Positions 1 through 64,000 of a stretch of 64,000 nt of DNA are shown here, in pieces; the stretch's first letter is position 1, and each line of letters starts with the position of its first letter. The notes beneath the pieces were generated by a model. It was not told where the DNA came from, made no database searches, and saw only the letters and a program-made list of their open reading frames with translations. A program made the position numbers and the translations under genes. This DNA is from Artemia franciscana (taxonomy: Eukaryota; Arthropoda; Branchiopoda; Anostraca; Artemiidae): contig NC_088883.1 in the NCBI RefSeq assembly GCF_032884065.1, forward strand, positions 23,679,637 to 23,743,636, read 5' to 3'.

Positions 1-1904
1 TCCAACACCTCTATGATTTAGACATAACAAATATTATAATGTCTGCTTATAAAATTTGTAATTTTGAATGATGTTTATCATATCACTCAAATAAAAGAAT
101 AAACATAAGAGACAATTGGCTTTAAGTTAAAAGCGGATATCGTCTTATTTTCGAGTAAAATATATTAAGTGGAAATGTTGGTTTAAAAAAGGCTGAACTT
201 TATTAAGCATAAATATTGCTTTTTAACGGACTAAACCTTATAGACCAAAATCGGATTAACGTAGAGTAAGCTTATTTCCCGGGAAATATTCAACTCTGCA
301 TGGAAAAATTTTCTCCTCCCCCGCATAAAATTCCTCCATAGAAGGTCCCTCCCGAGTAAAATCTTTACTATCCTAGGGAGATTAACCCCCAGACGGCTCT
401 ATCCTCCCTGCCAATTCCTCCTTTCTTGCGGACCTTTTCGCTTTGAATAAATATCCTTAGGACACTTTCAGTTGAAAAAATAAGTTATATATTTTATTTC
501 TGATCGTTCTTTCAAGCTATGCCAAAAACCCCACACCCTAAAAGAAATTTTTCATAGGTCGTCCCCTCTCCCTCAACGAAAAGTCTTTCCTACTGAAAAT
601 TTCCCCATGGAAAATTTATTCTGGTGATAATCTGCGCATGGAAAAATTCTCCTGCAGAATAATGATGTTTATCCTGCCGATTGTCCGAAAGGTGTATCTC
701 AAAAATAGATTTGGGCTTGAAGTTGGAAGTTTCTGAGAATGCTTAAAGGAGAAAATGGATGGAACGAAGGGCTATGCATCCATGCTACTGCTGATACCAG
801 TAGGAAGTTCACTTTTAATCATGGATCCCTAATCCTATCCAACAGTTGCAGTTCCGTTTTTGTTGTAGTTCTACTGACAGAAATTTTACTTCCCAATCCT
901 TCTGTTTGAAGCTAGTGTTTCCACTTGGCATTGTACAGAAAGAAGTAGGCAGAAGTATGTAGATTGGAAGTAGAAACGAAATTCAAATATAAGTAGAAAA
1001 TAAGTAGTTTACGTATAATTTGTTTGAATATTTGAATAGGAAATTAGACTTTCCAAGGCTCATATAAGGCTCGGATAAACGACTTTCATTGCAAAACCAG
1101 CACAAAAATTGAAAGGGATAAAATCAGATGAAATTAGATCTACGTTGTATGGGCAACGTGAGGTGCTACGGCAACGTTTGTTCAGCTTCGCCAAGCAAAG
1201 TGTTGCGAGAGCAACACTTTGGTTTTGTTTCCTCGTTTCGATTAAACACTGAAGTTGTTAATCTGTAAGGATCATAAAATAAACAAGTCCCCTACATGTC
1301 TTACCACTGGAACCAACATGGTCTTACAATCAAATACACCGGCAACAAATAATAGATACACCAACTAAGCAAACTCATTGCCAAGATAATTATGAACTAT
1401 CAGCAGACTGTTGCTTAAAACTTCCGTATATGTCTCTCAATTGGTATTGGCCTATTTTTGGTTTCAGTGTGTACCTTAATAATGAAGTTACCCCTTTCAA
1501 ACTTTCAAACTGGTACATCTCATGAAGAAAATTGTCTACCAAAAAATGAATGACATATACTATGATCAGCTCATCAAGAGCTATCGACTGCCGTCAAAAA
1601 AAAATAATCTGTGTTAGTTCAAAAGTTGACTTTTTTTGCCGTAAGCCAAGTTTCTAACATCATCACTTAGAAAGGAGCAAAGGATAAACTCTAATTTCTG
1701 TAGCACTGAGAGAACTTTTAAAGTTTAAGAGGCACATCTGATACCATTTCTTTATAGCAATCCCAAGTGCAAAAAAAAAAACAACAAAAAACGAATGATA
1801 AACTCAGTCGATGTTTCTGTAAATTTTTCTATTTATCACTATTATCTATTATCACTTATGAGAATTTTTCAATTATCACTTAAGATATATTGGCTGTGGG
1901 GCCG
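1..1904. other. Unassigned AT-rich DNA
   Basis: I see no gene here. Short ORFs are overlapping six-frame noise without recognisable motifs. C-rich segments near 300-420 and 540-650 resemble the C-rich dispersed repeat at 29.8-30.2 kb. A perfect hairpin lies at 1196-1221. Confidence 0.5.
1196..1221. repeat. Perfect 11-bp hairpin
   Basis: CAAAGTGTTGC and its reverse complement are separated by the loop GAGA. The flanks repeat the word GGCAACGT (1151-1178). It may be the terminus of an unrecognised element; no function is inferred. Confidence 0.6.
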
Positions 1905-2469
1905 GCATTGCCTGACATTCGTCAGGCAATGCTCGAAAGTTTACTCGTCCGTCGATACAGAGCACCAACAAACACGTAAAAAATGCTAATTCTGTAAGCT
2001 TTCGTCGGGCAACGCTCGAAAGTTTACTAGTCCATCGGCAGAGAGCACCAACGAACACATAAAAAAGCTAGTTCTGTAAACTTTCATCAGGCAGTGCTCG
2101 AAAGTTTATTTGTCTGTCGGGACAGAGCGCCAACAAAGACAGATTAAAGCAAATTTTTTACAGCATATAAGAAACAAAAGTTTGTCAACTTTAGTTGGAC
2201 AATGCTCAAAATTTTACTAGTTTGTTGGAACAGAGCGCTAACAAACACAGATTAAAGCAAATCCTTTAAAGCATATAAGAAAAAAAAGCTTGTCAGTTTT
2301 TGTTGGACAACACTCGAAAGTATACGGGTCTGTTCGCACAGACCACCACTAGCAAACACAGAATGAAGCTAATTCTGTCAACTTTCATCGGGGAAGAATA
2401 TAATAAAACATACATAGCGCCAACAAACACATAATTAGTCGGGCAATTCCCGATAGGGAATTGCCCGAC
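1905..2469. repeat. Tandem array bounded by two hairpins
   Basis: A degenerate array is phased by the word CTCGAAAGTTTA at about 1932, 2015, 2097, 2205 and 2313, giving spacings of roughly 83, 82, 108 and 108 bp. Each unit also carries a 'CAGAGCGCCAACAAACAC'-type word. The left edge is a perfect 12-bp hairpin (1905-1916 with 1921-1932, loop ATTC). The right edge is a perfect 14-bp hairpin (2438-2451 with 2456-2469, loop GATA). Both hairpins are built from the array's own GTCGGGCAAT-type word. No coding potential is seen. Confidence 0.7.
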
Positions 2470-2560
2470 AACATCTCTGTTTATACGTAAAAAAGCAGCT
2501 GACCAGAAATTGCAGCAATTCGGAATGTCAGAAATACAGCATCGGGGATGAAACCGATGG

Positions 2561-3195
2561 TGGGTAAAATTCTAGTTAATTGACTTTTTGTAATCTCGGG
2601 AAGGGTTTAGATTAGAAAATGAAACTTTCAGGGATGGGTCTACAGGCTAAACTATGTCCCGGGAAGGTATTTTAAAGTACCCACCTCCCCTCCTTCTCCC
2701 TCTAGAGTACCCTGAAATTTGTCTACATGACAGGTCTATACCTATTGAAATTTTGACAGAACAACATTTTACCTTAATTTTCAGTTACTAGTTGCTTTTT
2801 CTCTGCCTTTAGTTCTGAAAAGGCAATTCTTGTTATTTGAGTAGAATTTTGAGCCATATCAATGTTTGTTTGTTTTTTTCAAAATTTAGGAAATGTATTT
2901 GCATATCTTTAAAACCTTATAAAATGGAATTGAGCAAAGCTATAAAGCTGAAAACAATTTTGCTGTACTTCAATTAAGCAGAGGATCTATTTTGCAAGGT
3001 TTCACTTTTATAACACACATATTTTTAAAGGTCATCAAACGTCAGGGCCCTCTAGAGGTAGGGAGAGTGGAGTTGGTTGGTTCAAAATACCTTCCCGGTA
3101 CATACTTTAGTCTGCAGATTCATCCCTGAAAGTTTAATTTTCCTAACCTAAGCCCTTTCTGAGATAGCAAGAAGTCAATTAACTAGAATTTTACC
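2561..3195. repeat. Foldback inverted repeat, ~155-bp arms
   Basis: The left arm (about 2561-2714) is the reverse complement of the right arm (about 3042-3195). Matching landmarks are TAAAATTCTAGTTAATTGAC on the left and GTCAATTAACTAGAATTTTA on the right. The roughly 330-bp centre has no recognised gene. The form is that of a foldback or MITE-type DNA element; no transposase is present. Confidence 0.75.
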
Positions 3196-3202
3196 CCGAT
3201 GG

Positions 3203-4335
3203 AGCCGAAGATCTCGCGGTAAATACTACATTAAGTATATTCGTTCTCAATTCGAAAGAGAATAGGGTCGAATCCATATACAACCCTAAGTGAATTCTTA
3301 ATGTTGTCGAAATACAGAAAATGCTATTTCACTAGGAAACCAAACTGGTTTTTTGTGAACGAGGGAAGCTCAAATTAGACTGCCATTTGTATCAAGTTCC
3401 AAAATGTCAAGGTAAGTGTGATTTTGAATTAGTGCAACATCGTATCTATAAGATACGAAAGTTCGGTGTATTGTATTGTGTCGTGCTTCGATAAGAGAAT
3501 ATGTATTGAGGACAAGGAAAAAGCCAGAACTTGGACGAAGCTTGTTTGTGAAGTTTGCAAGGAAAGAAAGAAAGATGAGATATTTTGAATTCAACCCATA
3601 TTATCAAGCTACCCACTAGCAAAAGCATCATTCTGAAGAACTGAAAAACAGAACTGAGGTGAAGATCAAGCCAAAGAAAATGCAAAAGACGACCCTGTTT
3701 GACATTCCGAAATAGCTTCGGCCAGGTGGCTCGCAGAAAACCCCAGAAGAATCTGTGGTTGACGATAGTGATCTTGAACAGCAAGATGTAAGCATGAGTC
3801 AATTTAGCGCAGTGAAAAGCATTGAATCAGTCTTTAGAGGTGCCTCTTCTTTTAGTGCCTCAGAGTCACAGCCTCCTCGCGTCCTCGTTGTAAGTGTAAT
3901 TCTACACGTAATAAGTTAGAGAGGTAAATCTCCCGAAATTTGGACACTAAACGCATAAACTAGCTGTTACAAACTTATCTGATTAACTAATTGTGGGCAA
4001 ATTTTATCGTCAAACAGAGCTGAAAAATATGTTTCCCTAAAGATGTAGTTATCGCCTTTTGAGACAATTTCAGTTGTACGTAATTAAGACGAACTAAATA
4101 CTAAAATGAAGGAGTATTAAGAATTTCAGGTAGGGAGAAAGAATAAAAATTTGATTAGTAGACGATTACTTTGAACTAACAAATAAGAAATAATTAGCAA
4201 TTCTTTTAGCTGAGCAGTTGCAGGTTGTTCGGTTACAAAAGATAGCCCGGTGTATGAGGCAGCAATTGTTCTGTTCCAAATATTGAGCGTCCTTATATTG
4301 AATCATTTTTTGGTACAAGAAACTGGATATGGAAT
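3203..4335. other. Unassigned, no supported gene
   Basis: A plus-strand stretch around 3480-3600 reads as a Lys/Glu-rich, cysteine-containing peptide with stops, which may be a decayed coding fragment. I could not assign it to a family. The remainder shows nothing recognisable. Confidence 0.4.
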
Positions 4336-4674
4336 AATAATAATCATAATTTATTTCTTACCCACAACAACACTATAAAAGTATTAAAATGTGGAGTACA
4401 AACAATTAAATACACACAAAAAAAGCAAAACATACAAAAAATGAAAAGTAATAACAATATAAATTTTTTACGTTAGGCTAATACAACAAATTAAATAATA
4501 CACACAAAGGGGATAGGCGCGCAGAAGCTGTACTGGAGAGTTGTCTGTGAAGAATCTCCAACTTTAAAGTTATATCAGGAACTGAAATTTTTTTAACAAG
4601 AGTCCGGTTTTTTGTCCAAGGTTTAAGATACAGAGGAAATTTGCAAAATTTGAAATAATTTATCCGAATTCTTT

Positions 4675-5770
4675 TTAAATTACCATTATTAAGAAGGGGA
4701 AAAGACCGGAAGCATAAAGGACAGAATGATCACAGAAAGTAGAATAAAGCTTAGCCATTGCACGTCTATTATACTTCCCTCTATTTGCAACAATTTTTGC
4801 ATAACCAATCTGAATCTTTTTACTTATATCACAAACAGTACGCTGACGTAAGCTCAAAAGATTGTTAGTAATAGAGATACCAAGCCAACGAATACAATCA
4901 ACAAGAGGGATAGTGAAGTTATTACAGTGAAGGGGAGTAGCAGTAGTACAGTTATAGGGAAGAAACTCACATTTATCTATATTAATTGAAAGGCCAATAT
5001 CAGAGAAAGCATCAGAAACTATAGAGACCATTGTGGAAAGACCCTTTTTGGAACGGCTAATCAGAAGCAAGTCGTCAGCATACGCAAGATAAGAAACATC
5101 CGCAAGACCAGAAAGGTATGTACCTGAAATCTTAGCCAGCACACTAGAAATACAAATCTTAAAAAGCGTAGGGGACAGAACACCACCCTGCCTAACTCCC
5201 CTTCGCATTCTTATAATAGTGTCTGGTGCAGATCTTAATTGAAGAAACGAATTTGAATACCAAAACCTAAGAAGCAATATAACAGAGAGATTGACCCCAG
5301 AATTATACAAGGAAAAAATGAGCTGACTATGGACCACGCTATCAAACGCTTTCGAAAGATCCAAAGCACAAATATAAAGACCATTTCCCTTGGAAGAATT
5401 ATCAGCCAATAGAGAAGACAGAATCTTATGCGCATGCTGACAACCCACCCCACTCCGAAAACCAAATTGGTTCTCATCCTCAATAATATTACTAGTCAAA
5501 AATGGTAGAAGGATATACTCAAAAACCTTACTAATATTACAAGATACAGTAATAGGTCGATAGCAAGAACAATCTGTCGGTGAATTTCTCCTTTTTAAAA
5601 TTGACAAAACAGTGCCACACAGAAAACTCTCAGGTACGTATGAAGTACATAGACACATTTGAAAAAGAAGCTGAAAGTGAGATATAATGGGGGTGCATTC
5701 AATCGGCATATGCATCTTAGAAATACCATCCTTATCTATTTTAAACTTTTGAATCAGATTTTAAACTTTT
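4675..5770 (-). pseudogene. LINE ORF2, reverse transcriptase part
   Basis: This is an RNA-directed DNA polymerase that would copy the element RNA at the nicked target. The open frame 5715-4675 (346 residues) holds the RT core in order: SCYRPITVSCNISKVFE, NQFGFRSGVGCQHAH, CALDLSKAFDSV, GVRQGGVLSPTLF and the catalytic YADD of LAYADDLLLI, then a thumb region (CIRWLGISI). The upstream linker (KSLKSDSKV, a shift, then KIDKDGISKMHMP) resumes from the endonuclease side through a frameshift near 5755. The C-terminus stops at 4675, shortly after the thumb, so it may be truncated. The catalytic aspartates are kept, but the multiple breaks make it inactive as a whole. Confidence 0.85.
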
Positions 5771-5831
5771 AACAGCATTAATTACGGAAGAAAAAGATAT
5801 GGGCACTATATGGCGTTGCGAAAACGTTGAA

Positions 5832-7159
5832 CTAAATAGGGGGAGGGGTAAGAAGGCGAGTATATACAGAATGTACTGAATAATTAATCACTGAAAAAAT
5901 CGAAGAATAATGTTTATACCAAGCTGAAGGTGGAAGGCAATTACTTGTCATAGTTTCATCATTTATCTTATCAGGATTGATCACTTTTCGCCAATCCTCC
6001 CTACTTACAGGGAAATCCATACCGCAGTAACGTGCCGACCTCAGATAACATTTATAATTGGTTTTAGTTTTACGCTTGATATCAGCGACACACCCAGAAC
6101 TTGGCCGACCACATTCATTCCATATCTGGAGCCATAATTTTGCTTTATTTTTTATCGACTTTAAACAAGGGTCCATTGACCAGATAGGTTTTTGTGTTCC
6201 TTTATGAATACGTTGTCGAGGTACGTTAGCTTTTTCTGCCCTTTTCATACACATCACAAGTTGGTTATAATAACAGTCAATATCGGCTTTACCATTCGTA
6301 TGTACCTGGCGCTGAAGAAGATGATATGGAACACGTATGGTAGAAAGAAGGGTTGTCAAGGTAGAGATGTAGTGCGGTATATTGGCTTTGCTCCAATTAC
6401 TTTTTTCAAACCGCTTCGATTTTTCTCGCGAGCAATTGGTTTCCGATAGATCAATATCCATTGTAAATGTCGCTGAAATTGGCATGTGGTCAGTATCTTG
6501 CTCGTTAACATGAATAGAAGCAGAAGAGATAATACCAGGCGAGCAAATAATATGGTCAATATCACTTGTGCTTCCAGAATGATGAACATATGAAAAATTG
6601 TGGGATTTGGGCACAACCTGGTACGAAGGAAGACACTCAAAAAGCAATTCACTTCTCACAAGCAATTCACTTCTCACAAGCAATTCACTTCTCACAGAAG
6701 ATCGATTAATATCAGTATTTAGGTCCCCAATTATTATATACTGTAGAGAGTTTAACAGTACCTGATTCACAAGATTCTTAAGCAGACCACACGCCTTTCC
6801 GAATTTAGTTAAGGATCTGATCGAGTATCCTTCATATGGGAGATAAGAGTTTATAAATACAATTCTGCCGACAAGCACAGCCAAAAACAATTCGTCGGAG
6901 TAGAAGAGTACTGGGGAGGGTAGATGAATGTCCCGTTTAATGACACAGGCTAGTCCGCCGGAAAGGCGACCGCCAGTAGCTTTTGCTGGACTCAGGAACG
7001 CAGTATGATGCTGACTTCGACGCAAAAAATTCAAACTTCAAGCAGTGAGAAGATGCTCCTAGAGGCATACCAAATCGTAGGAACAGTACAACTCATAAAA
7101 AAATCCTTATCTTTGGTGCCATTTATAAAGAACGAAATAACTGAGATTGATGCACTCAT
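5832..7159 (-). pseudogene. LINE ORF2, endonuclease part, broken
   Basis: This is an AP-type (exonuclease-endonuclease-phosphatase fold) endonuclease that would nick target DNA. The N-terminus starts at the ATG overlapping the ORF1 stop and reads MSASISVISFFINGTKDKDF. The frame shifts in a 7-T run near 7100 and then reads YELYCSYDLVCL, a stop, EHLLTA, a stop, before the open frame of 400 residues begins at 7034. Visible family motifs are GGLACVIKR, IIIGDLNTDI, SDIDHIICS and TDHMPISATF, which match the catalytic GDxN and S/TDH boxes. The open frame ends at 5832. The linker to the RT continues in another frame (5850-5750), so at least one more frameshift follows. A triplicated 18-bp unit lies inside (see 6648-6701). 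Confidence 0.85.
6648..6701 (-). repeat. Three 18-bp in-frame repeats in the endonuclease
   Basis: The hexapeptide RSELLV is encoded three times in tandem between the GDLNTDI motif and the distal part of the endonuclease. The repeat length is a multiple of three, so the frame survives. Family members normally have no such repeat here, so it is probably a replication-slippage expansion. Confidence 0.8.
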
Positions 7160-8262
7160 GGTTGAAAGGTGGATTTGCACTTTATTCGATTCTTAATAAC
7201 GGGGCAGGAAAAGATATAGGAAGGGTGTTTTTTGCAGCAATTGGCGCAATTGGGATCAGCAATGCATGGCTCATCTTTTGTTGATATGTGTGGCCCTCCA
7301 CAACGAGCACATTTCAGGAGAACGCTGGGACAGAAGTACTGTAGATGGTCTAGTGATCGGCATTTAAAACAGCATTTGGGTAGGTCCTTAAACTCATAAA
7401 CAGGAAAAATTTCATAGCCTACTCTGAGGCCATGCTTGAAAAACGTAGATTGCGCAAAAGAATCCAAAAACTCGATTTTCACAGACTTAGATAGGCCCAA
7501 TCTCTTATCATCTTTGATACCGTGTTGGCTTCCGAGTACCGTAATGTCAACGTCGGTAGGAATATTACGTGATATACCAAAAAACCGCTTGGAAACCACT
7601 TTTGTTGTAGTACCGGAGATTAAGTTCTGGATTGACGAGCAGAACTCCTCCGTAGCAGACTTGTCCATATTAATATACCACTTGTCATTGATGGGCTTCA
7701 CGCTATGTACTAATTCATGTCCAGTAATTTGGTCTATAGCAGCTTTTCGCTTAAGAGGGTCAGATAAGGCGTCCGGCACCTTTGAGACGATAACTGTTGC
7801 ATGCGAATCTAGCACTGAAGCCGGCTTGGGTAATTGGGGGAAGCTCAGTTCATAATTGTCAAATTTTGAAGACATTACCAAAACAACTTCATGGATCTCA
7901 TTAAATTTTGAGAATAAAGAGGTGTAGGCAGTGGCAGGGAGGCAGGGTACTTCCGTAGGACGCTTTATAACGAATGTCGGAACATCAGTGTCAGTCTTGT
8001 CAAGAGATTTTAATAAAGTAATTATGTCGCTGAAATGGCTAACCAATGCATTATTTCCCTTCCGAATAGGGAAATCTTCATGACCAGGACAAAGCTGCCA
8101 CAATAACGTCTTTGCCACCTTGACCGAATTAGAGTCAAAAAACTCGACTCCGTGCCTTTTAATCACGTCATCCTCTGCTCCAGCTAGCCAATTGCTCTGT
8201 ATAAAATTCAATACCGGTGAACAAACAAGGACAGGATTACCGTCACTGGTAACAGGCATCAC
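7156..8262 (-). CDS. LINE ORF1, Gag-like zinc-knuckle protein
   Basis: This is an open frame of 368 residues. The N-terminal two thirds have no motif I can name, but would correspond to the RNA-binding/multimerising part of a Gag-like ORF1. The C-terminal ~90 residues hold cysteine/histidine clusters of the CCHC type (CFKCRSLDHLQYFC, then CARCGGPHISTKDEPC, then CANCCKKHPSYIFSC), as in ORF1 proteins of jockey/I-type LINEs, which coat the element RNA. The stop codon overlaps an ATG (ATGA) that starts ORF2 in another frame, typical of termination-reinitiation coupling. The frame is intact although the rest of the element is decayed. The start is the first ATG of the frame. Confidence 0.85.
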   Translation of the reverse strand: MMPVTSDGNPVLVCSPVLNFIQSNWLAGAEDDVIKRHGVEFFDSNSVKVAKTLLWQLCPGHEDFPIRKGNNALVSHFSDIITLLKSLDKTDTDVPTFVIKRPTEVPCLPATAYTSLFSKFNEIHEVVLVMSSKFDNYELSFPQLPKPASVLDSHATVIVSKVPDALSDPLKRKAAIDQITGHELVHSVKPINDKWYINMDKSATEEFCSSIQNLISGTTTKVVSKRFFGISRNIPTDVDITVLGSQHGIKDDKRLGLSKSVKIEFLDSFAQSTFFKHGLRVGYEIFPVYEFKDLPKCCFKCRSLDHLQYFCPSVLLKCARCGGPHISTKDEPCIADPNCANCCKKHPSYIFSCPVIKNRIKCKSTFQP

Positions 8263-9344
8263 GCTGGTTCAATTAATTCAATAATAATAGCTCGATATTT
8301 TTGTTCTACAATTCATGCACAAATAGTTCTTTTGATAATCCTCTTATGTAGGTCAAGGTTACATGTCACTTTATCCTTAACCAGCTATTGCGAAACCTTG
8401 AATTATAATGAACTAATTTTCATTCGATGAGAGCTTATAGCCGAGTGTTGAAATAGTTCACAATTCTTAAGCTAAAACTCTAAGCTAACTTAAGCTAAAA
8501 GCGACCCGGGTCAATAGTAACCAAAACTCTAAAATATAGAATTTTGATACCAATAGCTACATCAAAACAATCACATTTTGATGCTGATTTTAAATATATA
8601 AGTCATCAAGTTTAGTCTTGTTCATCAAAAGTTACGAGCCTGAGAAAATTTGTCTTATTTTCGAAAACAAGGAGGAAACACCCCCTAAAAGTAATAAAAT
8701 CTTAACAAAATCACACCATCAGATTCAGCGTATTGGAAAACCCTAATGTAGGAGTTTCAAGCTCCTATCTACAAAACTGTGGAATTTTTATTTTTTGCCA
8801 GAAGGCAGATCACGGAAGCGTATTTATTTGTTTGGGTTGTTTTTTTTTCCAGGGGTGATCGTATCGACCCAGAGGTCCTAGAATGTTTCGAGAGGGCTAA
8901 TCCTAATGGAAATGAAAAGTTCTAGTGCCCTTTTTAAGTGACCAAAAAATTGGAGGACACCTAGGCCTCCTCCCACGCTAATTATTTTCCCAAAGACAAC
9001 GGATCAAAATTCTGAAATTGCTATTCTATTTAGTGTAGTCGAAAAACCTTATAACTATGTCTTTGGGGACAACTTACTCCCCCACAGTCCCCGTGGGAAG
9101 GGCTACAAGTTACATACTTTGACCAGTGCTTAAATATAGTAATAGTTATTGGGAAATGTACAGACATCTTCAGAGGGATTTTTTTGTTGGAGGAGGGGTT
9201 GAGAAGAGGGGGTATGTTGGGGGAGTTTTCCATCGAGGAATTTGTCATGGGGGAGAACATTTCCATGAAGGTAGCGCAGGATTTTCTAGCATTATTAAAA
9301 AAAAAAAACACTGAAAAAATAAATACGAAAAGTTTTTTCAGCTG

Positions 9345-9572
9345 GAAGTAAGGAGCAGCATTAAAACTTAAAACGAACAGAAATTATTACGCATATGAGG
9401 GGCTCACCTCCTCCTAATACCCCGCTCTTTACGCTAAAGTATTTTTAGTAATTTCAACTATTTATTCTACAGCTTTTGTGATTCAGGGGTCATTCTTAAT
9501 GAATTTGGACAAATTTTAAGCTTTAGTGTAAAGAGCGAGGTACTAACGAGGGGGTGAACCCCCTCATATATG
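9345..9572. repeat. Foldback module, subtype 1
   Basis: A left arm (AAGTAAGGAGCAGCATTAAA ... CCCGCTCTTTACGCTAAAGT) folds on a right arm (AGCTTTAGTGTAAAGAGCGA ... CCCCCTCATATATG). Related copies lie at 11659, 24351 and 50150. Confidence 0.7.
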
Positions 9573-9901
9573 TAATATAAACATGAGAATACAAAAGTTT
9601 ATTACGTAGGCTAATTTATAAGTTACGTATATCTTTTACTAATAAAAACATTTGTAAATAATCAAAAGTTCTAGTCGCCTTTTTAAGTAAACAAAAAATC
9701 AGAGGGCAACTAGGCTTCATCCCCTGCTGTTTTTTTTCTCAAGATCATTCGATCAAAACTATGAGAAAGCCATTTAGCCAAAAAAAAAAAAAAATATGCA
9801 AATTTTGTTTTAATTATTCCTCTGTGGAGAGTCAAAATCAAAACATGCATTGAGTCAAAAACGTTCAGAAATTAATAAAAAAAAACAATTTTTTTAACAG
9901 A

Positions 9902-10217
9902 AAGTAAGGAGCGACTTTAAAACTTAAAACAAACAGAAATTACTTCGTATATGAAAGGGGCTGCTTCCTCATCAACGTCCCGCTCTTTACGCTAAAGTTT
10001 TTTACTGTTTTGAAAAGAAGAGTTGAGAGAAAGAGTCAAACTTTAGCGTAAAGAGCGGGGCGCTGATGAGGAAGCAGTTTTTTACTGTTTTAAAAAGAAG
10101 AGTTGAGAGAAAGAGTCAAACTTTAGCGGAAAGAGCGGGGCACTGATGAGGAAGCAGCCCCTTTCATATAAGAAGTAATTTCTGTTCGTTTTAAGCTTTA
10201 ATGTCGCTCCTTACTTT
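9902..10217. repeat. Foldback module, subtype 2, with internal duplication
   Basis: The arms are AAGTAAGGAGCGACTTTAAA at the left and its near-complement TTTAATGTCGCTCCTTACTT at the right. They extend about 100 bp to the CTTTACGCTAAAG word. The central right half is tandemly duplicated (about 10010-10075 and 10093-10158, ~83-bp period). Related copies lie at 37072, 44323 and 50685. Confidence 0.75.
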
Positions 10218-10768
10218 CAGTTAAAAAAAACTTGTTTTTATTATTTAATTGTCATCAAGAATGTGGGGTTTGACTCATAAGAAGGAAGCAAGAATTGGTT
10301 GAAGTTTTCAAATGAATATATTGGAGCAAATGTTTCTACACAAAATGCCATGTATATTGACAGAGGAAACAAAAGTTTGACTTAGTTTATAGTCGGAAGT
10401 ATTTTTCTAAGGAGGAACCGTCTGAAGACCTTTCGTTAAAAACCTAATTTAGAACTTAATTTTGCATTGGGTTTATACTACTTGTCGAAAAATGAAATAC
10501 TTTCTCAGAAGCAGGGCCGTATCTACAGGGAGTTTATTCCCCCCCCCTGAAGTGTTTGTCAGACTCGTAAACACAGCGAAAATGTATCTAAACCAATTTT
10601 GATGTTTTTTCGTACCCCCCCCCCCCAAAAAAAAAAACAACAACAAACAGAAACTGCCTTGCTTAGAAGTCATACAGACAATTTTTTGCCCCTGGATCAG
10701 TGGCGTAATTTTGTCAAAAATCCAGGGGGGAAGGGAGTTGGAGAAAATTTGACCAAATCAAGTGAATT
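10218..10768. other. Unassigned spacer
   Basis: No gene is seen. It contains a poly-C/poly-A junction near 10612-10640 and C-rich low-complexity sequence. Confidence 0.4.
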
Positions 10769-10769
10769 T

Positions 10770-10794
10770 CAAACAGTTCGTGGTAACGAACTGT
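10770..10794. repeat. Palindromic head of the element
   Basis: CAGTTCGT and ACGAACTG pair around a GGTA loop. The same word begins the copies at 23449 and 43403 (there with one mismatch), each after different flanking DNA, which marks it as the element terminus. Confidence 0.75.
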
Positions 10795-11658
10795 AGCAAG
10801 GAACGACCCGGCTCAATAGTAGTCAAAACTCTAAAAAATGGAATTTTGATACCAATAGCTACATCAAAAGAATCGCATTTAAATGCTGATTTTAAATATA
10901 TAAGTTTAATCAAGTTTAGTCTTACCCATCAAAAGTTAAGAGCCTGAGAAAAATTGCGCTATTTTAGAAAATAGGGGAAAACACCTCCTAAAAGTCAAAG
11001 AATCATAACAACATTACACCATCAGATTCAGCGTATCAGAGAACCCTATTTTAAAAGTTTCAAGCTCGTATCTACAGAAATGTAGAACTTTATATTTTTT
11101 GCCAGAAGGCAGATCACGGATGCGTGTTTATTTGTTTGTTTGTTTTTTGTTTTTTTTTCAGGGTGATCGTATCGACCCAGTTGTCCTAGAATGTTGCAAG
11201 AGGGCTCATTCTAACGGGAATGAAAAGTTCTATTGCCCTTTTTAAGTGACCAAAAAATTGGAGGGAACCTAGGCCCCCTCCTACGCTAATCATTTTCCCA
11301 AAGTCAACGGATCAAAATTCTGAGATAGCCATTTTATTGAGCGTAGTCGACAAACCTTATAACTATGTCTTTGGGGGACAACTTACTCCCCCACAGTCCC
11401 CATGGAAGGGGCTACAAGTTAAAAACTTTGACCAGTTATTACATATAGTAATGGTTATTGGGAAGTGTGCAGGCGTTTTCAGGAGGATTTTTGGTTGGGG
11501 GGAGGGGTTGAGAACAGGGGGGTATGCTAGGGGAACTTCCTATCGAGGAATTTTTCATGGGGGAAGAAAATTTCCATGAAGGGAGCGCAGGATTTACTAG
11601 CATTATTTAAAAAAAAAACAATTCAAAAATAAATATGAAAAAGTTGTTTTTTTCAGCT

Positions 11659-11890
11659 GGATTTAAGGGGCAGCATTAAAACTTAAAACAAACAGAAATT
11701 ATTACCCATATGAGGGGCTCACCTCCTCCTAATACCTCGCTCTTTACGCTAAAGTATTTTTAAGTTTTGCCAACTATTTATTCCACGGCTTTTGTGATTC
11801 AGGGGTTATTCTTAATGAATTGGGACACAAATTTAAGATTTAGTGTAAAGAGAAAGGTACTGACGAGGGGGCGAATCCTCTCATATATGA
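11659..11890. repeat. Foldback module, subtype 1
   Basis: Same arms as 9345-9572, followed by short direct repeats of CCTCTCATATA (11878-11935). Confidence 0.7.
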
Positions 11891-12056
11891 ACCCTCTCAT
11901 ATAATGAGAACCCTCTCATATAACCTTCTCATATAGATCTTCTAAGTGGAAAAAAGGTATCTGGTTACAGTCCTTGCAAAATAACAGAAGAATAAACGGT
12001 GAAAACTTCTAATCTTCGGAAACGGACAAACAAATCAGAAAAGAAATTACGCAGCC

Positions 12057-12465
12057 ATGAATGGGAGATATATGACCAAAACGAAAGAGAATCCGAGTTT
12101 GTCTAAGGGTGATCAAGATTACGGACCAAATTGCAACAAGTCTGATATTAATACCGATGAATTTCAAATCGCAAAGGCTGCTTATGTTGCAAAAAATATG
12201 AATCTTGATGGAGCCAAACTGCAGGAGATCTACGAAAAATACAAAGGGGCAAAACGATAACTGGTTATTTGAGAGGAGCAAAAGGGTTACTGCCACTTAT
12301 TTTCATAGAATAGCTTCTCGAAAAAAAAAAACTCAAACCACACCCATTGTCAAGAATATCCGAATTATAATTTCAAATCTATTCGAATGCTTAGGGGAAT
12401 TCAACTGGAGGCTATTGCACTGACGGCGTATGAGCATAGAAAAGGAGTATCATCTGGCAAGTACG
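12057..12465 (+). pseudogene. YqaJ-type nuclease, N-terminal half, copy 1
   Basis: An initial open frame of 67 residues (MNGRYMTKTKENPSLSKGDQ ...) runs to YEKYKGAKR. In the next frame the sequence continues as ERSKRVTATYFHRIASRKKK, and in a third frame as RGIQLEAIALTAYEHRKG. The 'W.. RS.RVTAS.FGRI' and 'G...E..A...Y' words are those of the N-terminal YqaJ domain (lambda-exonuclease-like DNA nuclease/recombinase fold), often carried by transposons and viruses in animal genomes. The reading frame is broken by at least two frameshifts. The gene is then interrupted by about 700 bp before its second half at 13176. A start at 12057 is supported by the same ATG in copy 2 (24773). Confidence 0.7.
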
Positions 12466-13175
12466 CAGAGGGGGGGGACTTCGCCCCCCCCCCGAAATTT
12501 TATGAAATGCTTAATTTCCCCATAGGTTCTTGGGATTTCTGGCAAAAGTAGGACATTTATTAAGAATCTAGATACATGTGTGAAGCCTTTTTTGGGGGAT
12601 TTTACAGCATGCAATTATCCGGTCAAGTCAAGCCCAATTATTAACCCATTTTCTGTCTAACTTTTTACCCTTTTTGAAGTAATTAGCAATTGTACTGTTA
12701 ATTTTTTTGTAAAGAGTTTGCTTTCCACAGCAAAACAGAATTATTCTTGATATTAGGGCGTTTATCCCCCCCTTTTCAGGATAAAGTACAGCTTTTAATG
12801 GATCAATTTTGGAAACTATCATTTTTCATTAAAATATACATTCTTGCAATAGAAGAACTACCCCCCACATCACCAGTATTGCACTGTTAACTCTAAAATT
12901 TCCCTTTCAGTGGGATATAATAGACTGATCACTGGTTCTAAATCGCTATGAACATAACCTGAGCCTAAAATGTACTTTTGAGGCTTCAGTCTTCTTCCCC
13001 CTATCCACTACAATACTACAGATTAATCTGTATTTTCCGATATACGTGCTGTTTGCGTTACTAAATAAATAAAAAAAATGTTACTTTATATCTGCTGTTT
13101 CGAAGGTTTTGGCCCCCCCACCCCGAAAAAAATTCCTGCATACGTTCCTGAGTATCATTAATCAAAGGAGATCAA
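12466..13175. other. Non-coding interruption of the YqaJ gene
   Basis: This is C/G-homopolymer-bounded sequence (G-run near 12472 and C-run near 12485; C-rich near 13115) between the two nuclease halves. Part of it is present in copy 2 (25195-25617), so the interruption predates the duplication. No ORF is recognisable. Confidence 0.5.
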
Positions 13176-13739
13176 ATGGGACTACTCGTTCATCCAAATA
13201 TCCAGTTTCTTGGAGCTTCTCTTGATGGTCGCTTAGAAAACGGCACACCAGTTGAAGTGAAGACTTTCCATAATATTCCCAGAGGAATAATTATAAGGGA
13301 AGTGGCACCCCAAAAAGGATTGGTAAAGAACTTTTTCCTATGGTCACACAATTCAAAATTGGAGTTAAAGAAAAATCACAATTGAAATGATCAAATTCAA
13401 GGTCAGCTAGAAATAACCAATCAAGAAGAATGCCACTTGGTGGTATATCATGAGCGTAATGTGGAAATTTTAACTATTCCAAGATCAAAATAGTATTTTT
13501 TGTCCATATTACCAAAGCTTCAGTAGTTTTGGAGCGATTGCTTACTTCCGGAAATATTAGACTCGCAGTTGATTAGAAACATGCCACTTAGAGAGCCTGC
13601 CTTAGTCCGGGCTGCAGCAAATCGCAAAATGAAACAGACTTTGGAGCCAGAAGACAGTGGGTGTGAGAAAATTACTTGGCCCTACACTGAAAGTGAATTT
13701 CCCATTGACATCCGACACGTGAAGAGCATTGACATGTGA
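13176..13739 (+). pseudogene. YqaJ-type nuclease, C-terminal half, copy 1
   Basis: The frame from 13176 reads GLLVHPNIQFLGASLDGRL, then VEVKTF, KLELKKNHN, an in-frame TGA, and QIQGQLEITNQEECHLVVYH, ending at a TAG near 13491. The catalytic pattern of the lambda-exonuclease/YqaJ fold (Asp of GASxDG, ExK, Gln of QxQGQL) is visible. After a frame change the C-terminus continues as CLLPEILDSQLIRNMPLREP and ends with KSIDM and a TGA at 13737-13739. Such proteins process DNA ends and are found in mobile elements. The stops and frame changes make it a pseudogene. Copy 2 of the element lacks this half entirely. Confidence 0.7.
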
Positions 13740-14303
13740 ATAGTTTATAGATTGTTTAGGGGTCATAATGGATTAGTAGCAGTGCTGTCAACCTTAACCT
13801 ATTAGGGTTGACTGAATAGTAGACTATTATAGTTAACTATTAGGGTTGGTGAATAGCATATGTATATAAGCGAGTAAGTTCTATTAAAGAAATTTCAGCC
13901 TTCTGTCGAAACCCAAACCATGTTGATAAATAAACCCTAATTACATTGAGAACTATTTTTTTTTGTCAATGGTATATAAATATAAGTAGTTTCAACAATT
14001 TATTAAATACTCCTATGGGATTTCCTTTCTCCCTTACCTGCATTTATGACCCTAGGGCAAGGGTGCCCAATGTTTATTACGTACCTTCAGGAACATATCA
14101 CTTTCAATGACATTAATTTAATACTATATGCATTACTCCGCAAAGCAAAGTATGATTACCCCGGTTCCAAACCCGGGTAATCAGTCATTTATGAACGGAC
14201 CTATAAGTAATCAACTATCTGAGATAATGGGGGAAAACCAAATTATTCTAAGATTCGGCACTATCTATATATATAAAAATAAGTTGTCTGTGTGTGGATC
14301 AGG

Positions 14304-14333
14304 TGACGTCATATTTGTCCGCATATGACGTCT
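14304..14333 (+). promoter_or_regulatory. CRE-like TGACGTCA in the Helitron leader
   Basis: There is a perfect TGACGTCA palindrome at 14304-14311 and a near copy (TGACGTCT) at 14326. The same octamer recurs in leaders of the other Helitrons here. A role as a promoter element (CREB/ATF site) is inference. Confidence 0.4.
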
Positions 14334-14339
14334 GAATTA

Positions 14340-15090
14340 TTTCACACTAATACAAAAGAAGAAAAAAACTAAAAAAGGTAAAAACTACAAAAAAAACTAA
14401 AAAGAAAAAAAAAACTAAAAAAGCTAAAAAACTAAAAAAAACTAAAAAAAGGTAAAAATCTAATAACTAAAAAAAAACTGAAAAAAAATAAAAAAAGGCA
14501 AAAACTACAAAAAAAATAAAAACTAATAAAAAAACTAAAAAAGCTAAAAAACTAAAAAAAACTAAAAAAAGGTAAAAAACTTAAAAAAAACTAAAAACTA
14601 AAAAAGAAAAAAACTAAAAAAAAGGAAAAAAACTAAAAAAAAGGAAAAAACTGAAAAATAAAAGAGAAAAAGAAAACTAAAAAAATATGAATAAATATAT
14701 ATAAAAATAAGTTGTTTGTGGGTTATGTCTGTCTGTCTGTCTGTCGAGTGACGTCGTGTTTGTCCGCATATGACGTCTGAATTATTTCACACTAATACAA
14801 AAGAAGAAAAAAAACTAAAAAAGGTAAAAACTACAAAAAAAACTAAAAAGAAAAAAAACTAAAAAAGCTAAAAAACTAAAAAAAACTAAAAAAAGGTAAA
14901 AAACTAAAAACTAAAAAAAACTAAAAAAAGGCAAAAACTAAAAAAAAACTAAAAACTAATAAAAAAACTAAAAAAGCTAAAAAACTAAAAAAAGGTAAAA
15001 AACAAAAAAAAACTAAAAACTAAAAAAGAAAAAACTAAAAAAAAGGAAAAAACTGAAAAATAAGAGAAAAAGAAAACTAAAAAAATATTA
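14340..15090. repeat. A-rich arrays of ACTAAAAAA words
   Basis: Long low-complexity arrays consist of ACTAAAAAA, GGTAAAAAC and similar words, in two blocks (14340-14690 and 14795-15090) following the two leader copies. The complement is seen in Helitron D at 33015-33850. Open frames within are low complexity only. Confidence 0.85.
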
Positions 15091-15129
15091 ATAAATATAA
15101 AAAATACAAATATAAATATAATATAAATT

Positions 15130-15660
15130 AGCAATCAACAAAGCACCGAGACACAAATGACGACCGGGACACAGGGAGTATAAATGACGACCAGGACATA
15201 AGTAAAAAAAAACTAAAAAAATGGTAAAAACTACAAAAAAACTAAAAACTAATAAAAAAACTAAAAAATCTAAAAATCTAAATAAAATAAAAAAGAAAAA
15301 AAAGAAAAAAGGAAAAAAATAAAGGAGAAAAACAAAACTAAAAAACGAATGTATATACAGACCGGGACACCGGGATACAAATGACGACCGGGACACAGGG
15401 AATATAAATGACAACCGGGACACAGGGACACAACTACAATGGGGACGCCTGGGGGCACAGGGGGATATAAATGACGACCGGGACACCGGGACACAAGGAA
15501 TATAAATGACGCCCGGGACACTCAAAGAGAAATCACAGACTGGAACACCGGGACACAAATGACGACCGGGACACAGGGAATATAAATGACGACCGGGACA
15601 CAGGGACATAACTACAAAGGGGACGCCGGGGTGCACAGGGGGATATATAAATGACGATGG
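15130..15660. repeat. ~26-bp minisatellite in Helitron A
   Basis: Units such as GACGACCGGGACACAGGGAA with an ATATAAAT spacer are repeated many times with variants. Related arrays sit in the same relative place in the other Helitrons (31430-31590, 32640-33015, 58360-58500, 58604-58820, 60260-60600, 62187-62560). In the helicase frame the units read as NDDRDTGNI-like peptide. Confidence 0.85.
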
Positions 15661-15661
15661 C

Positions 15662-15870
15662 GACTCAGGGAATGGTCGATTAGCAATCACCATCAACAAA
15701 GCTCAAGGGCAATCATTAGAATCATGAGGTATAGATCTGAATACGGATTGTTTTCCCATGGACCATTATATGTTGCATGTTCAAGAGTCGGTAAACCTGA
15801 CAATCTATTTATATGCACAGACAATGGGACAGCAAAGAATGTTGTATATTCGCAAGTTTTACGTAGTTAA
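15662..15870 (+). pseudogene. PIF1-type helicase C-terminus in Helitron A
   Basis: Following the minisatellite in frame, the sequence reads RLAITINKAQGQSLES, then a [12 protein letters not shown], a one-base deletion in a T-run, [17 protein letters not shown] and VVYSQVLRS with a stop at 15868-15870. These are helicase motif V (TxNKxQGQ) and motif VI (YVAxSR) of the Helitron RepHel protein, the 5'-3' helicase that unwinds DNA during rolling-circle transposition. Only this last part of the gene is kept, and it is broken. Confidence 0.85.
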
Positions 15871-15992
<122 letters not shown>

Positions 15993-16059
15993 ATATTCAC
16001 AGGTGGGACATAGGGACACAACTACAATGGCGCGTAACTAATATGGCGCGTAACGACTT

Positions 16060-16146
16060 ACGCGCGCGGGGGGGCTTGGGGGGGGGCGCGAAGCGCCCCG
16101 ACCAACTAGGTGTTGGGGTGGCGCGAAGCGCCACCCCAACAGCTAG
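16060..16146 (+). repeat. Helitron A 3' terminal hairpins
   Basis: Two GC-rich self-complementary segments (GGGGCGCGAAGCGCCCC type, then GGGGTGGCGCGAAGCGCCAC type) are followed by CAACAGCTAG. The last hairpin a few bases before CTAG is the Helitron termination signal. Confidence 0.9.
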
Positions 16147-16214
16147 TTAGGAATAAAATAAGATGCCGTGGAACTAAAATGGACGAATAGACTATAACTT
16201 TAGATTAAAAAAAA

Positions 16215-17100
16215 ATAATGTTCATGCATTTTATAGGCCTACAATCAGTGTTTCTTTACTTTTAAAGGCCAATAATGTTTAAAATAATGTGTATTTAAGA
16301 ATGATATTCTTTTTAAAAAATAATGTTCATATATTCTATAGGCCTACAATCAGTGTTTCTTTACTTTTAAAGGCCAATAATGTTTAAAATAATGTGTTTT
16401 TAAGAATGATATTCTTTTTAAAAATAATGTTAATATATTCTATAGGCCTACAATCAGTGTTTCTTTACTTTTAAAGGCCAATAATGTTTAAAATAATGTG
16501 TTTTTAAGAATGATATTCTTTTTAAAAATTATGTTCATATATTTTACAGGCCTACAATCAGTTTTTCTTTACTTTTAAAGGCCAATACTGTTTAAAATAA
16601 TATGTTTTTAAGAACAATATTCTTTTTTAAAAATAAAATTCATACATTTGATAGGCCTACAATCAGTGTTTCTTTACTTTTAAAGCCCAACAACGTTTAA
16701 AATAATGTGTTTTAAGAATGATATTCTTTTTAAAAACTATGTTCATACATATTATAGGCCTACAATCAGTGTTTCTTTACTATTAAAGGCCAATTATGTT
16801 TAAAATAATGTGTTTTTAAGAATGATATTCTTTTTAAAAATAATGTTCATACATTTTATAGGCCTACAATCAGTGTTTCTTTACTTTTAAAGGCCAATAA
16901 TATTTAAAATAATGAGTTTTTAATAATAATGTTCTTTTTAAAAATAATGTTCATACATTTTATAGGCCTGCAATCAGTGTTTCTGTACTTTTAAAGGCCA
17001 ATAATGTTTAAAATAATGTGTTTTTAAGAAAATTGTTCTTTTTAAAAATAATTTTAATACATTTTATAGGCCTACAATCGGTGTTTCTTTACTTTTAAAG
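16215..17100. repeat. 104-bp satellite array, nine units
   Basis: The marker TAGGCCT (or a one-base variant) recurs at 16234, 16339, 16443, 16547, 16652, 16755, 16859, 16963 and 17067, a spacing of 103-105 bp. Each unit also carries TTCTTTACTTTTAAAGGCCA and AAGAATGATATTCTTTTT, the latter being self-complementary. A related array is in copy 2 at 25860-26815. No coding frame is seen. Confidence 0.95.
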
Positions 17101-17397
17101 CCAAACTGTTATCTGCTTTGTAACAACTATATAACCAAAATTGTATGATTAGTCAAAGCTGTATGATTAGTACAACACTTTTAAATAGTAAAGGAAGAAT
17201 ATCTTAAATTGGCAATTTTAAAGAAAACTGATAACAAAAAAAATTCACTGCCAAAAAATTTTGGAATCTTGAGGCAAATCGAGAGGCTACTTTACAATTC
17301 TCTACGTCTTCTAAAAGTAGTTTTATTACTATTTATAAAATTAAAGGTGTTCCCACGAATAAATTTTTTATGAAGCTCTAAAGAAAAAAAATGCATG

Positions 17398-18227
17398 GCC
17401 TGGAGGAAGCAGCTGCCGACCCCCCCCCCCTTCATATAGGAAATTACGCCGCTGCCCTAGATCAATTAAGAAATGGCTTGCAGATTGTGATAATAAGGGG
17501 TACTTGTAAGCACCACAATTACGCTCAGGGCCCTGACTAAGTCTTAGGCTGTATTTTCTGCTTTTGTGATAGAAGCTCTTGTACTCTTTACGAAATCACA
17601 CATCTTTTTATGCATTAAGGGGTTAGAAAATTCATACGCATGGGGCTTTTCTTTTATCTTGTGGTCCAGACTGACCTTCAAATCAAAGGAAATTTCGGTT
17701 AATTTTGAAGAAATTCTTACCATAGTTTTAACTTAATCTACACGGGAAAATAAGAATAACAAGAACAGCTAAGAAACGTAAAATTATATCCAAGACATAG
17801 TGATAACATGTACATGTATAAATGCATTCGTTTTCAGCATTTGAGTTTTTTTAGTGCATTCAGTATATAAACACTAATTCTGAATGACATCATCTTTGAA
17901 ACCATGTATGCAGTTTTGTTTACCCGTCGACCCTTTTTAGAAATGACTCGCATATTGCCATATTTTGTGGTCTTTTTTCTGTCTAGAAATTAGGGTAATA
18001 AAGCTTCCCTACATAATATTGATATAGCCCCTGTGTTACCATTGCTGTAACATTAAACTCAAAATACAAGAAGTCCTCAAACTACAAACAATTTTTTTTT
18101 CAGTTGCCTGCCTCCAGGATAGGCCTACCTTATTTCTGTGGCTAAATTTTTAGACCATGTAACAACCAATATTAAGATATTCCCGATATGAATACATGAC
18201 GATATGCCAAAACAACCCAGCTCCCAT
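17398..18227. other. Unassigned AT-rich DNA
   Basis: No gene or repeat is recognised apart from a C-run near 17420. Confidence 0.4.
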
Positions 18228-18500
18228 TGAAGCTTCAGATAAATACATAAGTAGTTCCAAGGGAGAGACGAGCGAAGGGCGGAGGTAAAAATTGATATAA
18301 CCCGCAAAGGCGTTAACGGAGATTTTGTTCAGGGGGGTGGGGGTGGTGGGAGAGTGGTAAAAAACCTTCAAAACACATAAAAAGTAAAATTGACATTTAA
18401 TCTCTTATGATATCTGGGAATATTCTTGGTCTGCGCTGCTATTATGGAAGTAAAGAGTAACATTAAACCTAAAAAGGAGCAGAATTTATTCTTTTTTGAA
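18228..18500. repeat. Dispersed repeat R1, copy 1
   Basis: It shares a series of words (GAGGTAAAAATTGATATA, a G-rich run, AAAATTGACATTT or a variant, a 'GGAATATTCTTGGTCTGCGC' word, GAGCAGAATTTAT) with 30945-31150 and 34970-35245. It is non-coding. Confidence 0.6.
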
Positions 18501-18526
18501 AGAGAAAGGCCCCTTCTTATGAAAGA

Positions 18527-18556
18527 GAAAGGGAGATCTTACCAGATCTCCCTTTC
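18527..18556. repeat. Perfect 13-bp hairpin
   Basis: GAAAGGGAGATCT and AGATCTCCCTTTC flank a TACC loop. No poly-T tract or gene context suggests a terminator. Confidence 0.6.
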
Positions 18557-18675
18557 ATCGTCACAGTAACTTTGGAGGGGGCTCATCAATTTTGTTTTGA
18601 CTCGTTTTAACGTTAGATAAGAGTTTTAACTTTGATCCAACTTTTTGCTTACATTTGAGTATAGAGGAAACATAT

Positions 18676-19122
18676 ACAAAGTAGAGACAATAGGGAAAAT
18701 CTTTTCAAGACAGTGGAAATCAGTTCTGTGGATATTTCGGCCCTATGTCCAAGGGCCGTCTTCGGCACAATATAAGAATAAGAGAGAAACTCTATATACA
18801 TTTATAAATAAACTTACATCAAATTGTGAGAATTAAAACTAAATAATTAAAAACACTTTTTAAAACTTTTTTAAAATAGCCCTAGCATCCTTACTTCAAC
18901 GAAGTTCAACCAGGACTGGCAAAAAGAATGAAATGAGAATATAAACTCATTCAAACTAAAGAGAACAAAATGATTAAATGCAATTTCTTAGAGCCAATCT
19001 TGCTTGTTTAGCAGCCTGTCTCAAAGGCCTGTCTGAAGACGTTCCTTGGACATAGGGCCGAAATATCCACAGAACTGATTTCCACTGTCTTGAAAAGATT
19101 TTCCCTATTGTCTCTACTTTGT
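18676..19122. repeat. Inverted repeat, ~90-bp arms
   Basis: The left arm (18676-18764) and right arm (about 19024-19122) are reverse complements, with the shared word CTGTGGATATTTCGGCCCTA on the left. The ~260-bp spacer has no recognised gene. A transcript through both arms would fold into a long hairpin. Confidence 0.75.
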
Positions 19123-21007
19123 ATTTGTTTGTTATGGAAAGGCAGCGTGGTCTTCGTCGCTATTTTTGAGTAAGGAGGGGGTGCTATAATTCTCTGGGTA
19201 TTACCAGCCCTGGTAATTTCTCTGTATATATTGGTATAATGCAATCAATATTGAACCCCATCACTAATTGATTGTTTGCAATATAATACAAAACTTCCGT
19301 TCTTTATAATAATAATAATCGTAGTATTAATAACAATAATCATAAAATTTACTATATGCAAAACTGTAAGAGCAGTGATATAACACCAACAAAAAGGGAC
19401 ATGAAAAGCTAAGGAAGTAAAAATTTGCCGGAGGGCTCTCCCCTTCCGTAAAAATGCAAATTGTGTTCTTGTCTTGAGAAGGCATGGGAGTTACAAAACG
19501 GGAGTCAGACCTACTCATGTTAAGTTTCACACTTGGAAGATTATTTTTGCTCATTCTTAGTTTAATAGAGCTCTTTTGTCTTTGAAAAACCTATTTTGTG
19601 GAAGGTTGCTTACATTAATTACACTTGAATAAGCTTCAAATTATTCGAATAATAGATGTATTACCTCGTAGCAAATATCCAAACAAGGTAAAACCCATGC
19701 AAAAACTGACCTAATCTTTCAATGAAATTTCATACTTGCGAACAACTGTCGAACTAGCCACGCCTAGTTATTTATTGCGTCTGTCATTTGTAGCTGAGGA
19801 CAAAAAAAAAAATAGAATAATTGTCACAAAGCTAAATACAAGAAGAAAAGCATACCATCAAATTCAACCTCATTACAAAATATAATATGTGTAGCTTCAC
19901 TAGCGGATCAGGGGGCCTGGGGAGACCCTAACCCCCCTCCCCTTCCAAGATTTTCCTCGTACCTTTTTACCTTTTCTTTCTTTTTTAGGATACATTTTTC
20001 AATTTGGTCAATTATTGGCATCTTTGTCACATTGCCCCCACCCCAAGATTTTACAAATTGGTGAACTTGTCACATTTTGCATTGCCCAAGATTTCTTTCT
20101 AGATCCACCCCTACCCCTTACGCAATTCTTCTTTCTAAGATTTTGTTTTTAATTAAGAACGCTTACTTCTACCAAGACCTCTAAGAAAGATAGTACTCTT
20201 CTTTATCCTTTTAAATGCAAACTTGTTTTTTAATATATTTTTTTCAAAAAGTAGTTTTTCAAAGAAAAGTAAAGAGCACTCTTAAGGGGTGAACGGTTTC
20301 CACAGACAACAAACATACAATTCAGCTTTTATAATAGGTGGATTCGGAAATAAACGGGTTTTAAAAGGAATGACCTAGGTTTTAAAAGGAATAACCTTTT
20401 AACTGAATGTGTTGTGATAACGAATGGACTTTGGGGGGGGGGGGACAGCTTGGCCTCCAATCAGCTTTTACTCTTAAAAGGGACACTAGAACTTTAATTT
20501 TGAATCCAATTAGCTCCTTTAATGTTTCAATGATGTTTATAGCTATTACAGAGCAACACTGTCGATGGTAACTGTAACTGTACTGATAGTATCAGTAGCA
20601 TACACATAGTGCCTTCTGGCTAGTTCAAAAGTCACCAAAACCTACCCTTGAAGGTCTAACTCGAAAATATAAGCCGTTCTTGAGAAATTCCTATGTCACC
20701 TTTTTCAAAATCCATATACTAATAGTTTATTTAGATTTAGTTCAGCATTTGACTAAATACTCTTTAAAAGCTTCACATTTTATACTCACATTAATGCTTT
20801 TAGCTTGGGTAGTAGCGATATTTGCAGTGGCTATAAAGGAACTATGCGCGTAGCAGCTTTGGTCTCTTCAAAACCCTCTCACCTGCTGGAAGTTTCTACT
20901 TGTTACCTTTAAACTACGCTGAACAAAATGCCTATATTTAAATTTTGTTTGGATGGGTTTGGGGAAATGATTGGTGTAAGGTGAGGGGTGGTGGTGGTGG
21001 TTGCCCT

Positions 21008-21100
21008 CAAATTAGAATTATAATTATTCTAATATAATTCTCTAATATAATTATATTATCTAATATAATCTAATATAATTATAATTAGAATTATCTATTT
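21008..21100. repeat. AT-rich palindromic cluster
   Basis: Repeated TAATATAATT words and an AGAATTATAATTATTCTAAT palindrome could form a cruciform. Confidence 0.6.
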
Positions 21101-21676
21101 TAGCCAATTTTCAGAAGAATACCAAGATACATTGGAATACTCCACCTCCATTCTAATTACCTTATATTTCTGCTTGGTAAGATTAAATTTTATTTATGAT
21201 ACTAATGAAAGTGATTACCATAGCATAAATGTTAGATCTTAGCATACTCATATTAGAATTGAGACATTTATTATTTTATTATATATTTTTTTTAGGGCAT
21301 TTTTACCTTTCTATAATTTTTATCTTTTAGGCATCATCGTAAGCCTATTTCTTTTCAGCTTATTCCAGATAACATGCCTTTTTCAAATCCATCGTACTGA
21401 TTTTAAATGATTAGAAAGAGCTACCAGGGTCACGATTGATTTCACCGATATCCCCGACAATAATAACTGCTCTATTTTAAGCTTCAATAATTTGAAAATG
21501 AATAGACTAAATGCCACGAATAACAAATTATCTAATTTTGAAAACTTTCTTTTCATGAAGAGGAAGAGTATTTTCTGGTAATTCATCTTATTTTCGCTTC
21601 AGATAGGCTTTATTTTGGAATCTGTTGCAAAAGTGCTCGATTTTACATCTGTGTTGTAATTAGACATTCTTTTTCC

Positions 21677-21718
<42 letters not shown>

Positions 21719-22048
21719 CAGACTTCGTATTAAAATTGTTTACTTGACAGGTTGGAATTTTTGTATTCCACCTTATAAAAATTCTCACAAAACATTCATT
21801 TCAGTCTCTTTTTTGTCTTTCAGTTTTGAAAAATGCAGTTTCTGTTACTTCAGTGTTTACAAAATATATTTATGGTGACTTCAAAAAAAACCTGAATCCC
21901 CCAGAGAATGGCCTTATCTAGATAAAAATAAAAAATGAATCATTCGAATTAGCATGGTCAAAAACCTTGAATAGGGGAATTATAGTCCCCCATCTTGAAC
22001 AACAAGGAAAACCACTTTTTTTGCATCGGTAGCACCAATCCGTCTCTC

Positions 22049-22055
<7 letters not shown>

Positions 22056-22127
<72 letters not shown>
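22056..22127. repeat. (TA)n microsatellite
   Basis: About 72 bp of alternating TA. Confidence 0.95.
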
Positions 22128-22131
<4 letters not shown>

Positions 22132-22149
22132 TATTTTTTATTATTATTT

Positions 22150-23200
22150 TTTAGGCCTAGCGGGTTACAAGAACATCTTAGAGAGATGCTTAATGGATCT
22201 ATTAAAAGTTTTTGTTTATATTTACCGGATTTTTAAAAATTCTACCATCTTTTAGATTTCACAATGGTAGCCAAGTTTCTTGGGAGAATTTGCAATGAAT
22301 TATTTGTGCTGGTTGAAGCAGTAGCTGCAACCTAGTAAAGAGCTAACTACTGCCCATAGTAACTTAGAGTTAAAAATGTTAAAATAGTCTTTTTTTCTTC
22401 TTTTTTGCAGGTCTAGTAGGCTACTAGACATAATAGAAAGATGTTTTAGAGCTCCCTCAAAAGCTGTCTTTCATACGCACGTGGTATATATAAATTCTGT
22501 CATCTGCAAGCGCCATATGGCATGAAAAATGGTACTATTTACGCCATTTCTCAAGTGGTGGAGCTAGCGGGCTACTGGAACATTATAGAAAGATTTTTGA
22601 CAGGTCATATCAAAGAAATATTGCTCATATCTAAGTTCTTCCTATAAATTCCACCATCGGGAAGGTCCAAATACCACTAAAAAAAAACTTTAGTGTCAAG
22701 TCTCAAGTGGAAAAGTTAAAGCTAGTGGGCTACCCGAACGTTTTAGAGTGATGTTTGATAGCTTATTTGAAAACTTTCGCTCATATCTACGTGCTTTTTT
22801 TATCAATTCTACCATTCGTAAGTGATGTACAGCACTGAAAACAACACTTTTGGCGCCACTTCTTAAGTGGAAAATCTTGTGAATATTTCCTACAAACACC
22901 AATACATTAAACTAGATTATAAAAGGCCTGGTTCTGTTAGAACAGCGTTGGTTTTCAAACTAGATTATCATGCGGTCGATTCCTGCTTGGACTTTTGGAC
23001 GGTTTTTCCCTTCTTGTGATTACTTTTCAGATAATCAACTATCTATGCAAATGTGATGTACTCTTTTTTTAAAGTATATCCCGGAAAGGCTCATTTTAAA
23101 GCTATTATTCGTATCTACGTAACTTTTATGCAATTTACCATCCATGAGTGCCGTATAGAACTAAAAACAGCCCTTATGGTGCCACTTTTTAAATGGAAGA
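22150..23200. repeat. Degenerate tandem repeat, period ~150-250 bp
   Basis: The words CTAGCGGGCTAC, ATTTTAGAAAGATG, GCTCATATCTA, AATTCTACCATC and TCTCAAGTGGAAAAG recur in the same order from about 22155, 22410, 22555, 22720 and 23060. The units are diverged and non-coding. Confidence 0.6.
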
Positions 23201-24350
23201 GTTTGGAAGCATAAAACGGTAACATTACAATAATTATGGTCCAAAGTCCTTAACTGGAGGTTTATAAGAGCCCACCACGCATACTCCGCCTCAAACTCTC
23301 GAAAAAAGTTAATAAAACTAAAATTAATTAAAACAAAAAATTTTTCAACCAAAAATCTAACAAAAATTAAGCCTGAACGATCAACAGTTTTGAATTGAAC
23401 CTTCAAACTCTATAATGAAGCCTGTATGCTAGTTTTAACAGCAGTAATCAAACAGTTCGTGGTAACGAACTGTAGTAAGGAGCGACCCGGCTCAATAGTA
23501 ACCAAAACTCTAAAAAATGGAATTTTGATACCAATAGCTACATCAAAAGACTTACATTTTAATGCTGATTTTAAATATATAAGTTTTATCAAGTTTAGTC
23601 TTACCCATCAAAAGTTACGAGCCTGAGAAAATTTGCGCTATTTTAGAAAATAGGGGGAAACACCTCCTAAAAGTCATAGAATGTTAACGAAAATTACACC
23701 ATCAGATTCAGCGTATCAGAGAACCCTATTGAAGAAGTTTCAAGCTCCTATCTACAAAAATGTGGAATTTTATAATTTTTGCCAGAAGGCAGATCACGGA
23801 TGCGTGTTTATTTGTTTGTTTGTTTTTTTGTTGTTTTTTTCTTTTGTTTTTTTCCCAGGGGTGATCGTATCGACCCAGTTGTCCTAGAATGTTGCAAGAG
23901 GACTCTTTCTAACGGGAATGAAAAGTTCTACTGCCCTTTTTAAGTGACCAAAAAATTGGAGGGCACCTAGGCCCCCTCCCACGCTAATTATTTTCCCAAA
24001 GTCAACGGATCAAAATTCTGAGATAGCCATTTTATTCAGCGTAGTCGACAAATCTTATGACTATGTCTTTGGGGGCAACTTACTCCCCCACAGTCCCCGT
24101 GGGAGGGGCTACAAGTTACAAACTTTGACCAGTGCTTACATATAGGAATGGTTATTGGGAAGTGTACAGGTGTTTTCAGGAGGATTTTTTGGTTGGGGGA
24201 GGGGTTGAGAACAGGGGGATATGCTGGGGGGACTTCCCATCGAGGAATTTTCATGGGGGAAGAAAATTTCCATGAAGGGGGCGCAGGATTTACTAGCATT
24301 ATTTGAAAAAAAGCAATGAAAAAATAAATATGAAAAGTTTTTTTTTCAGC

Positions 24351-24590
24351 TGGAAGTAAGGAGCAGCATTAAAACTTAAAACAAACAGAAATTATTACCC
24401 ATATGAGGGGCTCACCTCCTTCTAATGCCTCGCTTTTTACGCTAAAGTATTTTTAAGTAATGCCAACTATTATTCTACGGCTTTTGTAATTCAGTGGTCA
24501 TTCTTAATGAATTGGGACAAAATTTAAGATTTAGTGTAGAGAGAGAGGTACTGACGAGGGGGCGAATCCTCTCATATATGAACCCTCTCA
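24351..24590. repeat. Foldback module, subtype 1
   Basis: Same arms as 9345-9572 and 11659-11890. It is followed by repeated CCTCTCATATA words to about 24655, one forming CTCTCATATATGAGAG. Confidence 0.7.
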
Positions 24591-24772
24591 TATAATGAGA
24601 ACCCTCTCATATATGAGAGAGCGGACCCTCTCATATAACCCTCTCATATATATCTTCTACGTGGAAAAAAATATTTGGCTACAGTCCTTGCAAAATAACA
24701 AAAGAATAAACGGTGAAAACTTCTAATCTTTGGAAACGGACAAAAACAAATCAGAAAAGATATTACGCAGCC

Positions 24773-25190
24773 ATGGATGGGAGATATATGGCCAAAACGA
24801 AAGAGAATCCGAGTTTGTCTAACGGTGATCAAGATTACGGACCAAATTGCAACAAGTCTGATATGAATACAGAAAAATTTCAAATCGCAAAGGCTGATTA
24901 TGTTGCAAAAAATATGAATCTTGATGGAGCCAAACTGCAGGAGATCTACGAAAAATACAAAGGGGCAAAACGATAACTGGATATTTGAGAGGAGCAAAAG
25001 GGTTACTGCCACTTATTTTCATTGAATAGCTCCTCGAAAAAAAAAAGCTCAAACCGCACCCATTGTGGGTTCGGATCAAGAATATCCGAATTATAATTTC
25101 AAATCTATTCGAATGCTTAGGAGAATTCAACTGGAGGCTATTGCACTGACGGCGTATTAGCAGAGAAAAGGAGTATCATCTGGCACGTAC
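24773..25190 (+). pseudogene. YqaJ-type nuclease, N-terminal half, copy 2
   Basis: It reads MDGRYMAKTKENPSLSNGDQ and on to YEKYKGAKR, then in shifted frame ERSKRVTATYFH, a stop, APRKKK, and in-frame RIQLEAIALTAY before another stop. It matches 12057-12465 closely but has independent point changes, for example an eight-base insertion after 'CCCATTGT'. The C-terminal half with the catalytic residues is absent because of the deletion in this copy. Confidence 0.7.
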
Positions 25191-25789
25191 GCAGGGGGGC
25201 CTTCGGTCCCCCCCCCCGAAATTTTGTGAAATGCTTGAAGCCTTTTTTGGGGAATTTTACAGCATGCAATTATCCGGTCAAGTCAAGCCCAATTATTAAC
25301 CCATTTTCTGTCTAACTTTTTATCCTTTTTGAAGTAATTAGCAATTGTACTGCTATTTTTTTTTTGTAAAGAGAGTTTGCTTTCCACGCCAAAACAGAAT
25401 TATCCTTGATGTTAGGGCGTTTATCCCCCCATTTCAGGATAAAGTACAGCTTTTAATGGATCAATTTTGGAAACTATTATTTTTCATTAAAATATACGTT
25501 TTTGCAATAAAAGAACTACCCCCCACAGCACCAGTATTGCACTGTTAACCCTAAAATTTCCCTTTCAGGGGGATATAATAGATTGATCACTAGTTCTAAA
25601 TCGCTATGAACATAACCTTCAGGAACCTATCACTTTAAATGACATTAATTTAATAGTATATGCATTACTCCGCAAAGCAAAGTATGATTACCCCGGTTCC
25701 AAACCGCGGTAATCCAGTTATTTATGAACGGGCCTATAAATAATCAACTATCTGAGATAATGGGGGAAAACCAAATTATTCTAAGATTC

Positions 25790-25803
25790 GGCACTATTAG
25801 GAA
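25790..25803. other. Empty Helitron target site
   Basis: GGCACTATTAGGAA here equals the joined flanks of Helitron A (left flank ending 14263, right flank beginning 16147). It proves the exact limits of that insertion and shows no target-site duplication. Confidence 0.92.
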
Positions 25804-25859
25804 TAAAATAAGATGCCGTGGAACTAAAATGGACGAATAGACTATAACTTTAGATTAAA

Positions 25860-26815
25860 AAAAAAATAATCTTCATACATTTTATAGGCCTACAATCGGT
25901 GTTTCTTTACTTTTAAAGGCCAATAATGTTTAAAATAATGTGTTTTTAAGAATGATATTCTTTTTAAAAATAATGTTCATATATTCTATAAGCCTACAAT
26001 CAGTGTTTCTTTACTTTTAAAGGCCAATAATGTTTGAAATAATGTTTTTTAGAATAATATTCTTAAAAAAAAATAATGTTCATACATTTTACAGGCCTAC
26101 AATCAGTTTTTCTTTACTTTTAAAGGCCAATACTGTTTAAAATAACGTGTTTTTAAGAACAATAATCTTTTTAAAATAATATTCATACATTTTATAGGCC
26201 TACAATCAGTGTTTCTTTACTTTTAAAGGCCAATAACGTTTAAAATAATTTTTTTTTTTAAGAATGATATTCTTTTTAAAAACAATATTCATACATTTTA
26301 TAGGCCTACAATCAGCGTTTCTTTACTTTTAAAGGCCAATAAGGTTTTAAAATTAATGTGTTTTTAAGAATGTTTCAGTGTTTCTTTACTTTTAAAGGCC
26401 AATAACATTTAAAATAATGTGTTTTTAAGAATGATATTCTTTTTAAAAACAATACTTATACATTTTATAGGCCTACAATCAGCGTTTCTTTACTTTTAAA
26501 GGCCAATCATATTTAAAATTAATGTGTTTTTAAGAATGATATTCTTTTTAAAAATAATGTTCATACATTTTATAGGCCTACAATCAGTGTTTCTTTACTT
26601 TTAAAGGCCAATAGTATTTAAAATAATGTGTTTTTAAGAATAATGTTCTTTTTAAAAATAATGTTCATACATTTTATAGGCCTACAATCAGTGTTTCTGT
26701 ACTTCTAAAAGCCAATAATGTTTAAAATAATGTGTTTTTAAGAATATTGTTCTTTTTAAAAATAATGTTACTTAATTTTATAGGCCTAAGATCGGTGTTT
26801 CTTTACTTTTAAAGC
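25860..26815. repeat. 104-bp satellite array, copy 2
   Basis: About nine to ten units of the same satellite as 16215-17100, with one truncated unit near 26370. Confidence 0.92.
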
Positions 26816-27118
26816 CAAACTGTTATCTGCTTTGTAACAACTATGTAACCAAAATTGTATGATTATTCAAAGCTGTATGATTAGTACAACCCTTTTAAAT
26901 AGTAAAGGAAGAATATTTTAAATAGGCAATTTTAAAGAAAACTGATAACAAAAAGAATTCACGGCCAAAAATTTTAGAATCTTGTGGCAAATCGAGAGGC
27001 TACTTTATAATTCTCTACGTCTTCTAAAAGTAGTTTTATTACTACTTTTAAAAATTAAAGGTGTTCCCACTAATAAATTTTTTTATAAGGCTCTAAAGAA
27101 AAAAAAAATGCAAATTCG

Positions 27119-28106
27119 TTCGCCCTATTCATGTTAAAGCTTTTCAATGAAGCCACAGTATTTTTTTCATCAAAGAATCTTTTCCTGTCTGTTGTGAATA
27201 AGCATAAACCTGGGAGAATGACCTTAACAAATTTATTGATCGAGTCTTCAGATGGTGATGGCTGAAAATTTAATGGAACAATTCCAGCCAATCAGACAGT
27301 TTCGCCTAAAGAACTATCGTGGAAACAGTTAGGAAAGGGGAAAGGGGAAACAAGGGGATGCGCACTCTCGGATTCTCATTAGATACGTGAAAGGTAAACT
27401 TCTAAAATCTAAAAGCCTTAGGAAAATATGTTTACAATCGAAGTTGTAAAACAGGAGCGGATCTACAACAAAATCTGGAGGGCCTTTTGTGAAAGGCCAC
27501 CGATGAGAAAAACATTGGGGGGGGGGGCAATGGGACAAAGGTGCCAATAATTGACCGAATCAATAAATTTATTCTAAAAAAGAGAAAAACAAGGAATGAG
27601 GGTGACTTAAGAATTTTGGGGGCCTGAATCCACCACTGTACTAAAACGTATGTTTATAAAATTCCGATCGGAATTACCTTTTGAATAATTAATCGCTGCT
27701 ATTATGATGAGTCGCTAAATTCAATGCAATATTAATTATCCTATATGCTATGAAAAGAGATCTTGCTCTATGAGCAGACATATCAGCAAAATGAATTTGT
27801 GTACAAGGAACCTTTAAAAAGGGATCAAAAATTTGACGGGTTTATTTCTTCTGATTTAATTACCAGAAAACCAAAAAAAAAATCATAAGTGACACCTGGT
27901 AGCTTTTTTTGTAAATGGTCTGGAGCGTAAAAAACCTAAAAATTGGAACAAATTTAAAGTGGTATAAATTAAAAAAAAAATATTAAAAATTTATTGACCG
28001 GATTAAAAATTCTAGATTTATAAAATTTACTTCCCTACTATTTTTAATGCGTTTTTAAATTTTGGTGTCCAGCGGGGCATAAATAAAAGCAACGAATACA
28101 TATTGA
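27119..28106. other. Unassigned AT-rich DNA
   Basis: No gene is recognised. G-run at 27517. Confidence 0.4.
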
Positions 28107-28111
28107 ACTCA

Positions 28112-28320
28112 AATTATAGGTGTTTTTATGGCAATTGGTACTTACTAAGTGACACATAGCGTTCGCAATTTCTGTCGATCTGTCTGTCGGCTTCGCTTTC
28201 GCTAGTTCGGGCACTTCCAGATAAACTAGGACGGTGAAAGTTGGCAGGCGTATCATGAACCAGACTAGAATAAATTAGAAATAATATCTTCCCCAATTGA
28301 ACCACATGAGGGGGGGGAGC
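28112..28320 (-). mobile_element. HINE-like element, 3' end fragment
   Basis: It carries TTTTTATGGCAATTGGTACT, a CTGTCTGTCGG microsatellite remnant and the GGGCACTTCCAGATAAACTA word, which match the terminal region of the elements at 38935 and 42070 in the same orientation. Confidence 0.65.
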
Positions 28321-28363
28321 GAGCAAAGGAGATAGTTGAGAGGAATTTTCTTTGCTGATCCAA

Positions 28364-28860
28364 CAAGAGCTAAGAGCTCATTTGGCACTTGTGACGAGGC
28401 CAGAAGAGCTAAGAGCTCATATGGTATGAGCTCTAGCAAAATCCTAAGATTCAATAGATAGATTTAAAAAGGAAAATCCGAGGCTTGATGTCGGTCGGGA
28501 AAATAAGAGCTCTGAGACACGAGGTTCTTCTAAATATTAAAATACATTAAGATCCGATCAACCACTCGTAAGTTAAAAATACCTCGTTTTTTCTAGTTTT
28601 TCCTCTTCCTTCAGCCCCCCAGATGGTCAAATCAGGGGAAAAGACTTTAGGAAGTCAATTTGTGCAGGTCCCTGACATGCTTACCAATTTTCATCGTTTT
28701 AGCCAGTCCAAAAGCACCGAACTCGCCAAAGCACTTGACCCCCCCCCCCAATTCCCCCGAAGAGAGCAGATCCAGTCCAGTTATATGAATCTCGTATCTA
28801 CGATATTTGCTTATTCTACACACCTCTGTGGGTTTTTGTGGATTTGATAGAGATAATAAA
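28364..28860 (+). mobile_element. HINE-like element, 5' fragment
   Basis: It begins CAAGAGCTAAGAGCTCATTT, the same start as the element at 47515, and runs through the first unit and a half of the ~280-bp repeat before truncation. Confidence 0.65.
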
Positions 28861-28870
28861 AAATAAACTG

Positions 28871-30944
28871 TCACATCGACTTTTCTAAAAACCTCTATTT
28901 CAAGACCATAGAGATAAATGAAAATATGAATGGCATATTGTTTGAAACAGCTTGATTATCTAAAAGAAAATTTCGAAGAAAATTTAACTTATGTCGTCTA
29001 ATTTCTTCAAAAACTTGTTTTTAGTTTTTTTTTTTCGAAAACGAACTCTATTGAAACGACAAACTTTTTTTTTTTGGCCATATTACAGCCTATAAATTCA
29101 ATAATGATCAGGGATTGGTAAATGGTTGTAATGATGTATTTTTAAAGAAGATATTGCCTTTTTTATTACATAAGAAACTGTCTTCTGATGCCATTGTTTT
29201 TCATTCGATTACGGCCATATATTGTTTTAAATACATTTATCTTTGGACACAAAATTATTTCCTGTTACTTAGGAGTGTGGATTCCACATTGAATCTTATT
29301 TACAGAATTGGGTTGACAACGACTTGATGTATTACGATTTAGATAATTTTCTGGCAAGGTGTATGTCAAGGGCTCGTAGATAACTATGCATGGAGTATTT
29401 AAGATACCAAAAGGATTACGTTTCAATTGCCTAATTTTCTAACCCTCAATCCGCCTATAATTAAAAACCAAAAGAGTCTTCGGGACTTGTTATCTAATTC
29501 TTCTTAGTTTTCACGTATACTTTCAGGTTACAACTTTATTATTTGTCCTACTGCGGAAGGGGGGATAGTAGTCCTAGTAGTGGGGGCTTAAAAAGGTGCT
29601 TAAAATTTTTGTTCCATGAGTCTCCTCCCGATCTTGTAGGACCTTTGGTTTGATGGAATTACTCCTGAGAAAACTTATACCATCGAAACACATATTAAAA
29701 ACGCTTCCAAAGGGAAAATCCTGCCATAGAACTTTTTTCCTGCTGAAACTTTCCTCGGGACAATTCCACTTCAACATTCACCCCGTATGTAAAGAGGAAG
29801 AAAGACAAAAAAAAAGAATTAGGGAGAGGAATTCATGGTAATTCTTCCCAAAAATTTTCTTCCCATTGAAATTACCCTAGGCAATCTCCTCCTCCCCTGC
29901 ATAAAACTCCCTCGTAAAAAATATCTGCATGGTTCCTAATAGTAGTGGCCAGTGTTTACCCGAACCCCCTCGTGGAAAGTACCCATCGGACAACACCCCC
30001 CTCTTCATGCACGCATGTAGAGATGCACGCCCAAAGAAGAAAAAAAAATTAAAAAAAAGAATTTGGCTGAGAAATTCTAGGTAATTCTTCCCAAAAATTT
30101 TCTCCCACTGAAAATATCCTAGACAATCTCCCCCTCCTCTGCATAAAACTCCCCCGTAAAAATATCTTCATGGTTCTTAATAGCGGTGGCCAGTTTTACC
30201 CCTTACCCCCCGGGGAAAATAACCCTCCGGAAAACACCTCGTTTCTCCGTGGAGTATATAGGAAAATGGAACATGATGGTTTCTAATAGGAAAAGAAAAA
30301 TGTTAACTTTTTCCATGAAAAAAAAAATATAATAAACAGTCCAGCGCAATAACGCTGCATAAGTAAAGAACGATGTTGGGATTGGGATGATCCATTTTTA
30401 ATTTTTTTTTTCTTTTTTTGATCATGGCACTTCGTGTATAAGAAGTTGACGTTGAAATGTTGAATGGCTCATTCTATCGAAAATTAAGAGGGTTAGTGCC
30501 CATTCTAATAGTCGAAAGTGACTGAAGGGCAAATAGATCCCCCCCTCCCACTCCTATCATTTGCCCAAAAACCTCCGACCAAGATCTTGATAGCAATTTT
30601 GTTCAGCGTAGTTGAAACGTCTGGAAATTATCTTTGAGGATGACCCCCCCCCCTCAGAGTCCCTTTTAAGAGTCAAAAAAGATCGTGGGCAACTACCCCC
30701 CCCCCCTCAATTCATATAATTTTTTTCGAAATGCAACTAAAAGACATTTTGAAATAGCCATTTTATTCAAAATAGTCCGAAAATCATATAAAAAGGCTTT
30801 CCGGGGGGCATTTTCGAAGGGATTGATGTTAACCTTCAAAGGAGGCTCATTTGGTTGAAAATTGTTTTATTGTTTTGTACTTTGGGAGGGATGGACATAC
30901 ATCAAAGGTTGTATTTTAATGCCAAAACATCTAAGCTCTCATTG
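28871..30944. other. Unassigned, with a C-rich tandem duplication
   Basis: No gene is recognised. A ~170-bp C-rich segment at 29836-30003 is repeated at 30084-30250 (shared TTCTTCCCAAAAATTTTCT and TAATAGT/CGGTGGCCAG words). C-rich segments continue to 30710. Confidence 0.5.
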
Positions 30945-31150
30945 AGCCTTCAGAAAAAAACAGAATTAGTTTTAAAGCAATGACGAGGGGAGGACGGAGG
31001 TAAAGATTGATATATAAACCCCAAGAACATAGCCAGGATATTTTTTTTTTTTTTTGGGGGGGGGGGTATATATCCTGGAGAGGAGTACAACAAAGACTTT
31101 AAAGACACATTGGAAACCGAATAAAATTGATATTTCATCCTTTCGACTTT
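30945..31150. repeat. Dispersed repeat R1, copy 2
   Basis: Matches 18228-18500 and 34970-35245 through GAGGACGGAGGTAAAGATTG, the homopolymer run and ACACATTGGAAACCGAAT. Confidence 0.65.
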
Positions 31151-31234
31151 CATTATACACCATTTTATGATACATTCATTATTTTCACCGTTTTACATTA
31201 GTAACTAGTTGGTGGGGACGCTTCGTTTCTTCGC

Positions 31235-31400
31235 ACATTCTTCGCTGTCCTATTGTATGTGCATATAAATAGAATGTCAGGTTTACCGACTCTTGAACAT
31301 GCAACATATATTTGTCCATGTGAAAATCAATCTGTATTCAGATCTATACCGCATTTTTCTAATGATTGCCCTTGAGCTTTGTTGATGGTGATTGCTCATC
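31235..31400 (-). pseudogene. PIF1-type helicase C-terminus in Helitron B
   Basis: It reads KAQGQSLEKCGIDLNTD, a stop, then [20 protein letters not shown], and ends near the 3' terminus. Motif V (KAQGQ) and motif VI (YVACSR) of the Helitron helicase are present. It is a fragment only. Confidence 0.8.
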
Positions 31401-31740
31401 GACATGCGTCCCTTTCGTCATTTATATATCCCCCTTCTGTGCCCCCCGGCGTCCCCGTTGTAGTTATGTTCCGTCGTTATTTATATTCCCTGTGTCCCGG
31501 TCATCATTTGTGTCCCGGTGTCCCGGTCTGTAATTTCTCTCTGAGTGTCCCGGTCGTCATTTAAATTCCCTGTGTTCCAGTGTGTTGATCTTGATTTTCG
31601 ATTTGGGCACACCAAACGACGTCATTTGGAAACATGAGGTATATTTTCTGATGTTTAATAAAAAAAAAAACGGTTAGATTATGACGTAGTTGCTGTAAGC
31701 AGTCTTCAATGGCTCTGGTGGTGCAGCCAGTTGAGGAAGC

Positions 31741-32095
31741 TTAACTTTTCCTGAGGCGTAACACATCTACTAACGCTATAAACATCGACTGGGCTGTACC
31801 TGATTCCTCGGCACGCTTTCTTTTGGCATTATCTCTTTGAGCCGCAAGGCAGTTTTCACGTTGCTCTTGTGATTCCTCGGCACGATTTTTTTTGGTAATT
31901 TCTCTTTGAGACGCAATCCTGTTCTCACGTTGTTCTTTTGAGTCCTCGGCACGCTTTCTTTTGCTTCTTTCTTTTATCCGCAAGCCTTTTGGGATTATCT
32001 CTTTGAGCCGCTTCTTCGGCTGTTTCTTCTGCCACTGTAGGATTCATACTAAAATTTCTCGCACGATTTGATTCCTCGGCTGTTTCTTCTGCCAT
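31741..32095 (-). pseudogene. Helitron Rep/helicase N-terminus in Helitron B
   Basis: It starts at ATG 32095 (MAEETAEESNRARNFSMNPT), continues EEAAQRDNPKRLADK, shifts frame near 31983 and continues KRKRAEDSKEQRENRIASQ, with the ~20-residue charged unit (KRKRAEESxEQRENRLAxQR) repeated about three times. It ends at 31741. The same N-terminal repeat is seen at 57990, 60713 and 63850. Function of this leader is unknown; it precedes the Helitron_like_N domain in the full protein. Confidence 0.7.
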
Positions 32096-32235
32096 TGTAG
32101 GATTTATACTGAAATTTCTATTTGAATCGCCCCATTATATACTTATAATGATGCATATACAAAGCCTTATATACTTATAATGACGTCATATGCGTACAAA
32201 CAAACAAAGATACAACTTGTTTTTATATAAATAGA

Positions 32236-32390
32236 CTAGCTGTTGATGTGGTGCTTCGCGCCACACCAACACCTAGTTACCCCCCCCCCCCCCCGAGTCC
32301 CCTCGCGCTCGTTAGTCGTTACGCCCCATATTAGTTACGCACCATTGTAATTGTGTTCCTGTGTCCCACCTGTGAATATATATATATATA
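32236..32390 (-). mobile_element. Helitron C, 3' end
   Basis: On the minus strand this is the 3' tail: CCTGTGAATATATA-type sequence reversed, a long C/G run, a GGTGTGGCGCGAAGCACCAC hairpin and CAACAGCTAG ending at 32236. The body of C is cut by Helitron D, which inserted into its (TA)n run. Confidence 0.8.
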
Positions 32391-33955
32391 CTAGCTGTTG
32401 GGGTGGCGCTTCGCGCCACCCCAACACCTAGTTGGTGGGGGCGCTTCGCGCCCCCCCCAAGCCCCCCCGCGCGCGTAAGTCGTTACGCGCCATAATAGTT
32501 ACGCGCCATTGTAGTTGTGTCCCTATGTCCCACCTGTGAATATAGATATATATATATATATATGGTTTTAACTACGTAAAACTTGCGAATATACAACATT
32601 CTTTGCTGTCCCATTGTCTTTGCATATAAATAGATTGTCAGGTTATCCCCCTGTTTCCCCCGGTGTCCCCGTTGTAGTTGTGTCCCTGTGTCCCGGTCGT
32701 CATTTATATTCCCTGTGTCCCGGGTCCCGGTCATCATTTGTATCCCGGTGTCCCGGTCTGTATATACATTCGTTTTTTAGTTTTGTTTTTCTCCTTTATT
32801 TTTTTCCTTTTTTTTTCTTTTTTAGCTTATTTAGATTTTTAGATTTTTTAGTTTTTTTTATTAGTTTTTAGTTTTTATTTCTTTTTAGTTTTTTTGTCCC
32901 GGTCGTCATTTATATCCCCCTGTTTCCCCCGGTGTCCCCGTTGTAGTTGTGTCCCTGTGTCCCGGTCGTTATTTATATTCCCTGTGTCCCGGTCGTCATT
33001 TGTATCCCGGTGTACCGGTCTGTATATACATTCGTTTTTTAGTTTTGTTTTTCTCCTTTATTTTTTTCCTTTTTTTTCTTTTTTAGTTTATTTAGATTTT
33101 TAGATTTTTTAGTTTTTTTATTAGTTTTTAGTTTTTTTTTCTTTTTAGTTTTTTTGTAGTTTTTACCTTCTTTTTAGTTTTGTTAATTTTTTTTTTTACT
33201 TGTGTCCTGGTCGTCATTTATACTCCCTGTGTCCCGGTGCTTTGTTGATTGCTAATCGAACATTCCTTTTGTCCTGGTCGCTTTCTCTTTGAGTGTCGTC
33301 ATTTATTTTTTTCTTTTTTAGTTCTTTTAGTTTTTACCTTTTTTAGTTTTTTTTTAGTTTTTAGTTTTTTTAGTTTTTTACCTTTTTTTAGTTTTTTTAG
33401 TTTTTTAGCTTTTTTATTTTTTTTATTAGTTTTTAGTTTTTTTGTAGTTTTTGCCTTTTTTTTTAGTTTTTTGTCCTGGTCGCTTTCTCTTTGAGTGTCG
33501 TCATTTATTAGTTTTTTCCTTTTTTTTTTTTAGTTTTTTATTGGTTTTTACCTTTATTTTAGCTTATTTTTCAGTTTTTTCCTTTTTTTTAGTTTTTTTT
33601 TATTTTTTATTTTTTTTAGTTTTTTACCTTTTTTTAGTTTTTTTAGTTTTTTTAGTTTTTTAGCTTTTTTACTTTTTTTATTAGTTTTTAGTTTTTTTTT
33701 GTAGTTTTTGCCTTTTTTTAGTTTTTTCAGTTTTTTTTTTAGTTTTTTATTGGTTTTTACCTTTATAGTTTTTTTAGTTTTTTAGCTTTTTTATTTTTTT
33801 TATTAGTTTTTAGTTTTTTTTGTAGTTTTTGCCTTTTTTTAGTTTTTTCAGTTTTGACGTCACCTAATCCAGTTTTTTCAGGTGACGTCACCTGACACAT
33901 CCATCCACACATCCATCCACACATCCACAGACAGACAACTTATTTTTATATATAT

Positions 33956-33958
<3 letters not shown>
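32391..33958 (-). mobile_element. Non-autonomous Helitron D (1568 bp)
   Basis: On the minus strand it begins TCTATATATATAAAAATAAG at 33958 and ends with the paired hairpins and CAACAGCTAG at 32391. It has two CRE-like TGACGTCA sites in its leader (33855-33862, 33883-33890), long ACTAAAAAA arrays (33015-33850), two minisatellite blocks and only the last ~25 residues of the helicase ([20 protein letters not shown]). Both flanks are (TA)n, so it inserted into a TA run. Confidence 0.88.
32640..33015 (-). repeat. Minisatellite blocks in Helitron D
   Basis: Two blocks of the ~26-bp CCGGGACACAGGGA-type repeat (32640-32760 and 32890-33015), each followed by the same A-rich spacer. The block-plus-spacer unit itself is duplicated. 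Confidence 0.85.

Positions 33959-34022
<64 letters not shown>
33959..34022. repeat. (TA)n microsatellite
   Basis: About 64 bp of TA, the right flank of Helitron D. Confidence 0.95.
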
Positions 34023-34025
<3 letters not shown>

Positions 34026-34137
34026 TTTGACTCTTTTTGTGGTTTGTTGACTCTCGGTAATCCTAAGATTCTGGTTATATCAATCACGTATCTAAGGCTT
34101 GTGTTTATTCTTCCCACCAAGTTTCATCCAGATCTCA

Positions 34138-34874
34138 AATGAATCAGAAGAATCAGTATTTTTGGCTGATTCCTACTATTCAAAATTCCTTACGTGTAGC
34201 CATCAAAAGATGGAATCCTTATAGCTACAGTGCAGTATTTATTTGTTTATTTGTCTACTTGATTTAATTCATACGGTAACGGTATTGAACCAATGTCGTA
34301 GAATATCAAGAAAGGGCTCATTAAAAAAAAAAAAAAATCAAATATAGTGTTCTTTTAAATTCTTTTTTTTTTAATAATTCCGAGTGAAATGAACTGAAAA
34401 TAACAACAACGTAATAAAATTAAATAAGAGGAGTTAACCCTTCTTGAACCTAAATAAAGAGTGACTAGTAGATAAAGAGCTACATCAAAATTATAAATAA
34501 ATGAAAATTAGCATACATATGAGATTATACTGTCACCTTAACCTTTGGCTCTGCGCTAAAGTATTACTTTTTCATTTTTTTTAAACTAAAAGATTTCTTC
34601 CAATTATGAATTGTTGTGTTAAGAAGGCTTAGAAAAATTTAGTCTTGGCTTCAGTTCATATTAAGGAATAAAACGTAATAGTTTTCATTTGTTATTCCTA
34701 AATTATTTTGCCTTTGTTTTATTTGTATGTAACAGACATTTGTGACAGCTTAGATTCTTCTTTTTTTGTCTCTAGGCGTTTACAACCCCTCCCCCAGAAA
34801 CAGCTCCACACGGTAAGATACCCCTTCTGCAGATATATTCCTCCGAAAAAAAAACCCCTCGGGAAGAGGGTTTT
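34138..34874. repeat. Dispersed repeat R2, uninterrupted copy
   Basis: This ~735-bp sequence is found again split into 38705-38934 and 41470-41993, where the HINE-like element at 38935 is inserted. It is non-coding. The split point here is the T-run near 34366-34374. Confidence 0.8.
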
Positions 34875-34969
34875 CCGCATGGGCACTTCCAGATAAGCTA
34901 GGACGATGAAATTTGGCAGGCGTATCAGAGAACAGACAAGATTAAATCAGATTAAATCTTGTTGAGCTT

Positions 34970-35245
34970 CAGATAAAAACAGAATTAGTTCTAAAGCAAT
35001 AACGAGGGGAGGATGGAGGTAAAAATTTATATATAATCCCCAGGAACATAACCAGGTCATTTATTTTTTGTTGTTGTTTTTTTGGAGGGGGGGTATTCAT
35101 TATAGAGGAGTACAATAAAAGCTTTATGGACACATTGGAAAACGGATGAAATTGATATTTCATCCGTTTTGGCTGATGGAAATATTCCTGGTCTAGGCTG
35201 TTCTTATGAAGGTAAAGAGAAAGATTAAACCCCAAAATGAGCAGA
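34970..35245. repeat. Dispersed repeat R1, copy 3
   Basis: Matches 18228-18500 and 30945-31150. A short HINE-like fragment (GGGCACTTCCAGATAAGCTA, 34880-34965) lies directly to its left. Confidence 0.65.
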
Positions 35246-37071
35246 ATTTATACCATTCAAAAGGGGGATGAAGACTGTCCCCTCTTCATACCCACTATCC
35301 CTTCATAGTCGCAAAAATTTGCTTGGGGGTTAATTGCATCAGAAATGGCACTTCAGACGGATAAATCGTTTATATAAGAGTTGTGGACGTGTTTTTAATC
35401 GAAAGAGGTAAAGTGAATACTCATTAGATATTGATGCTAGAAACTGATTCAAGCTGAGGGATTTTCTTACCCTGCAAAGGAAATTCTAAGATCTTCTAGG
35501 GATGAACCCAATAATTATTGCCAAGGTGGTTTAGTGGTTGCTTTAAAACTTTCTTTAGTGGAAAATATTGCTTGCTTATTTGTCAGGTTTGGGGTGGAGA
35601 TTGTGAATTTATTTAGAACCAATGACTATAATTCTTTGGGAGATGAACATTCTAGTTGTAAATGGTTATGAATCCACAAAAAACGCAGTTCTGTGAGAAA
35701 AATATGATGTTCTACTGGCCGGTTCCCTTTTTAGCACGAGCCTGACAGGGCAAGATAAGTATTTTCGTTAAGACCAGCACTACGAACACAACTTATAAAG
35801 GGGTCAGAGCTTTGGAAAAAGGTCAGTTGGTGGAAGACAAAAAAGAAGTTAGGGTATAAGCAACAGAAGAGACTAAAAAAAGAAAGTCAAGAAATAGTGC
35901 ACTTCTAAATAGCGAAAAAAAATTTTTGGCGTTGCTTTTTATTACTTATGTTGGGTGGTTTAAACGAGGAACAGTATAAAATCTAGAAGATCATTACTGG
36001 TATAAATCAATCTAAAAATAGGGGAGAAATCTGTAAAAAAAAAAATTGACAAATTTTGGTCTGGTTGGTCTTTTGTTTGTATTTTTGGGTTGCTGTCTAA
36101 TCCCGATCTTTATATATCCTTATGATCTGGTTGTTCTTTATCTATTAATTCTCTTGACCTACTTCTACGTTCGGTTTTAGGTTTCTGGGCCATACCTCAT
36201 AGGGAATTGATTTCTTATTGTTTGCGACATATGAAATTTCATGTATTTTATGTATTTTATTGCTTTTTCCAAGTCATATCTTAATGTGTTATAAGTTTTG
36301 CCTCTCTCTTTTGAACTGTAGTATAAAAACAGTGTTTACAAGAGTGTGGTACATGACTTTAAGTGATTCGGCTCCGCTTAGAAGGAATTTGGCTGTGCTT
36401 ACCAAATTCAATCATGCGCAGGCCGATATCAAGGTTTATGTTTTATTCATAGCTCGACCTTTCGTATACTGTAGCCTAACCGTGAATCCTGAGCAAGGTC
36501 AGTAAGATCGAAATTTTGAAGCAACAGAACGTGAGATGTAAGTCATTTTGCTTCTTTTTAGTTAGTGTTATATGAGGTCAATATAAACTTTCTGAACTTT
36601 ACAGTCTGTAAATTGTTCCTTGGGCTCTTTTTGTATTTTTTTTTACTCTCAGTAATCCCAACATTACTTCAATAGAACTAAATAATATCGTTATTATATT
36701 TTAAGCAAAGCTGCTGAAAATCAAGTCATGACAAAAGGAATATTCATTAGCAACTGGATAATAAAAAGAGAACTACACAAGCCTCTGTGAGCAGTGGGGT
36801 CAATTTGTAAAATCAAAAAGGGGAGGGAGTCAAATTCGTCGTTTTTTCAGTTTTCCAATGAAAAAAGCAAAAACACAGACGTTTCAATAGAAAAATCTTC
36901 AAAATAGGCTTTTCCTTAATTCTAGAGAGGTGAAAAATATGTCTACCGAAACTAAAATCACTTCTGGAAAGCGTAATAAAGTAGTTCGTGATGACAAACT
37001 GTTAGCAAAAGAGCAAACCTAACACTAGTATCTTAAACTAAATTAAATAAAAAAAACATTTTTTTAAATGA
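35246..37071. other. Unassigned region
   Basis: There is an open frame at 36218-36505 of 95 residues with a hydrophobic start but no recognisable domain; I do not call it a gene. Near 36985-37012 a degenerate version of the palindromic head (AGTTCGTGATGACAAACTGT) precedes a foldback module. Confidence 0.4.
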
Positions 37072-37244
37072 AAGTAAGGAGCGATATTAAAACTTAAAAC
37101 AAACAGAAATTACTCCGTATATGAAAGGGGCTTTTCCTCCTCAACGCCCCGCTCTTTACGCTAAAGTTTGACTCTTTCTCTTAACTCTACTTTTTAAAAC
37201 AGCAAAAAACTTTAGCGTAAAGAGCGGGGCGTTGAGGAGGAAAA
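37072..37244. repeat. Foldback module, subtype 2, truncated
   Basis: It has the AAGTAAGGAGCGATATTAAA left arm and the complementary CTTTAGCGTAAAGAGCGGGG of the right arm. It is cut at 37244, where the ~280-bp repeat array begins. Confidence 0.7.
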
Positions 37245-38700
37245 GTGTCCCTGGATCTGGTCGGGATTTAAAATAAGAGCTCTGAAGCACAAGATCCTTT
37301 TAGGTATCAAATGTCATTAAAATCTGATCAACCGTTCGTAAGTTCAAAATACCCCATTTTTATAATTTTTTATAAATATCCCCCCCCCAAACTCCCTCAA
37401 AGAGAGCCAGACTTGTGCTTATTCCTCCCTCCAGGTATCATCCTGATCTGTCCACTCTAAGTGTTTCCAAGATATATGGTTTCTTCCTCCAGCTAGGTAG
37501 GTAGGTAGGTAGGTATGCGTTTATTTCATCAAATAAAAATTACTAAAATTGCACTTACAATCAATAATATACTGCTCAATTTAGGGACCTAAAATGTCCC
37601 TGTTCAGCAGCAAAACTACAACAAATAAATCATAACTATTCATTCAAAATCAAAGAAATACGAAAAAAAAAAAAAAAAAAAAGACGAAACACTATACAAT
37701 CTCTAAACAGCCATCTCTCATCATAAAAAAAAGGGATAAAAATTTAAACAATATAATTTATATTGTATTGCTCCTCCCAAATGTCACAGGATCCAGTTAG
37801 GATTTAAAATAAGAGCTCTGAGACACAAGGTCCTTCCAAAAATCCAATTTTATGAGGATCCAATGACATGTTCGTAAGTTAGAAATAACTCATTTTTTCT
37901 AATTTTTCAGAAATACCGAATTGGCTTCCTCTACAACTCCCCCAAAGAGAGTGAATCCGGTCCGGTTATGTCAATCACGTATCTAGGGCTTGTGCGCATT
38001 CTTCTCATCAAGTTTCATCAAGATTTCTCCACTCTAAGCGTTTTCCAAAATTTCCAACCCTCCCCCTCAACTCCCCCTAATGACACTGGACCCGGTTAGG
38101 ATTTAAAATAAGAGATCTGAGTTACAAGATCCTTCCAAATATCAAATTTCATTAAGATCTAATCGCTCCTTCCTAAGTTTAAAATACCTCACTTTTCAAA
38201 ATTAACCCTCCCTCCCAACTCATCCAAAGAGAGCGGATCCATTCTGGTTATGTCAATCACGTATTTAGGACTTATGCTTTTTTCACATCAAGTTTCATCC
38301 CGATCCCTCCACTCTAAGTGTTTTCCGAGATTTTAGGTTTTCCCCTCCAACTCCCCCGATGTCACCAGATCTGGTCAGGATTTAAAATAAGAGTTTTGAG
38401 ACATGATGTCTAAATATCAAATTTCATTAAGACCCGATCACATTTTCATAAGTTAAAAATGCCCCGTTTTTCTAATTTTTCCGAATTAAAAGTTCCCTCA
38501 CTCCCCCCAGATGGTCGAATCGGGGAAACGACTATTTCTGATTAAATTTGGTCTGTTCTCTAATACACCTGCCAAATTTCATCGTCCTAGCTTATATGGA
38601 AGCTCCCAAACTAGCGAAACCGGGACAGACAGACAGACCGACAGAAATTGCGATCGCTGTGTCACTTAGTAAATCCCAAGTGCCATAAAAATAAGATTCA
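37245..38700 (+). mobile_element. HINE-like element, 5'-truncated, with LINE tail inside
   Basis: About four ~280-bp units are marked by AAAATAAGAGCTCTGAG (37269, 37802, and variants near 38105 and 38385). They end with a GACAGACAGACAGACCGACAG microsatellite (about 38628) and the terminal palindrome GTGTCACTTAGTAAATCCCA to AGTGCCATAAAAA. Each unit also reads as a proline-rich frame without stops for ~60-70 residues, which I take as a composition effect. A LINE 3' end (37494-37790) interrupts one unit. Confidence 0.7.
37494..37790 (-). mobile_element. LINE 3' tail fragment
   Basis: On the minus strand a 3' UTR-like sequence has an AATAAA signal (GATGAAATAAACGCATACC) and ends in a (TACC)n tail, seen on the plus strand as (GGTA)n at 37497-37515. 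The flanks are the interrupted ~280-bp unit. No coding part remains, so the family is not assigned. Confidence 0.55.
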
Positions 38701-38934
38701 AAAAATAAATGAATCAGAAGAATCAGTATTTTTGGCTGATTCTGACTATTCAAAATTCCTTACGTGTACCCATCAAAAGTTGGAATCCTTACAGCCACAG
38801 TGAAGTATTTATTTGTTTCTTTGTCTACTAGTTTTTATTCATACGGTAACGGTATTGAACCACTGTCGTAGAATATCAAGAAAGAGCTCATTAAAAAAAA
38901 AATCAAAGAAGGTGCTCTTTTAAATTCTTTTTAT

Positions 38935-41469
38935 GGCTCTTGGTATTAACCAAGTGACACATTAGCGATCGTAAATTCTGTCGGTCTATCTGTCCCGGTT
39001 TTTATGGCACTTGGTATTAACCAAGTGGTATTGGTATTAACCAATAAAAAACCAAGTGGTATTGGTATTAAACAATAAAAAATTGAGGTATTTTTAACTT
39101 AAGAACGGGTGACCGGATCTTAATAAAATTTGATATTTAGAAGGAACTCATGTCTCGGAGCTCTTATTTCAAATCCCGACCAGATCTTTTGATATTGGGG
39201 GGAGTTGGAGGGGGAAACCGGAAATCTTGGAAAACACTTATAAATGTCGTAGATGCGGGATTGATGTAACCGGACTGGATCCGCTCTCTTTGGTGGAGTC
39301 AGGTAGTGGGGTTCAGTGCTTTGGCAAGTTAGGTGCTTCTGGACGTACTAGGACGATGAAAATTGGTAGGCGTGTCAGGGAGCTGCACAAATTGACTTGA
39401 TAAAGTCGTTTTCTACGATTTGACCACCTGGGGGGCTGAAGGGAGTGGAAAAATTAGAAAAATTGGGGTGTTTATAACATATGAGTGAGTGATCGGATCT
39501 TGATGAATTTTAATATTTAGAAGGACCTCGTGACTCAGAGTTCTTATTTTAAATCCCGACCGGCATTAAGCCTCTGATTTTCCTTTTAAAGTAATCTATT
39601 GATTTTTAGAATTTCGCTAGAGCTCATACCATATGGGCTCTTGACTCTTGGCTCTTCCGTCCTCGTCACAAGTGCCATATGAGCTCTTAGCTCTTGTTCT
39701 AGTTTAGGCACTTCTAGATAAGCTAGGACTATGAAATTTGACAGGCGTATCAGGGACCATACCAAATTTAATTAGAAATAGTCGTTACCAAAATTTGACC
39801 ACTTGTTGGGAGTGAGTGGACTGTTAATTCCCCATTGGAGTACTGACCACCTGAGGCACTGAAGGGGGAGGAGAAATTAGAAAAAATTAGGTATTTTTAA
39901 CTTATGAATGGGTGACGAGATCTTAATGAAATATGATATTTAGAAGGATATTGTGACTCAGACCTGTTATTTCAAATCCCAACAGGATCCGGTGACATTG
40001 GGGGGAGTTGGAGGGGGAAACCTAAAATCTTCAAAAACACTGAGAGTGGAGGGATCGGGATGAAACTTGGTGGGAAAAATAAACAGAAGTCCTAGATACG
40101 TGATTGATATAACTGGAACGGAACCGCTCTCTTTGGGGGAATTGGGGGGAAGGTTAATTCTGAACAATTGGAAAAAATGAGGTATTTTTAACTTAAAAGG
40201 AGTTATCGAATCTTAATGAAATTTCATATTTAGAAAAACTTCGTGTCTCAAATCTTTTATTTTGAATCCCGCCTGAATGCAGTCTCATTGAGGAGAGCTG
40301 GGGTGGGGGAAACCGGAAATCTTGGAAAAGGCTTAGAGCGGAGGAGGAAACTTGGTGAGAAGAATAAACACAAGTCCAAGATGCGTGTACGACATAGTTG
40401 GACAAGATCTGCTCATGTTGGGGAAGCTAGGGGGAAGGATAATTCCGAAAAATTAGAAAAAAGGCGTATTTGTAACTTAAGAACGGGTGATCCTATCTTA
40501 ATGAAATTTGATATTTAGAAGGATCTTAAGCTTCAGAGCTCTTTTTGTAAATACCAACCAGATCTGGTACATTGGGGGGAGTTGGAGGGGATATCAGAAG
40601 TCTTGGAAAACGTGAAAACTGAGGTATCTTTATCTTACGAATGGGTAATCGGATCTTAATTAAACTTGATATATAGAAATAGTTTATGTATCAGATGTCT
40701 TATTTTTAATTCGAATTAGATCCAGGATATAGGGGGCCGGAAGGGGGCGGGGAAACAGAAATTTTGGATACCAGAAATCTTGTAAAACGCTTAGAGTGGA
40801 GAAACTTTGGGGAAGTTGGGGGGGGGCATTAATTCAGAAAAATTAGAAAAACTGAGGTATTTTTAACTTAAGAACGGGTGACCGGATCTTAATGAAATTT
40901 GATATTTAGAAGGAACTTGTGTCTCAGAGCTTTTATTTTAAATCCCGACCAGATCTGGGGACATTTGGGGGGGGGGGAGCTGGAGGGAAAAACCGGATAT
41001 CTTGGGAAACGCTTAGAATGGAGAGATTGGGATGAAACTTGGTGGGTAGAATAAGCAAATGTCGTAGATATGTGACTGATGTAACCAGACTGGGTCCGCT
41101 CTCTTTGGGGGAGTTAGGGGGGGGGTCCAGTGCTTTGGCAAGTTTGGTGCTTCTGGACGTGCTAGGATGATGAAAATTGGCAGGTGCGTCAGGGACCTTT
41201 CCCCGATCCGACCATCTAAGGGGCTGAAGGGAGACGAAAAATAGAAAAAATGAGGCATTTTTAACTTGGGAGTAGTTGATCGGATTTTAAGGAATTTTGA
41301 TATTTAGAAGGACCTCGTGTCTCGGAGCTTTAAATCCTAACCTCTGATTTCACTTTTAAAGCAATCCATTGATTCTTATAATTTTGCTAGAGCTCATGCC
41401 ATATGAGCTCTTGGCTTTTGGCTCTTCCGGCCTCGTCACAAGTCCCATATGAGCTCTTAGCTCTTGTTT
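38935..41469 (-). mobile_element. HINE-like element with ~8 repeat units (2.5 kb)
   Basis: It is inserted into repeat R2 at a T-run; R2 is intact at 34138-34874, so the boundaries are fixed within the run. The minus-strand 5' end is CAAGAGCTAAGAGCTCATAT. The centre holds ~280-bp units (AGAGCTCTTATTT marker near 39157, 39530, 39960, 40250, 40535, 40927 and 41320). The 3' end has a GACAG microsatellite remnant and the palindrome CACTTGGTTAATACCAAGAG. This order (unique 5' end, central tandem repeats, GACA-type microsatellite, terminal stem-loop, T/T insertion) is that of Helentron-associated HINE/DINE-1 elements. It is non-coding. Confidence 0.72.
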
Positions 41470-41993
41470 TTCTTTCTTTTTTGATAAGCCCGAGAGAAAT
41501 GAACTGAAAATAACAACAAATTAACAAAATTATAAGAGGAGTTAAACCCTCTTGAACCTAAATACACAGTGACTAGTAAATAAAGAGCTACATCAAAATT
41601 ATAAATAGATGGAAATTAGCATACATATGAGATTATATTGTCACCTTAACCTTTGGCTATACCCTAAAGTATTACTTTTTCATTTTTTTTATATTTTTTT
41701 AAATTAAAATATTTCTTCCAATTATGAATTTTCATGCTAAGAAGGTTTAGAACAATTTAGTCTCGGCTTCAGTTCATATCAAGGAAGAAAATGTAATGCT
41801 TTTCATTTGTTATTCTTAAATTATTTTTGCTTTGTTGTATTTGCATGCAACAGAGATTTGTGACAGCTTGGATTCCTCGTTTTTTGTTTCTAGGTTTTAA
41901 AACCCCTCCCTCCAGAAACGCCCTCACATGGTAAGAAACTCTTTCTGCAGATATATTCCTTCGAAAAAAAACCTCGGGAAGAGGGTTTTCCAA
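41470..41993. repeat. Dispersed repeat R2, right part of split copy
   Basis: Corresponds to 34375-34874; its left part is at 38705-38934. Confidence 0.8.
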
Positions 41994-42069
41994 ATGGGAC
42001 AATTTTATTTGAGTTTTATTTTTATTTTGTTTGGTTGGAAAATCCTAAAGTCCATCGTCTGAGGTTCTT

Positions 42070-42874
42070 ATGGCACTTGGTTTTTGCCAAGTGACATAGC
42101 GATCGAAAATTCTGTCAATCGGTCTGTCGTTCGAGTTTTGCTAATTTGGGCACTTCCAGATAATTTGGGCTCGGACGATGAAATTTGGCAGGTGTATCAG
42201 AGACCAGGCCAGATTAAATCAGAAATAGTAGTTTTCTCGATTCAACCATCTAGGGGGAGTGTGGGGGGGATTAATTTGGAAAAACTTGACAAAATAAGGT
42301 ATTTTTAACTTACAAATGGGTAATCGAATGTTAATGAAATTTTAAATCCCGAACAGATTCGGTGACATTGGGAGGGAGGAATTGGAGGGAAAAACAGGTA
42401 ATCTTGAAAAACGCTTAGAGTATAGAGATTGGGATGAAACTTTGTGGGAAGAATGGGCACATGTCCTTGATATATTATTGAGATAACCGGACCGTATCCA
42501 CCCTCTTTGAGAGAGCTGGGGGTATCTCTAGTTTGGGCACTTCCTGATAAGCTGGTATTGATTCCTGATTCCTGATAAGGGAGGGAGTGGAACAACGGCT
42601 AATTCAGAAAAATTTTAGAAAAATGAAGTATTTTTTACTTAAAAACAGGTGATCGGATCTTAATAAAATTTAATATTTACAAGGACCCCGTGTCTTAGAG
42701 CCCATATTTTAAATCCCGACTGGATCCACTGTCATTTGGGGGGGGGGGGAGGGGAAACCGGAAATCCTGGGAAACGCTTAAAGTGGAGAGATCGTAATGA
42801 AGCTTGGTGGGAAGAAGCTCTTGGCTCTTCCGACCTCGTCACAAGTCCCATATGAGCTCTTGGCTCTTGTTCAA
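42070..42874 (-). mobile_element. Short HINE-like element (~805 bp)
   Basis: It has the same two ends as 38935-41469 (TATGGCACTTGGTTTTTGCC with CAAGTGACATAGCGATCG, and GCTCATATGGGACTTGTGAC to AGAGCTAAGAGC-like sequence on the minus strand) but only about two to three central units. It shows that central unit number varies between copies of one family. Confidence 0.7.
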
Positions 42875-42934
42875 ATACTTCAAATAAGCGCTCAAGGATT
42901 GTAATAACAAGGCAACAGCAACAACAAGGCAAGT

Positions 42935-43239
42935 AATAGTACTTTAATCTTTGATTTAAAGAAAACAGAAGCAGTTGTTTTCACTATTAAAAGAGTATTA
43001 GCTAAACCTCATCTTGTTTTTAGCGGTAATGTGATGAAAATAAAAGAAAAAGCTAAACATTAAGGAATTAACTTAGATAGAAAATTACTTAGGACAGAAC
43101 ATATCAAAAATAGAATAAATACTTTGACAAAATTAATGTGCAGAAAAAAATAAATTGTAAGAATACTCAATTCAGCTCAAAGACTCTATAGATTTAAAAG
43201 TTCCATTTATTCTAGGTTTATTTTTAGTATTATCAGTCC
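42935..43239 (+). pseudogene. LINE reverse transcriptase thumb fragment
   Basis: One frame reads DLKKTEAVVFTIKRVLAKPH, LVFSGNVMKIKEKAKH, a stop, GINLDRKLLRTEHIKNRINT, LTKLMCRKK, a stop, and RILNSAQRLYRF. This matches the segment after the RT catalytic core of jockey/R1-like LINEs (K-T-E...VFxxK, then YLG...LD..L....HI). Two in-frame stops show decay. No upstream YADD core or endonuclease is joined to it. Clade uncertain. Confidence 0.7.
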
Positions 43240-44030
43240 GTATCGTTCAGTAGTATTGTCCCGTAGCATTATTAGCAGTGAGATACTCATAATGGTTTAA
43301 TCACATAATAAAATTCATTCATTTATTCATCTGCAGTCTCCAATAAACCTGTAACAGGCATTTGATCATCCTAAATCCATTGCAATCCTTTAATTTCTTT
43401 AATCAAACAGTTCGTGGTAACGAACCGTAGTAAAGAGCGACCCGGCTCAATAGTAACCGAAACAATAAAAAATTAAATTTTGATACCAATAGTTAGCCTA
43501 CATCAAAGGAATTGCATTTTTATGCTAATTTTGATCAGAAGTTCAGAAATTACGAGCCTGAAAAAATTCGCCTTAATTTAGACAAATAGGAGGAAACAAC
43601 CTCTAAGAGTCACATAATCTTAACGAAAATCACACCATAAGATTCAGCATATAAGAGAACTCTTCTATAGAAGTTTCAAGCTCCGATCTACAAAAATGTG
43701 GAACTTAGTATTTTTTTTTTGGCCAGAAGACAGATCATGGATGCGTGTTTATTGGTTTTTTGTTTTTGTTTTTATAGCCAGGGGTGAACGTGCCGACCCA
43801 GTGGTCCTATAATGTCACAAGAGAGCTCATTCTAACGGAAATTAAACGTTTATTTCGTAATCTAAGTGTCCTAGAAAATTGGAAGGCACCTTGGCCCCTC
43901 ATACGCTAATTTTTTTTTCAAAATTACCAGATAAAAATTTTGGGAAAGCCATTTTGTTTAACTTAGTCGAAAAACCTGATAATTATGTCTTTTGGGACGA
44001 CTTAATCCCAAGGGGAAGGGGTGGAAGTTA

Positions 44031-44070
44031 TCGGGGGGCTTGGGGGGTCGCGAAGCCCCCCATCAACTAG
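44031..44070 (+). mobile_element. Helitron 3' end fragment
   Basis: A GC-rich hairpin (GGGGGGTCGCGAAGCCCCCC) is followed by ATCAACTAG and TTAATAA, a Helitron-type 3' terminus without a matching 5' end. It is inserted in copy 3 of the palindrome-headed family. Confidence 0.6.
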
Positions 44071-44322
44071 TTAATAATAAAAACATTCGTAAAAAATAAA
44101 AAGTTCTGGTTCTTTTCAAGTAATCAAAAATTGGAGGTTAACTAGGCCTCCTCCCAACCCCTTTTTCTTATCTAAATCGTCCAATCAAAACTATGAGAAA
44201 GCCATTTAGCAAAAAAAAATAATAATATGTAAATTTTGTTTTAATTATTCATGTGCGGTAAGCCAAAATAAAACATGCATTAATTCAAAAACGTTCAGAA
44301 GAAACAATTTTTTTTTAACTGC

Positions 44323-44559
44323 AAGTAAGGAGGGACATTAAAACTTAAAACGAACAGAAATTATTCTGTATATGAAAGGAGTCATCCCCTCCTCAACAAC
44401 TCGCTATTTACGCTAAAGTTTTTTTTATTGTTTTAAAAAGAAGAGTTGTGAGAAAGAGTCAAACTTTAGAGTAAAGAGAGATAAGTTTAAGAGGGGACAA
44501 CTCTTTTAATCTACAGAATAATTTATCTTCGTTTTAAGAGTTAATGTCGCTCCTTACTT
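44323..44559. repeat. Foldback module, subtype 2
   Basis: Arms AAGTAAGGAGGGACATTAAA and AGTTAATGTCGCTCCTTACT. The centre has the TTTAAAAAGAAGAGTTGTGA word also seen at 10093. Confidence 0.7.
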
Positions 44560-45300
44560 GCAATTACAAAAAAAAACTTGTTTTTGAATTTAATACTATG
44601 AAAAGAGATTCGGCTCTCAGACCCGACAAGTCAGCAAAATGAAATTTTGAACAAAGGATCTTTAAACACGAGTATAAAATTGGACCAGTTTATTGTTTCC
44701 TCTAATTTAATTTCAATAAAGTACAAAAGAATATTTAAAGCAAAACCTGGCAGTTTTATTTTTACCTGGTCTGAAGTATAAAAATGGTGGATATGAAGAA
44801 ATCGAAAATAATATAAATTAAAAAAAATTAATTGGCCAGATTGAAAATTCTAGATTTCTTTATTTTATTCCTAAGTAATTATTTTTGTTTTTATATTTTG
44901 AACTCTTAATGAGACTTAGTAAAACCGACAAAGTCAAAATTAGCTTCAAATTGTACCTCGTTTTTATTTAATGTACTCCAAACTTTTCAGCTTTTTAATC
45001 TGAATCGTTAATTTTATTTCTATCTATGAACAAAAAATTACATTTTGATTTTATTTCTACTGCCTAAACTGCGACTTGGCAACCTACTGTTGATGTAGTA
45101 ATATCAAGGAGGCACACTCGTGCCTCTATAAAGAGGCGACACACGACAATGTTAAGCGATCTTCGGTTCCAGTGGTCGCAGACGGATGGGGAGGGATGCA
45201 TTTCGTAGCCCGAGCTCCAACTAAGAAACCTGCAAAATTTCATCCCCCTCGAACTTTTTCTTCATGGGGAAAATCTGGCCGAAAGTTTCGACCTGTCAAC
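44560..45300. other. Unassigned AT-rich DNA
   Basis: No gene is recognised. Confidence 0.4.
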
Positions 45301-45302
45301 CC

Positions 45303-45735
45303 AAGCCCCCCTTTAACGTTGTCCGATCGGGCTGAAATTCACAAGTTAAGGTCCCCTAGGGCCCAGGAGCTTATCCGCGAAATTTCAGCTTGATCCGATA
45401 ACTCCTTCCCCGTTTTCCAGAAACCACGCATAGCCACTTAAAATTCATTTACTTTTTTTCCTAGACGCCTACAGGTCACATCCGACATCGGATCTGGGTG
45501 TACGAAGATTCATTCGATGCGGAATTCTCCGAGTAAGTGCCCATGAAAGTTTCGTAGGAAAATCTTAACCCCCTGAAAGTTTCGACCCTCCAACCCCCCC
45601 ACCCCTTTTAACGTTGTCCGATCGGGCTGAAATTCACAAGTTAAGGTCCCCTACGGCCCAGGAGCTTATCCGCGAAATTTCAGCTCGATCCGATAACTCC
45701 TTCCCTGTTTTCCAGAAACCACCCATTAGCTATTT
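45303..45735. repeat. Tandem duplication, ~293-bp period
   Basis: A ~125-bp segment (GTTGTCCGATCGGGCTGAAA ... CCAGAAACCAC) at 45310-45428 recurs nearly identically at 45605-45723, with diverged sequence between. Confidence 0.8.
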
Positions 45736-45817
45736 AATTAACGGATTTCTCTCCATAAGAGCCCATGTTAATTTGAAATTTTTAAAAACTATTAAGAAGT
45801 TATATTTACGCACATGC

Positions 45818-45890
45818 AAGTTATTAGCTCAGTTGGTAGAGCGTGAGACATTTAATCCTCGGGGCAAGGGTTCAAGTCCCTTACGGGAGG
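45818..45890 (+). tRNA. tRNA-like sequence, probable tRNA-Lys(TTT) pseudogene
   Basis: It is 73 bases long. The D arm (GCTC-AGTTGGTA-GAGC) and T arm (AAGGG-TTCAAGT-CCCTT) pair perfectly, and box A (TAGCTCAGTTGG) and box B (GGTTCAAGTCC) fit the internal RNA polymerase III promoter. The anticodon loop CATTTAA would give anticodon TTT. The anticodon stem has two mismatches, and the acceptor stem (AAGTTAT with ACGGGAG) does not pair. A T-run follows as a possible terminator. A functional tRNA is unlikely; a tRNA pseudogene or a SINE head is more likely. Confidence 0.6.
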
Positions 45891-45915
45891 TTTTTTTTTC
45901 ACAACATCAAAAAAA

Positions 45916-46760
45916 TTTTGATAACACCTGGACAGCTTATCATTTGAGAGATAACAGAATATTAGCTTCTTATGAGCAAAAGAAACATTTCGGTCATTCT
46001 ATCTATTTTTTTTCTATTTTATACAATGATTTAAAAGCGGGGGGGGGGGGTTCCTCTCCTAATTCCTGTACGAGGAGTACAGGAATTATTAAATTACATC
46101 CACCATGGATTGTAGAAAAACGTACAGAATTAATATGAAAATAAATTAAACCTGTACAAAAGAGTCTTTAAAAGCGGGGGGTTTGCCTCTCCTAATAGTC
46201 TTCTTATAGTCCTAATAGTCTAATAGTCCCATGTTAATTTTTGAAATTCTTAAAAGTTACGATTATCAACATTCAAGTACATCAAAATAATCAGCTCGGC
46301 ACGGCGAGAATGACTGCAAGCATCATAAAAATCCAGCTCCATTCCAGATGTCCGAAATAAGCGTGATATAAATGTGCTTTAAGTATATATTTTATAGCCT
46401 TTAAGTGCTCATTGCCAATTTTTAGGCGAATTTTCAAATGTTTTGAAGAAGTTTAAGTTTTCTCGATTTAATGAAACGTGGATATTTACTTATTTTATAT
46501 AAATAGTTGCTAAATAAGATAAATAATATATAATTTTCTATAATTACCTAAAGATGTTTCCTATATGAGAAGGCATTTTTAGAATAAATTCTTTATTATA
46601 GGCTTTTGGACGTAGCGATCAAAATAAAAGTGTATACTTTTGTTAACACCTGGACTGCTTATCATTTGAGAGATAACAGAATATTAGCTTCTTATGAGCA
46701 AAAGAAACATTTCGGTCATTCTATCTATTTTTTTTTCTATTTTATACAATGATTTAAAAG
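45916..46760. repeat. Direct repeat pair around 46 kb
   Basis: GATAACACCTGGACAGCTTA to the poly-G run at 45918-46050 recurs at 46644-46768 (ATTTGAGAGATAACAGAATA and GAAACATTTCGGTCATTCTA shared). Confidence 0.8.
46060..46088. repeat. Perfect 12-bp hairpin
   Basis: TAATTCCTGTAC and GTACAGGAATTA flank a GAGGA loop. Confidence 0.6.
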
Positions 46761-46830
46761 TGGGGGGGGGGGGGGGTTGGGGGGCAGCAGCCACCCAACT
46801 TCCTCTCCTAATTCCTCTACGAGGAGTACA

Positions 46831-47199
46831 AAAGTCGAACCTTAAAACGTACAGGAATTAGAAGAGGCAGTTGGGGGGCTGCCGCCCCCCAAACCCCCAG
46901 CTTTTAAAGACTCTTTTGTACAGGTTTTTTGTTTTTTTTGCTAACCCCCCGCTCTTGGCTTCGGAAAGGCTCTCTTTTAATTAACAAAAAATTGAAATGA
47001 ATGAATAATGGAATAACTTCGAAAAATGTTAAACACAAGAGGACAGGAGAACCATTGCGCCGAAACTAGTAATTAGTAACAATGAAGTCCCCCCACAAAA
47101 AAAAAACTGTACAAAAGAGTCTTTAAAAGCTGGGGGTTCGGGGGGCGGCAGCCCCCCAACTGCCTCTTCTAATTCCTATACGTTTTAAGGTTCGACTTT
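46831..47199. repeat. Inverted repeat, ~93-bp arms
   Basis: 46831-46923 is the reverse complement of 47107-47199 with few differences (left arm contains AAAGTCGAACCTTAAAACGT; right arm ends ACGTTTTAAGGTTCGACTTT-like). The spacer is unassigned. Confidence 0.8.
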
Positions 47200-47514
47200 G
47201 GGACGCAGCCTCTTTAACTCTTTAAGAAAACGAAGTTTTTTTCATATTATTGACATTATACGTCTGCCACTCACCAACATTTTAGATATCCGAATTCTTT
47301 GTCCAAAACCAATTGAAATACCTTCACCACCGCTCATAATGCCAAAAATTTCGTACTTAAAACCTTTTCAAATCCGCCGCTGGCCGCTTGGCAGTAACGC
47401 TTAGCAGGATTCCGCCGCTTGGCAGTTCGTCCAAGCAACGTATATCAGCAACCTTCTCTCATTAATAATAAATGAGGCAATGATCTATCAGAAATATCTT
47501 ACTCAATAATCTAA

Positions 47515-49695
47515 CAAGAGCTAAGAGCTCATATGGCACTTGTGACGAGGCAAGAAGAGCTAAGAGCCAAGAGCTCATATGGTATGAGCTCTAACAAAAT
47601 TCTAAGAATCAATAGATTGATTTAAAAGGAAAATCAGAGGCTTAATGCCGGTCGGGATTTAAAATAAGAGCTCTGAGTCACGATGTCCTTCTAAATATCA
47701 AAATTCATTAAGATCAGATCACCCACTCGTAAGTTATAAATACCTCATTTTAAAAATTTTTCCTCTCCCTTTAGCCCCCCAGATGGTCAAATCTAGAAAA
47801 GCGACTTTATCAAGTCAATTTGTGCAGCTCCCTGACACGCCTACCCATTTTCATCGTCCTAGCACGTCCAGAAGCACCAAACTCGCCAAAGCACTGAACC
47901 CCTCCCCCCAACTCCCCCAAAGAGAGCGAATCCAGTACGGTTACGTCAATCACGTATCTACGACGTTTGCTTATTCTATCCACCAAGCTTCATCCCGATT
48001 CCTCCACTCTAAGCGTATTTCAATATTTCCGATATCCTTCTCCAACTCCCTCAATGTCAACAGATCTGGTCGGGATTTGAAATAAGAGCTCTGAGACATG
48101 AAATCCTTCTAAATATCAAATTTCATTAAGATCCGGTCACCCGTTCTTAAGTTAAAAATACCTCAATTTTCCTAATTTTTCCAGATTAACACCCTCCCCC
48201 AGCTCCTTCAAAGAGAACGGATCCATTCCAATTATGTCAATCACGTATCTAGAACTTGTGCTTTTTCTTCCCATCGAGTTCCATCCCGATCTCTCCACTA
48301 TAAGCGTTTTCCAAGATTTCTGTTTCCCTCCTCCTACCCCCTGTGTCCCCGGATCCAATTCGAGTCGAAAATAGTGCATCTGAGACATAAAATCCTTCTA
48401 TATATCAAGTTTAATTAAGATCCGATCGCCTCTTCGTAAGATAAAAGTACCCCGATTTTCACGTTTTCCAAGAATTCTGGTTTCCCCCTTCAACTCCCCC
48501 CAATGTCACAGGATCTGGTTGGAATTTAAAATAAGAGCTTTAAAGCACAAAATCCCTCTAAATATCAAAATTAATTAAGATCTGATCACCCGTCCATAAG
48601 TCACAAATACCTCGTTTTTCCGAATTATCCCCCCCCCCCAATTCCACTAAAGAGAGCGGATCCGGTCCGGTTATATAAGTCACGTATCTAAGACTTGTTT
48701 TTATTCTTCCAATCCAGTTTCATCCTGATCTTTCCACTTTAAGTATTTTCCAAGATTTCCGCCCCCTCCCCTCCAATGACGCTGGATCTGGTTAATATTT
48801 AAAATAAGAGATGTACTACGAGATCCTTCTAAATATGATCTTTCATGAAGATCCTGTCCCTTCTTCGTAAGTTAAAAATACATCATTTTTGCTAATTTTT
48901 CAGAATTAACCCTCCCCCCCCAATTCTTCAAAATAGAGCGAATCAGTTTCAATTATGTCAATAAGCAGAAAGACTTCTTCTTATTTTTCCCACCAAGTTT
49001 CATCCCGATCCCTCCACTCTAAGCGTTTTCCATTATTTTTGGCCCCCCCCCCATACTCCCCCCAATGTCACCAAAATAAGAGTTTTGAGACACGATATCC
49101 TTCTAAATATCAAATTTCATTGAGATCTGATCACTCGTTCGTAAGTTAAAAATACCTCATTTTTTCTAATTTTTCAGAATTATCCCTCCCTCCCGAACTA
49201 CCCCAAAGAGAGCGGATCCGTTTCGGTTATGTCAATTATGTATCTAGGACGCGTGCTTATTTTTACCACCAAGTTTCATCCTAATCCCTCCACTCTAAGT
49301 GTTTTGTAAATTTTAGGTTTCCCCCTCCCAGCCCCCCGAACCCCCAATGTCACCAGATCCGGTCGAGATTTCAAATAAGAGCTCTGAGACACGATATCCT
49401 TCCAAACATCAAATTTCATTAAGATCTGATCTACCGTTCGTAAGTTAAAAATACTTCTTTTTTGTTGTTTTTTTTTTCGAATTAACTGACCCCCGCCATT
49501 CCCCCCAGATGATCAAATTGGGAAAACGACTGTTTCTAATATAATCTTGTCCGGTCCCTGATAAACCTCCCAAATTTCCTCGTCCTAGCTTACTTGGAAG
49601 TGCCTAAAGTAGCAAAACTGGGACAGACAGACTGACAGACCGACAGCATTTGCGATTGCTATATGTCACTTGGTTAACACAAAGTGCTATAAAAA
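47515..49695 (+). mobile_element. HINE-like element with ~7 repeat units (2.2 kb)
   Basis: It starts CAAGAGCTAAGAGCTCATAT and holds ~280-bp units (GATTTAAAATAAGAGCTCTG-type markers near 47660, 48073, 48365, 48524, 48795, 49070 and 49370; one unit is short). It ends with GACAGACAGACTGACAGACC, then GCGATTGCTATATGTCACTT, the GGTTAACAC loop and AAAGTGCTATAAAAA. It is the plus-strand counterpart of 38935-41469. The open frames inside are repeats of the same proline-rich reading and are not called genes. Confidence 0.72.
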
Positions 49696-49699
49696 CCCG

Positions 49700-50149
49700 A
49701 AGTGTTTCTGATAGAAGTAAAAAAAAAAAATAAGTTTAAGCTTAAAACGAATAAGAATCATCGTTCCACGATTTATGCATCATATCAATACAAAACTAGC
49801 TCAAATAAACTAACTCCCGATATTTCTCTGTATTTTTCAAATTCTGAAAAAACAACAACAGTGATATGCTGAAAACACAGAACTGATGTCATTGAGCAGA
49901 TAGGGGGCAAAGGCCCTTCCAGACCCCAGTTTACCCCTTCCAGACTCCAATATCATCCCCAGCTGAAATTTAGTTTCTTCAATTAGAATAGTTTTGCAAA
50001 AATATTTTTCTTAACTGAGAACAATAAGTTTTGTTTATTTGAAATGTTTGTTTGCTTCCATAAGAAAAACTTTTTTCTTAAGATTGATTTTTTTTCGGTT
50101 TTTTTTTTCTGAATAAACACTAAACCTTCCACCCAACGCTTTGTATAAC
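49700..50149. other. Unassigned AT-rich DNA
   Basis: No gene is recognised. Confidence 0.4.
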
Positions 50150-50830
50150 TTAGGTAGCATTAAAACTTAAAACGAACATAAAATATTACATGCAAAAGAA
50201 GGTTTTTTCCTCCACAATACCTTACTCTTTACGCTTTTAAGTATTATTAGTAATTTCAACAATTTATTTTATGGCTTTTGTGATTCAGGGGTCATTCTTA
50301 AAGATTGGGGATAAAATTCAAGCTTTAGTGCAAAGAACGAGGTATTGACGAGGGGGGAAACTCCCTCATATACATAATACAAATACACAAATATAGAAGT
50401 TCGTTACGTAAGGTAATTCGCTAGGTACGTATGTTTATTACTAACAAAACGTTGGTACAAAAAAATCTAGTTGCACTTTTAAGTAACCAACAATTGGATG
50501 GCAACTAGGCCTCCTCCCCCACCCCTTTCTTATCAAAATCATCCGATTAACGCTATGAAAAAGCCATTTAGCAAAAAAAGGGACAAATTTCTTTTCAATT
50601 ATTCATGTGCGGTGAGCCAAAATTAAAACATGCATTAATTCAAAACGTTCAGAAATTAAATTAAAAAACAAATTTTTTTAACTCCAAGTAGGCCTAAGGA
50701 GCAACATTAAAACTTAAAACGAATAGAAATTATTCCGTATATGAGATGGGTTGTCCCCTCCTGTTTTAAAAAGTAGAGCTGTGAGAAGGAATCAAACTTT
50801 AGCGTAAGTTTTAATGTCGCTCCTTACTTG
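50150..50830. repeat. Foldback pair, subtypes 1 and 2
   Basis: A subtype 1 module (50150-50390) and a shortened subtype 2 module (50685-50830) lie in the same order and spacing as 9345-10217, so the two modules and their spacer probably belong to a single element. Confidence 0.65.
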
Positions 50831-52040
50831 CAGTTAATTTTTTTTATTTAATTACTTTTAAGATTAACCGAAACAATAGAAAACGTTCCGTTAATCAAAA
50901 TATACATTTCACATCTGTCACTGAAAACAAGGAAAGACATACCGCCACCCTCGAATGAAGCATTCTTAGGCATTGGGTCTCTAGCCCAATCCCAAAATTA
51001 AAGTAAAGTGTCAACGACGAAATCACAAAAGAGAAAAGTGCTCCGTTTCTTCAATTAAAAACCGTTTGAAAGTGACTCTCAGTGTAACAGAGAAACCTGG
51101 CTTCTGAGAAGTAATTTAATACAAAAATAAAAAATGATGGGAGGCTTTGGTACCTGAACCGTAGGTAAAATTTCACCTCAGGGTTGCATTTTTATGACCA
51201 GCAAGGGTACATGGACAGGTTGTCTTCGAACGAGAACCTTTCAGGTACCTTTCAAAATTTGGAAATCATCTAGCAGAAGTATGTGAATGCTAAAGAAGGT
51301 AGAAAAATTTGAGATGGTGGTGGCACATCTATTATGAGTCGAAAAAATATCTCTACCATAAAGGACGAGGGACATTGACTCGTTTTTTGTTTTCAAATAA
51401 GGTCTACGAAGCGTATTTGGGGAGGGTGTGTGGGTCAGATATTAGACCTCTTTTTCCTAGGGGGAGGAGGTCGTAATCGGGAAACGGGCATTTTTAGGCC
51501 AGTAAATAGCTATTTTATCAGGGAAAAGGTTTCCTGAAACTTTACAGGGGAAGCGATCCTGTCTTAACGTTCCAATTTAAGTTAAATATGGTTCCCGCAG
51601 ATCTATGGACCTGGGCGAATCCGGCATTCGCTCCTGAAATACTCCCCCATGCAAAAGTTTGAGCAGCCATATTGAAAATACAAAATTTTGAATTTTTTAG
51701 AAATATCTCTACCATAAAGGACGAGGGATATTAACTCGTTTTGAAAATTTTTTGAAAAATACAATTATGAAAAAGATGGTTATCTCAAAATTTTGATCGG
51801 ATACATTGGGAAAAAATGGGGTGGGTGATATCTTGTTGCCCTTCAACCACTTTTGACTCTTATATACAGCACTACAACTTTTAACTTGCAGTCTAATCAG
51901 CCACCTCCGAAGTTTATACGGCCATCCCTTCCATAAAAAGAGCCTCTAAAAAAAGATAATAGTACATTGAACCCTTTTGGCTTTTTACTATAGGCAACGC
52001 TATAGCATTACCTCTGACTGAAACAGGTGAGTATATTTTT
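50831..52040. other. Unassigned, with a short direct repeat
   Basis: No gene is recognised. ATATCTCTACCATAAAGGAC and the following 20 bases occur at about 51347 and 51705. An (ACT)n microsatellite at 52046-52072 forms the tail of the next feature. Confidence 0.5.
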
Positions 52041-52041
52041 C

Positions 52042-52200
52042 AATATTACTACTACTACTACTACTACTACTAATAACTCACTGCAGCGTCAAGCCACCTG
52101 AGGCCAACACAGCTACGCGCGCTCCTCCTCCAACCCAATCTATTCAAGGCCTCCCTCTTTACACCCTCCCAGAAAGTTCCCATTTGATTTCAATCTTTAT
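52042..52200 (-). pseudogene. RTE-type LINE, C-terminal end and tail
   Basis: On the minus strand it reads MGTFWEGVKREALNRLGWRR, SARSCVGLRWLDAAVSY and a stop, followed by a (TAG)n tail. This is the conserved end of RTE-like ORFs and the 3' microsatellite tail typical of RTE elements. The upstream part of the ORF appears at 57376-57554, on the other side of the jockey-like LINE. Confidence 0.7.
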
Positions 52201-52601
52201 TCATAATGAATTCGGAATGAATTTAGTATCTGAACTGGGAATGAATTTAGTATCTGAACTAAAAGGAACTAGCTTATGAACCTAATCGGATTACTTTTTG
52301 TACTGTATTGTGATTGCGCAATTAACTTGCGGACTTAATTGTGAGGGATTGCTCACTTCATACACAGTGAGTTATTATTAGTGTATAATTGAATATATTG
52401 GTGTTATCGCTGATTAAAAACTGTGATTAAGTTTGTGAATCTGCAGTATCTCATCGGAATAAATGACGGGGAAAAAGCCCCTAAGGCTACCACCCGAGAA
52501 GGATACTCCCACTGAAACCCTTAGCCGGTCGCCATTCCAGCCTACCTATAAAACTCTTCCTAGAACCCCCCCCAACTACGCGATCCAAAACTGTTAGCCA
52601 C

Positions 52602-54101
52602 TTGTCAGGAATTCAGGCCTTAGCCGAAACTAACTCTAATGAAAGAGGTGAGACGCCTGGCAAAAAGAGGAAAAAGGATGAAACTCGTTCACCAACGATA
52701 GTGCAACCCCTCTCTTCAAGTGTCCCAGAAACAAGTGCTAACGATCACCCCAATTATTATACTGTCTCAATCAAGAAAACCAATGGCCAACCCTTTTCAA
52801 AAGATCGAATAATGCAAATTAGGAAAGCTGTCTTTCTGATCACCAAGGTGAATTTTGAACTTGTTTTCAAGCAGGACGAGTCTATTGATATTTACTTTAC
52901 GTCTTCTCAGGCGGCAGACCATGTCCTGTCAAAATCCAAAGAAATAATTCTTGATGGCTCAAAAATTTTAGCCACAAAAAAAGATGTGGAAAAGTTACAC
53001 AAGTATGTGCTGTATGGTGTTGATACCAGTGTAAAAGTGGAGGAAATACAAACTGAACTAATAGATTCTTCAGGTCTTCTCATCAATCCTTCAACTGCTA
53101 TAAGGCTAAGTTTAAACAAAGAAGGTTTTCTTCACCCTAGCCGTTCAATCCTCATTTGCTGCAAAGTTGAGCTAAGCGGAGAAATATTCTTGTACGGTAT
53201 GTCTCTTTTTTACAAGATTTATAAGCCTAAGCCCCTACAATGCTCCACTTGTCTAGCCCACGGCCACAGCAAAAAACACTGCAAACAGTCCCATCCGTCT
53301 TGCCTTAAGTGTGGGAAAACAGGCCACGCAATTAGTGAATGCCCTGAGTCAGAACCTTTCTGCAGAAATTGTAACCGGAAGGGACACACAGCCCTCCAAA
53401 AACAATCTTGCCCAGCTCACCAAAAGCGAGTTGTAATCCTTAGAACATCTGATAAAATGAACCTACCCTACTCAGTTGTAGCTGCAAGAATCCCTTGGCA
53501 ACCCACACCCCATCGGCCCAGTAGAAGCCAAGCAACAGTTGCTGTAGCAGATGCAAAGACAGTATCATTTCCAAAAGAGGCAAATAATGTTCATACTCAA
53601 GGTTCTAGTCATTCCCCCCATCCCTTACCTAAGTTTACTTCAACATCCTGCCCTCCAAAAGATTCATCTAAAAATAGCCAAGAATGGCAAAGGCTTGCAA
53701 CTTATCTCACAGTCAGTCACTTAATTGAGGTTAGTAATGAAGCTGAGGAAACCAAAAATACTCTCAAGAAGAAAGCTATCACTAAACTCCTAGGTGATGA
53801 CATATTAGAAACAGCTATGGCTCAATTATCCTCCATGAAAAAGGACATAGATTCCACATCAAAGCTAGTTAAGTCTGTCGACTCAACTGCAAATCAAATC
53901 AATGCAGGCTCTGAAATTGCCACAACCCCCAAGACGGTAATCGATGCCACTGCCCTAGTCAAAGGCAAGAAATCTAAGAAAAAAACGGCAAACTTTCCAT
54001 CCCAGTCCAAAATTACCACCAATGATATTTCGTCGGCTGAAGAAGATTTCCAATATTCTAATCAAGTAGATGATGAAACTCAGACCACAATGGATGTTTA
54101 A
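52602..54101 (+). CDS. LINE ORF1, Gag-like zinc-knuckle protein
   Basis: The predicted protein has 499 residues. Residues 1-45 are polar, with a basic KKRKKDETR stretch that could serve as a nuclear signal. A middle region (about 50-200) has the KTNGQPFSKDRIM...IDIYF pattern of an RNA-binding-type fold seen in LINE ORF1s; this fold call is weak. At about 208-280 three zinc knuckles follow in order: CSTCLAHGHSKKHC, CLKCGKTGHAISEC and CRNCNRKGHTALQKQSC. The C-terminus is Ser/Thr/Lys-rich. It would coat the element RNA. The stop TAA is followed at once by ATG of ORF2, pointing to translational reinitiation. Two upstream ATGs out of frame are possible, but this start is the first long one. Confidence 0.88.
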   Translation: MSGIQALAETNSNERGETPGKKRKKDETRSPTIVQPLSSSVPETSANDHPNYYTVSIKKTNGQPFSKDRIMQIRKAVFLITKVNFELVFKQDESIDIYFTSSQAADHVLSKSKEIILDGSKILATKKDVEKLHKYVLYGVDTSVKVEEIQTELIDSSGLLINPSTAIRLSLNKEGFLHPSRSILICCKVELSGEIFLYGMSLFYKIYKPKPLQCSTCLAHGHSKKHCKQSHPSCLKCGKTGHAISECPESEPFCRNCNRKGHTALQKQSCPAHQKRVVILRTSDKMNLPYSVVAARIPWQPTPHRPSRSQATVAVADAKTVSFPKEANNVHTQGSSHSPHPLPKFTSTSCPPKDSSKNSQEWQRLATYLTVSHLIEVSNEAEETKNTLKKKAITKLLGDDILETAMAQLSSMKKDIDSTSKLVKSVDSTANQINAGSEIATTPKTVIDATALVKGKKSKKKTANFPSQSKITTNDISSAEEDFQYSNQVDDETQTTMDV

Positions 54102-57100
54102 ATGTGCACCGTACAAGATTTTACGTTTCTCACGAATTTATCACTGTGTAATAATGTTGTTTTTAACTATTACGATGACCAAAATAATTTGCCCACCAGC
54201 CCCTTAGCTAGCCCCGATAGCCCTTTAAACCAAATTAACTGTGAATATCTCGACACTTTTGATTTTGTAAAAAATGTGAAACCTAAACTAATGAAAGAGA
54301 CCAAACTTAATGTAATTTGCTTTAACATCAGAAGTATACGGGATAAGTGGGCTAATTTTAAAGACTTAGTTTTAATTAATGGTTACTGCCCTTTCGACGT
54401 AATTGGAATAACGGAAACATGGCTTTCAGAAATTGATGATAAGAATGAATTTTCCCTCCCTGGTTTTCAAGCTATTCATATTGAAAGAAAATTAACCAAG
54501 TCCTCTGGCGGCATTTCTCTTTACATCCGGTCAAGTCTAAAATTCAACAGGCTATTAGACTGTGAATCCTTATTCTCCCAACCTATAAATAATAGATACA
54601 TTTATTCAATAATCGTAGACATAAGTGTTGACGAGAATTCTCTTATTTTTTCATTATTTTATAAGCCCCCCTCATTTCCGACCCCTTTCTTTTGTAACCT
54701 ATTTGATGATTTTTCTAGTTTTATTAATTTACCACAAAAGAAGGCAATAGTTTTTGGGGACTTCAATTGTAATTTACTAAATGTTAGCAATAATAATGAT
54801 TGTGATACCTTTTTTGAAACATTCACCTCAAGTGGTCTTCTTCCCACAATCCTTTTTCCTACTAGAGTTGATCCTGTGAGGTCTACAGCTACTGTAATTG
54901 ACAACATTTTTGTATCCACTTCCCTGGGAAACCACCTGTCCTCCAAAATAATATTTTCTGACCTGTCAGATCACTTTCCAATCTATCTCTCGCTACCCTC
55001 CCTACCAACTACTCAGCCCTCTAGAACTAAAACCCCTACGTATAATAGAATATATAATACTGTGAATATGAACAGGTTCACGGATCGTTTGAAATCCTTT
55101 GACTGGTCCAAGGTTTTGGATTGTCAGGATGTTAATTCAGCCACAAATGGTTTTACACAAGGACTGAGTGATCTTATCAGTTCAACCTTTCCAGTTCGTA
55201 AATCAAACCGAAAAACTAGCCATATACGCCCCTGGATGTCAAATAGCCTGATAATCTCTTCATATCGAAAAAATGACCTATATAAGTTAGCTTGCAAAAC
55301 CAGTAACGTTATTGGCCTGACTAATTATAAAAAATACAAAAATTTATATACCAAACTTGTCCGGGAAGCAAAAAAAAATTATTATTATTCGAAAATCTCT
55401 CATTGCAAAGGGAACTTGCAAAAAATTTGGTCAACAATAAATGAAATTCTTTCAAAAAAAAGAAGTTCAAGATCTTTACCTCTTAACCTTAAGGACATCA
55501 GTGGCAGATTAATTGACCCAAGTTCAGTACCGGATGCTTTTAATAATTATTTCACTAATATTCCAAATGCTAACTCCTGTTCCTTCTCCCAGTCAGTTCA
55601 ACCTAGCAAGAATCCTGGATCTATGTTTTTCTCTCCAACTGATCGTAAAGAGGTGCTTCAAGTTATCAATTGTCTCTCTAATAGTAGTACACCTGACTTC
55701 TTTGGCATAAGTAATAAGCTTCTTAGGACCGTATCTTCCTATGTTTGTGAACCCATTGTGCACATAGCAAACCTGTCTATGACCAATGGAGTCTTCCCAG
55801 AAATATTTAAATCAGCAATTGTTATCCCGATTCATAAAAAAGGCGATCCGTCTGAGATAAGTAATTATCGTCCAATCTCACTTCTCCCAGTTATATCTAA
55901 AGTGCTCGAGAGAATTATATTCCGACGTCTTTCTCCCTTTTTATTTGGGATTCATTCTTCAGATTCGTTGATTTCTCCTCATCAATATGGCTTCCGTTCC
56001 AAATTTTCAACTGCTCATGCACTAATAGACGCCACACAGTTTATACGTTCCCAACTTGACCTTAAAAAATACTGTATTGGGCTTATTTTTGGACTTTTCT
56101 AAGGCCTTTGATATGGTTGATCACAGTGTTCTATTAAGTAAACTCAACAACTTAGGGATTCGTGGAGTCCCTTTCTCATGGTTTGGCTCTTATCTCTCTG
56201 GTAGAGTACAGAGTGTGAGTCTGGGCGGGTTGACTTCACATCCCCTACCTGTCCGAAGGGGCGTCCCACAAGGCTCTGTTCTTGGTCCAATACTTTTTCT
56301 CCTTTATATTAATGATTTGGTTACGGACCTGGGTCCATCAGTGCACCCAGTACTTTTCGCTGACGATAGCAATTTTTTCATCACCGGTCCTAATTTACCA
56401 TCCGTTGTCGCCTCTACTCAAACCCTTCTGAATAGAGTAGAGGAGTGGTGTCTAGTTAACTGCATGACCATTAACATCAAGAAAAGTCAGGTTGTATTAT
56501 TTCGAACCCCTTACAAAAAAAATGAACCTCAGCAAGCACTTGGCCTAAAATATTCTACCAATCTCCTCCCACAGGTCGAAGTTGCCAAGTTTCTTGGTGT
56601 TCACATAGACTCCTCCCTATCATTTGCAACACACGTGTCCTACATCAGAGCCATAATTTTGCGACAGGTAAGTATGATTAATCGTGCGAATTATTTTCTT
56701 CCTCCCGATATCCTTGTCACCCTTTATTACTCTTTTATTTACCCATATATCTCATACTGTGGATCTGTTTGGGGCAACACTTTTCCTTCAGTTACCAATA
56801 AATTAAAATCTGCCCAAAACCGTGCCATCAAAGCAGTTTTTCGGCTGCCCCGACTATATCCCACCCAGGACTTGTACTCCGATTTTGGTATTATCCCTTT
56901 TGAACAAATCATCAAAAAATTAAATCTATACCTTGCATACTCCGCTTACCATAAAAATCTTCCTCCTCAATTATTATCTTATTTTAATATTAATAATTCT
57001 GAAGGCCTCTGTCTCCGTTCATCCAACCGTTCCTTCATTGTCCCCAAGTTTGTCTCTAGTTCCGCCCAGCGATCCCCCATTTATAAATCTATACTTCAAT

Positions 57101-57174
57101 GGAATATAATACCCTCCAGTGTCGAGCTATCCACAAGTTTTCGCACGCTGTATAGCAATGTACTAAAATTTTGA
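54102..57174 (+). pseudogene. LINE ORF2, endonuclease-reverse transcriptase, one frameshift
   Basis: ORF2 begins directly after the ORF1 stop. The AP-like endonuclease (about residues 65-290) shows LNVICFNIRSIRDKW, ITETWLSEID, GGISLYIRS, VFGDFNCNLL, VIDNIFVS and SDHFPIYLSL, so the catalytic N, E, D/N and DH residues are present. The RT starts near residue 555 with IVIPIHKKGDPSEISNYRPI and QYGFRSKFSTAHAL. The frame is lost in a five-T run near 56087-56091, where one extra T gives a stop at 56100-56102. In the next frame LDFSKAFDMVDH, GVPQGSVLGPILF and the catalytic FADD (56356-56367) follow, then the thumb (VAKFLGVHIDSSL) to the stop at 57174. Total length is usual for the family. A sequencing or assembly error is possible. 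The clade is jockey or CR1. Confidence 0.88.
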
Positions 57175-57350
57175 TATTATAACTCTCTAAATTCTTATTC
57201 AATTTGCTTTAGTTACTCATGTTTTCTCTTTTCTTTTTTTTTTTTTTTCTCTCTCTTCTTCATTTTCAATTTTTTGTGGTTATGGTCCTCAACAAGTTCA
57301 CTTCCAGGATCTTTATTATTATTGGTGTTATATTGTAGTTTTATTTGAAT

Positions 57351-57375
57351 AAATTGAATTGAATTGAATTGAATA
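57351..57375 (+). repeat. (TTGAA)n tail of the LINE
   Basis: AATAAATTGAATTGAATTGA at the 3' end, with an AATAAA-type signal just before it. Confidence 0.8.
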
Positions 57376-57554
57376 TCCCAACCCAGACGAGGACGACCTG
57401 CTTTCCGTGAAGCCCCAGACGGTTGGCCAAAAAGGACAATCTTCGGCAATCTATCATCCTTCATTCGTAGAACGTGGCCTAACCATCTCAACCTTTCTTT
57501 CATTATATCCCTAGAAAACGGGATTGAACCACATTCTTCGTATAGCGTTTGCAT
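57376..57554 (-). pseudogene. RTE-type LINE, RT C-terminal fragment
   Basis: It reads EECGSIPFSRDIMKERLRWL, GHVLRMKDDRLPKIVLFGQP and GRPRLGWD. The RWLGHVLRM and GRPR words are typical of the segment after the RT domain in RTE elements. It lies on the same strand and in the right order for 52042-52200 to be its continuation, split by the LINE at 52201. Confidence 0.75.
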
Positions 57555-57821
57555 GTGACGTCATTATAAGTACACGAGGCTTTGTATATGCACAGACAAT
57601 GGGAAAGCCAAGAATGTTGTATATTCGCAAGTATTACGTAGTTCAAAACACATACATAAATCTATCTATATTCATAGGTGGTACACAGGGACACAACTAC
57701 AATGGCGCGTAACTAATATGGAGCGTAACGACTTACGCGCGCGGGGGGGGGGGGCTTGGGGGGCGAAGGGCCCCCACCAACTAGGTGTTGGGGTGGCGCT
57801 TTGCGCCACACCAACAGCTAG
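57555..57821 (+). mobile_element. Helitron E, short deletion derivative or 3' part
   Basis: It has a leader-like TGACGTCATTATAAGT word, then the helicase last residues (ACAATGGGAAAGCCAAGAAT region), the TTCATAGGTGG tail and the double hairpin ending CAACAGCTAG at 57821. The 5' end is missing. Confidence 0.8.
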
Positions 57822-57989
57822 TCTATATATATAAAAATAAGTTGTCTGTGTGTCGAGTGACGTCGTCATTTCTAAGAAAATCGTTCAAAGACAAATTTTT
57901 AATTGTAAGAAGATCTTGGACGGAAAAATGTTTAATTGTAAAATGAATAACCCACAATGGCAACAGCCAAGGAAGCTGTCAAAAGACAA

Positions 57990-58150
57990 ATTTTTAATTG
58001 TAAGAATATCGTTGACGGAAAAATGTTTAATTGTAAAATGACTGAAGAACCTACAATGGCAATAGCCGAGGAAGCTGCTCAAAGAGTCTATGCCAAAAAA
58101 CTTGCGGCTGATAAAGTAAGAAAAGAAAGCGTGCCGAGGAAAAAATAATA
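57990..58150 (+). pseudogene. Helitron Rep/helicase N-terminus in Helitron F
   Basis: MTEEPTMAIAEEAAQRVYAK, then KLAADK and a frameshift into KRKRAEE-type sequence, then stops and A-rich array. A duplicated upstream part (RQIFNCKKILDGKMFNCKM-like) precedes it. Confidence 0.65.
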
Positions 58151-58359
58151 AAAGGTAGAAAACTGAAAAATAAAGGAGAAAAACTAAACTAAAAAAAATA
58201 AAAATAAAAAAAATAAAAAGGTAAAAGTACAAAAAAAACTAAAAAGAAAAAACTAAAAAACCAAAAAAAAGGTAAAAACAAAAAATAAAAATAAAAAGAA
58301 AAACAGGGGAAAAACACAAAAATTTATTTCATCATATACCAATTCAAAAACGAATGTAT

Positions 58360-58560
58360 ATACAGACCGGGACACCGGGACACAAATGACGACCGGGACA
58401 CAGGGAATATAAATGACAACCGGGACACAGGGACACAACTACAACGGGGACGCCGGGGGGGCACAGGGGGATATATAAATGACGACGGCGACACAGGGAA
58501 TGTTCGATTAGCAATCACCATCAACAAAGCTCAAGGGCAATCATTAGAATCATTAGGTAT
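58360..58560 (+). pseudogene. Minisatellite plus helicase motif V, block 1
   Basis: ~26-bp units run in frame into GNVRLAITINKAQGQSLESL. Here the codon that is TGA in Helitron A is TTA, so the frame is open through motif V. It then enters another A-rich array. Confidence 0.75.
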
Positions 58561-58603
58561 AACTAAAAAAAAAAATAAAAAAAAAGGTAAAAAACCTTTT
58601 TTG

Positions 58604-58908
58604 TATATACAGACCGGGACACAAAAAACGACCGGGACACTGGGACACAGGGAATATAAATGACGACCGGGACACTCAAAGAGAAACTACAGACTGGGAC
58701 ACCGGGACACAAATAACGGCCGGGACACAGGGAATATAAATGACGGCCGGGACACAGGGACATAACTATAACGGGGACGCCGGGGGATATATATAAATGA
58801 CGACGGCGACACAGGGAATGTTCGATTAGCAATCATCATCAACAAAGCTCAAGGGCAATCATTAGAATCATGAGGTATAGATCTGAATACGGATTGTTTT
58901 TTCCATGT
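58604..58908 (+). pseudogene. Minisatellite plus helicase motif V, block 2
   Basis: A second block of the same structure: minisatellite, then VRLAIIINKAQGQSLES, a [12 protein letters not shown], then loss of homology near 58905. The block is a tandem duplicate of 58360-58560. Confidence 0.75.
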
Positions 58909-58985
58909 ATGTTGGGGGAGTCAGAACATCTTAGTTTAAAAGAAATATACCCCTGTTCTGAAAGACTGGGACATGTTGACAATTT

Positions 58986-59234
58986 CTAATGATAAATATC
59001 ACGGGACCAACAATTACCGACAGCAGTTACGTCCGGACTCGTGGTGTTCATTCTTGTATATGTTGCCACTGTTGGATCATTTACGACAACTAGCGACCTA
59101 TTTGTAAAAATTAATTCCAGTTCCTCCCCTTTTTCGTCTGCAATATTATTAGAAAGCCTAAAAGGACTTTGGGCATTAAGTTCCCCATCTAAAATTAATG
59201 CAGACGCATTTATTACTTTCTCAATCAGTTACAG
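58986..59234 (-). pseudogene. LINE-type endonuclease fragment
   Basis: A minus-strand frame of ~80 codons reads EKVINASALILDGELNAQSP, FRLSNNIADEKGEELELIFT and NRSLVVVNDPTVATYTRMNT before a stop at 58986. The 'DxKGExL...V(V)NDP..ATYTR' pattern is that of the AP-like endonuclease of R1/LOA/jockey-like LINEs. Catalytic boxes before and after are missing. It lies on the same strand as the Helitron_like_N fragment at 59416; a Helentron endonuclease is an alternative source. Confidence 0.6.
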
Positions 59235-59415
59235 ACATAAAGAAGGATTTTCGTAAGAAGGAGGACAGAAAGGTGACACAACTGTAAAGGTCTTTTTACG
59301 AGCATATATATATATATAGACAACAACAGATTCATTTGTCGAGACACAAAAATAAAGATCTGCTTTCAGCGTATTTACAACAAAATTTGTTGCGCTATAA
59401 AATATTTTTGAAGGA

Positions 59416-59680
59416 TCAAATTTTGTATCTACGCACACGTTGGCCAGGAGGCGTTTTGTCAGCGGAAATAACAATTTTATGCGTATCAATAGGCATCAAA
59501 TCGATGGCTGTTTTGAACAGACGCAATAAATTATTATTTTCGTGGAAAAGATGTTGCAATTGCGAAACGATAGTCCTTTCAACGTCGGGAGAAATTTCGC
59601 AACGTGCATTCAATTCAGAATTTCTATCACTGATGAAGTACAGTTGTAAAAATTTATGATTCTCGCCTGAGAATGGTAGA
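59416..59680 (-). pseudogene. Helitron_like_N domain fragment
   Basis: On the minus strand it reads KFLQLYFISDRNSELNARCE, ISPDVERTIVSQLQHLFHEN, NNLLRLFKTAIDLMPIDTHK and IVISADKTPPGQRVRRY before homology stops. This is the Helitron_like_N domain that precedes the Rep HUH nuclease in Helitron proteins. The HUH motifs and helicase are not joined to it here. Its first ~75 bases recur at 63785-63860. Confidence 0.82.
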
Positions 59681-59831
59681 CGGGTAGAATGGTAGACCTC
59701 TATGATAAATTTGCCCTTTTACTTTGAAAGTAGACATAAATTGATAAAAAAAAACTTGTTTTATTTTTATTTAATTTCTAAGCGTTTTTGAATTAATGCC
59801 GGTTTTGATTTAGACTCATCGTACAGGAATG

Positions 59832-60023
<192 letters not shown>

Positions 60024-60259
60024 TAACTGTTGGGGTGGCGCTTCGCGCCACCCCAACACCTAGTTGGAGGGGCGCTTCGCGCCCCCCCAAGCCCCCCCGC
60101 GCGCGTAAGTCGTTACGTGCCATATTAGTTACGTGCCATTGTAGCTGTGTCCCTGTGTCCCACCTGTGAATAGAGATAGATATAAATATATATTTTTAAC
60201 TACGTAAAGCATGCGAATATACAACATTCTTCGCTGTCCCATTGTCTGTGCATATAAAT

Positions 60260-60600
60260 AGCATTTATATTCCCTGTGTCCCGGTCGTCATTTGTGTCCT
60301 GGTGTCCCAGTTTGTAATTTCTCTTTGAGTGTCCCGGTCGTCATTTGTGTCCCGGTGTCCCGGTCTGTAATTTCTATTCAAACAATCCCTGTGTCTCAGT
60401 CGTCAATTATATATCCCGCCTGTGCCCCCAGCGTCCCCGTTGTAGTTGTGTCCCTGCGTCCCGGTCGTCATTTATATTCCCGGTCGTGATTTGTGTCCGG
60501 GTGTCCCAGTCTGTAATTTTTCTTTGAGGTTCCTGGTCGTCATTTATATTCCCTCTGTGTCGGTCGTCATTTGTGTCCCGGTCTGTAATTTATCTTTGAG
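60260..60600 (-). repeat. Minisatellite in Helitron G
   Basis: ~26-bp units of the CCGGGACACAGGGA type, including the variant with AGAGAAATTACAGACTGGGA. Confidence 0.85.
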
Positions 60601-60712
60601 TGTTTTTTCCTTTTATTTTTTTTAGTTTTTTACATTTTTTCAGTTTTTTTTTCTTCTTTATTTTTCAGCGTCACTATGAAGTACATATCGCCGAACCTTT
60701 GTTTTTTAACTT

Positions 60713-61063
60713 AAATCTGGTAGGCATTGATGACCTTATCCAAGTCAAAATCCCAAACCCAATCATCATCGCTATCATTTTCAGTTTTGATATGTTTTGA
60801 CTCTCGCTTTCCAGGTGAATTTTCATCTAACTGCGCGGTTTTGCGTTCTTTAGCCGCAAGCCTGTTTTCTTGCTGTTCTTGTGATTCCCCGGCACGCTTT
60901 CTTTTCTTACTTTCTCTATCAGCTGCAAGCCTGTTTTCTTGCTGTTCTTGTGATTCCTCGGAACGCTTTCTTTTCTTACTTTTCTATCAGCAGTAAGTTT
61001 TTTGGCATAAACTCTTTGAGCAGCTTGCTCGGCTGTTGCCATTGTAGGTTCTTCAGTCATTTT
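60713..61063 (-). pseudogene. Helitron Rep/helicase N-terminus in Helitron G
   Basis: It starts MTEEPTMATAEQAAQRVYAK, shifts frame once near 60985, and continues SKKRKRSEESQEQQENRLAA, DRESKKRKRAGESQEQQENR, then an acidic tail (TENDSDDDWVWDFDLDKVIN) and a stop near 60713. The 23-residue unit ADRESKKRKRAEESQEQQEN is present twice. The acidic end is the longest stretch of this leader in the window. Role unknown; the Helitron_like_N domain normally follows. Confidence 0.72.
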
Positions 61064-61108
61064 ACAACTAAACATTTTTCCGTGAACAAATGTCTTAAAT
61101 ACCGTTAA

Positions 61109-61180
61109 TGACGTCACCGTCAAAGCAAAAATGACGACAATTAATTTCATGACGTCAGCCGACACAGAAACATGACGTCA
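61109..61180 (-). promoter_or_regulatory. Three CRE-like TGACGTCA sites in Helitron G leader
   Basis: Perfect octamers at 61109-61116, 61150-61157 and 61173-61180, between the 5' terminus and the start of the Rep/helicase frame. A promoter role is inferred from position and repetition. Confidence 0.45.
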
Positions 61181-61227
61181 CCTGATCCACAGACAGACAG
61201 ACAGACAACTTATTTTTATATATATAG

Positions 61228-61255
<28 letters not shown>

Positions 61256-61259
<4 letters not shown>

Positions 61260-61488
61260 CTTACCCCAACACCTAGTTGGCGGGGCGCTTTGCGCCCCCC
61301 AAGCCCCCCCCCCCCGCGCGTAAGTCGTTACGCGCCATATTAGTTACGCGCCATTGTAGTTGTGTCCCTTTGTCCCACCTGTGAATGGAGATAGATAATT
61401 GTCCATGGGAAAAACAATCCGTATTCAGATCTATACCTCATTATTCTAATGATTTGTCTCTGAGTCCCGGTCGATATATATATATATA
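61256..61488 (-). mobile_element. Helitron H remnant
   Basis: It has a partial 3' hairpin end, the CCTGTGAAT tail word, a short helicase piece ([14 protein letters not shown]) and one minisatellite unit, ending in a TA run into which Helitron I has inserted. Confidence 0.7.
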
Positions 61489-61635
61489 CTAGCTGTTGGG
61501 GTGGCGCTTCGCGCCACCCCAACACCTAGTTGGTGGGGCGCTTCGCAAAACCCCAAAGCCCCCCCGCGCGCGTAAGTTATTACGCGCCATATTAGTTACG
61601 CACCATTGTAGTTGTGTCCCTGTGTCCCACCTGTG

Positions 61636-61944
61636 AATTACATTTAGACCTTAGATCCTCCTGTGCCGCCAGAGACACCCAGGGCATCCACGAAGAGCCT
61701 CCAGTCATCCCGCATCTGCGCCGCTGCCCAAACATCTTCCCACTGGGGCTGGATCGTCGTGTGGATGCTCGACAAATCCCTTTGGTAGGTGCGACGCAGC
61801 GTGTTCTTGGGTCGACCTCTCCTGCGAGTTCCCTGGGGTTGCCAATCTAGGATCTGCCTAGGGATCCTGTCTTCTTTCGTACGGATCACGTGCCCAAGGT
61901 GTCGCCATCTATGTTGCCGGATGACGTCTGTGACCCTGGGCTGG

Positions 61945-61947
<3 letters not shown>
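61636..61947 (-). pseudogene. RTE-type LINE C-terminal fragment, nested
   Basis: It reads GHVIRTKEDRIPRQILDWQP, QGTRRRGRPKNTLRRTYQRD, LSSIHTTIQPQWEDVWAAAQ and DDWRLFVDALGVSGGTGG with a stop. The GHVIR, RRRGRPKNT and W..FVDALC-type words are the C-terminal end of RTE/BovB-like ORFs. It belongs to a different RTE lineage from 52042/57376. It is a 5'-truncated insertion inside Helitron I. Confidence 0.8.
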
Positions 61948-62022
<75 letters not shown>

Positions 62023-62029
62023 TTTAACT

Positions 62030-62190
62030 ACGTAAAAAATTCGAATATACAACATTCTTCGCTGTCCCATTGTCTATGCATATAAATAGATTGTTAGGTT
62101 TACTGACTCTTGAACATACAACATATAATTGTCCATGGGAAAAACAATCCGTATTCAGATCCATACCTCATTATTCTAATGATGTGTCCC
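62030..62190 (-). pseudogene. PIF1-type helicase C-terminus in Helitron I
   Basis: It reads SLE, two stops, [40 protein letters not shown] and YSNFLRS. It contains helicase motif VI. The TA run follows as in the other copies. Confidence 0.8.
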
Positions 62191-62560
62191 TGTGTCCCAG
62201 TCGTCATTTATATTCCCTGTGTCCCGGTCGTCATTGTGTCCCGGTGTCCCAGTTTGTGATTTCTCTTTCAGTTTCCCGGTCGTCATTTATATTCCCTGTG
62301 TCCCGGTGTCCCGGTCGTCATTTGTGTCCCAGTCTGTAATTTCTATTCGAACAATCCCTGTGTCCCGGTCGTCATTTATATATCCCGCCTGTGCCCCCGG
62401 CGTCCCCGTTGTAGTTGTGTCCCTTTGTCCCGGTCGTCATTTTATATTCCCTGTGTCCCGGTCGTGATTTGTGTCCGGGTGTCCCAGTCTGTAATTTCTC
62501 TTTGAGGTTCCCGGTCGTCATTTATATTCCCTGTGTCCCGGTCGTCATTTGTGTCCCGGT
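62187..62560 (-). repeat. Minisatellite in Helitron I
   Basis: ~26-bp units as in Helitron A; at its left end it joins the helicase motif region. Confidence 0.85.
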
Positions 62561-62585
62561 ATGTAATTTCATCAGTTGACAAACA

Positions 62586-62663
62586 TGACGTCAGTCGACA
62601 AATAACTTCATGACGCATACAGCTCAATCCTTAAAATGACGTCAGTCGACAAACATGACGTCA
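62586..62663 (-). promoter_or_regulatory. Three CRE-like TGACGTCA sites in Helitron I leader
   Basis: Perfect octamers at 62586-62593, 62637-62644 and 62656-62663, the last two inside a tandem ATGACGTCAGTCGACAAAC unit. Confidence 0.45.
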
Positions 62664-62730
62664 GTCGACACACAAACATGACGTAACTCGACAGACACAC
62701 ACACACAGACAACTTATTTTTATATATACA

Positions 62731-63787
62731 AAAGGCCCTGTCAAGATTGTGGCCTCTATTAGGTTTTCCATTGTTTTTTTTTACGGCAAGTCGCGTGCCA
62801 TTGCAAAGCTTTGGTGGGTTGGTATTTCTTAAAAGTATTATTGGTACGCCTATTTTTAGTTGTAGCACGTGTGGTGGAAACCCTGAAAGATCCACGGGAT
62901 TTAAAAATTCAGATGGATAATTAACCGCTTCATTTGGTTCCAAAACTGTGTCGACTGACTTGTAAAGGACTGCCTGGTCTCGAATCTTGGTCAACAATAT
63001 TGTTGATTTCGTGGACGTCTATATTTTTGGGTGCGAGAATCGCTCTTTCACTTAGCCATTTATTATTTTATAATTTTTTAGAATATTCGGAAATACTTTT
63101 TCAATCAATTCATTTTTGGACTTCACTAAATTATAGAAATCAGCAGGTAGTTGTATACGTCCTGAAATTGAGTCTACTGGGAGCTTTCCGTTTCCAATTG
63201 CCAGTAATTGATCTGAAAATGTTTGACCAGAGTCATCGTTTTGCAATCGGACACGCATATTTGTAGTTAATTTTAATGTTTTTACGTGTGCCCATAAATT
63301 AGAATTTTTCAGGCAAGCATTCATTTCGTCTGCAGGAGTTGATCTAGGTATTATAGGTAATGTTTGCCTGAAATCTCCCGCAAGCAATATTAATGTGCTG
63401 CCAAAGGGTTTCGACTTCCCTCGCAAATCTTTCAAGCATTGATCCAGAGCCTCGAGCAATTTTTTGTGTGCCATTGTGCACTCATCCCAAATAATAAGTT
63501 TGCATTGCTGCAATACTTTACCCATCCCAGATGATTTGGAAATATTGCACATGGGAGTTTCTGTAGAATGCAAATTCAGAGGCAATTTCAAAGCGGAATG
63601 AGCAGTTCTTCCACCAGGCAGCAATGTTGCGGCTATTCCGGACGACGCAATTGCCAACGCTATATCATTTTTGATCGAATTGATGCCAGAATCAGTTTTA
63701 TCACAAACGTTTTACCAGTACCTCCTGGCGCATCCAAAAAGAAAATTTCTCCAACGTTGTTATCGACACAATGCATTATCGTATCAT
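62731..63787 (-). pseudogene. PIF1-type helicase of a Helitron (J), broken
   Basis: On the minus strand: IFFLDAPGGTGKTFVIKLIL (Walker A, about 63680-63730), a one-base loss in an A-run, then AIASSGIAATLLPGGRTAHS, LIIWDECTM (Walker B), LILLAGDFRQTLPI (motif III), LKLTTNMR (motif IV region), a stop region at 63050, then DQAVLYKSVDTVLEPNE, GVPIILLRN and NGTRLAV. After a frame change it reads ENLIEATILTGPF and runs into the 5' end of Helitron I near 62730. This is the superfamily 1 5'-3' helicase half of the RepHel transposase. Motifs V and VI are not joined to it. At least three disruptions make it non-functional. Confidence 0.88.
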
Positions 63788-64000
63788 AAATGCATTCAAT
63801 TCAGAATTTCTATCACTGATGAAGTACAATTGTAAAAATTTATGATTCTCGCCTTAGAATGGCACGCTTTCTGTTCTTTCTTTCTCTATCAGCCTCAAGC
63901 CTGTTTCCTTGCTGTTCTTTTGATTCCTCGGCACGCTTTCTTTTCTGACTTTCTCTATCAGCAGCAAATTTTTTGGCATAGACTCTTTGAGCATCTTCCT
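63785..64000 (-). pseudogene. Helitron J: N-terminus fused to Helitron_like_N start
   Basis: On the minus strand from the window edge: EDAQRVYAKKFAADRESQKR, KRAEESKEQQGNRLEADRER and KNRKRAILR, then a stop. The next ~75 bases (KFLQLYFISDRNSELNA) are the first part of the Helitron_like_N domain and join directly to the helicase (FIYDTIMHCVDNN). The rest of the domain and the whole Rep HUH nuclease are deleted. The element continues beyond the window. Confidence 0.75.

Follow-up and report, generated by a model that had tools for sequence, protein, structure and literature searches.

How two Helitrons come to lie end to end, with zero bases between them, is the question raised by the joint at 32236/32235 in a stretch of 64,000 nucleotides from Artemia franciscana (NC_088883.1, positions 23,679,637 to 23,743,636), which as a whole is termed the window here and whose numbering is used unless a locus is named. 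On the minus strand CAACAGCTAG ends with its last base at 32236 and TCTATTTATATAAAAACAAG starts with its first base at 32235. The initial annotation had described this as an exact end-to-end joint, correctly in sequence and coordinates, and had offered two readings of it, i.e. that tandem insertion is a habit of this family or that CTAG followed by T is a preferred target. Perfect head-to-tail joints are a published kind of arrangement. The part of Du et al. (2008) that deals with the maize r1 region describes adjacent head-to-tail Helitrons with a novel G/T junction, for which two orders of insertion are considered (PMC2267711), and it cites Pritham and Feschotte for perfect CTAG-TC junctions in the bat Myotis lucifugus, read as tandem repeats (PMC2267711). 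Two readings of head-to-tail Helitron joints are thus in print, one as dimers made by rolling-circle replication and one as insertions that took place one after the other.

The joint and its flanking elements

Around the joint, the following features can be distinguished, with Helitron A serving as reference:

32235..32236, minus strand: exact joint between the 3' CTAG of piece C and the 5' TC of Helitron B, read from the sequence
31205..32235, minus strand: Helitron B, 1031 bp, 5' end TCTATTTATATAAAAACAAG, putative 3' end CCAACTAG followed by T
32236..32390, minus strand: piece C, a solo 3' end of 155 bp, made up of (TA)n, CACAGGTGGGAC..., the terminal hairpin and CAACAGCTAG
32391..33958, minus strand: Helitron D, complete, 1568 bp, in (TA)n, with C directly behind it
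33959..34022, minus strand: (TA)n tract before D
14264..16146, plus strand: Helitron A, complete reference copy, flanks A/TC...CTAG/T, internal (TA)n at about 15875-15989

The 5' ends of the family read TCTAT(A/T)TATATAAAAA(T/C)AAG (alternative bases in brackets), and its 3' ends consist of a hairpin and CAACAGCTAG. The canonical 5' TC of Helitrons is found as TCTATWTATATAAAAA at A, B, D, E and F (for E and F see below), the 3' CTAG has a hairpin just upstream that folds in A and C and is weak at the end of B, and, as the counts of sampled ends given below show, insertion occurs between A and T (A/T) and leaves no target duplication, as in canonical Helitrons. A Pif1-like helicase of a Helitron, a candidate autonomous relative of B and C, is encoded in the same window (PF05970, 1.1e-51, 63052-63711, minus strand; PF21530, 5.1e-17, 62608-63018, minus strand). 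This copy is broken, with a further member of the family that lacks the first bases TCTA standing inside it near 62732, and it appears to leave the end of the window; among the 12 reading frames of the window that were scanned, there were zero matches to the Rep (HUH) nuclease domain.

The T that follows the inner CTAG of B suggests that this CTAG is the 3' end of the element; a stretch of 61 bases that stops one base before this end folds only weakly. B ends at 31205 with the inner and not with the outer CTAG, and members of the family may be able to terminate at either of two 3' ends.

The upstream partner, which had been taken for a Helitron C, does end with its CTAG at the joint, yet it is not a whole element but a 155-bp 3' piece behind the complete D. 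Over 165 aligned positions piece C shares 81.8% identity with the 3' end of Helitron A, with no match beyond the last 165 positions of A. In A, about 157 bp lie between the end of the internal TA tract and the 3' end of the element, so that C has the look of a 3' remnant with its start in such a tract. The flank upstream of D's TA tract differs from what stands before the corresponding tract inside A and is also unlike the body left of the nested elements in loci L025 and L029. Thus, the sequence across D from C is not Helitron body of the A, L025 or L029 type, i.e. the body of C appears to be gone; that it was lost by recombination between TA tracts is our guess. D differs from a copy in locus L014 by 2 substitutions in 1566 aligned bases and is a young complete Helitron.

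The window holds a second perfect joint, at 57821/57822 on the plus strand, which had also been reported before and which we confirm; the upstream partner is likewise a 3' part there. The elements concerned and the remaining Helitron of the window are:

57579..57821, plus strand: 3' part of a Helitron that lacks the 5' part, upstream partner of the second joint; matches start at about 57579
57822..58900, plus strand: Helitron E, 5' end TCTATATATATAAAAATAAG; the family match stops near 58900, ahead of any 3' terminus
60023..61228, minus strand: Helitron F, (TA)n on both sides

The 3' part at 57579 stands about 400 bp behind a retrotransposon reading frame. At 61228-61397 (minus strand) a 3' end piece with an altered last hairpin is followed by (TA)n and then by the 5' end of F, which is a near-joint via a TA tract.

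Frequency of end-to-end joints

With at most one mismatch, CTAGTCTATWTATA is found four times in the window, against 0.03 times expected from 100 shuffles of the window, and two of these matches are perfect (32226-32239, minus strand; 57818-57831, plus strand). In the 1.27-Gb assembly containing the window, the strict joint CTAG/TCTATATATATAAAAATAAG (pattern CTAGTCTATATATATAAAAATAAG) occurs 726 times and the reversed control 0 times. The window shuffles and this control rule out a chance origin of the joints. The strict 5' end TCTATATATATAAAAATAAG alone is present 34,589 times (control 0), so that 2.1% of strict 5' ends lie directly behind CTAG. Uniform insertion at A/T would yield about 9 strict joints if 28,651 3' ends are taken and about 18 if 60,000 are taken, where the latter number is an assumption and the A/T density is that of the window. 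The 726 joints, which may include non-independent events, amount to an estimated 40-83 times this expectation, uniform A/T insertion being a lenient null. The figure of 28,651 is the number of matches to CAACASCTAGTCTATWTATA with at most two mismatches, which also let in 3' ends with CTAG followed by (TA)n; the reversed pattern gives 37. The joint variant of B itself, TCTATTTATA, is seen in 3 of the 100 CAACASCTAGTCTATWTATA matches listed, and viral contigs scanned for the joint gave 0 matches.

The comparison with random insertion by which the initial annotation wanted the habit to be judged has thus turned out in its favour. End-to-end joints recur hundreds of times in the genome, and the habit is real. 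The maize r1 pair is alike in that the CTAG of the first element directly precedes the TC of the second and in that the neighbours are unlike; it is a single pair with line-by-line presence and absence in the account of that region (PMC2267711), whereas in A. franciscana the joints number in the hundreds and elements are also seen inserted at further A/T sites of resident 5' ends.

Target sites and order of insertion

Target sites were counted in 20 loci of 10 kb (from 100 listed places with the loose pattern CAACASCTAGTCTATWTATA), 10 loci of 6 kb (from 100 listed strict-joint places) and the window. As the loci were picked at joints, this sample is non-random and rich in Helitron clusters, and the figures describe the sample only. 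Of eight further loci, L006 and L008 were used in the tail comparison below, and the other six overlap 10-kb loci. Only ends that match the patterns were counted; mutated ends were dropped, among them the one at 5321 in L034, which precedes T, and one end before C.

Leaving out the joints on which the loci are centred, there are 50 5' ends, 40 of which follow A, seven T and three CTAG, and none another G or C; two of the three exact joints are those of the window itself. CTAG joints aside, G precedes none of the 47 non-central 5' ends of this joint-centred sample (upper 95% limit 6%), about nine of which have one common internal context (...AAAACTA) and are not independent. Four of the seven T-preceded ends (L012, L017, L025, L026) belong to a variant of the end, TCTTCTATATA, and the base in front of this variant is A; the one in L036 has the same flank as these, and the remaining two are in L015 and L018. 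A second complete 5' end lies inside the body after ...AAAACTA in L018, L021, L022, L023, L030 and L035 (nine cases), which looks like a fused double-headed subfamily.

The 3' ends tell the same from the other side, all 44 non-central ends with the full hairpin pattern standing before T. They are followed by (TA)n in 21 cases, by an exact 5' end in three, by a reversed 5' end in one and by other sequence in 19. In a looser count, CAACAGCTAG precedes T in 59 of 60 cases and C in one of 60. Four of the 19 "other" cases read CTAG/TATATATATAAAAATAAG, i.e. the element sits inside a 5' end, and L034 adds a fifth that is outside the pattern. In L017 an element of 1733 bp separates TCTA from TATATATATAAAAATAAG, and the two halves together make a 5' end that is one TA longer than the strict one. 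In L013 an element (7530-9859) lies reversed within a resident 5' end, both remainders of which are visible, and in L034 a joined pair lies as a block within a resident 5' end. As the split resident 5' ends are visible in L017 and L013, the inserted elements must be younger there and their site must have been A/T. Since the A/T site is palindromic, head-to-head abutting pairs are predicted, and among the matches listed there is at least one that abuts to the base (C1 4316942/4316943).

The proposal that CTAG followed by T is a preferred target is not supported by this sample, as none of the 47 5' ends follows G and other A/T sites of resident 5' ends are hit. New copies at internal A/T sites of the 5' end make this AT-rich end itself look like a target, and if there is a preferred target, the 5' end of a resident is a likelier candidate for it than CTAG/T. 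This fits ordinary A/T insertion with a leaning towards AT-rich DNA, of which resident 5' ends are one kind. Helraiser is likewise described as inserting at A/T with an AT-rich preference that is strongest on the 3' side, in the data reported on its targets (PMC4778049).

Based on these findings, we consider the joint of the window to be probably the product of two separate canonical insertions, the second at an A/T site just upstream of the resident. B would have been the resident (A/TC...CTAG/T), and a second member of the family would have inserted between the A of the host and the first T of B. As CTAG would have come to abut TC by insertion at A/T, the apparent G/T junction needs no G/T target. 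The 5' end of a resident would be favoured because it offers A/T followed by an AT-rich stretch (TCTATWTATATAAAAA), i.e. the type of site used by the family, and the same preference would account for the use of (TA)n tracts. Later the second element would have been cut down to the terminal 155 bp, for instance if two TA tracts recombined with each other, and D would then have entered the TA tract that remained. The order of C and B and the loss of C's body are thus what we infer for this locus.

The opposite order, in which B came second and entered a non-canonical G/T site behind the CTAG of the resident, with the transposase recognising the resident 3' end, appears unlikely to us. It would be in line with the maize pair, where some lines carry the upstream Helitron only; this fits the downstream element being second, excision is also allowed, and in the discussion of that pair the authors leave both orders open (PMC2267711). 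Against it stands that, save for the CTAG joints, no G precedes any of the 50 non-central 5' ends, even if about nine of the 47 are not independent. The divergence of the 3' ends clearly favours neither order: among 19 joints with both 3' ends, which do not include those of the window, the downstream unit is less diverged in seven, as this order would have it, the upstream unit in nine and neither in three, and one of the nine, L011, has a value of 37% for the downstream end from an alignment that looks bad. From the consensus of 3' ends, the end of C diverges by 13.4% and the end at 57821 by 10.7%, as compared to a median of 2% for upstream units, i.e. both joints of the window involve old ends.

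Like-like dimers and unlike neighbours

Alternatively, a joint could be a rolling-circle product, i.e. a head-to-tail dimer that derives from a circular intermediate and was inserted once. Precise junctions of 3' CTAG and 5' TC are known from the circles of Helraiser, which also share the A/T targets and the AT-rich 3' side with the present family; they differ in being, as characterised in those reports, extrachromosomal circles of one element in cell culture (PMC4778049, PMC5876387). Among 36 exact joints, the 3' tails (600 bp) could be compared at 16, where the downstream tail was taken from the closest 3' end no more than 4 kb further downstream; with nested elements, this end may be that of another unit. 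At four of the 16 (L015, L022, L029, L032) the most similar of all other tails (66 in all) is that of the neighbour, for which the chance figure is about 1e-4, computed with 17 joints that were treated as independent. At a second joint of L015 the neighbour ranks second, and in L013, L021 and L035 it ranks fourth.

Seven of the 16 tail pairs (L015 twice, L021, L022, L029, L032, L035) are at least 95.9% alike over at least 590 bp, which speaks against separate insertions there, and the other nine, being less alike (L017 74.5%, L013 87%) or alike over the last 167-254 bp only, speak for them. Whole units are less alike than the tails (L021 95%/88%, L022 94%/86%, L032 96%/91%, L035 91%). Likeness alone is no proof of a dimer, as dispersed copies such as D and its counterpart in L014 are nearly identical, too. 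The clearest pair is that in L029: its units measure 1538 and 1537 bp and, over 1535 aligned positions, show 0 substitutions, with four small indels, whereas 41 substitutions separate these units from D of the window, the nearest of three other copies aligned. This pair (1467-4722) occupies, as a single block, the TA tract within a resident Helitron, and the 3' end of that resident is left as a solo piece, so that near-identical units, an exact joint and one outer target site, the marks of a head-to-tail dimer, are all present. Such a dimer with zero substitutions is the genomic trace predicted by the circle/rolling-circle model. L015 (488-7985 as oriented) contains a tandem trimer with units of 3.0, 1.5 and 3.0 kb that are 98.8-99.7% alike; the middle unit has a large internal deletion, and four extra bases, TCTA, are found at one of its joints.

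For the joint at 32236, we regard a dimer as rather improbable. Its two sides share only short matches (78-90% over 49-134 bp), C keeping just 155 bp, and across 57821/57822 there is zero match between the two sides, the upstream partner being a 3' piece only. The genome apparently holds both classes of joints, separate insertions and dimers, and the label "tandem" of the initial annotation covers both unlike neighbours, to which the joints of the window belong as far as testable, and like-like dimers such as that of L029. The latter is the counterpart of the junctions in Myotis lucifugus, which the maize report cites as tandem repeats, whereas the joints of the window combine different terminal variants (PMC2267711).

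We may speculate, with considerable doubt, that the family makes its own landing site: each insertion would remake an AT-rich A/T target, possibly opened by the transposase, leading to feed-forward stacking in the 5' direction in addition to one-step dimers derived from circles. If so, both routes would be seen side by side in hundreds of copies. With haplotype data, a genome that has hundreds of strict joints would allow one to measure how common each class is, which element came first and what part the resident 5' end plays.

Nested elements

The order of D, a solo 3' end and an exact joint recurs in L025, and the pair C-B, or all three elements together, might have been joined elsewhere and moved as a composite, with the first 3' end being read through. 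In maize, nesting has given rise to Helitrons that have several 3' termini and similarly carry additional 3' ends behind an element, as D and C do here; the account of these elements proposes composite mobilisation (PMC3288121), whereas L025 and L029 are accounted for by simple nesting in a TA tract, as the body of the interrupted resident is found on the other side there. The 2 substitutions in 1566 bases between D and its copy elsewhere contrast with the 13.4% divergence of the end of C, so that the young D and the old C are unlikely to have started together. This gap argues against a composite of D and C, and we hold transport of a pre-joined unit to be improbable as well. That the transposase nicks resident 5' ends and the nick serves as acceptor, making exact joints preferred, is very improbable, in spite of the estimated 40-83-fold excess of exact joints over uniform A/T insertion and of the precise plus-strand cleavage at joined ends described for the Helraiser transposase (PMC5876387), as insertions inside 5' ends (four, or five with L034, all in an end that exceeds the strict one by one TA) and exact joints outside the locus centres (three) occur in similar numbers, so that these small counts show no particular preference for the exact boundary.

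Apart from Helitrons, the window contains two tandem arrays of a repeat of about 104 bp (16175-17117 and 25721-26916), families of repeats, some dispersed and some inverted, the units of which measure about 90-290 bp (37239-49473), and remains of non-LTR retrotransposons at 4675-5760 (minus strand, reverse transcriptase matches) and at 54102-57174 (plus strand, reverse transcriptase and endonuclease matches).
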